Source: Chloranthus sessilifolius | Taxonomy: Eukaryota > Streptophyta > Magnoliopsida > Chloranthales > Chloranthaceae | Reading direction: 5' to 3' | Assembly (NCBI GenBank): GCA_021018995.1 | Contig: CM037598.1 | Span: 63,568,671-63,632,670, forward strand | DNA length: 64,000 bases | Part shown: piece by piece, positions 1-64,000 of the stretch | Numbering within the stretch: the stretch's first letter is position 1 | How the letters are laid out: each line of letters starts with the position of its first letter | Program-made: the position numbers and the translations under genes | The notes under the pieces: generated by a model | The model's database searches: none | The model's input: only the letters and a program-made list of their open reading frames with translations | What the model was told of the DNA's origin: nothing

Positions 1-1370
1 AACTAGTAATAAACAAAAAGAGATTTCGCCCTCTCTGCAACATAACATATTAACCTTACAAAAAATAAACAGCAGTAAAACAACACTACCATGCAGTTTT
101 TTTTTTTTTTTTTTAAATTCTTTCTGCAGTTGAGGATATTATTAGGCTGAGTTTAATTGATTAAACTGAAAAAACAGAGAAGCTGAGAGGGAGAGGTCTC
201 TTTCTTTATTTTTGTTTGACCTGGAACTGGTCTCTCTGTGAGTGAATGAACTGGTCAATTCTAGCTTAGCCTAAACCCAGGCTCAGGAGATACTGCAAAT
301 CAATTTTGACTTTCACTGATTAGAAGGAGATTGACCCAAGCAGGAGAGCACTGCAATTCATTATTGCTTAAATCAAGGAAAGAAAGAGAAGTCATCTTCT
401 CAAAAGCGACAGAAAAAGAGGAATAAGGGACGGCCTGAATTATTCTATTTAGTTATTCTCTGTAGCTTATTAATGTGTCCATGCAGATATACTTTTGGAG
501 TCTGCCTAGTTGTGCTAGAAATCAGGTAGATTATGTGTTTTTCTTTTTTTTTTTCTTTGGCTTCAAGTAAATAGCAATGATATTGTTATTGATTCCACAA
601 ATGCCCATCACTGTCAACAGCTCAGGAATGCTTATTGCAAATCGAAGTCGATCTTGAAAACAGTAAGAAAATTTTTTCGGAGCTTGTGGAACAGAGGGAC
701 ATTTTACAGAAGCGCAGGGAGGCATCTGGGAGCAGATACTGTTAAACCAGACCCTTGAAATCTTCTATCAACTTTGAGAAGGAAAGTTAAAGAGGGAAAA
801 ATATAACCAATTGACCTTTTCATTTTTCTATTACTTTTTCAGTTTCCTATCTGGATATCTAACTAATTCATTAATCAACCAATTCAAAGTAGTAACATGA
901 GTAGTATCCACAAAGTCATCTCATTTGGAAAAAGGCCATTAACTAAACAGGCACATTGGCCAATTCTCATATTAGTCAATTTAAGTATTGCTTAATTTGC
1001 AATTCACATATCAAGAGAAGACAAAGACACTGCTAAAGGCCTAGAGGGAAGCAGTAAAATTTTCAAGTTATTCCTGATGAACAATAACTTGATGAACAGA
1101 TTCATCACAGTAAATTGCACAATGAAATTAGTATTCCGAGCTCTTATAGAGACCTTATTGATGCCTAATCATAGAGAAGTGGGTAAAGACCTGTTATCAG
1201 TCATTGAGAGACCATACTATCAGTGATCTGTAACAGAGAATATCAATTGCAGTTCTTAATAACAGACATGCACATTATACCCAACGTGCTCCGACCATAC
1301 TAAATGAGAGTTTTGGACTATAGGCCATTCTATATGTCACCGTGAATTGGACGGCCCAGATAGGTAAACA
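1..1370. other. No gene seen; AT-rich intergenic DNA
   Basis: I see no coding structure here. There is a poly-T run near 99-114 and general AT richness. The short open frames have no recognisable family or splice context. Confidence 0.6.
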
Positions 1371-1379
1371 AGCATGCCT

Positions 1380-1760
1380 GATGTCGATTCTAGCGAGGAA
1401 AGTATTTCCTCATAAACTGAACTGATTCAAAACTGAACCGATTCAAAAATGAACTGAACCAAACCAATATCGCTTCAGTTTCGATTTTGGATGGCACAAA
1501 TTGAAAACCGATTGGCTAGCATTATAAAATAGAAGCAAATTGGAAAACATGAAAAAAATTGAGATCGAGACTTAACCGAATCGGTATTTACCGGTTTGAA
1601 TTTGGGAAATTGAAAAAAGAAAAGAACAAACGAAGGAACAGAAGTCGAACTGATTCGTTTCAATTTGGTTAACTAACCAACCAAAAGCTAAAATTTTTGG
1701 TTTCGGTTGTGTCAGTAAGGCGATTAGCATCCCTAGTCGTAGCCTAGAAGGGGATCGCCA
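1380..1760. repeat. Degenerate AACCGA/TCGGTT-rich dispersed repeat
   Basis: Many imperfect copies of AACCGATTC and its reverse complement (CGGTTTTCAA, AATCGGT) crowd this stretch and then stop abruptly. Such self-complementary 'AACCGAACCG' segments are common dispersed repeats in plant genomes, probably small non-autonomous transposons. I did not find clear terminal inverted repeats or a target duplication, so the class is inferred. Confidence 0.4.
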
Positions 1761-1899
1761 CACAGGTCAAGGTAACCTCCCAAATACCAAAAATTGCGCT
1801 TAAAAAAAACACAAAACATACAATCCAAGTGATCCAATCAAAAACACATATCTAAATATCCTATATTTAAAAAAAAAACATAAGGAAATCGAAATGAAA

Positions 1900-2512
1900 G
1901 ATCCGAAGATTTTAGAGCAACAGATCACCGATTCAACGTCAAATAATTAGGGCTTCATAGACCTTACCTTTGAAACCAAGAATCCTCCACGATCAATGAG
2001 GAGAGGATGGAACCGAGATCAAATTGTATACGATGGATCGATCGCTGGAGGTTGGTTAGGTTATCGATCGTCGCAGGATTTCTCCGGTGGTGATTGTGAG
2101 ACGAAATATCCCACAAGTCGTTTGATCTGTGATCCCTATCGAAACTTCGCCAGAGAATCGATTGTGAGAGAGATCTAGAAGAACTGGTCCCAATTTGGCA
2201 TCGTTCGTGCTCGTGAGACGACTGGAGAGATCGTCGAGAGAGAGGAAGAGGAGAGGAAGGCTAGGGTTTCAGAGAGAAAATGATAGAGCTGAGAGAGAGG
2301 TGTTTTGTTAGGAAATAAAAACAGAATAGGGAGGCCCGATCAATTTCAAGGGAGGCCCGATGGTTTTGCACGTGATGATGGCATCACATGCACGTGAGGA
2401 CTGATTTAACTTAAGAAACCACTATTTTAGGCAGTGGTATGTTTCACCACTATGTTAAGCAGTAGTTTATTTTATGTTGTTATAGTGGTTTTTTCCTCAT
2501 TTTGACGTAGTG
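1900..2512 (-). mobile_element. 5' end of a CACTA-like element, partial
   Basis: Read on the minus strand, the stretch begins at 2512 with CACTACGTCAAAATGAGG, a CACTA-type terminus. Subterminal copies of a short CACTATTTTAGGCAGTGG-like inverted motif follow (about 2400-2490). Next comes a CT-rich leader containing GAAACCCTAGCC, ending near 1969 in a donor-like TTTCAAAG|GTAAGG. That order (terminus, subterminal repeats, CT-rich first exon, intron donor) fits the 5' end of an EnSpm/CACTA element. No transposase was found and the other terminus is not visible. Confidence 0.45.
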
Positions 2513-2569
2513 TCTGGTCGAAAATTTCGGGTCGTTACACAGTTTGTCATTATTTTTTTTCTATTGTAG

Positions 2570-2691
2570 GTACACAGAGTTTGGGGGTCCAGTTCCCACC
2601 TGACCAGCTGAAGACGTGGCCTGTTCCGTTGCAAAATTTATACAGAAAGTCGGGTCTTTACTCATATATCGTGTTGGACGAGAGTGATTGA
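2570..2691 (+). pseudogene. Possible orphan terminal exon, family not recognised
   Basis: A pyrimidine-rich tract ending in CTATTGTAG (2561-2569) looks like a splice acceptor. It is followed by 39 open codons ending in TGA at 2689-2691. The encoded piece has ordinary protein composition (for example FPPDQLKTWPVPLQNLYRKS) and its 5' side abuts the CACTA-like terminus at 2512. I do not recognise the family. It could be the last exon of a host gene displaced by the transposon, or a captured exon. No upstream exon was found. Confidence 0.3.
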
Positions 2692-3109
2692 AGGATCTTG
2701 ACATCAATAAGAGTCAAAGAAATTCCAATTGGTCATTGTTACCTTTCAAAAAAATAAATAATAAAATAAAAATTCCAACTAGTGATAATATACTTACCCT
2801 ATATGCTTGATTGCTTGGCTCAAGAAGACTTGAACTTGGATCTGGATTAGTTGGACTGAATTATTTATTTTGATATGTGAGTTTTCTTCTTTATTGTGAA
2901 TAAAATTGCCGTGTTGTGAATTAAAATTTATTTTTCTAAATGAGTTTTGAGCATGTTAATGTGTTTATACTAATGTGAATGAAAATGTGAGTATGTAAAT
3001 GCAGGTTATGGATTTCATTAAAAAAAAATAATGCAGGTTATAAATTGTACTGCTAGGCAATATGGTTCTTGGAGTAAAAAAATTAAATAGCATTAAAAAA
3101 AAAAATATT
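2692..3109. other. No feature seen; AT-rich
   Basis: AT-rich DNA with poly-A runs near 3020-3030 and 3095-3106. No coding or clear repeat structure. Confidence 0.5.
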
Positions 3110-3400
3110 CAACAGGAGATCACTTATTGGAGATGGCTTTAAGCCGTCTTCAATAACATCAGATCACTTATTGGAGACGGCGAAAAGTCATCTCCAATAA
3201 CAAAAGATGACTTATTAGAGACGGCTTTAAGGTGTGTCCAACATATCTTTAGAGACGGCCCCTATTTGGTCTCCCAAGACAATGGAGACGGGACTATTTG
3301 AGACTACATGGAAGCCGTCTCCAATAGTACTATTGGAGATGGCTTAGACACCTTTGGAGATGGCCAAAAGCCATCTCCAATAAACACATTTTTGGTAGTG
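3110..3400. mobile_element. CACTA-related terminal repeat block (GGAGACGGC family)
   Basis: The stretch holds about ten copies of GGAGACGGC/GGAGATGGC and the reverse complement GCCGTCTCC/GCCATCTCC, often as facing pairs separated by TTATTGG. It ends at 3400 in TTTTTGGTAGTG, the mirror of a CACTACCAAAAA terminus. The motif-rich subterminal region and terminus fit a CACTA-type non-autonomous element. The left terminus is not recognisable, so the copy is probably truncated. The 76-residue frame across it only reflects the repeats. Confidence 0.55.
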
Positions 3401-3651
3401 ATTTATGTTGGTCTAGACCTCATTCATACAACGAGATTAACCCTGGTCACTTGCATCAATAGATGGCAACAATCCACTTCATCCACCTGGTTAGACATCA
3501 TATGGACTTCACTTAATAAAAGGATGAAAACCATATAACTAATGTTGAATCAAAAAAAGTAAGAAAGAAAGCATCACTTAATAGAGAAAACACATAGTTT
3601 ATTTATTCATATATTATTTTTTCTCCTTCTAGACAAGCTAAGAGTAGCTAA

Positions 3652-6023
3652 TTAAGCATAGGCGCCGGGGTTAGCGAGGAGGTACGTCTCGACAACCTTG
3701 AACACGAACTTCATAAAGTCTCTGTCAACTTTCATTCCTTCGATATAGTCGACGCCATTAATAGGTTCGTATTCGGCTCCACATTTGAAGATGGACCCTC
3801 CATTACTCGTAGGCTCAAATTTGCACCAAGCATTATACGATATGAGTTTCGTCCCCATGTCTCCTCCTTCAAGCCATGTCCATTTGTCCACAAAGTTCTC
3901 TTTGTCTCTCACATAGTGTAGTTCTCTCGCATAGTTGTAAGTAGTCCCTGCAGCTCCAGTGAACAATAATAATGCATTTTATAAGCAACTATCGAAAAAA
4001 AAAAAAAAAATCTATTAATCAGATGGTTAGGATCATCCAATCAATATGATTATGAGCTATGAGGGTCATCCTAGTTAATGGACCATCTCTTAGCCCAACC
4101 TTAGCTCTCAAATTGCACCCTCGCCTACGATCATAGTTGTTCATGTTTTCTTTTTTTTTGAAAGGTAAAAACAAAAAGAATAGTTATGTTGTTCATAGTT
4201 ATGCAATTTAATTCGCTTGTTCACCTATCAAACCACGAATTTATTACAAAGAATCAGTTCGCAGTTGAATTCAGTCCTATTCGGCATGACAAGCAGTTGA
4301 CTAGTTAATAGTAAGGATATATTTTATTTGTTAACATAAAAGCTTGAAATCATATAGAGGGGATGTGAAGGGCGTCTTAGTTTTTGAGTCTTATAACTAA
4401 TCAAGTTGTCATTTACATTTCTTTTATTAAAAAGTAATTTAAAAAAGAAAAAATTAATTAATACTTTTAAAACTCATTTTACTCCCAGTGAATCAGGTTT
4501 GCTTCATAATAGCAAATTGCGAATTACGAACTCGTATTCAAACTGAGCAAACTAATTAACATTGGTTGATAATGCTAACGAAGGTATTAAATCGGGCATC
4601 AGTTTGCCTAGGGCCGATATGAAGCGGCCGATACTGATACGTATTGGCCAATTTTTTTTTTTTTAAAAGACAAAAATAACATCTCGGTTGAAACCGAGGC
4701 GTATCGGCCGATACCCAATATGTATCGGCTGATACGTATTAGCGATACCAATATAGGGTACCATGACGTATCGGACCGATACGTATCGGTTTTGCCGAAA
4801 ACCGATACGTATCGCCGATACATATTGGTATCGGCCGATTTTTGATCTGTAGTAGTGCTATGTTGTTCAATATGCTATCATATAGATCATATTCATCCTA
4901 AGAATGCATCGAAAATCAATCTGCACCAATCCATATGATTAAAAGCATAAAAATACAAAAAAAAAAAATAGAGATAATGGCTCTTGACCGACATTTAAGC
5001 CCTAGAACTTATACCATTAAAGTTAAACTTTTAATCACAGTCCATTGTCATGTGATTATCAGTATGCCATGTAGTAACATCTGTGATCAATCTATATTGT
5101 CCAAGTGACGATCTATCATTCGAACATATCTTAGATCAAAGAAACATGTCTATAAGTGGATGGTCACCACCAGATTGATGAATTTTAATATTAGCCATTC
5201 GGAAAACAACACTTGACATTAAAGTCCACAAATTGGACGGTTTAAATCTCCCTAAAACACACAATGAAAAGTACGATTATTAGCGGCAGCCAAAACTGCC
5301 GCAATTAACAAAAATACTTCCGCTAATGCCCTCGTCACTAGAAGTCTTAATAGCCTTTAATAATTTTTTTGTTAATAGTGGCTACTATTGGCCACCGCTA
5401 ATAGTTTTATATTTTGTAGCGACACCATTACAAAAAAAAAAGACTATTAGCGGCAGCCCTAAACTGCCGCTATTAACAAAAACACTGCCGCTAATATCCT
5501 TGTCGCTAATAGTCTTAGTAGTTTTTTTGTTAAGAGCAGCACTTTTTGGCTGCATAAAATTACAGCTAATGGTCTTATTTTTTGTAGTGCACCGTTTCGG
5601 GCCTGTTGCATTCCAACCATATCATATACCAATTTGATCGTGTAAGATCATTTATACACGGTCAGGAGAGTCGGGTTCAAAATGAAATGACCATCTTTAA
5701 TTTTAGCCATACATTTAAAAAAATAATTCTTGTACCAATCTTGGACACCATATATCTTTAGAGCATGGCCATCAACTAGGATGAAAACACCAAGTGTCCA
5801 AAAAAAAGGGACCCATGAACCAACTAGAATATCGCTGACCTTTAGAGAAGTGGTAATCCTTGATGGTTCCAGATCCGCCCTCGCCTTGAACTATGGTCCC
5901 GCTGAGTGTGAGATATGGAAGGAGCTTAGTGAAAATGGTGGTTCCATCAATGACAATAGCCTTGAAGAGTCTAGCTGCAGAGATTGGGCACACCAATTCT
6001 TCGGTAAAACTAAGGACACCCAT
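3652..6023 (-). CDS. PR-10 / Bet v 1 family protein (two exons)
   Basis: Exon 1 runs from the ATG at 6023 down to 5840; exon 2 runs from 3947 to the TAA at 3652-3654. The joined frame is 480 bases, 159 residues, the usual length of Bet v 1/PR-10 proteins. The donor (AAAG|GTCAGC) and acceptor (CTGCAG|GGACT) are canonical and split codon 62, the conserved intron site of the family. Exon 1 begins MGVLSFTEE and carries the glycine-rich P-loop GEGGSGTIK; exon 2 has WLEGGDMG and the C-terminal helix ending YLLANPGAYA. PR-10 proteins are small cytosolic proteins with a hydrophobic ligand-binding cavity, often induced by stress or pathogens; the ligand here is unknown. The frame is open, so the gene may work if the 1.9-kb intron is spliced. 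It is the only host gene in the window that looks intact. Confidence 0.88.
4580..4850. repeat. GTATCGG/CCGATAC palindromic repeat block
   Basis: At least ten copies of CCGATACGTATCGG-like half-sites in both orientations, with one T-rich interruption at 4651-4664. This composition is typical of a dispersed self-complementary plant repeat. It lies in the PR-10 intron. No target duplication was identified. Confidence 0.5.
5258..5421. mobile_element. MITE, older copy of a tandem pair
   Basis: TATTAGCGGCAGCC...GCTAATAGTTTTATATTTTGTAGCG resembles the neighbouring MITE along its whole length, with a decayed right terminus (GTAGCG for GTAGTG) and an unclear left terminus. Internal AACTGCCGC and GCGGCAG-type arms are self-complementary. 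Confidence 0.5.
5426..5589. mobile_element. MITE, CACTA-type termini, 3-bp target duplication
   Basis: 164 bases. The right end is GACCATTAGC-complementary and finishes TTTTTTGTAGTG; the left end is CATTACAAAAAAAAAAGAC, giving terminal inverted repeats of about 25 bases. CAC flanks both sides (5423-5425 and 5590-5592), a 3-bp duplication as in CACTA elements. There is no coding capacity. It lies in the PR-10 intron directly next to an older relative. Confidence 0.65.
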
Positions 6024-6038
6024 GGTTTGTTTGAGAGA

Positions 6039-6041
<3 letters not shown>

Positions 6042-6084
<43 letters not shown>
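6042..6084. repeat. (GA)n microsatellite in the PR-10 leader
   Basis: About 21 GA units; on the gene's strand this is a (CT)n tract just upstream of the ATG at 6023, within the predicted 5' leader. CT-rich leaders are common in plant genes. Confidence 0.9.
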
Positions 6085-6086
<2 letters not shown>

Positions 6087-6096
6087 GGGTATGGCA

Positions 6097-6102
6097 TTTA
6101 TA
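6097..6102 (-). promoter_or_regulatory. TATA box of the PR-10 gene
   Basis: On the minus strand the sequence reads CATCTATAAATGCC. TATAAA lies about 75 bases upstream of the ATG, which would place the start of transcription near 6065-6072 with a CT-rich leader of about 45 bases. The start site is inferred from TATA spacing only. Confidence 0.6.
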
Positions 6103-6197
6103 GATGAGTTAGAAGTTGCTGTCCCACCCAAGTACAATGGGAGTTCATGGGTCACTCTCACTCTGCCTCTGTAGCGGTGCTATTCTGTTCAATATGC

Positions 6198-6201
<4 letters not shown>

Positions 6202-6247
<46 letters not shown>

Positions 6248-6248
6248 T
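6202..6248. repeat. (AT)n microsatellite
   Basis: AT dinucleotide run of about 18 units, then an interrupted tail, 100 bases upstream of the PR-10 TATA box. Confidence 0.9.
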
Positions 6249-6628
6249 TCCTATAAATAATTTATATGCTTGTGCACCATGTGTGTCTTATTATTGTTGG
6301 CTGATTTTATTAAATATTTTATTAAATATTTTGTTTAATATATTTTAGTTGTATGCGTGCACTTCACGTGTCTTATTATGTTAATGGGTTATTTTTATTA
6401 AATAATGTACTTCACATGATTTGTTTGATAAAATATACTATTATGACGGATAGGTTAATTAGCACTAATACAAAACGAGTGGAGAAATAAGAATTGTCAA
6501 CCTAAATAAATCGGTAACGCTATGAAAATGATGAGGATGATGACAATTAGTTTGTTTAATAAGGTAAAAACCAAAAAAATTAAATTTGTTGCTTCTTTTA
6601 AAAAGCTTCCACATTGGTCATTTAAAAA

Positions 6629-6951
6629 TATTGAGATTGTGTCTCGAATTTGTTGATGGCAGAGAGTTGTATGCTAGCCACAACTGAGGGTGTTTTCGTC
6701 ATATTTTATATAGGCGGTTTTACTTTGTATAAATATAAACTCTAATTATTGATTAGGATTATATCGAAGGAAATTCGATTTTTGTATTGAGTGAGGCGAG
6801 ATCTAAGAGATTTGTAACCACCCTAGTTTCCACATATTAGTTAAAGGAACTGTTCAGCATCACCCGTGGGCGTATGCAAATAGCCAAATCATGTAAATCT
6901 TGTATTTGCAATTATTTATATATGCATTATTTGATTGCCATATTTTCTATA
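6629..6951. mobile_element. Copia-like solo LTR, degenerate
   Basis: It begins TATTGAGATTGTGTC and ends TTTTCTATA, and it shares ordered blocks with the interrupted solo LTR at 7398-29497: TTGAGATTGTGT, GTAACC...CCCTAGTTT, CATCACCC, GCAAAT...CATGTAAATCTT. AAAAA flanks both sides, which may be a target duplication but is low-complexity. About 323 bases, no internal region. Assignment to Copia rests on size and terminal style. Confidence 0.5.
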
Positions 6952-6959
6952 AAAAAAGA

Positions 6960-7314
6960 GAAGTCGAAACTCGAGTCTACAAAGCCCCACATTCATCTTA
7001 TATTTGGTATCTCATGGGTAGAAACATGTTCCAGGTGATCCTTGCATCACAATAATCATGTGAGCTTTTCTGTACAGTACGCAAGGATACTTGGGGCACA
7101 CTTTTCCCTTTAAAAACGAAGCTAAGGAGCAGATGATTTGCTTGTTCAATGGTCAAAATTTTTGGCTACATGTCAACAGGTCAGGTTGGCTCGAAATTTT
7201 GGCTGCCAAAAAAAATAAATAACAAATGTCAGCACCAATTCCACCTGATGGTGCTCTCAAGCCGACCCGACTGGATATCAGACCTAAAAACCCAACCCGA
7301 CCTGATAAAATACC

Positions 7315-7317
<3 letters not shown>
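6960..7317. other. No gene; GACCCGAC-rich repeat at the right
   Basis: 7180-7317 holds copies of CCCGAC/CCGACC. A matching CGGGTC-rich piece resumes at 29562-29590, beyond the AT microsatellite, so an older dispersed repeat appears to have been split by the Copia LTR and RE1 insertions. Confidence 0.4.

Positions 7318-7318
<1 letters not shown>

Positions 7319-7382
<64 letters not shown>
7319..7382. repeat. (AT)n microsatellite, left half
   Basis: About 32 AT units. The Copia-like LTR starts 15 bases to its right, and a similar AT run (29498-29561) begins exactly where that LTR ends, so the LTR probably inserted within one AT-rich tract. Confidence 0.9.
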
Positions 7383-7385
<3 letters not shown>

Positions 7386-8907
7386 GTATTTATATATTGT
7401 TGAGATTGTGTGTTGAATTTGGTTGCCGGTACTAATCAGCAGGTTGAACTGTACACCCAACCACAACTATGCGAGGATAGCGTGCCCCCTGCTAGGGGTT
7501 CTGGGGTGGAACCCCTGAGCCAAAGTTTTATTAGGTTAGTGACAGTATTTTCTTCATATTCTATATTGGACGGTTATACTTTGGGACGACCCGACTTTTC
7601 CAATCCCTAAGGTATAGGAAAGGCCGGTTCATCAACTTATTGATTTCTCAATAAGCCATAACAAACAGAAGCCGACAACATAACAAAGATCTAAAGACAG
7701 AGGCAAAGCATAATAATAATCCAAAAATAAAAGCTTTCTATAACAAAAATTATATATCACTGTGAGGAACCAAGAAGAACCATCGGTGATGGCCAATCCA
7801 ACACCTAAAATAGTGGTTCACAATAATGGTTCCTCGAGTGATATCAAAAGAACCAAAATAATGGCCTAGGGCCCAATATTTAAATTAATATTCTAACAAA
7901 AGTATCAAAAATAAGGGATCTAGGATCAAGGGAAAAACTCCTTAGCTAGTATGTCCAATTCCTCCTCGGGAATGTAATTGGAGTCCTCTAGATCCTCTGA
8001 CCCAAGGTCAGTCTCAACACCTGTGTCGTATAGTCGAGGGTGAGCTAGCAACCAAGCCCAATAGAGGAAACATATCTATTTGCATCTTATTATAAGTAAG
8101 GTTTTCAAAAGACAGAAATCGGATCAAATATGGTTTTCAAATGATGCTTTGCAAACTAAATCTCCAGTTCTAATCCTGAGTCAAATCTGATAACATAAAT
8201 CTGATGTGTTCAAAAATCTTCTGAATTAGCATGCTTCTTTTCTTAAATTTATAACTTAATTTTATCTCCCAAATTTCCAATAGCATGAGAGCGGACTACG
8301 TGACCGATGGGAAACCCTACTGACCATTGTCGTTCATGAGCCCATTTATGAAGTGCAACAAGCCCCTACTCTATGAGGGAAACTTGCGCCAAAGTAACAC
8401 CGTCAACACGGTCGGTAGAATCTAGGGCATCGTTCGTATGAACCCCAAATCGAATACAAATGCTAACATATATCAAGGCTTATTATTCATAACAGAATAC
8501 TGATTTTTCGAAGTTCTGATTCAGAGTTCTGATTCAAAAATTTACTAAAGTTCTGAGGTTCAAATTACTAAGTTCTTAGTCATAACAAAGTTTCCAATTT
8601 TCGAATTTGGGTCATATATTCAGAGTTTTATTCATGTTGTGTGCAACACAATTTCCAAAATTTATGCCTCTTAAAAGAAACAGTCAAAACAGTTTATGCT
8701 TATAATTTAATGCAAATAAAATATAGGGTTCCCCTATCTCAACAAAGAAGGTTCGAAAGCAAGCATAAGCAGCCCTCACCAAGGACTCCCAATATTCAAA
8801 ACCTACATATATTAACACTCAGTGTTAATATAGCACCAAAAAAATCAAACCAAAAGTTTGCCGAGAAAACATCCGACAAAATTTTCAAAGGCCAGAAACA
8901 GGACAAA

Positions 8908-9153
8908 ATTCGACCCTCGAATTCAAATTCGTGGGTCGAATTTGAAATTCGATGGTCGAATTAAATTTCGACCCTCGAATTTCAAAACTGCTTCAAACTT
9001 TAAAACTCAGAAAATCGACCCTCTATTTGCAAATCAACGGTCAATTTCCAAATTCGACCCTCGAATTCAAAAATCTGCATCAAGCACAAAAGTTGGAAAA
9101 TCGACACTCGATTTTCAAATCGATGGTCGAATTCCAAATTCGACCCTTGAATT
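8908..9153. repeat. Palindrome array TTCGACCCTCGAA in the RE1 3' LTR
   Basis: About ten copies of TTCGACCCTCGAA or variants (TCGATGGTCGA, TCGTGGGTCGA), spaced roughly 10-30 bases apart in both orientations. Each unit is a near-perfect inverted repeat. Confidence 0.9.
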
Positions 9154-9207
9154 TCTTCAGGTCTGTGGCTGTCAAAATTTCCATGTCCGGACTCTTTCTT
9201 TCTTATT

Positions 9208-11640
9208 CAACCTGTGACGACCCGACTTTTCTAATCCCTAAGGTATAGGAAAGGCCGGTTCATCAACTTATTGATTTCTCAATAAGCCGTAACAACAGAA
9301 ACCGGTAGCATAAGCATAGATCTAAACAGAAGCAAAGCTAATAAAACAAGAACAAAAGCTTAAAAGCTTTAACAAAAAATATCACCAAGAGGAACTAGAA
9401 AGAACCACCAGTGATGGCCAATCCAAACACCTAAACAATGGTTCCTAATGATGGTTCCTCAAGTGATATCCAAAAAGATAAAACAATGGCCTAGTGCCCA
9501 ATATTCAAAAAGATTCTAATCCAAAAGTACCAAAATGACCAATCTCGATCAAGGAAGGAACTCCTCTGCTGGGGTCTCCAACTCCTCCTCAGCAATGTAG
9601 TCAGAGTTCTCCAAATCGCGATCGTCAGATCCTAAGGCGGTCAAGACTGACGTATAGTCGGGGTATGAGCTTCATCCAAGCTCAGTAGAAAAAAAAAACT
9701 AATAACATACTTATCATAACATCAAACACATATCTTATGGCATAACGTACATAAAGTTGTTTTGAATACATGCAGAGAGGTGATTTCATAACCTTAACAT
9801 ACATATGCAATGCTAATGGAATCATGAACATGCTCACATTTCTATTCCGACATAAGAAAGAAGAAAAACTTAAAAGTGTTTACTTAAAGTACTAGAATGA
9901 GGAACTATAGCCTCAAGCCCCCGATGGAATACCCACCATCGCCACTCACATGAGTCATTTGCATATAATCCAAGGTCCAGAGAGTTGGACACTTGGCCGA
10001 ACATAATTACCGTTATACGGTAGGAATCACAAAGCACATATCACAAAGGGTGAATTGGTCAGCGTATCGTCACGGATATCCCGCCATCCATCGATTATTC
10101 CGCGGCCGGTATTCACATAACCTTAAATCCAAAAGTGCATATATATAGCTTATCGCCGTGTGAAGTGATAATTATAATTTACATCAGAACTCGGAACAAA
10201 GTGTGAAAGTCTCTTATACACATATCAAATGAATCTCGAAGATTCCATAAGTCTCACATGTTTCCAAGTCATACATAAACACATGCCTCATTTCTTCAAA
10301 ATCATAAACAAAAATCACATAATTGGATCAAAGAACGTATCATTACATAACACACATGTTTATGAAATAATGCACATGATACCAAGTTTTCCCTACCTTA
10401 GTTTAGAGTCGAGCATATCAGAGGCAAAGTAAAAGCTCACTCAACGATCTCCAATCTTTAATCTACATTACAAACATTCATGTATACACATGTTACCGAC
10501 TAATTATCATATAAGCCAAAGTTTCTAAAATTTTCTCACAGTTGGGCGAAACAGGCAAGTTTAAGGTAACGTTGACTCATGTAAAAACTTGTCCCTATTT
10601 CACCCTAATTTTTGACCTTTATAATATTCGATTGAAAAATTTGTCAATTCATGAACGTTATAGGGCTCGTTGTCTTCTTTCTAATGCCTCAAAAATCGCA
10701 TCAATCTGAGTTCAGGATAAAACGTTATGACCGAAATACCAAAGCAGTGTCGGACCAAATTCGACCCTCGAATTCAAATTCGACCATCGAATTTCCCAAA
10801 AATGCACTAGGCTTAAAAACCCAAATTCGACCCTCAAATTAAAATTCGATGGTCGAATTTGAAATTCGACCATCGAACTCGGGTTCAGAACCCTTCATGT
10901 TGCTTCCTTGGTCTATTTTTCCCCTCAAATCTTGTCGGATTCGCTTTATTTTTGCACACACACATACACTAAACTAAAATAAGATTTATTCTACAATCTA
11001 AACCATTAAAATCAAAAGAAAAACTAACCTTTTTGCCGATTAATCCCACAGCTTTAAGAAATAATGCCGAAGAGGGTTTTGAAGCAAAATCGTCGGATTT
11101 CTTCAACGATTGATCTCCATCTCTTCAAAACACAAACGAAGATCGTGAGATGATATGATGACAAGCGCTGCATGAAGGTACGGAGTGTGCGGAGCTTGTA
11201 GGTGATTGCACAATCGAAATACCGTAAGGGTTTCAAAGGTGACGATGCTCAAATAGGTTGGGTCGGTTCTCTCAACTCTCACTCCCTTTCTCTCTCTACA
11301 AAAATTTCAAATGGCAAAGCTTAGCCATTAAGCAACCAACCTCCTCTCTCTTATAACCGAATGAAAACCTAACTAAATATCAAGGATATTTAGTTGCAAA
11401 TTGTATCTTCTTATCATAAGGTTGGGTTTTGGTGTTGAGCGGCACACCGCAAGTCGGTGCACGGCTTTCACACTAACTGCCCAATCACACTTTGAACTCT
11501 AATTCTTCCACACAAAGCTACCCAAATATTATTTAATGACTTATTATTAAATAAAACCATGGCGACATTGGTCACCGTGTCGGACTTGTGCACGAAATCA
11601 GTCAAACTCGGATTCAAAAATATCGGGATAATACACAACC
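9208..11640 (-). mobile_element. Solo LTR inside the RE1 LTR, TSD CAACC
   Basis: The LTR proper is 9213-11635 (2423 bases), from TGTGACGACCC to GATAATACA, flanked by CAACC at 9208-9212 and 11636-11640. Removing it and one CAACC makes the RE1 left LTR collinear with the right LTR at 28546-28556. Its start matches RE1 and its far end (GTTGAGCGGC...GGTGCAC...TTTCACAC) matches the RE5 LTR, so it is a related family. Strand is inferred from LTR similarity. It arose by insertion followed by LTR-LTR recombination. Confidence 0.92.
10758..10879. repeat. Palindrome array in the solo LTR
   Basis: Five or so copies of TTCGACCCTCGAA/TTCGACCATCGAA-type units, about 755-880 bases from the LTR 5' end (minus orientation). 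This is nearly the same place as in the RE1 and RE5 LTRs. Confidence 0.88.
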
Positions 11641-12083
11641 ATAGCCAAGTAATCTTAAATGAATACACTATACATATTCTAACAGAAATTGAATTCATAA
11701 GATAGGAGGAGGTTATAAAAGCCTACCTCTTGTCGTTTAAATCATTGCTTCCGTTGCACCAATTCACGCACCGGAACTCATCTCCAAAGCTCAACGATTT
11801 AGATCTTCAAATCAATTCATCATTCTAATGAGGTGGCCACTCAAACCTCTCCTTAGTGCACAGGACAGATCCCTCTTTTTGTTAATATCCACTCCCCTAT
11901 CATTCTCTTCCAATAGCTCAAACCGATCAGAATTTCAATATGGAGCTTATCAACGATAGAGATGGGGAGGGAATGTTCAAGTCTCACAAGATCTAAGATT
12001 TAAAAACAAAAGGAGAGACAAAAGTTCCTATTTTCTAATCCAACCGAAAGAGCGAGAGAAGTTAAACCTCTCTTTCAATCTCT

Positions 12084-12089
12084 CTTATA
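12084..12089 (-). promoter_or_regulatory. Putative LTR TATA box (RE1 3' LTR)
   Basis: Minus strand reads GTTATAAGAGAG, about 270 bases from the LTR 5' end, followed by a GA/CT-rich stretch. The same site is at 28994-28999 in the 5' LTR, where it would drive the element RNA. Inferred from position and sequence. Confidence 0.45.
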
Positions 12090-12358
12090 ACTTAAAACCA
12101 ACAAACTAATATCTAGATTTTTATAATTGCCATCTTATCCACTTAAGTTGTAAAAGTGTCCCATGTTGAACACATACACCAACCTTATCATGTAAGTCAT
12201 CGATTGCATGACTTGCACTCCTCTTGAGACAAATTCCTTCGGTCATTTATCTTATTATAGCCTTACCTTACCAAAATTCCAAAAATATTCTTCAATAATT
12301 TTTGGACACGCTTATCGAGGTAAATAAAAAATAAGCCAAAAATATCAGGGATATTACA

Positions 12359-12372
12359 TTCTCCCCTCCTTA
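12359..12372 (-). promoter_or_regulatory. RE1 polypurine tract
   Basis: Minus strand AAGGAGGGGAGAA lies directly against the inner edge of the 3' LTR, the place where plus-strand DNA synthesis is primed. Confidence 0.88.
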
Positions 12373-12374
12373 GG

Positions 12375-12394
12375 AATTTTCGTCCGCGAAAATT
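12375..12394 (-). other. Stem-loop beside the RE1 polypurine tract
   Basis: AATTTTCG and CGAAAATT form a perfect 8-bp inverted repeat around a 4-base loop (TCCG on the plus strand). A counterpart with a changed but still paired end base pair is found in RE3 at 35590-35609. Confidence 0.65.
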
Positions 12395-12473
12395 AAATGC
12401 AGCACACACCATACAACAAAGGAGAATGAAAACATGGGCGACCGTGTTCCGATCCCGCAGGGCACGCAAGTCA

Positions 12474-12585
12474 AGGGATGGGATCCGTAGTAACGTGGAT
12501 GTACTGCATGTGGCACCCGAAGGACCATAGTGGATTGCATCCGTACATGGATGCCTACACCCCAAGTGTCACGTGCCGGGAGACC
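12474..12585 (-). other. Conserved noncoding block shared with RE5
   Basis: About 110 bases align closely with 59616-59725 in RE5 (shared runs include GGGATCCGTAGTAAC, TGGATGTACTGC and CAAGTGTCACGTGCC). The open frames differ between the two, so the DNA or RNA, not a peptide, seems conserved. It includes GCATCC...GGATGC, able to form a hairpin. It lies about 115 bases inside the 3' LTR. Confidence 0.6.
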
Positions 12586-12975
12586 GATGCACAGGGACTC
12601 ATGAAAGCAACAATGAGAATAAAAACCCACCATAGCAACATAAAGAACAAAATGCACATAACAAAATCCAATTAGGTAGAGTACATGGCCACAGAACAAA
12701 AGCCAAAACGCATATAGGTAGTGCAAAATAAGATGAAAGATACCATCAGAGAAAGTAAAACCCCACAGAGATAGCAAAACCCACATAGCAGGTAAAACCG
12801 AGATAGCAATTATATACAAAATGAAGCAAACAAAGTACTGAATCCAAATCCCAAAACAGAAAAATAAAAGATAACAAAAGGAGGACCACCAGGTCCTAAA
12901 TAATCCATGGAGTAAAATAAATACAGGCCCCATAATAACAAAATAAATCATAGCCCCCCCCCCCCCAAAGTAACA

Positions 12976-14327
12976 TTAAAAATCCCCTGCAACAGATGGA
13001 CCAGCCTGATCCAGATCGTCATCCCCACCATTAGTGCCGAGACCTGAACCATCCTCTCCGGCCTCAGTAGGCATGCTGGTACCGGCGCCCGACGTCGAAG
13101 GATGATAAACGGAGGCACGGATGTCGACCATATACGTAGTATAATCGTCGAGGAACGCATGCTGCATCAGGTAAGAAAGAGCCCCGCCATGCACGTCCAA
13201 CTCCTGACGCATAGAGCTGGTATGCTGTGTGACCTCCTGGATCTGGTGGCTCATCGTAGTCATCTGGCATGTAAACTCCATGAGCGTAAGGATGTCGCTC
13301 TGTGGAGGCTGAGTAGGGGCAGTCGTCTCAGGGGCAACACGTGTCGGGTCCTAGTCCTCATTCTCAGCAGGAACTACTGGGTCCTTGGGGGTCTTGACAA
13401 GTCTACCGTAGGTTTGACCCCAATTGACGAGGTTATACATTTTAAGACCATCGATAAATTTTGGTTCGGTAGGGGGAATATCATACGCGGGGCCGCTTGG
13501 TAATTCTCAATCATCACCGAAATCAAACGAGCGTAGGGAATGCCCTTTTTTGGCTTCTTTACTTGTTTACCCATGTTCTCACGGGCTTTAATAATTCCTT
13601 TTAAAAGGACCTCAGGAACACTAAACCATCGCTCCTTGTAAGAGACAAATAAAATTTGTTGTAGGGGACTGGTACGCTCGGATTTATGACCAAATGGGTA
13701 AAGGGTGGTCTTGAAAATTTTATCTAACAGCCACATAGAATCAGGCATGTGTGTGCGGACAATGGATTTACCGGACCCCTGACATCCCTGCGTTTTTTGG
13801 GTAATCACATCATGAAAAAGGACTGGTTTGGGGAAAGGAGGACCCAATCCCATGGTTTTAGAGTGTTTCAGAGGACAACGTAGTGCCACAGCCATGTCAT
13901 CGAGATCAAATGTGTAATCTCGCCCATCAATTGAATTGTAAATTTTCTTCCCGTCCTCGCGGCGCATATGGTGGTAAAACAGGCGCACGAGATGGGGGTA
14001 AAAATGGTCATTAAATGCAGTGCAAAGCGTAGTCATCCTGGCCTTTTCTAAGTATTCGCCCGCCCACTGAGTGGTTGCTTGCTGATCAAACAACTCAGGG
14101 TGAAAAATATACTCAGTGGCAAAGCCCTTAATCCCCCAAAATTCTGTGGGTTGTTCTATGAGTGGAGGGGACACAGGTGGTGGTATGGGCTCTTTGGGTT
14201 GTGGAGCCGACTGTGTTGGTTGTTCGGCCTGTGGGGCTGATTGTTGAGCTCGGCTAGAGGAACCAGCTTTCGAAGCCGACCTCTTTGAGGTAGGGTTTCG
14301 AATTGGGGTGGCTTTCTTAGGCCCCAT
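12976..14327 (-). pseudogene. RE1 accessory ORF ('putative plant transposon protein' type), broken
   Basis: From the ATG at 14327 a 317-residue frame runs to a TAG at 13374-13376. The similarity then continues in another frame, past one more stop near 13351-13353, to a stop near 12976. The N-terminus is basic and Ser/Pro/Gln-rich (about residues 1-55). A conserved core follows, with YPHLVRLFYHHM, MWLLDKIFKTTLYPFGH and GIPYARLIS, and then an acidic Gly-rich tail. The core matches the RE3 accessory ORF (35919-37217) motif for motif. It lies sense-strand between integrase and the 3' LTR. I believe it belongs to the plant family annotated as 'putative plant transposon protein'; its function is unknown. 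The pol tail just upstream is cut off at 14580, so it would need its own start or a spliced RNA. Confidence 0.75.
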
Positions 14328-14580
14328 TAAAGCAACAAGAAAAACTTAGAGATTGCAAGAAAATAAAACTTCACAAGAGAAATGCAACAAGGTTTACCTT
14401 GTGAAAAGCACCAAATCTGGTTCCAAAGGTGAACTCCAGAGTCCTTGGTGCAATCCGAGTGAAACCCCCCTCGATTTCGGCCAAAATAGTGCAAGAAACT
14501 CTAAAATCGCCAAAAAACCCTAAGCTCAAACCCCCTAATAAGCAAACACGAAATGCCAAATAAAACATGACCCCCACCAC
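14328..14580 (-). other. Leader region between RE1 pol remnant and accessory ORF
   Basis: Noncoding stretch upstream of the accessory ATG, with AAACCCTAA-like and CT-rich pieces resembling a plant 5' leader on the minus strand. At 14580 the integrase frame stops resembling its relatives (after ...VIEDPVK), so the chromodomain-like tail is missing. Confidence 0.45.
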
Positions 14581-16189
14581 TTAACCGGGTCCTCAATCAC
14601 CGTCAAACCATCCTGAATCTCGATGGGTTGGTAATCAAGCACGTGAGTCGGGTCACGGATGTATCGACGCAGCATCGACACATGGAAGATATTGTGCATG
14701 CTTGACAATTGCGGCGGTAGCGCCACATGGTATGCCACCTCTCCGACTCGGCCTAATATCTCAAAAGGCCCAACGTACCGAGGACTCAGTTTCCCTCATT
14801 TTTCGAATCGCATAACGCCCTTTGTAGGCGAAATCCGAACAAAGACATTCTCGGCGACCTGAAAAATCAAGTATTAGTGCCAAATTTCACATGGAATATG
14901 TACCAAGTGATGAATACACATTAGTGCAGTTAAACTACCTCAAAATCTACGTGTCTCCGTTTGAGATCGGCGTAGCTCTTCTGACGACTCTGAGCTACTC
15001 GTAGTCACTCGTGAATCAACCGAACCATCTCGATCGTGCGATCGACTATCTCAGGTCCAATAATGAGCTTCTCACCCACTTCTTCCCAATTCAACGGCGA
15101 TCTGCACCGTCGTCCATATAAAGCCTCGAACGGAGCCATACCGATGCTAGCCTGAAAGCTATTATTGTAGGCAAACTCGATCAGAGGCAAGTGTTGGTCC
15201 CATGACCCGTGAAAATCCAACATGCATGCTCTCAGCATGTCCTCTATGATCTGATTCACCCTCTCAGTCTGGCCATCCGTCAGTGGGTGAAATGTTGAAC
15301 TAAAGTCAAGACGAGAACCCATTCCCTCCTGAAATCGCTGCCAAAAGTGTGAAGTAAACAACGGGTCTCTGTCTAACATAATACTAGCCGGTATCCCATG
15401 TTGTCTAACAATCTCCTTTAGGTATAACTCAGCAAGTCTACTGGCTGTATACGTGGTATTGTATGGCAGGAAATGAGCAGATTTGGTTAGCCGATCGATA
15501 ATGACCCAAATGGCATTGTTCTTCCTCAGTGTTTTGGGCAACCCAAGAATGAAATCCATGGAAATAGCTTCCCACTTCCACTCAGGCACAGGTAAAGGCT
15601 GCAATAGGCTTACAGGATTCTGATGATCAACCTTAACCTGTTGACAAACCAAGCACCGTGATACGTACTCAGCGACGTCGCGTTTCAAACCTCGCCACCA
15701 GAAACTCTTCATCAAGTCCTGATACATCTTGGTGCTACCAGGATGTATGGCATACATGGATTTGTGAGCCTCTTCCAGAATAGTGTCCCGAAGCTCGGTA
15801 CTCGACGGTACGCATACACGGTAGTGAAATAACAATGTCCCATCGGCTCGTATGGAGAAATCTTTCTTACTACCATTCTCCACATTTCGTTTGATTGCCA
15901 TCTGCTCATCATCGGTCATCTGAAGCTTCCTAATATTCTCGAAGAGCGAAGGGCGTAGTACAAGTGTAGCCATCAATGCTCCCGAGCCTTTTACATTGAA
16001 CCGTGAGCTGCCCAAAGCCATATCTTCCAAAAGCTTCCATCTCTGAATCCGGCTAACAAGATGTGACAACTGTGCTGAAGACCTCTTACTAAGAGCATCA
16101 GCAACAACGCTTGCCTTTCCCGGATGGTACTGAATCAAGCAATCGTAGTCCTTCAAGAACTCCATCCATCGTCGCTGCCTCATATTCAA
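14581..16189 (-). pseudogene. RE1 RNase H tail and integrase, degenerate
   Basis: A 394-residue frame (16189-15005) begins with the end of RNase H ([16 protein letters not shown]). It continues into integrase: an HHCC zinc region (H...HPGST...CLVCQQVK), then the DDE core with [18 protein letters not shown] (usually SDRDP in this lineage) and [11 protein letters not shown], then [19 protein letters not shown] stop at 15005 and the intron-like insert at 14859-14938 interrupt the C-terminal part, which resumes at 14738-14581 (HNIFHVSMLRRYIRDP) and is truncated before the chromodomain-like tail. Integrase inserts the cDNA into chromosomes; this copy is inactive as read. Confidence 0.9.
14859..14938 (-). 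other. 80-bp GT-AG intron-like insert in the RE1 integrase
   Basis: On the minus strand the frame reads GATTTTGAG|gtagtttaac ... cttgatttttcag|GTCGCCGAG. Removing 80 bases restores the codons that RE3 and RE5 have uninterrupted at this point (VDFxVxxxVFV). The insert has a GT donor, a T-rich tract and a CAG acceptor, and its length (not a multiple of 3) would shift the frame if retained. Confidence 0.6.
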
Positions 16190-17142
16190 GTCCTTTTGAG
16201 TGAATAGGTACTTAAGACTCTTGTGATCGATGAATATATTGAAGATCTCACCGTAGAGGTAAAGTCTTCAGATCTTCAAGGCAAATATAACGGCTGCTAA
16301 CTCTAAGTCATGCGTCGAATAGTTTCTTTCATGGTCCTTCAGCTGCTTAGAACCATACGCAATGACCCGCTCGTGTTGATTAAGCACACAGCCTAATCCT
16401 CCATAAGAAGCATCACTATATACTGCGAAACCTCCCTTTGCCGGAAGGTATAATGTGTTGGTGCCATAGTCAATCGGCCTTAAGCTTTGTAGCATTCTTT
16501 CTCGTGAGCTGTGTAAGTGGACCCGATATCTTCAAGAAACCCTCGACAAATCTCCGATAGAACCCTGCCAAACCAAGGAAACTTCGGACCTCTGTAACTG
16601 TCGTAGGCTATTCCCATGTCACCACAGAATCTATCTTCGTAGGATCCACTGAGATACCGCTTGGAGACTCGTGGCCCAAAGCCCTGCTCAAGCTAAAACT
16701 CACACTTACTGAGTTTGGCATATAACTGATGGTCCCTGAGTGTTTGAAGAGCCATCTTCAGATGCTGCACATGCTCCTCTCTGGTTTTCGAATAGATGAG
16801 GATGTCATCTATAAAAACCACCATAGATTTATCAAGATGTGGTTTAAACACTTTGTTCATCAGGTCCATGAAAGATGCAGGCGCATTCGTCAATCCAAAT
16901 GGCATCACTAAAAACTCATAGTGGCCATAATGCGTTCGAAATGCAGTTTTGGATATATCTTCCACCTTGATCTTGAGTTGGTGATAGCCTAACCTCAGAT
17001 CAATCTTCGAAAAGAACTTGGCACCCTGTAATTGATCGAACAAGTCATCTATCCACGGAAGAGGATAACGATTCTTAATCATCATCTTGTTGAGCTGCTT
17101 ATAATCGATACACAGATGCATCGATCCATCCTTCTTTTTCAC
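16190..17142 (-). pseudogene. RE1 reverse transcriptase and RNase H, broken
   Basis: The RT frame 17142-16693 (149 residues) carries [64 protein letters not shown] and the catalytic box [11 protein letters not shown]. RNase H pieces follow at 16495-16268 ([28 protein letters not shown]). Stops and frameshifts separate the pieces at about 16690, 16500 and 16268-16190. Order and motifs are Ty3/gypsy. The FIDD box is intact but the polyprotein is not. Confidence 0.9.
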
Positions 17143-18000
17143 AAAAAGAACCGGTGCACCTCATGAAGAAACACTCGGTCGAATGAAGCCTTTGTCTAAC
17201 AGCTCCTGAAGCTATTCCTTGAGCTCTTTCAACTCAGTAGGCACCATCCGATATGGAGCTTTGGATAATGGTTCTGTACCCGGCGCTAGCTCAATCGCGA
17301 ACTCAATCTCTCGATCAGGTGGCAATCCAGGTAAGTCCTTTGGAAAGACATCAGGATACTCATAGACCACCTTGATAAGAGCCAAGTCATTCTTCTTCTC
17401 TGTAGAATCTTGCAAATAGGCCAAATACCCACTACAACCATTCTTCATCATGCGCTCGACCTTAATGGCTGAAACCAATGGCGCAACCTTGGATTTAACT
17501 CCACAGAATCGGAAGGATTTTCGCTTTGGCGGTCAGAAGGTCACGATCTTCCGTAGACAGTCCACGCTTGCGTGATAGGCTGCCAACCAATCCATTTCGA
17601 GAATGACGTTGAACCCTTCCATGCTCAACGTAATCATGTCAGTCGCTGTCTCATGCTCATTAATCATCACGATGACTGACTGACATGCCGTATCAGTGCA
17701 TACCAAACTTTCCGTAGGAATCTTTACGTCCAAAATTAAAGCAAGGGGTTCGGGGGTGATACCCAACTTCTCTGAGAAGGGAGGAGTAATAAACGAGTGT
17801 GTAGACCCAGGGTCTATAAGTACCCGTGCTTTGATTTTATTTAGGTCACCTCGACGACTCATCATAAGGGTACCTTTAAAAAGTTTGTTAATTATATGCA
17901 TTGATTCCAATGTGGTTTTAATATAATTACTCGAATGAATTTAAACGTTAAATAATAGAATCAATGCATAAATGACATCTCAACTTTAATGATACCTTGG
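17143..18000 (-). pseudogene. RE1 aspartic protease and RT linker, broken
   Basis: The frame 17910-17533 contains RVLIDPGSTHSFI, the retropepsin active-site motif with Pro in place of the usual Ser/Thr (Asp-Pro-Gly, also seen in RE3 and RE5), and ILEMDWLAAYHASVDC. The next frame (17478-17212) holds the linker to RT (PDVFPKDLPGLPPDREIEF, APGTEPLSKAPYRM). Stops at about 17530 and 17210 break continuity. Confidence 0.85.
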
Positions 18001-18204
18001 ATTACGTCATTCGACGTTTGGGCATCCTATGCAGTCATCGCATAAGCTCGACCTTGAACTGTAGGTCGTGTCGACTTCTGCGTAGAGACAGACGTAGTTC
18101 GTCCTTTCTCAATGGCAGGACAATCCTTGATCATGTGACCAATCTGTCCACACCTGAAGCATCCTCCAGAGTTCCGTCGACAATCCTCTGTCTTATGTGG
18201 TTTC
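18001..18204 (-). pseudogene. RE1 gag C-terminus, zinc knuckles (3' part)
   Basis: Contains one complete CCHC knuckle (CFRCGQIGHMIKDC) and the second half of another (HKTEDCRR). The first half of that knuckle (CARCGK) lies across RE2 at 25711-25730, so RE2 inserted within the knuckle codons. The ORF continuing to 18239 is extended by RE2 LTR sequence. Confidence 0.88.
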
Positions 18205-20103
18205 TGTTGTCGCTCCAAGTGTGCCAAAATTATGTGCATTATAAATCAAAAATTAAAGAATTAAAGAATGCTAAATTATATGGATGTTAACTTATGAAAG
18301 GGATATCAGCACATTGGGGCTAACACTGGCCTGCAAGATCAGGGCCAATTGTAGCAAGTTTTAAAAGTAAGTATTTCAAGATCGTCCACAGAGAAGTTTG
18401 TCTAAAATGAGAGATAAACCTCCAGATCTGTGCTACCAGATCTGGCTCTATAATTATCTAAAATAAAGAATAGATAAAAGAGAGTGTTGGGTTTTGTCAC
18501 GTTTAACTAAAAGCAAATAAAGAAAAGAACTAACTACGTGATCCAGATCCGAGTTGTGGAGGTGTTTAAAATAAGACAAATGCGAAATAATAGCTTCATG
18601 TATTTTAGCCTTTGAATTTTAATGGAGAATCAGTTCAACAGAGCAGATTCAATCTTCATCGGCTACCAAGACAGTATGTAAGAGAAATAAATCCAATTAA
18701 GGAATAGGTTTAGACTTATGGTCGTGATTTGTCACATCATCACTAGTCGTGGCCTATTCTTTATTTCGTAACATGAACATCATCAGTAATGCCGCTTGAA
18801 TTAGGTTACCAACGCTAATTCGCAGAGGATGATGAATTAAGGGAAGTTGGATGCGGATGAGTGAATCTAAAGAAGTCTAATGCACTAAGGTGAACATTGT
18901 AACCCTCGACATGACTCCAATGGAGAAGACACAAATTACAAAGAACCTTTTAAAATCCAACGTTACAATTCTGAGCACGACTTCTTAGAGAGCCCTCGGA
19001 CTTACATCCCGAGCTTCTAGAGCCCTCGATTCTGATCTTGAATCCGAACTTGGAAGTACAAATCACTCGCAATGGCTCTCAAAGGTAAAATACAAGAAGG
19101 GATTACGGGAATCGATGAGCTTTAATCGGAATGGGGAAACAGAGATGAAAACTCTAAAACTGGATGCCTCAATTGGGCAAATGTCTTCTCAATTTATAGC
19201 TTTCTCTATCCTGCACAACAATTTGAATTGACCAATCGAAGTGCTCGGGATCTGGATTGCCCAATGGTCATGGAGCACGGGGATCCAGATCTGTTCGGCC
19301 AATGAAAATGCTCGACCGTTCAATCAATCAGCGTTAGAAGCATCAATTTGTTATGGAATTCAAAAGTTTGTTTGAGCTTCTAAGTTCCGCCATAAGTGAT
19401 TTCATCTTTGGGTTTTCACGCGGAATATGCCTTTGGTTTGTGCTTGGAATCTTGGAATGTCTCGGGCTTTTAATTACATTAGCGCGTAGTTTCTTGAAAT
19501 GCCCTTCAAAGTGGTCAAATCCTCAAAGATGCTATTTCGCAGAGTTTAAGGGTCTTTTCGCAAAGTAGTTTGGCTCCGGAAGTTCTTTTCGCAAAGCATT
19601 TGGCTTGAAGTTCTTTTAAAGCATCTTGGCTTAAGTTCTTTTCGCAGGACTTTGGCTTGAAGTTCTTTTCAAGGACTTTGGCTTCGAAGTTCTTTCGCAA
19701 AGGACTTTGGCTTCGTAAGTTCTTTTCGCAGGACTTCTCTTCTTTCGCAGAGGTAAATCTTCTATTCGAGGAGTGTTTCTTCTTTTCGCAAAGTTCAAGG
19801 TTCTTTGCGAATAGTAGAAGTTCTTTGCGAATTGGACTCTAGGCTCCCATTCTTCTTTGCGAATGGCTCTCTCTCTTTTCGTGTCTTTATGCGCTCTTTT
19901 AGACCCTTTTAGCCATTCTTGAGGTTGTTTCTTCAATCCATCTTTCACTTGACATGAGTTGTCACTTTTGATCATTTTAGGATGCTTTTCGGACTTGGAC
20001 TCTAATTGGTTAGTAAAATGCACACTAAAGCACTTATTTAGTCTTCTCAAGGGTCTTTCAAAGCTCATGTTTAGGGGTAAAATGGTATTTTCACTACTTA
20101 ACA
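18205..20103 (-). repeat. RE2 3' LTR (left)
   Basis: 1899 bases, from TGTTGTCGCTCC to CTACTTAACA. It aligns along its length with the right LTR, but the differences are mostly 1-4 base gaps and local scrambles at CAG, CTG and CGG triplets, not simple substitutions. Confidence 0.92.
19565..19760. repeat. About 30-bp tandem repeats in the RE2 LTR
   Basis: Six or so copies of a unit like AAGTTCTTTTCGCAAAG + (CATTT/GACTT)TGGCTTG. The counterpart in the right LTR is at 25175-25330. The open frames across it only reflect the repeat. Confidence 0.8.
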
Positions 20104-20136
20104 CACCCAAACCTAAGCTTTGCTAGTCCAGCAAAG
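20104..20136 (-). promoter_or_regulatory. RE2 polypurine tract and adjacent hairpin
   Basis: Minus strand AGGTTTGGGTG abuts the 3' LTR (20104-20114). Next to it CTTTGCT-AGTCC-AGCAAAG (20118-20136) is a perfect 7-bp inverted repeat. I recall similar 'CCCCAAACTTA...TTGCTAGTCC..GCAA' segments at this place in other plant LARDs. Confidence 0.65.
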
Positions 20137-23100
20137 AAACATAAAAGCAAAATAAAGAGCCACTTTTGTAGGAAGTACAGTGCATTTAGCATATGCAACA
20201 AGCCTTTTAAACCCCTAGGTGATCCCTAGAGGAGGAGTGAAGTCTCCGAGGGTTTTCATGAAGGTACCCAAACTTCTCCATGAAACTTAACATCGCAATA
20301 TTATCAAATGAGCAATCAAGGAGCAGGGTTAGTTACTCTTGAATCAATGATGAAACAGAAAATTTGATTATTGTTTGAACAGAATTTAAACATTTATAAA
20401 CCTCATGAATGTTTCAATATTTCCAATCTGTGAACAGTCATAGAAAATCATACAAATGTGCCGCAGTAAGCTCATCCTATGGATAAAAATTAGGTTATAA
20501 GTCATACTTAAGGTGCTCAAGTTCCAACCCAAATACTCACGAGGTATACTCTCATCGTGTTTTTGTTGAGGGTTCATTTTCACTCCAAACTCAAGAGCAA
20601 TTACATCTCCCAAATGGATCTGTAAGCATGAGCATAGGCATGATTCTTAGGCAATGGCATCATTGACATCTCCTCACCATAGATTGGGTCACTTATCTCC
20701 ACATGACTCACTCAACTTTGGATCACAAGGGCTTTTAATCTAGTATGGCTTATGGAGTGAAGTTCCAAGGAAAGGCAATTTGACCAGAGGTTTGAATTTG
20801 AGAACTGAGGAAGTGCAGGAGATGGTTCATGACTCCACCTTTTTGATTTTAGCTTCTTTTTTCTTCTTTTCGAGATTCTCACATTCACAGTGATCAGTTC
20901 TTTCTTTGATCTTGCATTTTTGAATATAAGGTCCCTTTTTGGCCTTTTAGCTTGCATCTTTTTCACATTGTTTGTCTCTTCTTTTCTCACCACCATATTG
21001 CCTGCTTTTGAGGTATTTTCTCTTCATTTTCTTGATGTTGCCTTAAATGGTCCATCTTCGATTCTTTCTCCTTTACCTCCTAATTCTCGTGAGTGAGGAA
21101 GGCTGAATTGGTTCCATAGGTTCAAGTACTTTTGAGTATTTTTGATGAAGAATTGTAGGATTTCTACTCAAATGGGGTACAAACAAAGGCAGATTTTTCT
21201 TGGTTGGTTCTCATAGGTTCAAGTCGTCCAAAGAAGGCCTTGATCTTTTCCTCGTTTCATGAGTGCTATTACTTGTTTTAATTTGGAGTTTCTAACTTCT
21301 AGTGGATCTAATGCCTCAGCCAATCCTTTGAATCGAAAAAATTGCCTCGATCCACTCTTCAAGCAGAGATGGAAAATATATGGGCTCAATTCTCACCGGT
21401 TATGGTTTTTCCTTGAGCTTTTAAGTATATCTTTACCTTTTCTCTTCCTTTTGACTTACTACGATACCAAGATGTTTTTATGGTGTAATCATCATGGAAA
21501 TGTAGAATATCGCAAGGTTTAGAATGCCTAAATTTGGCAACGGAATTTTAAATTTTCTAGTTGTCATGATTCTTAAGTAAATTAATACATTTCCTAATTA
21601 CTTAGGTGATTCTGCTGCCCTTATGTTAACTATTCCCTAGGCAGGACTTGTCTGCCACACCCCCAAACGTATGAGGAGCAGTGTCCTCACTGGTTCAAAG
21701 GTGGTGGACCATTATTGGCGGAAGACAGGAGAAAAAATAATAGCATGGAGAATTGAGAAAGCAAATTGCATGAACCGTAAATTTCTGAGAAAAATAAAAG
21801 GAAAAGAGGGGGGAAAGGGATGGGTCTAGTATGGGGGTGGCTACCTCCTCTGGGCTGGGAATGGGCAAGTCTGGCAGGAGTAAGGCAAGGTTGGGTGAGA
21901 TGGGTGGGGTTTGAATAATAGGGGTGGTGGGTGTGGAAGGGGTATCTGGAATGGCAATGATAGATGGAGTGCTATCTGGGATAGGGAGGGGTGGGGTGTA
22001 AGGACCGGGCCTTCAATGGCGATGAGGTGCAAGAAGAGCCGACAGCCTCGGGACTGTGAGGAAGGGTAATGGGTGAGGCTCTGGAAGTTTGAAGCTCCTC
22101 TTCTCTGCAGCTTAGAAATGGTTCTGCTCAATTCCATGAAAAGAGTGTGCTCGTTCCGCAAAGAAGATGTTCTTCAATGGGCTCAACCACAGTGAATCGA
22201 AGAGGTTGTGCAGTGCAACAGGGGCTCCAGCTTCCTCATTCTCCTTAACATGGCTGGCAGAGGTGGCATATCTAGGGAGGGGATGGAGTGGTAGGGGACT
22301 AAAGGGGTCCACTGGGAGGGGGTGGGGGGTTAAGAGAGGGTCGATGGGATAAAAGAAGAAAGAAAACTAAGAACAGAAAAAATCTAAACTATATGCAGCA
22401 GAAAATAAAAATGTAAAATTGAATATATGAGCAAGGAAATGGAAAACATGATATACAAATGCAAGAAAAATCAACAAAACAACGCTAGAACTGCTAAAAA
22501 AAATAAAATCTAAAAAATAGCAGGATTGCTATGCAGATGGAAGGAAACTAATGCTAATAATAGAGAAACAGTAAAAACAAGGTAAGGGACTGCATACAAA
22601 GTTTTTTTAAAAAAAAAAATAATAATAATAAAAAAAAAATAAAAAAGTGTTGATACAAAAACAGAATTTGTGAATGCAAAATAGGAAAACAAAGTTAGAA
22701 ACTAACTATACTCACAGAAAAATGACGAAAATTAGTAAAACTAGGACACATTAACCTAAGAAAGAAAAAAAAAATCAGCGATCTAAAAACAGAATTTGAA
22801 ACTAAAATTTCTAAAACGAAAATCTAATGTCAAATGATTCATAAGATTCATAAGATTCATAAGATTGACCCCTTTGTTGATGAAGCATGGGAGCACTTAT
22901 TAAAAACAGAGTTCATACACAGCTGAGACCCATTTATGATGAAGAAATCTCGAAGGAAAATAAAATAAGTGGGTCCATTGAATATTCAAAACAGCCTATG
23001 ATTCACTACTCATTATCCTACATGATTCCTTAAAAAAAAAAAATGATCTCAGCAGGTCCAGATGGGAAAAGTGGATGCAAATGGAGAAAAAAAACATCTG

Positions 23101-23754
23101 AAGATATATATATATTTTTTATTTTTATAATTTTCTATTTTTTTTTTTTTTACTTGTTTTGGATCACCCTGTGCTCAACAAGAGCCCTTATTTACTATCT
23201 GAAAATAATGAGAAACAACTAAGAGATTTTCTATTTGTGTTTTCATTTTCTTTTATTTTGTATTTGGTTTTGTAAAAAATTCAAAGATGCCTAAAAGACA
23301 GAGAAATTATAATCAAAACAAACATTAAACACAATGAGCTCGGTTCTCAAGAATTTAAAAATAGAAAATGAATGTAAAGGAGAAGGGACGCAAACTCAAG
23401 CAGATCTGCTCCATTTTAGTCCAGATGCTCTTGTTGACGCTTCCTCAGATCTGCAAAAATCCAAAAGCAAAGAAGACTACCTTATTCAAGTATTGACAAA
23501 ATAAAAGAAAAACTCAAAGCACACCCAAATTTGACAAAAGACAAAAGAGTAGCAGCAGCATTTAATCAAATAACAAGAAGGCAAAGAATAGATAACTCAG
23601 AAAAATAAAATTAGGATTCTGCTGCAGTAAATCAGGTTTTCTATACAAAACAGCTGTAGACATTTAATCAAGTACTTGGAATGCAAAGTGCAGGTTTAAA
23701 GCAAAAATTAAAATAAATGAAAATAAACATAGGTCTATCTATTTTAGAACAAAC
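20137..23754 (-). other. RE2 interior, no recognisable coding
   Basis: No RT, integrase, protease or knuckle motif is visible on either strand. 21780-22340 is strikingly G-rich on the plus strand (C-rich, Pro/Ser/His-coding on the minus), with a 106-residue open frame 22161-21841 that I do not recognise. 22836-22865 has three copies of ATTCATAAG. Poly-A/T runs are frequent at 22590-23160. Confidence 0.7.
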
Positions 23755-23755
23755 T

Positions 23756-23773
23756 TCCCCGGCAACGGCGCCA
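23756..23773 (-). promoter_or_regulatory. RE2 primer-binding site (tRNA-Asp)
   Basis: Minus strand TGGCGCCGTTGCCGGGGA, the complement of the 3' end of plant tRNA-Asp, lies 6 bases inside the 5' LTR. Confidence 0.88.
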
Positions 23774-23779
23774 AAAACT

Positions 23780-25705
23780 TGTTGTCGCTCCAAGTGTGCC
23801 ATAATTGTGTGCATTATGAATCAAAAATTAAAGAATTAAAGAATGCTAGGTTATATGGATGTTAACTTATGAAAGGGATATCGACATTGGGGCTAACATC
23901 GCACCGCAAGATCGTGAGGCCAATTGTAGCAAGTTTTAAAAGTAAGTATTTCAAGATCGTCCACAGAGAAGTTTGTCTAAAATGAGAGATAAACCTCCAG
24001 ATCTGTGCTACCAGATCTGGCACTATAATTATCTAAAATAAAGAATAGATAAAAGAGAGTGTTGGGTTTTGTCACGTTTAACTAAAAGCAAATAAAGAAA
24101 AGAACTAACTACGTGATCCAGATCCGAGTTGTGGAGGTGTTTAAAATAAGACAAATGCAGAAATAATAGCTTCATGTATTTTAGCCTTTAAATTTTAATG
24201 GAGAATCTGTAGTTCAACAGAGCAGATTCAATCTTCATCTGGCTACCAGCACAGATGTAAGAGAAATAAATCCAATTAAGGAATAGGTTTAGACTTATGG
24301 CGTGATTTGTCACGGATCATCACTAGCGTGGCCTATTCTTTATTTGAACATGAACATCATCGTAAATCCGCTTGAATTAGGTTACCAACGCTAATTCGCA
24401 CAGGGATGATGAATTAAGGGAAGTTGGATGCGGATGAGTGAATCTAAAGAAGTCTAATGCACTAAGGTGAACATTCAGAACCCTCGACATGACTCCAATG
24501 GAGAAGACACAAAATACAGCAACCTTTTAAAATCCAACGTTACAATTACAGAGCACGGCTTCTTAGAGAGCCTTCAGACTTACAGTCTGGGCTTCTCAGA
24601 GAGCCCTCAGATTTACAGTCTTGAATCCGAACTTGGAAGTACAAATCACTCGCAATGGCTCTCAAAGGTAAAATACAAGAAGGGATTACAGGGGAATCAG
24701 ATGAGCTTTCTGACCGGAATGGGGGAAACAGAGATGAAAACTCTAAAATCTGGATGCCTCAATTGGGCAAATGTCTTCTCAATTTATAGCTTTCCCTCTA
24801 TCCTGCACAAGGCTGAATTGACCAATCAGAAGTGCTCAGATCTGGATTGCCCAATGGTCGTTGAGCACGGGATCCAGGATCGTTTCGCCAATGAAAATGC
24901 TGATCCGTTCAGCCAATCAGGCGTTAGAAGCATCAATTCTGTTATGGGAATTCAAAAGTTTGTTTGAGCTTCTAGAAGTTCCCGCCAAGTGATTTCATCT
25001 TTGGGTTTTCACGTGGGGCGGAATATGCCTTTGGTTTGTGCTTGGAATCTTCCGGAATGTCTCTGGGCTTTTAATTACATTGGGGCGCGTGCAGAGTTTA
25101 CTGAAATGCCCTTCAAAGTGGTCAAATCCTCAAAGATGCTATTTCGCAGAGTTTAAGGGTCTTTTCAAAGTAGTTTGGCTCCGTAAGTTCTTTTCGCAAA
25201 GCATTTTGGCTTGAAGTTCTTTTCATAAAGCATCTTGGCTTCAAGTTCTTTTCGCAAAGGACTTTGGCTTGAAGTTCTTTCGCAGGACTTTGGCTTGAAA
25301 GTTCTTTTTCGCATGAGGACTTCTCTTCTTTTCGCAGAGGTAAATCTTCTATTCGAGGAGTGTTTTCTTCTTTTCGCAAAGTTCAAGGTTCTTTGCGAAT
25401 AGTAAAAGTTCTTTGCGAATTGGACTCTAGGCTCCCATTCTTCTTTGCGAATGGCTCTCTCTCTTTTTTCAGGTCTTTGTCTGCTCTTTTAGACCCTTTT
25501 TAGCCATTGCTGAGGTTGTTTCTTCAATCCATCTTTCAGCTTGACTGAGTTGTCAGCTTTTTGATCATTTTAGGATGCTTTTCGGACTTGGACCTGTCAA
25601 ATTGGTTAGCTATAAAATGCACACTAAAGCACTTATTTAGTCTTCTCAAGGGTCTTTCAAAGCTCATGTTTAGGGGTAAAAAATGGTATTTTTCACTACT
25701 TAACA
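23780..25705 (-). repeat. RE2 5' LTR (right)
   Basis: 1926 bases, from TGTTGTCGCTCC to CTACTTAACA. It contains the tandem AAGTTCTTTTCGCAAAG block (25175-25330). Confidence 0.92.
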
Positions 25706-25710
25706 GTTTC

Positions 25711-26801
25711 CCACATCTTGCACACACTAGGGTAGAAACAGGAGTAACAGCTGATCCCCGCGCTGAACCCTGAGACACAGAAGCTCCACTTGCAGTAGTG
25801 CTCCCGGCTCTGAAAGGTCACCCTAGTGACGAACTCTGCGGTCTCTGATAGGAAGACAACACTGGTCCTGAAGCAACAACTGGTCTAGAATATGATGGCT
25901 GACTAGGGTAGGGAGGAGGTTTAGAGAACCTCAGCTTTTTGTTCACCTGCTTTGAAGCACTCTGCTGTCCCTGGCCAAACCGATTTTTATTTCCCTGCTC
26001 TCGCCTCAAGTACTGTTTTTGAATGTCTTCCTCTGCAATGAGGGCCTTTGACATGACGCCCGCATACGTCTCCATTTCCCACATCGACACCCTCTCCTGA
26101 ATGTTCAGCCTCAAACCTCTCTGAAATTTCTGAGCTCTCATCAGCTTAATGGCCACATGTAAGGGTGCAAATCGGGAAAGTCTATCAAATTCTACACCAT
26201 ACTCGCTCACCGATATCTCATTCTGTTTCAACTCAATAAATTGGACTTCCCATTGGTTACGCACGATCTTTGGAAAGTACTGATCATTGAACGTCTCCAC
26301 GAACTCTGCCCAAGCCCATGGAGTATTGGGGTAGTCCTGCTCTCTCATCCTGGAAACAGACTTCCACCACGGGCTGGCCTCACCCAAAATTTTGAAGGAT
26401 GCCCAGCGTACTTTCTCAACATCTGTACACTGTAACACCTCAAAAGTCTTCTCGATCTCATCATGCCACGCCTCGGCCCCCATAGGATCCGTCTGCCCTG
26501 AGAATGTAGGAGGTCTCATCCTCCTAAACTCTGCGAATCCTCCTGGCTGATGTCTGGCTGCCAGCATCTCGGTATGTTGGTCTATGGCAGCAGTCTGTTG
26601 AACCATGTTGTTGGCCAAGACTGCCAACACCTGGTCAACATTTCCCCCGTCAGGTCTAGCAGCTCCCAAAGGATCTGCATTAGGGCTAGATGCGGCTCTC
26701 CCTCTGCCATATGCGGTGCCTACGCCCTCATCTATCTCTTCGATGCGAGCCGTATGAGGTCCCTCTATACCTCGGCCTCTACCTCTAAACTGTGGAGGCA
26801 T
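25711..26801 (-). pseudogene. RE1 gag (5' part), one in-frame stop
   Basis: From the ATG at 26801 the frame gives an Arg/Gly-rich start (MPPQFRGRGRGIEG) and then the retrotransposon gag domain: FRRMRPPTFSGQTDP, WWKSVSRMREQ, FNDQYFPKIVRNQ, VSEYGVEFDRLSRFAP, KFQRGLRLNIQ. A TGA at 25818-25820 interrupts it; the same frame then continues to the first zinc-knuckle cysteines at about 25725, where RE2 entered. Gag would form the virus-like particle. The single stop and the RE2 insertion make this copy non-functional. Confidence 0.88.
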
Positions 26802-26892
26802 GCTGATCTGTCATTGTTGAAAACAATAACAATGATCAGTATTGATTGTTAAAATAATCCAATCCCTTAGTCCTAAGACTCTGAACCTAGAG

Positions 26893-26908
26893 CCTTGCTC
26901 TGATACCA
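26893..26908 (-). promoter_or_regulatory. RE1 primer-binding site (initiator tRNA-Met)
   Basis: Minus strand TGGTATCAGAGCAAGG, complementary to the 3' end of plant initiator tRNA-Met, starts 2 bases inside the 5' LTR. Confidence 0.88.
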
Positions 26909-26910
26909 AC

Positions 26911-29268
26911 TATGATGACTCGACTTTTCTAATCCCTAAGGTATAGGAAAGGCCGGTTCATCAACTTATTGATTTCTAAATAAGCCGTAACAAACAGAAG
27001 CCGACAACATAACAAAGATTTAAAGACAGAGGCAAAGCATAATAATATTCCAAAAACAAAAGCTTTCTATAACAAAAATTATATATCACTGTCAAAAACC
27101 AAGAAGAACCACCGGTGATGGCCAATCCAACACCTAAAATAGTGGTTCACAATAATGGTTCCTCGAGTGATAATAAAAGAACCAAAATAATGGCCTAGGG
27201 CCCAATATTCAAATTTATATTCTAACAAAAGTACCAAAAATAAGGGATCTAGGATCAAGGGAAAAGCTCCTCAGCTGGTATGTCCAATTCCTCCTTGGGA
27301 ATGTAATCAGAGTCCTCCAGATCCTCTAACCCAAGGTCAGACTTAGCACCTGTGACGTATAGTCGAGGGTGAGCTAACAACCAAGCCCAATAGAGGAAAC
27401 AGATCTATTTGCATCTTATTATAAGTAAGGTTTTCAAAAGACAGAAATCGGATCAAATATGGTTTTCAAATGATGCTTTGCAAACTAAATCTCCAGTTCT
27501 AATCCTGAGTCAAATCTGATAACATAAATCTGATGTGTTTGAAAATCTTCTGAATTAGCATGCTTCTTGTCTGAAATTTATAACTTAATTTTATCTCCCA
27601 AATTTTCTGTAGCATGAGAGCGGACTATGTGACCGATGGGAAACCCTACTGACCATCGTCGTTCATGAACCCATTTCTGAAGTGCAACAAGCCCCTACGC
27701 TATGAGGGAAACTTGCGCCAAAGTAAGACCGTCAACACGGTTGGTATAATATAGGGCATCGTTCGTATGAACCCCAAATCGAATGCAAATGCTAACATAT
27801 ATCAAGGCTTATTATTCATAACAGAATACTGATTTTTCGAAGTTCTGATTCAAAAATTTACTGAGGTTCTGAGGTTCAAATTACTAAGTTCTTAGTCATA
27901 ACAAAGTTTCCAATTTTCAAATTTGTGTCATATATTCAGAGTTTTATTCATGTTGTGTGCAACAAAATTTCCAAAATTTATGCCTCTTAAAAGAAACAGT
28001 CAAAATAGTTTATGCTTATAATTTAATGTAAATAAAATATAGGGTTCCCCTACCTCAACAAAGAAGGTTCGAAAGCAAGCATAAGCAGTCGTCACCAAGG
28101 ACTCCCAATATTCAAAACCTACATATATTAACACTCTCAGTGTTAATATAGCACCAAAAAAATCAAACCAAAAGTTTGCCGTGAAAAAATCCGACAAAAT
28201 TTTCAAAGGCCAGAAACAGGATAGAATTCGACCCTCGAATTCAAATTCATGGGTCGAATTTGAAATTCGATGGTCGAATTAAATTTCGACCCTCGAATTT
28301 CAAAACTGCTTCAAACTTTAAAACTCAGAAAATCGACCCTCGATTTTCAAATCGATGGTCGATTTCCAAATTCGACCCTCGAATTGGAAATCGACCTTCG
28401 AATTCAAAAATCTGCATCAGGCACAGAAGTTGGAAAATCGACACTCGATTTTCAAATCAATGGTCGAATTCCAAATTCGACCCTCGAATTTCTTCAGGTC
28501 TGTGGCTGTTAAAATTTCCATGTCCGGACTCTTTCTTTCTTATTCAACCACAGCCAACTAATCTTAAATGAACACACTATACATATTCTAAACAGAAATT
28601 GAATTCATAAGACAGGAGGAGGTTATAAAAGCCTACCTCTTGTCATTTAAATCATTGCTTCTGTTGCACCAATTCACGCACTGGAACTCATCTCCAAAGC
28701 TCAACGATTTAGATCTTCAAATCAATTCATCAATCTAATGAGGTGGCCACTCAAACCTCTCCTTAGTGCACAGGACTGATCCCTCTTTTTGTTAATATCC
28801 ACTCCCCTATCATTCTCTTCCAATAGCTCAAACCGATCAGAATTTCAATACGGAGCTTATCAACGATAGAGATGGGGAGGGAATGTTCAAGTCTCAAAAG
28901 ATCTAAGATTAAAAAACAAAATGAGAGACAAAAGTTCCTATTTTCTAATCCAACCGAAAGAGAGAGAGAAGTTAAACTTCTCTTTCAATCTCTCTTATAA
29001 CTTAAAACCAACAAACTAATATCTAGATTTTTATAATTGCCATCTTATCCACTTAAGTTGCAAAAGTGTCCCATGATGAACACATACACCACCCTTATCA
29101 TGTAAGTCATCGATTGCATGACTTGCACACCTCTCGAGACAAATTCCATCGGTCATTTATCTTATTATAGCCTTAGCTTACCAAAAATCCAAAAATATTC
29201 TTCAATAATTTTCGGACACGCTTACCGAGGTAAACAAAAAATAAGCCAAAAATATCAGGGATATTACA
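26911..29268 (-). repeat. RE1 5' LTR (right)
   Basis: 2358 bases. The left edge reads TATGATGACTCGAC where its relatives read TGTGACGACCCGAC; the three changes are all G-to-A or C-to-T, as expected from decay of methylated cytosines. It ends GATATTACA. Confidence 0.92.
28226..28491. repeat. Palindrome array TTCGACCCTCGAA in the RE1 5' LTR
   Basis: Counterpart of 8908-9153, 780-1040 bases from the LTR 5' end and downstream of the putative TATA box, so probably present in the element RNA. It has about eleven units, one more than the other copy (extra TTGGAAATCGACC unit near 28384). Confidence 0.9.
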
Positions 29269-29494
29269 TACTTAGTATTTGATATTACCTCTGCTTATAA
29301 ATTAGAGTTGTATTAAAAGGAAACTTCATTTCTGCATTTAGAGAGGTGGGGTATGAGAGATTATGTAACCCTAGTTTTCATAGATTAGTGAAAGGACTTA
29401 ACATCACCCTTGGATGTAAGCAAATTGTCAAACCATGTAAATCTTTCTATTTGCGTCTTGTTTGTTGTGTGATCTTTTGGTTGCTAAAATTTCT

Positions 29495-29497
<3 letters not shown>

Positions 29498-29561
<64 letters not shown>
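29498..29561. repeat. (AT)n microsatellite, right half
   Basis: About 32 AT units starting immediately after the Copia-like LTR end at 29497. Confidence 0.9.
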
Positions 29562-29564
<3 letters not shown>

Positions 29565-29849
29565 GAATCGGGTCTGGCCGGGTGAAATACTCTATTTTCA
29601 TCTTTTTTGAAGAGAGAAAATTTCTAAGCCCCTTTTACCCCCCTTTTTATCATTCTAGGTTTTATGCTTAAATTTTCAAAACAAAAAGTGGTATCTATTA
29701 TTTCATTCATTCATCTATTTTCACTATTTAAAATTTCTAGGCATTTTGTTAAAGAATGATATTTTTATTGATCACTTTCAAAATTAATTCCTAAACTTTC
29801 ATATGAGTAGAACCCTTCCTTAGTCTTTGCCTTTTTTAAAAACCTACAT
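29562..29849. other. No feature seen
   Basis: AT-rich. The first 30 bases (CGGGTCTGGCCGGGTGAAATAC) appear to continue the split repeat seen at 7180-7317. No coding signal. Confidence 0.4.
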
Positions 29850-31432
29850 TTAAAAAATAAATCTTTAGATCCAAAAGGCCTTCTTGTTGAATTCTATATT
29901 GGTTTTTGAGTGCTAGTGGGTTTAACCATCCACAATGAGCTGTCAAATGACAGCAGCTCATTGTGGACACCACAAACAAGAAGGGCTAAGATATATATAG
30001 CTCACTGTGATATCCCACCAACGACCTATCAACCAAGAGATTGAAACGACACGAGCAGCCATAGTGAGCTGTCCATAGACAACAACTCGTTGTGACCATC
30101 ACAAACAAAAGGTTGGAATTATACACAGCTCGCTGTGGGTATACCACTGTCAACATTAAGGAGCAACACAGAGCCTCAGCTACTACGCGATGTGGGAACC
30201 ATCACAGCGTGTTATCAAAAGAAATGTACTCCTGAAAAGGGAAGAACACAGAAGGCTATCAGACTGCCCAAACATGCACAGCTTGTTGTGCAATAAGTAA
30301 CAGCGCGCTATCGAATCCGACAACAAGCTGCCAACAGAAACACAAAGCAATTCAAGAACTCTTCAAAAAACAACCTCCTAGGCCATAGTGCGCTATTGGC
30401 AACCAACAGCTCACTGTGTATATGAAAAAAGAATATGTCCTTAAGACAAAACAAAGAGCAAGAGAAATCGAAAAAAAAATTCTTAGCAATCGAGAGATTA
30501 CACAATAACATCAACAATCATCACAACATGAGATATACGTCGAAACCCAATCACTGAAAAAAAATCACGGGACCGAAGTCCACACACCAAATCCACTATG
30601 AAATAAATGATTACAAAGAGTTTTGAATGATATACCGACACATGCATGCACATGCCCTATCAAACCCCCATGCAATCAACTTCCCATCACGGGTTGCCTC
30701 CATAGCTTTTCAATTTGTATGCCTTTCTCTACCGTTGATGAACGAACAACGATCTGCCTTAAAGTCCACAAGGCTATCAATCACTCACCCCAATATCTAG
30801 GGCTCAACTCACTCAACTCACTTGAGTAAAACAATATAAGATGAAAGATGAAGTGGGAAGGAAACCCTTCGAATAAAAATTGTTTCTGCAAATCAAAAAA
30901 ATTTCAAAGGTTGAAGAAGAGGGAGTTCTAGGGTTTTGTCTCAAGAAGGAGGAAGCACTCTCTTATCTTTCTTAGGTTTCCTGCCCTTTTCAAAAAGGGT
31001 TTTATCAAAAACCTTAAAAACCCCAAAAGACCAAAAACCCATAAAAGTCCAGAAAGCACCTTTTCCCAAATAATGAAGATGGTTATCTCGTGGAACCACA
31101 ACTCGTTGTGATTCAAATGACAGCGAGTTGTGATCACAGCAAGCTATGAATACCACAACAGCTCGCTGTGACCAATATCACAGCTCGCTTTGAACATTGA
31201 AATAACCCACAACGACAGCTCGCTGTGAGCTGCTCTTCTATTTATTTAAAATGCATTTTTAAAAGTCTTTTGAATCATAAACAACATAGGTCAAGGATGT
31301 GTGTCAGATAACCTTAATTATTCTAGGCAGGACCCATCCATCTTGGCACACACATTAACCTAAGGGAGATCTACCCGAATTTTGGAGTAGAATGTGACAA
31401 ATAGGATCCAACATGTAGGTCTAGGTGTCACA
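29850..31432 (-). repeat. Possible old LTR with CACAGCTCGCTGTG palindromes
   Basis: Palindromic units such as CACAGCTCGCTGTG, CACAATGAGCTG and CAGCTCATTGTG recur at 29935-30425 and 31085-31225. The right edge reads CTAGGTGTCACA|TTCCCGTCTTTAG, which looks like an LTR end (minus-strand start TGTGACACC) followed by a polypurine-like AAAGACGGGAA. The left boundary was not found and there is no paired copy in the window, so LTR identity is a guess from the edge and from similarity of design to the other LTRs here. Confidence 0.35.
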
Positions 31433-32011
31433 TTCCCGTCTTTAGTTTAATAGGATGGCAACATGTCTAATGATATCCAATTGGTTTTAAAACTCTTAGA
31501 TAGAAGGGATTTTGATATGAAAAGTACTTCGTAAATCTATAAAATTGGAAACAATGGAAGTCAAGATTCCTTCCTATCCAAGAGGTTTGAAACAACTTGA
31601 ACCCCTCAAGAGATTCAAGTAGTTGATCCTGACCTTTGCGCATAACTAGGACCAGTTAGGGGCAGCTAGGGCTGTCAACGGGCCGAGCTGGGCTGGGTTC
31701 GGGCCGGGCTTTTTGATAGGCCCGTTTTTTTTTTTAAATATAATGGAGGTCCGAACCCGGCCCGATAGCTATCCGGGTCGGGCCGGGCTCAACCCGTTTT
31801 TTAATATTTATAGCCCGAACTTGGCCCAAAAAAACCTGGCCCGTTATAAATCGGGTCAAAACCACTAGTTCAGGCCTGAGTTCAAGCCCATATTCGGGCC
31901 AGGTTTCTAATAAATTTTTTAAGCTCTTTCCTATGACTTTCTTTCGACAATTTTTTTTAAAGCTATAATTATTATAAAAATAAAACATTTAACATTCTTA
32001 GAAATAGAAAA

Positions 32012-32585
32012 TTGAATATCCCATGCCACCATGGACGGATGGGCCTATGGGCTATGGCTATGTTCTTAAAATTTAGAAATTATGCAATTATAAAAATCAC
32101 AAATTACAATTATAATATTATAATCAACATAAAAATCTCCAATCACTTCCATGCATCTCTTTTCCAATCATTTTCCATGAAAATTAATAACCTGCAAAAA
32201 AAAAAGTATACAAGCATTAGAATTTAAAAACTTATATATTATATAAAAATTACACAAAATAATAAGATATTCAGCCCATCAGGGCCATCACATCACATGC
32301 CAGTATGTCACCTTTGGACCTTTGGGCCATGAGCTTATAACTATGTTCTTAGAATTTAGAAATTATACAATCATAAAAATCACAAATTACAATAATGAAA
32401 TTATAAATTCCATAAAAATCTCCAATAGCTTCCATGCATCTCCTTTTCAATCATTTTTCATGAAAATCTCCATATTCAATAACCTGCAAAGTAGAAAATA
32501 TACAAGCATTAGAAGTTTAGAACTTATACATTATATAAGTTATAAGCATGACTTATACAATTATATTCGAATAAAATCAATCTAA
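32012..32585. repeat. Direct duplication in the hAT 3' region
   Basis: Two adjacent copies of roughly 260-300 bases (about 31990-32260 and 32290-32560). They share ATGTTCTTA(A/G)AATTTAGAAATTAT, ATAAAAATCTCCAAT, TTCCATGCATCTC and ATACAAGCATTAGAA in the same order. Confidence 0.8.
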
Positions 32586-32592
32586 AAAAAAC

Positions 32593-33240
32593 TCATAATC
32601 CTTCATTCTCATCTACATCAACAACAACACCATAATCATGACGTATCATATCTTGACTACAAATTAGCATTTCTACTGTCGCCGGATATAAGGAACTTCT
32701 AGTTTGATCATGCACCCTTCCTCCGGTACTAAAAACGGATTCCGAAGCAACTGTTGAAAGGGGAATAGCTAATACATCTTGCACAATTCGAGAAAAAATT
32801 GGATATGTAGTTGAGCTAATTTTCCACCATGCTAAAATATCAAAACTTTTAGTTTGAGACTCTTGTGGGCTCTCTAAATATAAGTCTAATTCAGACTTTG
32901 TTCCTAAGGTAGCCGACCATCTACGCTTACTCTTATTTTTAAATTGTTGCCACAATGAAAAAACTTGAGGACCACCCTCATTGATTGGAATACACGGAGG
33001 TAATTCACAATTATTGCCATCATCATTGGAACTAAATTTAATATTATACTCATCAAACATGATTGTCAAATCACCGGGTACATTCTTCATATGAGTATCA
33101 CCATTTTCTTCATATAAAATACCAAAAACAAAGCCCAAATATTCCATTTTAAATTGAGGATCTAAAACCACCGCAATTGAGAGAAGTAAAGGATATTTTT
33201 GCTAATATTTATCAAATTTAGCTAGCGTGCAACCGTGGGA
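32593..33240 (-). pseudogene. hAT transposase C-terminus
   Basis: The frame carries the hAT family dimerisation domain: FDILAWWK, YPIFSRIVQDVLAIPLSTVA, SESVFSTGGRV, RSSLYPATVEMLICSQD. Upstream, LDPQFKMEYLGF and KFDKY fit the region before this domain in RICESLEEPER/DAYSLEEPER-like proteins. An in-frame TAG near 33208-33210, probably from a Trp codon, and the abrupt cut at 33242 by the RE4 LTR show it is dead. The BED finger and catalytic residues are outside the surviving piece. Confidence 0.85.
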
Positions 33241-33358
33241 TTTGTGACCATCCTGTCGCGGCGATGCGCTCGCTTGCAAAAAACATATAGTCACCACCCA
33301 GAGCTTTCGGTGTCCCGAGAAACCTAGTTCATTTTTATGAGCACCGAAGTGCTAAAAT

Positions 33359-35572
33359 TGTGACAGCCCGAATTTCGGCACCCCGAAATCCGTGCCATTA
33401 GCACGATCCTCACGGCCGTGCCCTGGGTTCTTTACAAAACATTGGTATATACAAGCCAATACAGTAATTAAGGCGCACGTAGCTGCTCTAAACAAGTTCT
33501 CATAAAAATTCATGGTATTGAAAGGCAGTCCTTGTCCCATGCCACTTCATGGGCATAAGAACTTACCCAATCCATTGGATGATAACTGTTCATCCTAGAC
33601 GTTTTATCAAAAGAAACGGTATTTAAATACATTCGAATAAAGAGGCTTGACATACCAAGCTGTACCTAATACTCTCAACTCACTCTCAAAGTATGCAGTG
33701 GGTTTCCTAGAAGAATTCCTCAAGAGGAGGTTCTGACTCTTCTGTGGGCACGTAATCCAAATCCCCTAGATCAACGTCTCCAGAAGTCTCTACTGCCGCT
33801 AGTCCTGGACCTACGACGTATAGTCTAAGGGAGGTGAGCAACATCCTAGCTCCGTAGGAAAACAAAAAGAACATATAGATTAACCTTCACACATATGTCA
33901 GCAGTTTAAAAAGCATAAAATTATCGAGTAATCACTTATGGACAACAATTGAAATAACTGGAATAAAAATAATGATTTCGACTGTTACTTTGCATGGTTT
34001 TGTTTAATCTCCTTACTGGTTTAGTTGTGAATTTGGCCTAATCACTTAAATCTTAACTTAAGTAGTCCCCGAGCAATATAGCATCGAGCCCGGATGGAAT
34101 ACCCGCCATCGTCGTCTGACTAGATAGTTATTATATGTATTCCCTGGGAATATTGCCCAAGCCCCTTTCTCATAGGTGGCGGGGTCTATTTTTAGATCTA
34201 CATCCCTGGGATGTGCTATGAAAGTACGGATTTGTCGCTGTACCGCTCACGGATATCCTGCCGAGTCAGTCGTGGGTATCCCGCCACATCGGTGGGGTAT
34301 TCTAATCAAACCTTATATAATAAAAATATCGAATGTGCTCTACATATAGTTATTCACCGTGATTGGGCTAATTATATTACATCAGGCCTTATCACATTTC
34401 TTCTGTTTCACTGTTAGTTTTCATCTGCATCCCTGGGATGCCCCTAATTTCCATCGCATCCTTCAGATGTTTACTTTATAATTTTTCGTCCCCTGGGGAC
34501 CTCAAGACTATCACGTTTGAAACTCACTCACACACCCTTTTTCATAATGATCATGCAGTATTTGACTATTTAGTTGGATTACACTACATATATGAATTTG
34601 ACGGAATAATGCACATGTTTCAAGAATATTCCCTACCTCGACGAATTTCAAAGCACGCCTTCTCGTAGAGGTTTACACTTCACGATCATGCGTCAAACCT
34701 GCATTTCATGTATTTAGCATATGCTTAGAAAGGTTACTAGAATCATTGGAGTGCACAACCTCCATGTTTCTTGTACCCATAATTTCAAGAACTGAGTGGT
34801 CACCAGACCTCGCTCGAGCGGTCACTTGACCTTGCTCGAGCGGTCACTTGACCTCGCTCGAGCGGTCACCTGACCTCGCTCGAGCGGTTAAATCGAGGTC
34901 GCTCGAGCGGTTAAATCGAGCCGCCTGAAGCTTTATTGGGGACCTCGCTCGAGTGAGCTTCCCTCTAGTTTTGGGGACCGCTTGAGCGAGCCCAGAGCTA
35001 TATTTTTTCCTATTCATCCTCGCTCGAGCGAGCCTTTTAGCCCGCTCGAGCGAGGAGCGATGATTTTTGCTCCTCGATCAGATCAAGAACACTATTTCTC
35101 CCTTCATTCAAACCTTAATATCATTAAAATCATTCAACCAACATTCTTCCTATTATTTAAAACATGCCTAAGGATCTATCATGCCTTTAACATACCTCCG
35201 ACGATGAGTCTCGCGTAAGTTTGATTTAAGATTCGAAATTCTACTAGGCTAACAGGCCTCCAAGGTTCCTCCTCTAGCCTTTTCTCCAACTCTTCTGCCG
35301 ATTTAAGTCCCAACGAAACCCTAGTTCTTTACTAGGCTCTTCTTTTCTTTCTCTCTATATTCTCCTTCTCTCTATTTAGGTTAGAATAGAGCTACGCAAG
35401 GGCTCTTCTCTCCTCTCTCTTTCACTTATATACTTATAAGTTAGGGAAATACTAGTGTGTTTCCCACATACACACATAGTGTCTACGGTTTCGTTTTGGT
35501 TTCCTTGTGAAACACATATACATGTATATAGTGCATGACGTGCACGTATCCCAAAAATCTGGGGTTGTGACA
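33359..35572 (-). repeat. RE3 3' LTR (left)
   Basis: 2214 bases, TGTGACAGCCCG to GGGTTGTGACA. Near its 3' end (minus strand) it shares a core with the RE1, solo and RE5 LTRs: a TATAGTC...GGTGAGC...AGCTC.GTAG block (about 33815-33860), then GATGGAATACCCGCCATCG. Confidence 0.94.
34808..35057. repeat. Palindrome array TCGCTCGAGCG in the RE3 3' LTR
   Basis: Nine or ten units of CTCGCTCGAGCGGTCAC-type, spaced about 22 bases, first as direct repeats and then in the opposite sense (CGAGGTCGCTCGAGCGG). The core CGCTCGAGCG is a perfect palindrome and very CpG-rich in an AT-rich setting. Confidence 0.93.
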
Positions 35573-35609
35573 ATCACCCCAACTTATAAGATTTTCGTCC
35601 TCGAAAATC
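35573..35609 (-). promoter_or_regulatory. RE3 polypurine tract and stem-loop
   Basis: Minus strand AAGTTGGGGTGAT adjoins the LTR. GATTTTCG (35590-35597) and CGAAAATC (35602-35609) form a perfect 8-bp stem around a 4-base loop, matching the RE1 stem with one compensated end pair. Confidence 0.8.
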
Positions 35610-35918
35610 AATGATATTCTCGTAACCAGGTACTACTACTATTACCAGGCCATGAATATCTAAAACAGTAATTGAATGGTTTGTCGCATTTCGCAACGAC
35701 ATGCGTTGGCCATGTCAATTTATTCCCATATAGTTGAAAAGGATCATAAAATCTAGAATAATCATTCACACCACTTATTCAATCCTTATGTTAATCATCC
35801 ACAAAATTTGTGGCATTCATGTCACGATAGTTTGTAAAAAACATTGACCAGGAACCACCCCACCACAAAATGTCTCAACAAAATATTACATATTATTTTT
35901 TAAAAATAATGTGACTAT

Positions 35919-37217
35919 CTAGTCATCATCCTCCTCATAGTCGTCGTCGTCATCGCTGGAGCCATCATCATCCTCGTAGTCCTTGTCATCCTCATCCTCA
36001 TCCTCGTCGACCACCCTGGTGGTCGTGGTACCCGCTGTGGCGCTCCTCGTAGCAGGGCCGGAGCTAGATGCTCCAAAAATAGCATCTTTCATGGCACCGA
36101 CGCGCTGCATGTATGACTGCGGGTAAGCCTGGCCCATGAGGTCGATAAGTAGTTCCTCCTGGAACCACTGATGCAATCTGATCTCCCGCCCTTGCTGAAG
36201 GATCTCCCGCATCATGCCAGTGTCGGTAGTGGGTATGGGCTGTGGAACTGAGGTAGAGGGAGTGGTCGATCCTGCCGGCGCTTGATGCGTGGTTTGTCGG
36301 GAGACCTGACTGTCTCTTTTCTTGTTGACGCTGGTTTGTAGACTCTTTAGGTTGCGGCTCCAGTCTTGGGCGAGATAGGGGATGGCGTTATCGGTGAGGA
36401 ACAACTCGTCCTCCCGGATCTTAAATCCTCCCTTCCCATTCCGTGAGTCTAGGAGTCGGGAAATCAACCGAGCATATGGTAGTCGGTTGATGGGTGGAGG
36501 AACAACACCCTTTACATTTCTTCTATAGGCATGTGCCATGCCTTTTATGATGATCATAGGTGCGTTGATCCACCTATTATGGAATGCGGTGTGTAGGGCC
36601 CGCAGAAACGCATCTCGGCGTTCTTGATCATGGCCGGTTGGGTGTAGATTCTTTTTGAAGATGACGTCTAGAAGCCACATACGCGGCGGTAGTTGTGATC
36701 GAGTAATAGATTGTCCTGAAGCGGACATGCCACCTGTGATATCGGAAATGATCGTTGGGAAATCGACGTTCCCAGAAAAAGGTGGTAGGATAAGTGGGCT
36801 AGGGGTGTAGATGTGGGGACATTTCATGACCGATGAAATTTCGGCACATCTAAAGATTAGTTCATTACCATCGATTGTGACGAGGATAGCGTCCTCGTCC
36901 ACGTTCAAGTTTAGGGTTTGATAAAATAACTTCACAAGCCTCGGGTAATAACGATCCCCGAACGGCGTAAGCAGGGTCTTAAGATTGTTGTTGGTGAGGA
37001 AGTCCGATGTCCATTGGGTGGACGTCGGGTCCCCGAAACAGGAGGGATGTATATCCCATTCGGTTTCAAAAATTTTGGCCCCCCACCAATCATCTAGTGT
37101 GATCGGGGTGGAGGATGGGTTTGGTGATGGTTGTGAAGTTTGCGATGCTTTGTTGGGCGCCGACGGCGACCGAATCGCCACCCGCTTCTTAGGTTGTGGA
37201 TTTGGGCTTGAAGGCAT
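35919..37217 (-). CDS. RE3 accessory protein ('putative plant transposon protein' type), intact
   Basis: A 432-residue open frame in the sense orientation between integrase and the 3' LTR. Residues 1-40 are basic and Ser/Pro-rich. About 42-290 form the conserved core, with WWGAKIFETEWDIHP, YYPRLVKLFYQTL, MWLLDVIFKKNLHPTGHD and LPYARLIS, matching RE1. About 330-360 are Gln-rich. The last 35 or so residues are almost all Asp/Glu. There is no signal peptide or membrane segment, and no recognised catalytic motif. The long acidic tail suggests binding to a basic partner such as histones or gag, but that is inference. It is the only intact long frame in RE3 although gag and pol are broken. A TATA-like site and palindrome array lie 200-430 bases upstream. 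Confidence 0.85.
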   Translation of the reverse strand: MPSSPNPQPKKRVAIRSPSAPNKASQTSQPSPNPSSTPITLDDWWGAKIFETEWDIHPSCFGDPTSTQWTSDFLTNNNLKTLLTPFGDRYYPRLVKLFYQTLNLNVDEDAILVTIDGNELIFRCAEISSVMKCPHIYTPSPLILPPFSGNVDFPTIISDITGGMSASGQSITRSQLPPRMWLLDVIFKKNLHPTGHDQERRDAFLRALHTAFHNRWINAPMIIIKGMAHAYRRNVKGVVPPPINRLPYARLISRLLDSRNGKGGFKIREDELFLTDNAIPYLAQDWSRNLKSLQTSVNKKRDSQVSRQTTHQAPAGSTTPSTSVPQPIPTTDTGMMREILQQGREIRLHQWFQEELLIDLMGQAYPQSYMQRVGAMKDAIFGASSSGPATRSATAGTTTTRVVDEDEDEDDKDYEDDDGSSDDDDDYEEDDD

Positions 37218-37926
37218 TAGGTATCTAAAGAGCTTTAAAAAAAAAAAGAAAATTCGGGAATGGGTAGATTTTACCTAAAAGAATATTCTTAACGGATCGG
37301 ATTGTCTAAATCCGGCTCGAATCGGACGGAAAAGATTGAAGATGACAAGCCCTAAACCCCTCGCTCGGCTCCACTCCCCTCGCTTGAAGATGAAATGGCA
37401 TTTTGTTTTTCCGTCAGCTATATATAGTCCCTCCTCGCTCGAGCGGTCGTTAGTTATCGCTCGAGCGAGCCCAGGACGCTTTCTTTTATATGTTATGGCC
37501 TCGCTCGAGTGGTTGGTAGTCCTCGCTCGAGCGACCAATAGACCTCGCTCGCGCAGTCACTACACCTCGCTTGAGCGATGCCAGAAACCTTACGTTTATT
37601 ATCTCATGTGACTCCCGCGAGCGAGTATAATTCATCGCTCGAGCGAGCCAAACGACGTTGTTCTTGTTCTCACAAGATCATATCTTCACTAGTTTCTCAT
37701 AGCATTTTAGAACACTACTCAAGCATGACCATGTATACTAATCATAACAAAATTAGTTCCCATGAACAAATTTGTTTAGGCAAAAATAATTTATTATGCT
37801 CGAATTGTAAATGCACTTATTTGGTTCGTTTTCACTATAGTTTGACAATCAAAAAAAAAAATTTATTTATTTATTTATTATTATTATTTTTTTTTTCACT
37901 CCATCATAATAATAAAGAAAACTAGC
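37218..37926 (-). promoter_or_regulatory. Intergenic region upstream of the RE3 accessory ORF
   Basis: 709 bases between the pol end and the accessory ATG. CTATATATAG (37418-37427) lies about 200 bases upstream of the ATG and is a candidate TATA box. Palindromes lie around and beyond it (37434-37648). Poly-T/A and ATTT repeats occupy 37850-37900. Promoter function is inferred. Confidence 0.4.
37434..37648. repeat. Internal copy of the TCGCTCGAGCG palindrome array
   Basis: About eight units (CTCGCTCGAGCGG, ATCGCTCGAGCGAGCC, CTCGCTTGAGCGA and others) with the same core and similar spacing as in the RE3 LTRs. The surrounding sequence is not an obvious LTR copy. Confidence 0.9.
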
Positions 37927-39439
37927 TAGTGTCCTTGAACAAATTGGGGTATTGTTCTTTGACATCAGCCTCCCGTTCTCACGTTGCTTCTTCGACCGGA
38001 TGGTTCTTCCATCGGACAAGCATTAAGGGAATAACCTTTGTCCGCAACACTTGTTCCTTTCGATCTAAAATTTCTACCGGCTCTTCAATCATGGTCATAT
38101 CTTCATGCATTTCGAACGATTGGCCGCTCAGTATGTGATCAGGGTCATTGAGATACTTCCTGAGCATAGACACGTGGAATACATTGTGTACCTGATCAAA
38201 CAGTGGTGGCAATCCAATGCGGTAGGCTACTTCTCCTAGTCGACCCAAAACTTCAAACGGTTCAAGATAGCGGGGACTTAGCTTCCCTCTCTTTCCAAAT
38301 CTCATCACCCCTTCATCGGTGATACTTTCACGAACACATGTTCACCCACCTTAAAGTCTACACTCGTCCACTTGATGTCAGCATAGATTTTCTGTCTGCT
38401 TTGAGCTGCCTTTAGTCTTCCCCTGATCATGCAGACAATAGCCGTGTTATCTTCAAGTAGCTTGGGTCCCAAAACAAATTTCTCGCCAATTTCCTCCCAA
38501 TTGATTGGAGATTTGCATCGTCTTCCGTACAAGGCTTCATACGGTGCCATTCCGATGCTCGTTTGAAAACTATTATTATATGCGAACTCAATCAATGGTA
38601 GGTGTTGATCCCATGATCCTTGTAATTCTAACATACATGCCCTAAGCATGTCTTCAATGACTTGATTGATCCTTTCAGCCTGTCCGTCGGTCTGTGGGTG
38701 AAACGCCGTACTAAAATCTAACCTAGTTCCCATTCCTTCTTGAAATTTCTTCCAAAACTTTGATGTATATAATGGGTCCCGGTCTGAAACAATGCTACTT
38801 GGAATCCCTTGTAAACGAACAATCTCTTTCATATAGAGCTCTGCTAGTCTTCCCGCCGTGTCCATCGTGTTGTAAGGCAAGAAGTGTGCTGACTTAGTCA
38901 ATCGATCGACTACTACCCAAATGGCGTTATGCTTCCTTGCAGTTCGCGGGAGACCAACTATGAAATCCATGGAGATAGATTCCCACTTCCATTTCGGTAT
39001 GGGTAGAGGCTGTAATAGGCCTGCGGGGTGTCTATGATCGATTTTCACTTGTTGGCACGTCAAACATCACGACACATACTCTGCCACATCTTGTTTCAAG
39101 CCTCTCCACCAGTAATTCTTTTTCAGATCTTGATACATATTTGTGCTTCCCGGGTGGATAGCATAGCTTGACTTGTGAGATTCATCAAGAATCGTTCGCC
39201 GCAAATCGGCAGTCTGGAATGCAAAGTCGCCCCTTGAATACTAAGGAACCATTCTCCTTGATCGAAAACTCAGATGTAATACCTTCAGTTACAACTTGAC
39301 GCATCTTTGTTAGAATTGGGTCTTTCATCTGTAGTTCTCGTATGTGTTCGAATATCACTGGTTTCACTGATATGTTGGCTAAGAAGGCTCCTGTGGCTTG
39401 TGGCTGTATGTCTCTGCCACATAGCGCTAGATCCTCCAA
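37927..39439 (-). pseudogene. RE3 integrase with chromodomain-like tail, broken
   Basis: Frames 39439-39185, 39063-38305 and 38308-37979 cover integrase. The core has SMDFIVGLPRTARKHNAIW, SDRDPLYTSKFW and [11 protein letters not shown] (the DDE residues). The tail has FHVSMLRKYLNDPDHILS and then ILDRKEQVLRTKVIPLMLV, the chromodomain-like segment that targets chromovirus integration. Breaks: stops/frameshift at about 39064-39184, a frameshift at 38305, and a TGA at 37979-37981 where relatives have Trp; beyond it the frame continues to a stop near 37927. Confidence 0.9.
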
Positions 39440-39448
39440 TAGCTTCCA

Positions 39449-41026
39449 TCAATGTATACCCGAAATTAGACTAGCCAACTGGGCCGAACTTTTCCGACTC
39501 AAGGCGTCGGCCACTACGTTAGCTTTACCTGGATGGTACTGTATGGAATAGTCGTAGTCTTTGAGAAATTCCATCCACCTATGCTGCCTCATATTTAGTT
39601 CCTTCTGTGTAAACAGAAATCTGAGGCTCTTATGGTCAGTGAAAATTTCAAATGTTTCTCCGTATAAATAATGTCGCCATATCTTTAATGCGAATATGAC
39701 TGCTGCTAGTTCTAGATCATGTGTTGGGTAGTTCTTTTCGTGCTCTTTCAACTGTCTTGAGCCGTAAGCTATTACCTTTTTATATTGATTTAGTACACAA
39801 CCCAACCCGTTATACGAAGCATCGCTATAGACTACGAATCCTCCACTGCCTGATGGAATGGCTAACACTGGAGCTGAGGTGAGCCTCTTCTTGAGTTCTT
39901 GAAAACTCTTCTCACACACCTCACTCCACTCAAATCTTGAGTCCTTTCTTGTAAGCCTTGTAAGAGGTCCTGATATTTTTGAAAACCCCTCGACGAAACG
40001 TCGATAATAACCGGTCAAAGCGAGGAAACGCCATCCTGATTTTGGTTGCTCCCAGTTCACTACTGCCTCGATCATAGCGGGATCTACTGTGACACCATGC
40101 TTTGAGACGACATGTCCCAAAAAGCTAACCTCTTCTAGCCAAAACTCACATTTGCTGAGCTTGGCGTACAATTGGTGTTCATGCAAGGTTTTTAGAGCGA
40201 CTCGTAAGTGTTCTTCATGTTCTGTCTTCGATTTTGAGTAAATCAGGATATCATCAACAAACACTACAACACAGGAGTCTAGGTGTGGTTTAAACACCCG
40301 ATTCATCAAGTCCATAAACGACGCCTTAAGGCGTCACACTAAAAATTCATAGTGTCCATACCGTGTTCTAAATGCCGTCTTCTGAATGTCCTCGGCCCTG
40401 ACTCTTAACTGATGGTATCCAGATCTTAGATCGATCTTGGAGAAATGTTTTGCTCCCTGCAACTGATCAAACAAGTCATCTATTCTTGGCAGCGGATATC
40501 GATTCTTCACAGTGACATTGTTCAATTGACGGTAGTCAATGCACAACCGCATCGACCCATCTTTCTTTTTCACGAATAGAACTGGTGCTCCCCATGGAGA
40601 CACGCTTGGTCTTATGAACCCTTTGTCCATGAGCTCTTGTAATTGTTCTTTCAACTCTTTCAACTCCGCAAGGGCCATCCTATAAGGCGCCTTTGAAACA
40701 GGTTCCGTTCCTGGTGCTAAGTCAATCGCAAATTCTACTTCTCTTTCTGGAGGTAGCCTTGGCAATTCTTCTGGAAATACATCTGGGAATTCTCGCACTA
40801 CCGCTATCTCGGAGATAATATTCTTTTCTTCTTTATTTTCTTTCAAGAATGCCAAATAACCACTACACCCCTTTCTGATTAAACGTTCTGCTCTGACTGT
40901 AGATATGAGTGGTACCTGTGTTGATCTCTCCCCTCGAAATCGAAACGATCTCCTCGTGTTAAGACAGAAAACAATAACTTTATCCTTGCAATCCACTGTT
41001 GCGCAGTGATGGGACAACCAATCCAT
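39449..41026 (-). pseudogene. RE3 reverse transcriptase and RNase H, with a motif deletion
   Basis: The 41026-40334 frame gives the protease end and RT fingers/palm ([57 protein letters not shown]). The 40315-39449 frame gives the catalytic [11 protein letters not shown], the connection, and RNase H ([31 protein letters not shown]). At 40316-40341 the codons for the conserved [10 protein letters not shown] motif are lost and replaced by an unrelated short sequence with a stop, so RT is inactive as read. Confidence 0.9.
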
Positions 41027-41034
41027 GCCAAGGA

Positions 41035-41337
41035 TCAGTCGAATCCTTGAATGTCCAACAATATTAAATTTGCGTCTAGTTTGTAGACAACGTGATCCTG
41101 AATGCTTACCACTACCGATTTGCAGACTAACTCTGTGTCCACTAATTCTCCTGTTGGGATAGACACTGATAACACGAAGTCTAGTGTCTCCGAAACAATC
41201 TTCATCTTCTTTGCAAATCTAGGGGTGATGAAGGAGTGGGTAGACCCTGGGTCTATCGGACTGTCGTCGCCATGTGCTACGTAGCACCCTTTTTCATAGA
41301 CTTGTAATGTACCTATAATGCATACATATACGTACAT
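41035..41337 (-). pseudogene. RE3 aspartic protease, broken
   Basis: Contains [18 protein letters not shown], the retropepsin motif in its Asp-Pro-Gly form. It joins the RT frame through stops around 41030. Gag-pol cleavage would be its job. Confidence 0.85.
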
Positions 41338-41465
41338 AACATATACTTTATTTAGAATTTTCTAACGCGCAACAACGGTTATAAATATGCTTGTCCTAAT
41401 GAACGCACATTCTCTATCTAGAATTGTATTGAAACCGAAATTCTTTATTGGAAAGAAATCTCACC

Positions 41466-42842
41466 TTAGATGATGTCGTGTACACTCCCTGCTTCTTGGG
41501 CGGTAACTGCGTAGGCTCTCCCTCGAACAACTGGCTTTCGTGATTGAATAGGTTGTGGCATGGAAGCTGGGGCCGTCTTTTCTTTAACTCTCTCAGGGCA
41601 ATCTCTTATCATGTGGCCTATCTTGCCGCATTTGAAACAGCCTCGCATTCCCTACCTACAATCCGCTGTTTTGGGGGACTTGCCACACTTGGCACAAGTT
41701 TCCCTTGGTGTTGAAGTAGCAGCTCTCGAAAAACCTTGGGTAGTCAGAGTCCATTGAAATAGCAGGGCCCCCATACCTCATCGGTCTCCCTGATGCCAGC
41801 AATGGAAAACTTTGATGAGTAGTTTGTTGTGCGGCTCTCCCATACCCTGTCTGGAACGGTTGTCTCTGATTCGGTGCTACAAACCTCGGTTTCTTATGTA
41901 TCGATTCATAACTCTCCGTCCTGCTTGGATCAATGCTTCCTCTTCCCTGTTGTTCACTCTGATGGTATCGGTTATTGTTTTCTTCTTCGACTACTAATGC
42001 CTTACTCATTACTTCTCCATAGGTCTTCAGCTGGAAGGGCGCAACCCCTCCTCGGATGTCCGACCTTAAACCCTGTTGGAACCTCTTCGCTTTCATCACA
42101 TCTGAAATTACATAGTCTGGGGCAAAACGAGCCAGTCTCATGAATTCTACTCCGTACTCTCTCACGGTCATCCTTCCTTGCGCTAGTTGTAAAAATTGGG
42201 TCTCCATCTGATTCCTCACAACTTCAGAAAAATATTGCTTATTGAATTCTTCTGCGAATTCGTCCCAAGTCCACGGCATATCTGGAGTTTCTTGTGCTCT
42301 TGTTCGCGAAACGGATTTCCACCAAGGTCCAGCTTCTCCATCTAGCATATATGCCGCCCAACGGACGCTCTCATCCTCCGTGCATGTCAGTACGCTAAAC
42401 ACCTTTTCCATTTCACCCAGCCAGTTTTAAGAGGTCTCATCCTTTTGAACTCGGTAAATGCTGAAGCCACTGGTGGTGTAGGTGCCACTGGAGGTGTAGG
42501 TGTTCGTTGTGGTTCTGGTGCTGCATGTGCTGCCAAGGACGCTGCTTGCTGTGCCATGGCAGCTGCCATTGTCTCCATTGTGTGCATCATCCTCTGACGC
42601 TCTTCTCATTCTTCATTTCTCTCCCTCACTCTATCTTGTTCCCTCTGATTTCGATCCTGTCGATCTAGATCTTGATCCTTTGCTTGATTTTGGTTTCCTC
42701 CCTGGCCACTGCCCTCGGGAATCCCCCTGTTTCCCAATGGTACCCTGTTTGTAGGTGAGACGAACCCATCACTACTGCGTAAATTCCTATCATGACCACC
42801 CCTGGGTCGACCTCTTCCTCTAGGAAACATAACGGTCTGCAT
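41466..42842 (-). pseudogene. RE3 gag, frameshifted
   Basis: The start at 42842 (MQTVMFPRGRGRPRGGHDRN) leads into a charged N-terminus, ending in a stop at 42606. The gag domain continues at 42590-42387 and 42411-41656 (WWKSVSRTRAQETPDMPW, FNKQYFSEVVRNQ, VREYGVEFMRLARFAP, KRFQQGLRSDI). The zinc knuckle (CFKCGKIGHMIRDC) is at 41648-41590. At least three frame breaks. Confidence 0.88.
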
Positions 42843-42911
42843 GAGAATCCATAGTCTCGTTAGCAGAAGTCCCTATATTCTGACGAGATGATAGCTAGAA
42901 CTAGAAAGAAA

Positions 42912-42924
42912 GGCTTTGATACCA
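42912..42924 (-). promoter_or_regulatory. RE3 primer-binding site (initiator tRNA-Met)
   Basis: Minus strand TGGTATCAAAGCC differs from the RE1 site by one base (A for G) and starts 2-4 bases inside the 5' LTR. Confidence 0.85.
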
Positions 42925-42926
42925 AC

Positions 42927-45099
42927 TCTAACAGCCCGAATTTCGGCACCCCGAAATCCATGCCATCAGCACGACCCTCAAGGCCGTGCCCTGGGTTCTT
43001 TACAAAACATTGGTATATACAAGCCAATACAGTAATTAAGGTGCACGTAGCTGCTCTAAACAAGTTCTCATAAAAATTCATGGTATCGAAAGGCAGTCCT
43101 TGTCCCATGCCACTTAATGGGCATAAGAACTTACCCAATCCATTGGATGATAACTGTTCATCCTAGACGTTTTATCAAAAGAAACGATATTTAAATACAT
43201 TCGAATGAAGAGGCTTGACATACCAAGCCGTACCTAATACTCTCAACTCACTCTCAAAGTATGTAGTGGGTTTCCTAGAAGAATTCCTCAGGAGGAGGTT
43301 CTGACTCTTCCGTGGGCACGTAATCCGAATCCCCTGGATCAGTGTCTCCAGAAGTCTCTACTGCCGCTAGTCCTGGACCTGCGACGTATAGTCTAAGGGG
43401 GGTGAGCTACACCCAAGCTCCGTAGGGAAACAAAAAGAACATATAGATTAACCTTCACACATATGTCAGCAGTTTAAAAAGCATAAAATTATCGAGTAAT
43501 CACTTATGGACAACAATTGAAATAACTGGAATAAAAATAATGATTTTGACTGTTACTTTGCATGGTTTTGTTGAATCTCCTTACTGGTTTAGTTGTGAAT
43601 TTGGTCTAATCACTTAAATCTTAACTTAAGTAGTCCCCGATGGAATACCCGCCATCATCGTCTAACTAGACAGTTGTTATATGTATTCCCTGGGAATACT
43701 GCCCAAGCCCCTTTCTCATAGGTGGCGGGGTCTATTTTTAGATCTACATCCCTGGGATGTGCTATGAAAGTACGGATTTGCCGCCATACCACTCACGGAT
43801 ATCCTGCTGAGTCAGTCGTGGGTATCCCGCCACGTCGGTGGGGTATTCTAATCAAACCTTAAATAATAAAAATATCGAATGTGCTCTACATATAGTTATT
43901 CACCGTGATTGTGCTAATTATATTACATCAGGCCTTATCACATTTCTTCCATTTCACTGTTAGTTTTCATCTGCATCCCTGGGATGCCCCTGATTTCCAT
44001 CGCATCCTTCAGATGTTTACTTTATAATTTTTCGTCCCCTAGGGACCTCAAGACTATCACGTTTGTAACTCACTCACACACCCTTTTTCATAATGATCAT
44101 GCAGTATTTGACTATTTAATTGGATTACACTACATATATGAATTTGACGGAATAATGCACATGTTTCAAGAATATTCCCTACCTCGACGAATTTCAAAGC
44201 ACGCCTTCTCGTAGAGGTTTACACTTCACGATCATGCGTCAAACCTACATTTCATGTATTTAGCATATGCTTAGAAAGATTACTAGAATCATTGGAGTAC
44301 ACAACCTCCATGTTTCTTGTACCCATAATTTCAAGAACTGAGTGGTCACCAGACCTTGCTCGAGCGGTCACTTGACCTCGCTCGAGCGGTCACCTGACCT
44401 CGCTCGAGCGGTCACCTGACCTCGCTCGAGCGGTTAAATCGAGGTCGCTCGAGCGGTTAAATAGAGCCGCCTAAAGCTTTACTGGGGACCTCGCTCGAGC
44501 GAGCTTCCCTCTAGTTTTGGGGACCGCCGATTTTTCCTATTCATCCTCGCTCGAGCGAGCCCTTTAGACCGCTCGAGCGAGGAGCGATGGTTTTTGCTCC
44601 TCGATCAGATCGAGAACACTATTTCTCCCTTCATTCAAACCTTAATATCATTAAAATCATTCAACCAACATTCTTCCTATTATTTAAAACATACCTAAGG
44701 ATCTATCATGCCTTTAACATACCTCCGATGATGAGTCTCGCGTAAGTTTGATTTAAGATTCGAAATTCTACTAGGCTAACAGGCCTCCAAGGTTCCTCCT
44801 CCAGCCTTTTCTCCAACTCTTCTGCCGATTTAAGTCCCAACGAAACCCTAGTTCTTTACTAGGCTCTTCTTTTGTTTCTCTCTATATTCTCCTTCTCTCT
44901 ATTTAGGTTAGAATAGAGTTACGCAAGGGCTCTTCTCTCCTCTCTCTTTCACTTATATACTTATAAGTTAGGGAAATACTAGTGTGTTTCCCACATACAC
45001 ACATAGTGTCTACGATTTCATTTTGGTTTCCTTGTGAAACACATATACATGTATATAGTGCATGACGTGCACGTATCCCAAAAATCTGGGGTTGTGACA
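42927..45099 (-). repeat. RE3 5' LTR (right)
   Basis: 2173 bases. Its inner edge reads TCTAACAGCCCG against TGTGACAGCCCG on the left. Palindrome array at 44353-44581. A putative TATA box, TATATAAG on the minus strand, lies at 44952-44959, about 140 bases from the LTR 5' end. Confidence 0.94.
44353..44581. repeat. Palindrome array TCGCTCGAGCG in the RE3 5' LTR
   Basis: Counterpart of 34808-35057, 520-745 bases from the LTR 5' end and downstream of the TATA-like site. One unit is lost by the deletion near 44528. Confidence 0.92.
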
Positions 45100-45984
45100 A
45101 AAATTATGACTCTGAATCCGATCCACACCAAAGGCACTTGGGTAGGGGCTCCGGTTATCGATCGGGAAGGTGTTAGGCACCCAATCAACCCACTTAAAGC
45201 GGTCTCTACTAATAGCCAAAAATAAAATGAAGTAAAAGAAAAGAAAATAACATCCTCTTGCCTAAAAGGGCTTAGATCCTATTTGTGTCCCTCCGTCCCT
45301 ACCAAAAAGTCGGCGGCGTAACGGCACGAATGGGAGGATGGACGGAGCTAGAAAGAGATAGGAGAAGAAAGGGGAGAGCCGGAGCCCTTGGGCCCTTGTA
45401 GCACCGTAGGAGAACCTTGGGTTGCTTGCTTTGATGAGCTTTTGAAGGCTTGTATGGTGGAAAGAGGGGTTTTAACTTCTAAGGCTTGCTAGCTAGGAAG
45501 TAGAGAGGGAAGGTAAATGAGTAGCATATACCAAAACTAAGGGATCTAAGGTGAAAAATATCACTCAAAGAAGGTTTTGAAATTCTGGATTTTGTATGGG
45601 AAGTTTGCACCAAAGTGAGAAAGATCTCTCACTTTAAGCTCTTTCTCTCTTAGGCCAAAATTCTCAACCCCTAAACCAAGGGGAGGGGGGTTCTATTTAT
45701 AGAAAAAGAGTGGATTAGGAGAGCACTTAAGAGTTAAATGGGTTTAGCAATTAGGTAATCTCACATCTAAGGATCCTTAGGATTTTTGGAGCCTTGAGAT
45801 GTGTGAGAAGGTCCTCCAATGGTGGATGATGGGGTGAGGCCTTAAGCCACTTAAGGAGTGGCAAATATGTAGTGAATGGGTGCAACAGAACTAGCAAAAC
45901 ATACCCCAAAGGTCAAGGTGGTCAACAAGTCAAACCCCAATCACAATTTTCGAGGTGAAATTCTAGGGTTACTGTTCATATGCC

Positions 45985-46195
45985 TGGCGTAACTAATAGT
46001 TATGCTAGGCAAATGTACAGTAAAATAGTGTTTAAACAGTGCCTGAAAGTTAGCTCGCGAGGGTGAGGTCCCCAATTAATACTGGCACAACTATTAGCTG
46101 TGCCAGGCTTAAATCATGGGAGAATTGACATGGCGCAACTAATAGCTGCGCCAGGCAAAGTTATAACTGGCGCAACTATTAGTTGCGCCACATCC
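45985..46195. repeat. TGGCGCAACTA palindromes in the RE4 LTR
   Basis: Five units of the type TGGCGCAACTA followed by TAGTTGCGCCA or close variants (TGGCACAACTATTAGCTGTGCCA-like, split here). Each unit is an inverted repeat of about 23 bases. This is the same design as the other LTR arrays but a different sequence. Confidence 0.85.
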
Positions 46196-46409
46196 CTAGG
46201 GGAGTCCGCTTGAAATTACCTTCTTGCCCTCCGAGTTCGAACCACCATATCTTTCAATGTACAACACCGATTGGGGCGATTCTTAGACCGTTGGAAAGCT
46301 GATGACCTCTACTTTTTAATTGTATGAGATTCGAATGTGGTAGAGGGCCGTAGCCGATTCTGGTGCACCCCTCCTCAACTATTTGCCTAATAAGGTTACG
46401 TTTAGATTC

Positions 46410-46540
46410 AGAATGGGTTTCTAAGGGTCGGGATTGGTTTCTAAAAGTTCAGGTCAGTTCCTAAGGGATCTAGGGTGATTCCTAAGGGTTTTGGAAAGGT
46501 TCCTAAGGGTTCTAGGGGGGTTCTTAAAGGCTCCATACAT
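46410..46540. repeat. Short tandem repeats in the RE4 LTR
   Basis: Five to six copies of a roughly 24-base unit like GGTTCCTAAGGGTTCTAGG, just before the LTR end. Confidence 0.75.
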
Positions 46541-46614
46541 GTCATCAAAAGCTCAGAATTGCACCTTTCTCGAATGGTGTTTCGATCAGACCTTGGGCCA
46601 AATTTGGGTGTCTA

Positions 46615-48194
46615 TGAATGCCCCTCTTTGGTATCCGATCGCTAATGATCGAATTCCCAAGCAATAGAGACATCCGAAGAGGCCCAAGGCATTACTGACA
46701 GGTCCGCTGCATTCAGAACAAACTTCAAACATCAAATGAGTAACATGGTGAGAAAATGAAAGTCCTAGATGTCAAGCAAAACATTCATTTCTCGAGGTAA
46801 TCGGTTCCCGCGCTTAGTGACATTACTGGGCATAACAGAGGTGGAATGAGTTGCGAACTCCCTATAGTCGGGAAAGGCATTCGCTTCACCAGATAATTTT
46901 AAAGGTATTTGATGTTTAAAATTTATTCTGAATGCAACAGCTTCGTGAGTAAGAGGGGTGATCAACCCACATTCAAAGATAGGCGCGAAGTAAACATATG
47001 CAAGGCTCCATAGATTGTGTCCAATCCTACGAGGCATTTGATGGCCCCATCGGACTATTCGTGGGTGCCCCTGCTAAATGCAGGGTTCGAGGTCTTTGGG
47101 CTTTCCCAAAGTTTATTTAGCATGACTGCCCGAGCATAGTGAATAGTTGTCACAACAGTTTTTGGGGAGGATGTGCCATTTTCGAAAGCATGCCTTAGAT
47201 TAACATGACCTAGGGCATCAACTTCAACTACCTTGAATAAATCCAATCAAACATTGGGGTGTCTCCTTAAAGGGACATCCAATCCTGGTCTCTGCTGACA
47301 ATGATCATAGACATCAATTAACTATGCATAATCATGCACCCATTAGGGGCAATAAGCAATAACAAAGGCGATGGAAGCCCTGACCCAGACTCACCTGGGT
47401 ACAATTTACGGGGACAAACGACCATCATACGGATACCTAGATGCATGGCGTACACTTTACAGGGATATCGCTGCCCATACAGGTTTTAAGCTGGCAGAAA
47501 ATAAAAAGGGAAATGTCCCTTCTGAATGCATGGTTGCACATAGTTTGATTGATACATAATCTCATTCTCAACAGGTTGGTCTCAACCGACGATTGACCTT
47601 TTCCAACGGAGAATCTGAAGCTTAAGACACTTAAGTTCACTTAAATCCAAAATAGAGCGCTCATCTCAAAGATTTAGCAGTGGAGTCGACTCGATCGAAA
47701 CATTGACTGTTTGATCGGGACTGACACCGTTGCTCCTACCTTAGAGCAGGATCCAAAGATCTGAGGTGAACCCTAGACTCGGGACATTAATATGGCACAA
47801 CTATATTGCTGATAAAATATTGACATTTTACCACATTGAAAACATGCAAGTGTGCGTCTCTGTGGGGAATACAAATCTGTTTTTGATTTTTCTATCATTT
47901 TGTGCGATTTTTTTTGAATTTTTCAATTGTTATTTTATGTGATTTTTTTGGGGGGTTTAATATTTTATGTGATTTTTTTGGAATTTTGAAGCTATTATTT
48001 TATGTGGATTTTTCTTGTGAATACTTCCTGCTTCTTTGTGGGGATTTTTTGGATTTTCCCTTTATATTTTCCTATGTAGGATCGGGTTGCTCACTGATCT
48101 CGGTCCGCTTTTATTCTAGCACGACTCTCTTGGCAAGTCGAAGGATGATCGAAATATCGCCTTGAGAGCGCGTGCATTTGCCGGGGTGACAGAA
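46615..48194 (-). other. RE4 interior remnant, no recognised coding
   Basis: Starts with the polypurine tract and runs to the CACTA-like terminus. Minus-strand frames 47037-46765 and 47246-47055 have normal composition but I do not recognise them. 47880-48010 has three copies of a TATTTTATGTGATTTTTTTGG unit (split here), typical of T-rich untranslated parts of large gypsy elements. Confidence 0.4.
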
Positions 48195-48368
48195 CACTAC
48201 ATGAAAACCGAAAAAAAATAACGGCCCAAAACAATTGTAAATTTCCTAAACAACAGTTTTGAGCCGTGGTGACGACCGTTGTTTATAGAGCAGTGGTTTT
48301 GCTAAACAGCAGCCCAAAACTATTGTATATTTACCTCATAAACAACGACCCAAGTCAGCTGTTAAATT

Positions 48369-48678
48369 ACAACGGTTATGAGCTGTTGTTCCTTACCGAA
48401 AAGGGTTGTTATTTTTATGACTAAACAACGGTGTACGTCAGTGGTATATGTTCGTTGCAAACGGACAACGGTTGTGAGCCGTTGTTCCTTGTAGAAAAGA
48501 GTTGTTATTTTTCTGTCGAAACCATGACCTACGTTAGTGGAATATGTCCATTGCACAGGTACAACGGTTTGTAGCCATTGTTCTCTACAGTAAAGGGTTG
48601 TTATTTTTCTACCAAAACCACGGTCTAAGTCAGTGGTATATATCCGTTGCAAAAGTACAACAATTTTGAGCCGTTGTT
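48369..48678. repeat. Tandem repeat, exact 96-bp period
   Basis: Units start with ACAACGG/ACAACAA at 48369, 48465, 48561 and 48657. Within each, ACAACGG...CCGTTGTT forms a hairpin and GGGTTGTTATTTTT recurs. Because 96 is a multiple of three, a minus-strand frame stays open across it (32-residue periods). I regard that frame as a by-product. Confidence 0.88.
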
Positions 48679-49075
48679 AATTTACTATAAAAACAACGGT
48701 TATGGACCATTGTTTTTCTTAAAATTTTTTTTTTTTTTTAAAATGCATAGCTTCCATTTTTGTTTTTGTAATTGGAACTTGTTATAACTATTGTATCAAT
48801 CACATATCACCCTAGAAGGGAAAAAAATCGTACTTATTCAACTGAATAAAAAAATAATAAGTCAAAAACAAAATTAATTTAAAATCAGAAAATTGTGGCA
48901 CAAATATTGCTTGCAGTTGGTGCAATGGGAAATGTAAATGCACAAAAACATTTAGTAATTTACAGTTCCTTAGAAATTCAGACAGTTAAAGAATCAACAC
49001 TTTCCTAAATTATTTTACAGATCAAATGTAAACTAATTCTTTCTTAAGCTATTAAACTTGGTAAACAGCTTAGAA

Positions 49076-49234
49076 AACATGGAGTCGATTTGAGCAAGCA
49101 AACACTTCCATCTTCAATAGCAATATCGGCACCATGCATCGAGGAGTCAATAAACATGGTCCAACCAGATTCACTACTACTTCTTGCATTATATTATGAT
49201 CCTTCTTCGTAACAATATCTAATCCTCCCATGAT
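49076..49234 (-). pseudogene. SOB FIVE-LIKE (SOFL) gene fragment
   Basis: After an acceptor-like TTTAATATTACAG| (49247-49235) one minus-strand frame contains SSSESGWTMFIDSSMHGAD followed by an acidic stretch. This fits the conserved N-terminal SOFL motif (SS.ESGWTMYI). SOFL proteins are small plant proteins linked to cytokinin levels. An in-frame stop lies a few codons upstream and the second SOFL motif is absent, so it is a fragment. Confidence 0.6.
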
Positions 49235-49375
49235 CTGTAATATTAAACATATGAAAGACATCACAAAACATGAATCTTAAAACAAAGGCTAATCAAACTT
49301 TTACCTCAACTTATTAGTTCCTAGCAAAACAGTTATAGTCCTTATTACTTCAACAATGAAGAGAAAAAAAATTAC

Positions 49376-49461
49376 CTGGATTTGTAATCCTTAAGTAAAG
49401 GATGATCCAAAGCAAGTTGCTTGTTGATATCCAAGCAATCAATGATATCTCCATTCTCTGT
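49376..49461 (-). pseudogene. Neprosin-family exon fragment
   Basis: An 86-base exon-like piece with acceptor TTGTTACAG| and donor CCAG|GTAATT. It encodes ENGDIIDCLDINKQLALDHP, close to the neprosin activation-peptide signature (DGDIIDCV.I..QPAFDHPLLK). Only this exon is seen; the catalytic domain is absent. Confidence 0.72.
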
Positions 49462-49763
49462 CTGTAACAAATCGCATACAACACTTATTAAAGCATGTAT
49501 TATGGAAGCATTAAGAGCAATAACTGTTGGAGAAACAATGTATTATGGAAGCCTGAACCCCCAGAATACCCTTCTCATCCATCAATAAATTACAACATCC
49601 CAAAACCCAAAATCTTATGAAAGATAACAACTCAGCAAGAGTGGAATTTGTATCAAAAGAATCACACTTTATTTCCTAAAGAAAGATAAAATATGGAATA
49701 GAGTTCCTATATTTGTGATAGCTTTGATCATTTTAAGCACAGTCCACCATAATTGAACTCTAC

Positions 49764-49818
49764 CTCATCTGGTGTCCAATGCCCCTTTGTTGAACGGCGT
49801 GTAGGGCCACATGTCCTC
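49764..49818 (-). pseudogene. MYB3R exon fragment
   Basis: A 55-base exon-like piece with acceptor TTTTTGTAG| and donor GATGAG|GTAGAG. It encodes RTCGPTRRSTKGHWTPDE, matching the start of the first MYB repeat of plant three-repeat MYB3R cell-cycle factors (GPTRRSTKG.WT.EED). The following repeat exons are not present nearby. Confidence 0.75.
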
Positions 49819-50161
49819 CTACAAAAACATGGGGATTAATGGGTATTAATGTACTACTTCAACCAATACATACACTTTATATGGTCAATAGCACCTAATT
49901 CAATTACCCCATGTGAAGATGAGGGCGAGGTAGTGACAGCAAAAACTGATGTAACGGGCGAAAATAACATTTTTAACATATATCAAAAGACATGATTTAC
50001 AATATTTCATGGTATTTGAATGATATGTGCATATGTGTCTGTGTGTGTGTGTATTTCTCATGAGATATAAAAGAGAGAGAGAGAACTTCACCCACAGAAA
50101 CCATAAATTTTGAAGTTCAAAAAAGAAGAGAATAAGAGGCTATGACGACAAGAAACAAGTG

Positions 50162-50163
<2 letters not shown>

Positions 50164-50215
<52 letters not shown>
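50164..50215. repeat. (AT)n microsatellite
   Basis: About 26 AT units between the MYB3R-like and following exon fragments. Confidence 0.9.
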
Positions 50216-50218
<3 letters not shown>

Positions 50219-50285
50219 GTACTATAAGGATAAAAAAATTGAAAGATTATAATAATGAGGGAAAATGACTTGCCTGGAATTGAAT

Positions 50286-50979
50286 TCAGAATGGAGCCTC
50301 AAGTGATTCATCCCAAAATTCTGCACTTCCATTGGAGGCATCCTCACCATCTTCCTCCATAGAAAGCCTAATGTATACTCTATGTGCAAAGCAGTCCCAC
50401 TCTGTCAGAGTTGGATCTTCACGTTCCTACTCATTTCAAGCATAGATAAGGTAGCTAAGAACTAGAAGTATACCACCACTCCTTCAACCTTCTATAGTTA
50501 TTATCAGTCAGGGACTTAAGGACATAAGCATGCAAGATGTGGATGCTGCACTTACCTGACGAATGAGAAATGGATCATGATTTTTGTAGGCTACAAACTT
50601 AATCAGATTGAAAAGGATATTGAAAACATTTCCTGAAAGTTTGCAAATCTTTCCTAGATAATAAATTGTACAAGCAGTTTGATTCCAACCAATACTTGAC
50701 CATAGATGCTAAATTGTAAGGTTCAAAAATTAAGAGATGCAAAAATACCAATTTTCTGGTATGGACATGCCAAAACCATTTTCTGGTCTCTCTCTCAAGA
50801 AATCAAACCAATCATGTTTTGGACGAAAGCACAAGTCAATTAACTATTTGACCAGGGCTTTGTGCAAATCAAACTTTGCCCCCTTACCAAAAATGTGGTC
50901 ATTCATATATTCAAACAGGTCTTCCATGCCATCACAAAGAACAAGAAAACTAAAAACTGATTCCACCAACAAACAATAA
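50286..50979 (-). pseudogene. 3' exons of an unrecognised host gene
   Basis: Three exon-like pieces. About 50955-50749 (with an in-frame TAG) encodes MEDLFEYMNDHIFGKGAK...LIDLCFRPKHDWFDFL. 50632-50556 has acceptor TTTCAG| and donor CGTCAG|GTAAG and encodes [19 protein letters not shown]. 50426-50286 has acceptor GAGTAG| and encodes [20 protein letters not shown]...[10 protein letters not shown], then TGA. The last two join in phase. Composition and splice sites say this was a real gene's C-terminus; I do not recognise the family. Confidence 0.5.
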
Positions 50980-51479
50980 ATCATCTTAAGAAGCAAAAAA
51001 CAAAGAAGAATTCAACAACAGGATCTATGAGTTTGATCACAAAACCATCCACATAAGGAACTATGAACCCAAATCCAAATACCCAAAAACAGAAATAAAT
51101 CAACATGACAACAAAGACCAAAGAAACTATACCTATATTTTCAGAAACCATAAATCAAGCTGTCTGGAATAGCTGAAAACCATATCCCTTGTTCTCCATA
51201 TTCAGTGGGCTTTGTGCAAATCAAACACAACTAGAGCATCGTAAGCTCTAGCTGCTTCTTCTAGCTGCAAATCAAACACAACTGGAGATTTAATAACGAG
51301 GAGATAAAAGTGACGATAAGCAAAACCCCAAAGCCCAAATCAATAATAAATCAATCATTCACAAACCCTAACCTGGAATGCCACTCCCAAACTGCTAAAA
51401 CAAATGCTAACAAGGAAACAACTCCCACCCACACCCTGCTGCCAACTGAGTCTAGAAGCATACACCAACACAATTCCTT

Positions 51480-51527
51480 CGAAGAGCTCTATATATATAT
51501 ATCTATATCTATATATATATATATATT
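51480..51527. repeat. AT-rich microsatellite
   Basis: Interrupted TATATATC/ATATAT run. Confidence 0.8.
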
Positions 51528-51677
51528 AGGTGCTCGCAGCTTCTGCAACTTAATACAAAAGAACTACTGTACACAACCAACCAGCAACCCTCAACCACAG
51601 TTTCTAGATTGTTTGTCAGCTGCCCCAATTCTCATACCTGAAAACAAAATTGAAAGCCCGCAATTAAAAGAACTTAC

Positions 51678-51970
51678 CCTCCAAACGGCTGGCTATCATT
51701 TCCACATTTCTGGCCAAGTCCATCCAAGTCTCAACGCCAACTCAGTAGCGGCCACTTGGGCCAAACCTTTACATTATTGATGTCAAACTCAACCTGCGAC
51801 ATCCAAGGCAAAAAAGGCAAACAGAATAGTATAAAGATAACACAGTATGTACATTTTGGATGAAATTTAAAGGTTAGAAACACATGCCTTATCACCCTTT
51901 TCTGCACAAGTTCAGAATTAACACCACTAAGGGCTTTTAGGACAATCCCAAGAGCAACATTTGGCTTCAT
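51678..51970 (-). pseudogene. Exon-like fragments, family not recognised
   Basis: About 51965-51895 encodes NVALGIVLKALSGVNSELVQ. About 51790-51678 encodes GLAQVAATELALRLG and, one frame over, WMDLARNVEMIASRLEG, ending at a donor GGAGG|GTAAGT. Helical, gene-like composition. A frameshift splits the second piece. It may belong to the same gene as 50286-50979 or to another. Confidence 0.4.
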
Positions 51971-52199
51971 AAATCAAAAACCAAGAGACAAGGAAAATTA
52001 AAATAAGAAAATGTGTGGGTCACTACTAAGGTTTGGCCAAGTAGAAGAAGTGCAAACATAACAGAGAATAGAAAACCCCAACTCTTCAGTCAAGACACTG
52101 ACGGGCACACATGAAATCTTGAAATCAATTTATCAATATCAATAAAATTTAAAAGAAAAGGGAAATAGCAGCAAAAAGGGCATTAGGTGCAAGACCTCT

Positions 52200-52640
52200 A
52201 ACTCTTCAATGAAGCCATTTTGAAATATTGCATTGTTGTTTAAGCTCCCATTCTCCAAGAGTGCCTCAGAATTTGGGTCACATGCTTGTTCACCCTGCAC
52301 AGACACGCGGCTGGCACTCTCTTCGAGGCTCTGTATTATAACCTCATTGCATCTTGTTATTGATTCCCATTTAGCCTCCCTTACTGGAACTGACCTGATA
52401 CGAAGCATCCAAGGATCTTGCATCACCTTCTAAAACTGCCTCCACATATATCATATCAACTACCTGCTTCTCTTGCTCGACTGCCATTTGTTCATCATCC
52501 CTAGAGACCTTCCACTTGAGCGGTCTCTTAGCAGATCCACCATCATAATCATCAATGTTGTCTACTGCCAAATCCACCACTTTAACCTCCTCCAGTTTTT
52601 GAGTGGCATTCCAGTTTGGGAGTGGCATTCCTTGTATCAC
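52200..52640 (-). pseudogene. Charged coding fragment, family not recognised
   Basis: About 440 bases of coding-like sequence with one frameshift near 52395. The first part encodes KRPLKWKVSRDDEQMAVEQE and the second KWESITRCNEVIIQSLEES...NGFIEELE. A short duplication of AATGCCACTC..AAACTGG (52600-52640) marks the upstream edge of the gene-like block. Confidence 0.4.
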
Positions 52641-52650
52641 CCAAACCACT

Positions 52651-55600
52651 CAATATTAGAGTGCCTTTTTTTATTTTATTATAAAAAATTTATTAAATAT
52701 TAAAAAGACTTCTATAAAGGGCATCTTTGTATTTTATTTGATTCATATAGGATGTGTTTCAGCCAATATTGCCCGATATGGGCTGGTATTTGACTTGATA
52801 TTAGACCCGATATTAAATCACAGGTGTATATTGTATCGGATGGGGCCTAACCCACCCGATACAGATATGGTGATATGCCCAGCAGTAGTATCAGACCAGC
52901 GCGCATCAGATGGCCATCAACGCGCATTAGATTTTTTTAATGATGTTTTTGTTATCCTACTATCATGACCATCAGCGCGCATCAGATGGCCTTGATTTAC
53001 ATCTCTAAGTACTTACCCATATCAACAACATGCAATACAAGCAAAGCCAGATTCCATGAAATCGCATAGAAAACTTCATTAGAAAATTAATAAAATTCAA
53101 CTCAAAATAGACTCATAACATTATATAACAGCTGCACACAGGGTTGGGTTTGGGACACCTATGCCTGACGTGTTTATTTTAACAGCTCGAAATTTTCATT
53201 CCAAATTGACCCAAGTCACCAAACAGCTTGAAATATCTAAACTTGGACCAGACCCGTAGCCGGATGGATCTAGAAAACACATTAGGATGACCTCAACCCA
53301 TTTGCTGCCCTAATCGATTCACTGTAGAAGCAGAGAAAATGATGAGAATGGGACCCATTTGCAATCCTATTCTCAACAAAGCAATATAGTATAGCAATAG
53401 AGCTGGCCACGCTGCAGAGTGCACATCCAGTAGAAACAAACAAAATTAATAACAAATTCTTTATCAGAATAGTTTTTTATATGTAAAATGTAAGAAACGT
53501 CTGGCATATATATATATTCTTTCAAGCATAAAAATGTAATACAAGAAGCAAGTATAGACCTCTAAGGCCTTGAAAGGAGAACGTGAGCTTCAAGGTCTCT
53601 GCCTTCTGTTCTTGTCATAAAGAACACAAACATCTGTAGTTGTCTTCATCGGAAACCAATCAAAGCAGATACTTCATTACTACAACTCTATTGGGAAAAA
53701 CTGACTGAAGTGCATGGAATATGGTGATGAATTATCCCACTCTTTAGCTATCAAAAAATAAGAGAAATGAATTATACAAGGATTAGTGGAATATGAGCAT
53801 CACATTTGTAGGACATGTGGCAAAGATGAGCTGCTAGGTGGACTGCTCGAATTTATCAATGATGTGCGCATAAGTGGGAGGTCATGGCCCTATCATGTTC
53901 AGGTTAGTGTCTCATTAAAAGAAAAATGAATAAACATACAAAGCAATAGTGGTTCATCACTATGAGGCTACGTCCGAAGGTGCAGAGGGATTGATAGATT
54001 AGTAGATTATACAAATGTTGTTTCATTTGGAAGAAGACTGCTCATAAAAGAAAGGCTGAAATTACATAAGCTCTCTATATTTAGTCATTTGATCGTTCAA
54101 ATCGGGCGAAGATCCTTATAATTATTAAAATTGAAGAACGAGATGTTTATATATAGTTGACCAAATTTTCGGAAAGATAAATAGAGCAAAAATCTGAGTG
54201 ACACTAACTTTAGGAGCCTTGAAATATGAGGAAATCAGCTTTTGGCTATACCGTGGCTACAAAGTGCATCATGGCGTGAACTTTTAAGCCACAAAATATT
54301 GCAAAAAATATGAATTTAGTAGATTTGCAGGGACCCTAATATCTGTGAAAGACAGGTTTTGACAAAATTGATTGGGTGAAAGGCTTTTTCATGACACCAT
54401 CAATCATATTGCTTGCTTTCACTGTCAATAGCAACTAACCAATTCCAATTTTTTTTTGTTCAAAGAAGAAAGTAAAACAAAAACAAATAAGAAACAGAAC
54501 CGATACCGAGTCGACTCGGGTGTGATTTGCATGAATTCGATACGACTCAACTGAGTCGACTTCCAAAGGCATACCAGCCTCACGTAGTCGTACGCATACT
54601 TGTGGACTTGGCCCTAGCCCAGTGGAGGAGTTGAATCTCGAGCTTCGGCTTGGAGATCGGCCAAAGGTGAAGTAAAATTGAAGAACCCATGTGCTTGAAT
54701 GAACATTTTACTCATCTTTTTATTCATTTTTTTCCTTCTTTGCTTTTACATTATGGCTTAGGCCTCTCTCCTTGAGAAGATTTCTTAGTTTGTCATGGCC
54801 TTTTTGATTTCATGTCATCACTGTTAACATAGTGGCCCTCACATAATAGAATGGAAAGAACATCTTTCATGAACATAGGATGTTGCACTTTGATCAAAAT
54901 TCCAGTTAATTACCTTTCTAATAATATATAATTTTCTTACTGTTTACGCTTATGAAAATAAAATATGATATTTCTACCTTGACCAAGATTATATATAATC
55001 TCTGTGACTTAGATCTGAAAAAGAGGATACTTCTCTAATCAATCCATTGCTATTCTCAAAGAGAAAAGCAATACCGTATGCAATTACACCAACAAAAATA
55101 GGTAAATATAAATTTAATTTGAGAATTTTCTTAGTTAAAATTGATCACATTACATTAACATAGAATTCTCACATCTCTAGTTTCAGTGAAGCAAGAGGGT
55201 GGGAGACTGACTTATTAAAGAGCATGGGTGTAAATATCAAAGCCATTGTAGTATAGTACAAGTTTCAATTATCTTATTGGGAGATGATATAGATGCCATT
55301 AATACCTAATAATTATCTCTTTTGCAAACTCTAGAGAACTTCTTGTGTCTCCTTCCTTTGTCTTATTAGAGAGAGAGAGAGAGAGAATCTTAGATTAGTT
55401 ATATTATGTGGGATTTAAGAGGGTGAAAAACTGACTGAAGTCCATGGAATATGGTGATGAATTATCCCACTCTTTAGCTACCTCATTGACATTCTAGCAG
55501 TGGAAAATATGCTAAACTAAAGTAAAGTAAAGATAAAATAATGACTTAATATTTCTAGCAGCTCTAAGATAAAATACATGGACTACTTTTCCAATTTCAC

Positions 55601-57085
55601 AAACTTTGCTACAAATAATCCACTAGTTTGGGACGTTGAAGGATCAAACCGGAGAGTCTTTGGAATCTTCCCACTCCTAATAGGCCAATTTTTGGCAGCA
55701 TCTACCTCTTGTAGCTCTGCAAGATCAAGAAAGATAACTATATGACTGTCCATAACTAAGCAGGTTATAGGACTTATGGAATTATATGATTAGTGCATGC
55801 TTGTGGGCCATGGTACGTTCGAGAGATGGTTCTTCCTTTTAAAAGCTTCGATCACCCAGGAAAATGCAGAGATAGAAGATCAATTTTATACACTAAACAA
55901 GCTAGAATGGGCTACTGGTATGAAACATTTCTAGAGGTTTTTTATATACATTCTATTTTTTAATGGACCTAATCTCTTTTAATGTTAAAACATATTTCAT
56001 TTATAAAAGAAAATTGTTACTAAGAATTAAAATTTTTTGTTATCATTTGTAGAAAAGGATGTTTTCGTATGCCTACTACAAACCCAGTGCACAAGGATAT
56101 ACAGTCATGGTCCAATCAGTCAAAAGCCTAAAATCCTCACCTCAAGTGTGCATTCAAAAATGGCTTCGAATATGCGAGGCACATCCTATGTCATAACACT
56201 CTTATACCTATATACACCAAATTCAAAAAATCAAATCAAATAAAAAAATCATGCACCGTAAAAGTTGGTAGTTCAAAGTTTTGAAATCTACACGGGAAGC
56301 CAATTGTACAGGTACACTCAGCTGTATAGAAAAAACAAATATCAATTTCATACTTTAATATTTGGAGTTCAAAGTTAAAAAACTAATATAAATTACCTTG
56401 CTAAACTTAGCTAGTGTCTCCATCAAAAATTCCATCAGCAACCACACATACGACATCAACAACGGTTATCTAATGGATCAAAAACATCAACACAGTCGAG
56501 TGCACAATAACATGCTACAAAACAAACCAACGTAAATCTCTAACACCCACATCAATCTACACAGTAGCACCAAGCAGCAAGATCAGCTATTATGAATGTA
56601 AGCAATACCCAAAGGATTGACAGCTTTCAGAACCAAAGACATTTATGAGGCCTCACCTTCATCCGACCACAAAATATATGACACCCGATTCAAATAAGAC
56701 CCTTTAAAAGCAAACAATTCCTCAAGCATACTCTTCCATAAATGTCAATATATGTGCATGCTTAGCCCTAACTTTCACAATCAGGTTAACTAATGCAACT
56801 ATCAACATTATAAACTCTTCTATTGAAAAGGACAAACATACAATTAGTCTATAATTCTACAGATAAACTAGAACCACCAAAATGTGGAACCATATACCTC
56901 TAAGAACCATACAAATAGTCCATAATTCTATAGATGCATTTGAATAAAAGAACACATAAAAAAAGAACCATATACTTCTAAGAACAATCAACTAAAATGA
57001 ACAAGACTTTTGGGCCACGTAATTATATCACCCGATGTAATATATCCCAAGTTTCCATTACAAGCATACAATTCTGTAGTGATAT
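52651..57085. other. Intergenic DNA, little recognisable
   Basis: No coding families seen. 52745-52990 has degenerate CCGATAT/ATATCGG-like pieces and two copies of CAGCGCGCATCAGATGGCC. 54500-54565 has GAGTCGACTCGG palindromes. 55371-55386 is a short GA run. A near-identical block of about 58 bases occurs at 53697 and 55427. Confidence 0.5.
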
Positions 57086-59450
57086 TGTGACGACCTGACT
57101 TTTCCAATCCCTCAGGTATAGGAAAGGCCAGTTCACCAACCTATCGAATAAACGATAAGCCGAACAAACAGGGCACATATCAGAGTAAAGCGCAATAAAT
57201 ATCCATAGCTAAAATAAATGTGAAAGCAATAAAAAGTAAAGAACCACCGATGATGGCCGACCATCATCGAAACATGGCTCAAAATAGAAATCAAAATCAA
57301 GTATAAAACTATGATATCCAACTAAAATGGGCCCACAAATTCAAGTCTAACTCTCACCACAAGTAAGAAAATCAGTAAGTTCTGTACTGGGAAAAACTCC
57401 TCCGGAGGAACCTCAAGCCTCTGACTCACGAAAATTAATACGATTACCTAGACACTGATATAGTCGGAGTGAGCTACCCAACAAAGCTCAGTAGAAGAAA
57501 GACATCTACGGCATTTTACTTTAACTAACATGGTTTCAAAATAAATACCGGAATATAGCTTGTCAAACATATAAGCAGATAATAAACAGAATTTAGGTGC
57601 GGAAATCATATGTAAGATTTATTTCTAAATGTGTGAAAACAGTTTCAAGAACAGATGCAGTGTTTCAGTGTCTTAGTTTCTCTAACTTCTATATGCAAAG
57701 TTCAGTAATTCATGACTTAATCCTCAACTTAAATACCTCCCGAGTAAACTATATCTCGAGAGCAGGAATATAGCCGATGGGAACCCCTACCTACCATTGT
57801 CATTCATGAACCCTTTTTCAGGATGCAACAAGCCCCTGCGTAATGAGGGAAACTTGTGCCAGGATGTTGTTCAAAAATTTTTGAGGGGTCATTCAGGTCA
57901 ATCATAAAACAAATGCAGATACTAATATAAATGAGATGCAAGTCTCTTATACATAGTTCAGGTTCTTGATTTTAGATTTTCAGAGCTTAAGCAGATTCAG
58001 GTTTTAGGATTCAGGTAGATTTAGATTTTCAGTCATTCATATCAATTTCAGTTTACAGATGTGATTTCAATGGCATGTGCAAGTTCAAAGATTTTAATTC
58101 AAAATATCCATGCGAATTAAAATAAAATACTGTAAAGATGAGATTCTCCTACCAAAACTCGGAGTTACGCGAAGTCAAGCAAAGTTCTATTGATGGCCTC
58201 TCACCCTCAATCTTCATCATAATATATGTTCATGCATTAAGATTAACTCTAATCACTAATAATATAGACCTATTAAAGTGTTTCCTCAAAAACAAGTCAA
58301 AACAGGCAAGTTGCGCCAATCCTAGAATTTGACGTAACATTCTCATATATTTTTAACCATCAAGACGATTGGTTCATGAGTTAGTTAAAATATGAAAGTT
58401 GTAGATTTTTCTGTTAGCTTTCCAAGGCAGAAAGAGTCGTCTCAATCGGAGTTCGGGATAAAATGTTATGACTAAAATACTAAGATAGTATCGGAGTTCA
58501 GCGATACCTCGCTCGAGCGATGATAATAGCTCGCTCGAGCGAGATCCTTTAGAAATTTCTCGCTCGAGCGATGACTTAAGCTCGCTCAAGCGAGGGCAGG
58601 GAACACCTTTTCGAGTATAAGATTTTTAAAGTCAAACTTTTGGTGTATCCTCGCTCGAGCAATGATAATAGCTTGCTCGAGCGAGCTATAGCGACGCGAT
58701 TTTGCTCGTTTTCACCCGAATCGAAACCCATACATCCCAAAGTAAAACCCATGGCTAATCTAATGATTTTAATCAATAAATTTAATTAAAAAATACCTTT
58801 AGTCTAAGGATTCTTTGATTAGAAACAAGTCACGCGAACGGAGCTTCGGAACGAAACCGGCGGGTTTCTTCGACGATTCGCGCCGCGATCGATCCAACGA
58901 GTTCACAGAGAACTCCAACATGTCCCCAATGATCTCAACCTCTCCCAAACGCCAACTATAAATTCATGGTTGATTTAAGTTCTTTCTAAGGTTCAAGGGT
59001 TTTCAATAAAGAGGGTTATAGAGGAGGAGGTTTTCTAAACCGATCTCCTACGATGATTGAAGAAGAGAGAAGACAAAGTTTCGCACGATTGGATAACTAT
59101 CAAACGGCTATAGTTCTTCATGGCACTCATGTCTCTTCCTCTCTTAACAAAACCTAGTATAATACGAGAATGCAATTCCTTCTTATAATAGGATTGCTCA
59201 CAAAGTTAAGCACACACACACCTCTTGTGTGTTATATACACTTGTAATTTTAAAACTCAAGCCCGGTGTTGAGCGGCCACCCCGAGAACGGTGCACAACT
59301 TTCACACGAGGGTCCAAATGGGCTCTAAATCAAAATATGTTCGCACAATCACATCTAGATAAAGATTCAAAACAAATGGTGACGTCGGTCGCCGAGTCGA
59401 ATACACACATGGGGTCAGTCTAACTCGGGTTCAAAATACGGGTCTTTACA
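57086..59450 (-). repeat. RE5 3' LTR
   Basis: 2365 bases, TGTGACGACCTGAC to GGGTCTTTACA. It shares its right part with the solo LTR at 9213-11635 and its start with RE1. A TATA-like TATATAA lies at 59232-59238 (minus), about 215 bases from the LTR 5' end. Confidence 0.9.
58508..58686. repeat. Palindrome array TCGCTCGAGCGA in the RE5 LTR
   Basis: Six units (CTCGCTCGAGCGATG, GCTCGCTCGAGCGAG, GCTTGCTCGAGCGAG and similar), 765-940 bases from the LTR 5' end. The core matches the RE3 arrays although the LTRs otherwise resemble RE1. Confidence 0.92.
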
Positions 59451-59486
59451 TTCTACCCTCCTTGGGAATTTTTGTCCTCGAAAATG
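59451..59486 (-). promoter_or_regulatory. RE5 polypurine tract and stem-loop
   Basis: Minus strand CCAAGGAGGGTAGAA adjoins the LTR, followed by the ATTTTTG...CGAAAAT counterpart of the RE1/RE3 stem, here with one mismatch in the sense RNA. Confidence 0.8.
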
Positions 59487-59615
59487 TATGGATATCTAAA
59501 CCGAACTGCGGTAAGTCCTTATCCTAACACCAGTATAAAGCAAAATTGAAACAGTCTAAAGTCTAAAAGAATGTTGGTCGCGATGCGGTAGACTTCACTA
59601 ATCACGCTTTCAAGG

Positions 59616-59725
59616 ATCGGGATCCGTAGTAACCTGGATGTACTGCGTGTGGCATCCCATACTGCCATAGAGGATTGCATCTGAACATGGATGCATACCT
59701 TCCCAAGTGTCACGTGCCTGGAAAC
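59616..59725 (-). other. Conserved noncoding block shared with RE1
   Basis: Counterpart of 12474-12585, 165 bases inside the LTR. Keeps GCATC...GATGC hairpin arms. Confidence 0.6.
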
Positions 59726-60095
59726 ATACTTCACCATGACACAAACCTAGCACACACCTACCTCACCCTTTTGGTAATTATTTGAGCAAAAATTTCAGAT
59801 GTCAGAATCGAATACTTATTCAGAAGCATGATCACATGGCTCGTAACATGTTCTAACTGATGACATGGATTCCAACTGATACACGGTTCTAACTGAGAAT
59901 GAATAAATATGACATTTAAGATTTTATTATGTGATCGTTATAGATATATATGTAAAGCATCGATGTTATTAACCAATTTAACATTGAAAATTTTGAAGAA
60001 ATTCTCTTTTTTTTTTTTTTTAAAAAAAAGAAGCAAATTCAAGAATTTAAAGGTACGTAGGGTTTTCTTACATAACTATAGTTTACAATATACCT

Positions 60096-61625
60096 TCACT
60101 CGAAAAGTTGTGGAAATTGCTCACGAATCTCCGCTTCATGCTCCCATGTGGCTTCCTCTCAAGAATGGTTCCGCCACTTCACGAGTACTAAGGGAATGCT
60201 CTTTGTCCGTAAGATCTGTTCTTTACGATCCAAGATTTGTATCGGTTCCTCAACCAAGGATAGGTCTTCTTGGAGCTCAATGGGCTGGTAGTCCAATACA
60301 TGAGTCGGATCCTTCACGTACTTTCGCAACATGGACACATGAAACACATTGTGCATACCCGATAGCTGCGGTAGCAAGTCTACTCGATAGGCAACCTCCC
60401 CGACTCAGCCTAATACCTCAAAAGGTCCAACATAGCATGGACTCAGCTTCCCACGCTTCCCAAAATGCATCACGCCTTTTGTAGGAGAGATTTTGACAAA
60501 TACGTTGTCTCCCACCTTAAAGTCAACATGGCTCCTTTTAAGATCAGCGTAGCTCTTCTGACGACTTTGAGCAATGCGTAGTCTCTCACGGATTAACCGA
60601 ATTGTCTCGGTTGTATTCTCCACGATCTCGGGACCTAAAATGAGTTTCTCACCTACTTCTTCCCAATTAAGCGGAGACCTGCACCGCCGTCCATACAAAG
60701 CTTTGTAGGGTGCCATGCCGATGCTAGCCTGGTAACTGTTATTATAGGCAAACTCGATCAGCGGTAAATGTTGGTCCCATAACCCCTGAAAATTTAGCAT
60801 GCAAGCACGTAACATATCTTCTATAATCTGATTCACCCTCTCAGTCTGCCCATCGGTCTGAGGATGGAATGTCGTACTGTAATCGAGCCTGGTGCCCATT
60901 CCTTCTTGAAATCGTTGCCAAAATTGAGATGTGTACATCGGGTCTCTATCGGATACAATTCTGACCGGTATACCATGCAGCCTAACCATCTCCTTGATGC
61001 ATAATTCTGCCAGCTTGTTGGCGGTATATGATGTATTATAAGGCAGGAAGTGCACGGACTTAGTCAATCGATCCACAATGACCCTGATGGCAATGTGCTT
61101 TCTCAATGTTCTTGGCAATCCCAAAATAAAGCCCATAGAAATGGCCTCCCATTTCCACTCAGGTATCGGTAGTGGTTGCAACAGTCCTGCCAGATTTCAG
61201 TGATCCACCTTTACTTGCTGACACACAAGACATCTCGAGACATACACAGTGACATCTTTCTTTAAACCTCTCCACCAGAAGCTTTTCTTTAAGTCTTGGT
61301 ACATCTTGGTACTGCCAGGGTGAATAGTGTACATAGACTTATGAGCCTCTTCCAAAATGGTGTCCCGAAGCTCAGTACTAGTTGGTACGCATACCCGGTC
61401 TCTAAACAATAAAGTGCCGTCATTTTTGATAGAAAAATCTATTTTGCTTCCCCCAATCACATCCCGTCTGATAGCCATAAGTTCATCATCCGTCATCTGA
61501 AGTCTGTGAATGTTCTCATAGAGAGTGGAACGGATCACCAGCGTAGCCATTAATACACCTGAACCTTTTACGTCAAATCTCATGTTACTTAGAGCCATAT
61601 CTTCCAATAGATTCCATCGTCGCAC
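60096..61625 (-). pseudogene. RE5 integrase, broken
   Basis: 61625-61197 holds the HHCC zinc region ([19 protein letters not shown]). 61181-60405 holds the DDE core (SMGFILGLP with Gly for the catalytic Asp, [23 protein letters not shown]) and VDFKVGDNVFVKISP, uninterrupted where RE1 has an insert. 60377-60159 holds the tail with ILDRKEQILRTKSIPLVLV. A TGA (60157-60159) replaces a likely Trp codon; the frame then continues to TGA at 60096-60098. Loss of the first catalytic Asp would inactivate it even without the stops. Confidence 0.88.
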
Positions 61626-61681
61626 CCTTGTGGTGAGATGTGATAACTGAGCAGAGAACTTCTAACTTAACGCATCTGCCA

Positions 61682-62209
61682 CTACATTTCTTCCCAGGGG
61701 TGGTACTGGATGGTACAATCATAATCTTTCAAGAACTCCATCCATCGACACTGTCTCATATTCAACTCCTTCTGTGAGAAGAGATACTTGAGGCTCTTAT
61801 GATCGGTGAATATATCGAAGGTCTCCCCATAAAGGTAATGCCTCCAGATCTTCAGAGCAAAATTCACTGCTGCCAACTCAAGATCATGTGTCGGGTAATT
61901 CTTCTCATGGTCTTTTAGCTGTCTAGACCCATAAGCAATGACTCTCTCATTCTGGTTAAGCACACAGCCTAAACCCCCATATGATACGTCACTGTATAAT
62001 ACAAAGCCTCCCCTGCCTGATAGTATAGCAAGTACTGGCACAGTAGTCAATCGTTTCTTGAGTTCCTGAAAACTTTGCTCACACTGCTCTGTCCAATCAA
62101 ATTTAGTATTCTTCTTCATAAGTTGTGTAAGAGGACCTAATATGTTGGAGAAGCCCTCCACAAACCTTCTGTAGTATCCTGCCAAACCGAGGAAACTAAG
62201 AACCTCCAT
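61682..62209 (-). pseudogene. RE5 RNase H and RT connection
   Basis: 175 residues with [34 protein letters not shown] (the usual Asp-Ala-Ser reads Asp-Val-Ser), [19 protein letters not shown] and [19 protein letters not shown] frameshift at the HPGK motif (61682) separates it from integrase. Confidence 0.88.
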
Positions 62210-62347
62210 AACGGTCTTTGGTTATTCCTAATTCATCACTGACTCAATCTTTGCTGGGTCAACTGTAATACCGGTCTCAGAGATAGCATGGCCTATGAAA
62301 CTGACCTGCTCAAGCCAAAACTCACACTTACTAAGTTTTGCATATAA

Positions 62348-63073
62348 CTAATGGTCTCTGAGGGTTTGTAGAGCCACTCGCAGATGCTGCTCATGTTCTT
62401 CTCGCGTCTTTGAATAGATGAGGATGTCATCTACAAAAGCTACTACAGACTTGTCCAAATGTGATTTGAATATTCGGTTCATCAAGTCCATAAATGATGC
62501 GGGTGCATTTGTCAATCCAAATGGCATGACCAAGAACTCGTAGTGCCCATATCGGGTTTTGAACGCTATCTCCTGAATGTCTTCAGACGTAACTTTCAAC
62601 TGATGGTAGCCTGACCTCAAGTCAATCTTCGAGAAGAACTTTGCTCCTTATAATTGATCAAACAGATCATCAATTCTTGGAAGTGGATAACGATTCTTAA
62701 TTGTCAACTTATTTAGCTGGCGGTAATCAATGCAAAGCCGCATTAAACCGTCTTTCTTCTTTATAAATAGAATCGGTGCTCCCCAGGGTGACACACTCGG
62801 TCTGATAAAGCACTTATGTAGCAGTTCCTAAAGCTGCTCCTTCAACTCTTTCAATTCTGTAGGTGCCATTCGATACAGAGATTTTGATACTGGTTCCGTA
62901 CCCGACGCTAACTCAATCGCAAACTCAATCTCCCTGTTAGGTGGTAATCCAGGTAGATCTTTAGGAAAAACATCTAGATACTCACAAGCAATCGTAATAT
63001 CTGCGATATTTTTCTTCTCCTCCTTATGATCTTGTAAGTATGCAAGATAACCACAACACCCGTTCCTCATCAT
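62348..63073 (-). pseudogene. RE5 reverse transcriptase, broken
   Basis: 63073-62828 covers the linker (FPKDLPGLPPNREIEFAIEL). 62620-62348 covers the palm with [30 protein letters not shown] and [12 protein letters not shown] (catalytic VDD intact). Stops at about 62646, 62828 and 62348 break it. The stretch 62646-62827 still reads as RT fingers. Confidence 0.88.
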
Positions 63074-63082
63074 ACGGTCTTC

Positions 63083-63480
63083 TCAAATGGCAGAGATAAA
63101 TGGTGTCACACAAGATTTGACTCCGCAAAATCGAAAAGATTTTCTCTTCGGTAGGCGGAATGTCACAATCTTTCGAAGACAATCCACACTCGCATGGTAA
63201 GTAGATAACCAATCCATCCCTAGTATCATGTAGAACCCTTCCATGCTTAAAATGATCAAATCAGCTACTGTCTCGTGGTCTTCGATCATCACAATCACTG
63301 ATTGACACATGGTATTGGTGCTCACTGAGTTACCAGTAGGAATTGACACTACCAAGATGAAATCAAGGGCCTTGGGAATGATGCCCAACTTCTCAGCGAA
63401 CAACGGAGTGATAAAAAATATGTAGACCCGGGGTCTATCAACACTCGCGCTTCGATTTTGCTTACATCACTCCCCCGATG
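63083..63480 (-). pseudogene. RE5 aspartic protease, broken
   Basis: 63403-63083 encodes the protease body ([33 protein letters not shown]). The active-site Asp-Pro-Gly codons lie at about 63424-63440, just upstream and separated by a frame break. Confidence 0.82.
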
Positions 63481-63615
63481 CATAAAAAGGGTACCTTAGT
63501 TTAGACAAGCGTTTCAATTAAAATTTTCTAAGCATGTGTGTTCATCCATAACTTATTAACAAAATTTATTATATACCAAGCAATTATATATAAACAAATA
63601 GAATAAGAAGACATC

Positions 63616-64000
63616 TCAACTTTTAATAATACCTTCGATCACGTCGTTCGATGTTCCGGCTTCCTGAGCCGTCACGGCATAAACTCGACCTTGAATAGTA
63701 GGTCGAGTCGATTTCTGAGTAGAAGCTGAACCAGTTCTTCCCTTGTCCTCCTGAGGACAATCCTTAACCATGTGTCTGATTGCGCCACACCGAAAACACG
63801 CTCTAGTGTTCCTCCTGCAATCCTCGGTCTTGTGTGGTTTCCCACACCTTAGGCACGTAGTGACCGAAACAAAAGATGGTGCATGAGAGGATCCCTGTGC
63901 CACTGAAGCTCCACTAGCCATATAACCCGCTGGTCGTACGGATTGGTCAGGTGATAATGCTGCCGATCTCTGATAAGGGGTCGGTCCAGAAGAAAATGTT
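63616..64000 (-). pseudogene. RE5 gag C-terminus with two CCHC knuckles (partial)
   Basis: 63921-63616 has CLRCGKPHKTEDC and CFRCGAIRHMVKDC (Arg in place of the usual Gly before His in the second). It continues beyond the window. Compared with RE1, where RE2 split the first knuckle, this copy shows the uninterrupted arrangement. Confidence 0.88.

Follow-up and report, generated by a model that had tools for sequence, protein, structure and literature searches.

Background

Gene capture by CACTA transposons is already known, and the element described here is a rich further example. In soybean, the CACTA element Tgm-Express1 of the wp allele carries fragments of five unrelated host genes (PMC1947982). 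In Chenopodium, CACTA elements hold captured Neprosin (pfam14365, pfam03080) and AP2 fragments (PMC8978399), and coding DNA of several loci is enclosed by the CACTA ends of the non-autonomous Pack-CACTA and Pack-TYPE elements known from Arabidopsis, rice and maize (PMC8903248, PMC13317346). A literature search for CACTA elements with PP2A, MYB3R, SOFL or polymerase sequences found no such element by title among the matches listed.

A 64,000 bp stretch of the Chloranthus sessilifolius genome, here called the window, contains an element which resembles Tgm-Express1, as the available part of that report describes it, in being a CACTA with pieces of five unrelated genes, kept with exons and introns and with usable splice sites. 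Tgm-Express1, however, is inserted in a gene and has been shown to give chimeric transcripts, whereas the Chloranthus element is known here from DNA alone; on the other hand, several composite copies and a related copy with transposase are found here (PMC1947982). Like the Chenopodium elements, it belongs with transposase-bearing elements that have neprosin, and tentatively AP2, pieces outside the coding region, but those fragments lie 5′ of the transposase, whereas the Chloranthus pieces are 3′ of it, close to the left end, and include three further gene families (PMC8978399). Multi-locus coding DNA between CACTA ends is shared with the Pack-TYPE elements as outlined in the accessible text of those reports; these are non-autonomous, whereas here the copy on C12 holds tnp2 and the window copy is incomplete (PMC8903248, PMC13317346).

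Termini, target site duplications and transposase

The left CACTA terminus, CACTACATGAAAACC, is located on the plus strand at 48195–48209 and is flanked by GAA at 48192–48194. No other perfect match occurs in the window; sites with up to three mismatches numbered 5 versus 2.46 expected, so looser matches are uninformative. The terminus is followed by subterminal repeats as in other members of the CACTA superfamily, with six copies of a 22 nt sequence (ACAACGGTT..GAGCCGTTGTT) in tandem at 96 bp spacing (48250–48714). The CACTA-like terminus proposed in the first-pass annotation is thus borne out.

A left-end pattern matched 16 of 19 copies and missed L013, L021 and L023; the left ends of L021 and L023 were read separately, and that of L013 was never seen. 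The first bases were CACTAC in 15 of the 16 and TACTAC in L028. The boundary is sharp, with flanking DNA unlike that of the window at 14 of the 16 ends; L009 and L010 have the same left flank as the window, as segmental duplicates. Both termini were seen in three copies, with CACTA inverted repeats that are imperfectly matched. Two of the three have a matching 3 bp target site duplication, TAA in L021 (7764 bp) and TAT in L023 (6979 bp), and the duplication of L016 is imperfect (CAA versus CGA). L021 and L023 are the only copies in which host DNA, namely the SOFL-neprosin core, lies between two proven ends.

The first-pass annotation had expected a partner terminus followed by GAA to the right, and none was found downstream near the window copy, which is cut at 57086 and whose right terminus and duplication were not found. 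Searching the other copies for TAGTG plus the 3 bp of the left flank gave internal chance matches only. Exact TTTTCAYGTAGTGGAA occurs at 66 sites in the genome, and its reversed control at none; the C15 sites lie at 24.5, 63.46 and 69.6 Mb, and the nearest of them on the downstream side is about 6 Mb from the window copy.

The element, not followed so far in the first-pass annotation, runs to 57085. A mosaic of pieces found again elsewhere in the genome (52881–55748) precedes a CACTA core (55749–57085) that is common to copies on several chromosomes and in the C12 copy leads on to a minus-strand transposase. This predicted tnp2 transposase, spread over several open frames, has the domains Transpos_assoc (2.9e-18), tnp2 (PF02992; 5.6e-42) and DUF4218 (5.8e-18). 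Pack-type capture had been suggested earlier; a capturing transposon fits, but since the C12 copy encodes tnp2 and no partner terminus was found near the window copy, it does not look like a clean Pack-TYPE element. From 57086 to 64000 and past the end of the window, a Ty3/Gypsy-like LTR element on the minus strand (RT_RNaseH 9.8e-33, Tf2-1-like SH3 2.4e-7, integrase match below the cut-off) interrupts the copy; beyond the equivalent point the other CACTA copies continue.

Host gene pieces in the left arm

Eight exon-like pieces, all on the minus strand, were placed for five host gene families. The SOFL, neprosin and MYB3R pieces lie on one strand, as had been noticed from the letters. The SOB-FIVE-LIKE (SOFL domain I) exon fragment (49070–49182) has an AG acceptor on its 5′ side and its motif reads SSSESGWTMFID; that of AtSOFL2 is SSCESGWTMYIE, translated from the T21I primer with the mutated codon restored to T (PMC2785485). 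Six divergent copies were fetched, of which L033 to L036 read EECSSSESGWT(M/I)Y(I/N)ES and L037 and L038 have changes inside the motif. The SOFL piece had no Pfam match; Pfam alone also missed PP2A and the short MYB exon. The neprosin activation-peptide exon (49376–49461), with AG acceptor and GT donor retained, matched Neprosin_AP (PF14365, E 5.3e-10), and a query from copy L024 matched neprosin chains in PDB (E 1.3e-5).

The MYB fragment (49655–49841) includes an exon with AG/GT at 49764–49818, which is the start of a MYB repeat and encodes RTCGPTRRSTKGHWTPDE. The short exon alone (30 aa reading) found no match in Pfam or PDB, and a literature search for the peptide TRRSTKG gave none. At the loci L046 and L047 this exon recurs and is followed, some distance on, by DKLLCR(V/A)VQQYKGKIWKKI; these parts joined matched Myb_DNA-binding (E 1.8e-6). 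We take the class to be MYB3R. An exon at 52.1–52.6 kb was first taken as MYB3R and is poly(A) polymerase; MYB3R sits at 49.7–49.8 kb.

The multi-exon gene whose last two exons had been seen to join in phase could be named as PP2A regulatory subunit B''. The piece (49960–50752) consists of exons 50556–50651 and 50286–50426, the latter with the stop, which indeed join in phase, plus the intron and downstream DNA; the peptide joined from the gene on C4 matched PP2A B'' chains in PDB (E 2.1e-25). The C4 gene is 87.1% identical to the window over 49960–50645 and 96.2% identical to copy L011 over 1356 bp. At 50641–50645 the window is about 1.2 kb shorter than L011, and 50641–50752 is 98% identical to a nearby C4 stretch.

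A fifth gene, absent from the first-pass annotation, is poly(A) polymerase (PAP), with C-terminal exons and introns at 51361–52593. This piece is 94.9–95% identical to a gene on C9 (L026:4268–5497), and a 1 bp frameshift near 52378 is common to the window, L009 and L010. There are shared sites at which the C9 locus stands apart from all five complete PAP copies, so that the true source may instead have been a paralogue of it. Parent genes were thus traced in part, as source-like loci for PAP on C9 and PP2A on C4; the SOFL source was not reached, since transposon copies fill the match list (150 of 185 candidates scored).

Probably two more loci contributed. The block at 50761–51261 (minus strand) is partly common to loci on C7, C10, C14 and C1 and ends in a tentative AP2/ERF remnant, EEAARAYDA (51235–51261); the weak AP2 match belongs to the relative L041, and the window stretch itself has none. 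Two pieces, 51285–51363 and 52633–52880, are 91% and 92% identical to a locus at C1:43.32 Mb (L043), tentatively a further capture source.

Copies and mode of capture

The genome search proposed earlier found the block at dozens of places in the 2.17 Gb assembly, with at least 61 matches (40 of 1191 candidates scored). The SOFL-neprosin core was present at 19 of 20 fetched places, the exception being the C9 PAP gene itself. Besides the window, C5 and C4 hold the composite with PAP, the C5 copy having an unrelated left flank, and C2 and C10 hold it in part; many chromosomes have shorter versions. L014 is without the PP2A piece and L012 without the PAP piece, absences which could be losses.

The source-like PAP and PP2A loci match with their introns, indicating that DNA and not mRNA was copied. 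The pieces meet at sharp junctions. Of five examined, two have microhomology (TGA and ACA), the third has about 20 bp of inverted filler and the fourth a 22 bp direct repeat. The PAP-junction filler in L011 and L013 is an inverted copy, about 20 bp long, of the other end of the PAP block, and it is longer in the window (52594–52632), L009 and L010. Microhomology together with inverted templated filler suggests template-switching repair. Three-base microhomology may arise by chance.

We consider it very likely that the block forms the left arm of a transposon of the CACTA (En/Spm) type, into which DNA of five or more host genes (SOFL, neprosin, MYB3R, PP2A B'' and PAP) was copied, introns included, and which then multiplied. 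Breaks or gaps inside the element would have been repaired by copying other templates, giving stepwise capture; presumably the SOFL-neprosin core came in early, and PAP was a late arrival within the piece derived from C1. The element would then have moved and multiplied, carrying the captured pieces along, and transcripts that read through from the transposase promoter could include them in various splice forms.

Capture by tandem insertion, in which two elements close to each other leave together as a hybrid, taking the intervening DNA along, has been proposed in the available text on Arabidopsis Pack-CACTA (PMC13317346, PMC8903248) and could account for one or more early captures. As an alternative to template-switching repair we regard it as unlikely here, because the neighbours of PAP on both sides match a single other locus, and of the two boundaries one shows microhomology and the other inverted templated filler, a pattern that a two-element hybrid is not expected to leave. 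That degenerate genes or pseudogenes came together by chance and a CACTA end inserted beside them would agree with a window copy lacking a proven right end, but is so improbable as to be nearly negligible, given the recurrence of the composite, the shorter versions at independent insertions and the source-like PAP and PP2A loci.

Reading frames and selection

The first-pass annotation left a choice between captured genes and a chimeric gene under assembly. On the second reading, exons transcribed from the element would be spliced into a new protein that selection keeps. In the window copy most splice sites are retained, the pieces share their strand with the transposase frames of the C12 copy, and the MYB3R, neprosin and SOFL exons join in frame to give an 84 aa open frame. 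This join was kept in none of the other 11 copies (of 19) that hold the MYB3R part: stops occur in 10, and in L016 it is open but the neprosin part is read in another frame. At least one of five checked splice dinucleotides was missing in 6 of the 11. With stop- or gap-containing codons skipped, PAP dN/dS was near 1 among copies (0.50–2.53 over 15 pairs) and 1.16 between the window and the C9 gene, and the frameshift is shared by the window and two copies. Neither a conserved frame nor purifying selection was thus found, and a chimeric gene is very improbable. The recurring block, the target site duplications, the intron-bearing source-like loci and the lack of a shared frame, together with the sharp left boundary, favour instead an amplified multi-gene CACTA capture like Tgm-Express1.

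On the same codon basis, pN/pS was 0.69 for SOFL (26 sequences: 20 of the window family, window included, and 6 divergent) and 0.72 for neprosin; control frames of the SOFL stretch gave 0.73 and 0.33, so these values fit weak constraint as well as none. The SOFL exon is without stops in 125 of 150 among the matches listed. Its reading as a selected transposon exon was rejected, as divergence is about even over exon and non-exon sequence and pN/pS is no lower than in the control frames. Judged from sequence, the captured pieces appear to ride along with no selection detected and no gene function indicated.

Significance

It is conceivable, though we give it little credence, that such exons (neprosin activation peptide, AP2) were repeatedly taken up by CACTA elements in distant flowering plants and kept as helpful, the left arm being a module prone to capture and enlarged by template-switching repair; if so, the pieces might shield the element from silencing or supply splice or poly(A) signals. 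In gene annotations of the Chloranthus genome, transposon-borne pieces of SOFL, neprosin, MYB3R, PP2A and PAP may appear as genes. One assembly offers copies lacking PP2A, copies lacking PAP and copies with all pieces, along with source-like genes, making single capture steps and their junctions readable. The inverted templated filler favours template-switching repair for at least one step, and the copy series is of direct relevance to gene acquisition by CACTA elements.

Structure of the element and identity of the captured exons

The window contains a single perfect match to the CACTA terminus, CACTACATGAAAACC at 48195, with 22-nt subterminal repeats after it. Behind the terminus lie exon pieces of several host genes, as the first-pass annotation had described; all are on the minus strand, in the rising order SOB-FIVE-LIKE (SOFL), neprosin, MYB, PP2A B'' and poly(A) polymerase (PAP). 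A right end of this copy was searched for and not found; its homology to other copies extends to 57085, where an LTR element breaks in whose open frames match RT_RNaseH and other retroelement domains.

The neprosin family suggested at first pass was confirmed: the exon (49376-49461) matches Pfam PF14365 (E 5.3e-10, over the curated cut-off) and PDB neprosin (E 1.3e-5). The MYB exon (49764-49818), which we take to be of the MYB3R class by its GPTRRSTKG motif, is also present in loci L046 and L047, both with DKLLCR(V/A)VQQYKGKIWKKI farther on; joined readings of these loci match Myb_DNA-binding (E 1.8e-6), as does a window-L047 join (E 5.2e-8). Many other loci (L044-L047 and further matches) carry the MYB3R exon in open frames that are longer than those of the CACTA copies, and the four fetched have intron sequence in common; they may represent a further repeat family, or be pseudogenes. 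The additional multi-exon gene noted earlier proved to be PP2A B'': its last two exons, the first of them truncated on the 5′ side (50286-50426 and 50556-50651), encode, with changes, the same protein as the chromosome 4 gene L040, whose joined peptide matches PDB B'' subunits (E 2.1e-25). The PAP exons (51767-51793, 51896-51964 and 52196-52593) correspond to a chromosome 9 locus with PAP_NTPase, PAP_central (6.7e-52) and PAP_RNA-bind matches, which also matches PDB poly(A) polymerases. The stretch 49070-49182 is a putative SOFL piece, judged by the likeness of its motif SSSESGWTMFID to that of AtSOFL2, SSCESGWTMYIE, translated from a primer printed in the part of PMC2785485 consulted. The motif EECSSSESGWT(M/I)Y(I/N)ES occurs in four of six divergent copies and is absent from the other two.

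An AP2/ERF origin of block 50761-51261 is less certain. The block also occurs in another CACTA element, L041, adjoining the transposase domain tnp2 and a sequence that matches AP2 weakly (E 0.0018, under cut-off); part of it, as far as 51202, lies in L042 about 145 bp past an ORF that presumably resembles the C-terminal part of an ERF, and Pfam found no AP2 in that ORF region. In L041 (C7:65.026 Mb) the tnp2 frame extends through an AP2-like remnant, WLGTFNTTEEATRAYDA, and enters the block; pieces are therefore common to different CACTA families. Both 51285-51363 and 52633-52880 match one and the same chromosome 1 locus.

Nested transposons are abundant in the window. Three retroelements are represented by open frames (15008-17160, 38308-42426 and 60408-62221, minus strand) that match RVT_1, RT_RNaseH and integrase where tested, in a domain order that we take to be Ty3/Gypsy, and a 202-aa open frame at 32596-33201 (minus) carries hAT transposase domains (Dimer_Tnp_hAT, 1.5e-25). 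Just left of the CACTA element, at 45985-46190, four copies of TGGCGCAACTA..TAGTTGCGCCA resemble the subterminal repeats of some other transposon. A 56-bp direct repeat (53695-53750 and 55425-55480) has 98% identity and 1730 bp spacing.

Copies and insertion sites

The block is a mobile repeat. On chromosome 15 the window occupies positions 63568671-63632670. The search for further copies, proposed at first pass, gave at least 61 matches in the 2.17 Gb assembly (best 40 of 1191 candidates scored). Two chromosome 15 copies, at 63.49 and 63.73 Mb, agree with the window copy in 18 of 20 flank bases and are segmental duplicates rather than independent insertions; at the other 14 left ends read, 1-5 of 20 bases are the same, with a sharp break at the terminus. 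Element and flanks occur three times on this chromosome (63.49, 63.62 and 63.73 Mb), with 95-96% identity and spacings of about 110-130 kb, which points to a segmental duplication here. Three copies could be read at both ends, with target duplications TAA (L021) and TAT (L023), and CAA versus CGA, not matching, in L016. In the chromosome 12 copy the core runs on to a transposase on the minus strand, whose domains Transpos_assoc, tnp2 and DUF4218 are spread over several open frames.

Capture at the DNA level, probably stepwise

Capture took place at the DNA level, probably in steps. The PAP piece is about 95% identical to the chromosome 9 gene across 51361-52593, introns included. Against L040, the PP2A piece shows 87.1% identity across 49960-50645 in the window and 96.2% across 1356 bp, including introns, in copy L011. 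A stretch 1.4 kb past L040, taken for the same PP2A gene, matches 50641-50752 at 98%, and about 1.2 kb has been lost from the window at 50641-50645 relative to L011. Copy L014 diverges at 49958, directly before the PP2A piece, and L012 is without PAP yet keeps the chromosome 1 sequence on both sides. The PAP piece is complete in five copies (the window copy, L009, L010, L011, L013), and L020 and L027 contain part of it; thus it moved after capture.

Captures would have arisen by repair with template switching, which fits the junctions better than the joining of two whole elements. Among five junctions examined, two have 3-bp microhomology (TGA, ACA), another shows a direct repeat of 22 bp, and the PAP right edge carries about 20 bp of filler that repeats the PAP left edge in inverted orientation (L011 and L013), in a longer form in the window, L009 and L010. 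The PP2A right edge showed no clear junction feature.

The first-pass annotation had also considered a chimeric gene being assembled, and in the window copy the MYB3R, neprosin and SOFL exons do join in frame. That join was found in none of the 11 other copies: a splice dinucleotide is missing in six, and in L016 the join is open but the neprosin part is read in a different frame. PAP dN/dS ranges from 0.50 to 2.53 (15 pairs among five copies and the chromosome 9 gene), likewise against a chimeric gene. The pN/pS values of SOFL (0.69) and neprosin (0.72) are no demonstration of selection, since SOFL control frames gave 0.73 and 0.33. Divergence between copies is about equal in exon and non-exon bins, low-complexity bins excepted. 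Taken with the unshared join, these sequence comparisons make the captured pieces look like passengers. Read-through splicing of the pieces is possible by analogy with Tgm-Express1, for which it is demonstrated in the portion of PMC1947982 consulted.

Relation to known CACTA captures

The portions of the sources consulted describe multi-gene capture by CACTA elements in soybean (PMC1947982) and by maize Pack-CACTAs (PMC8903248). Chenopodium is a further case of multi-gene capture: its CACTA elements are reported, in the part of PMC8978399 consulted, to carry AP2 fragments and, like the window element, neprosin fragments; this was the only paper with neprosin together with CACTA found by full-text literature search, and for the other captured gene names nothing relevant stood among the matches listed. 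Multi-gene CACTA capture is thus already known in kind, and the Chloranthus sessilifolius element is a new example of it.
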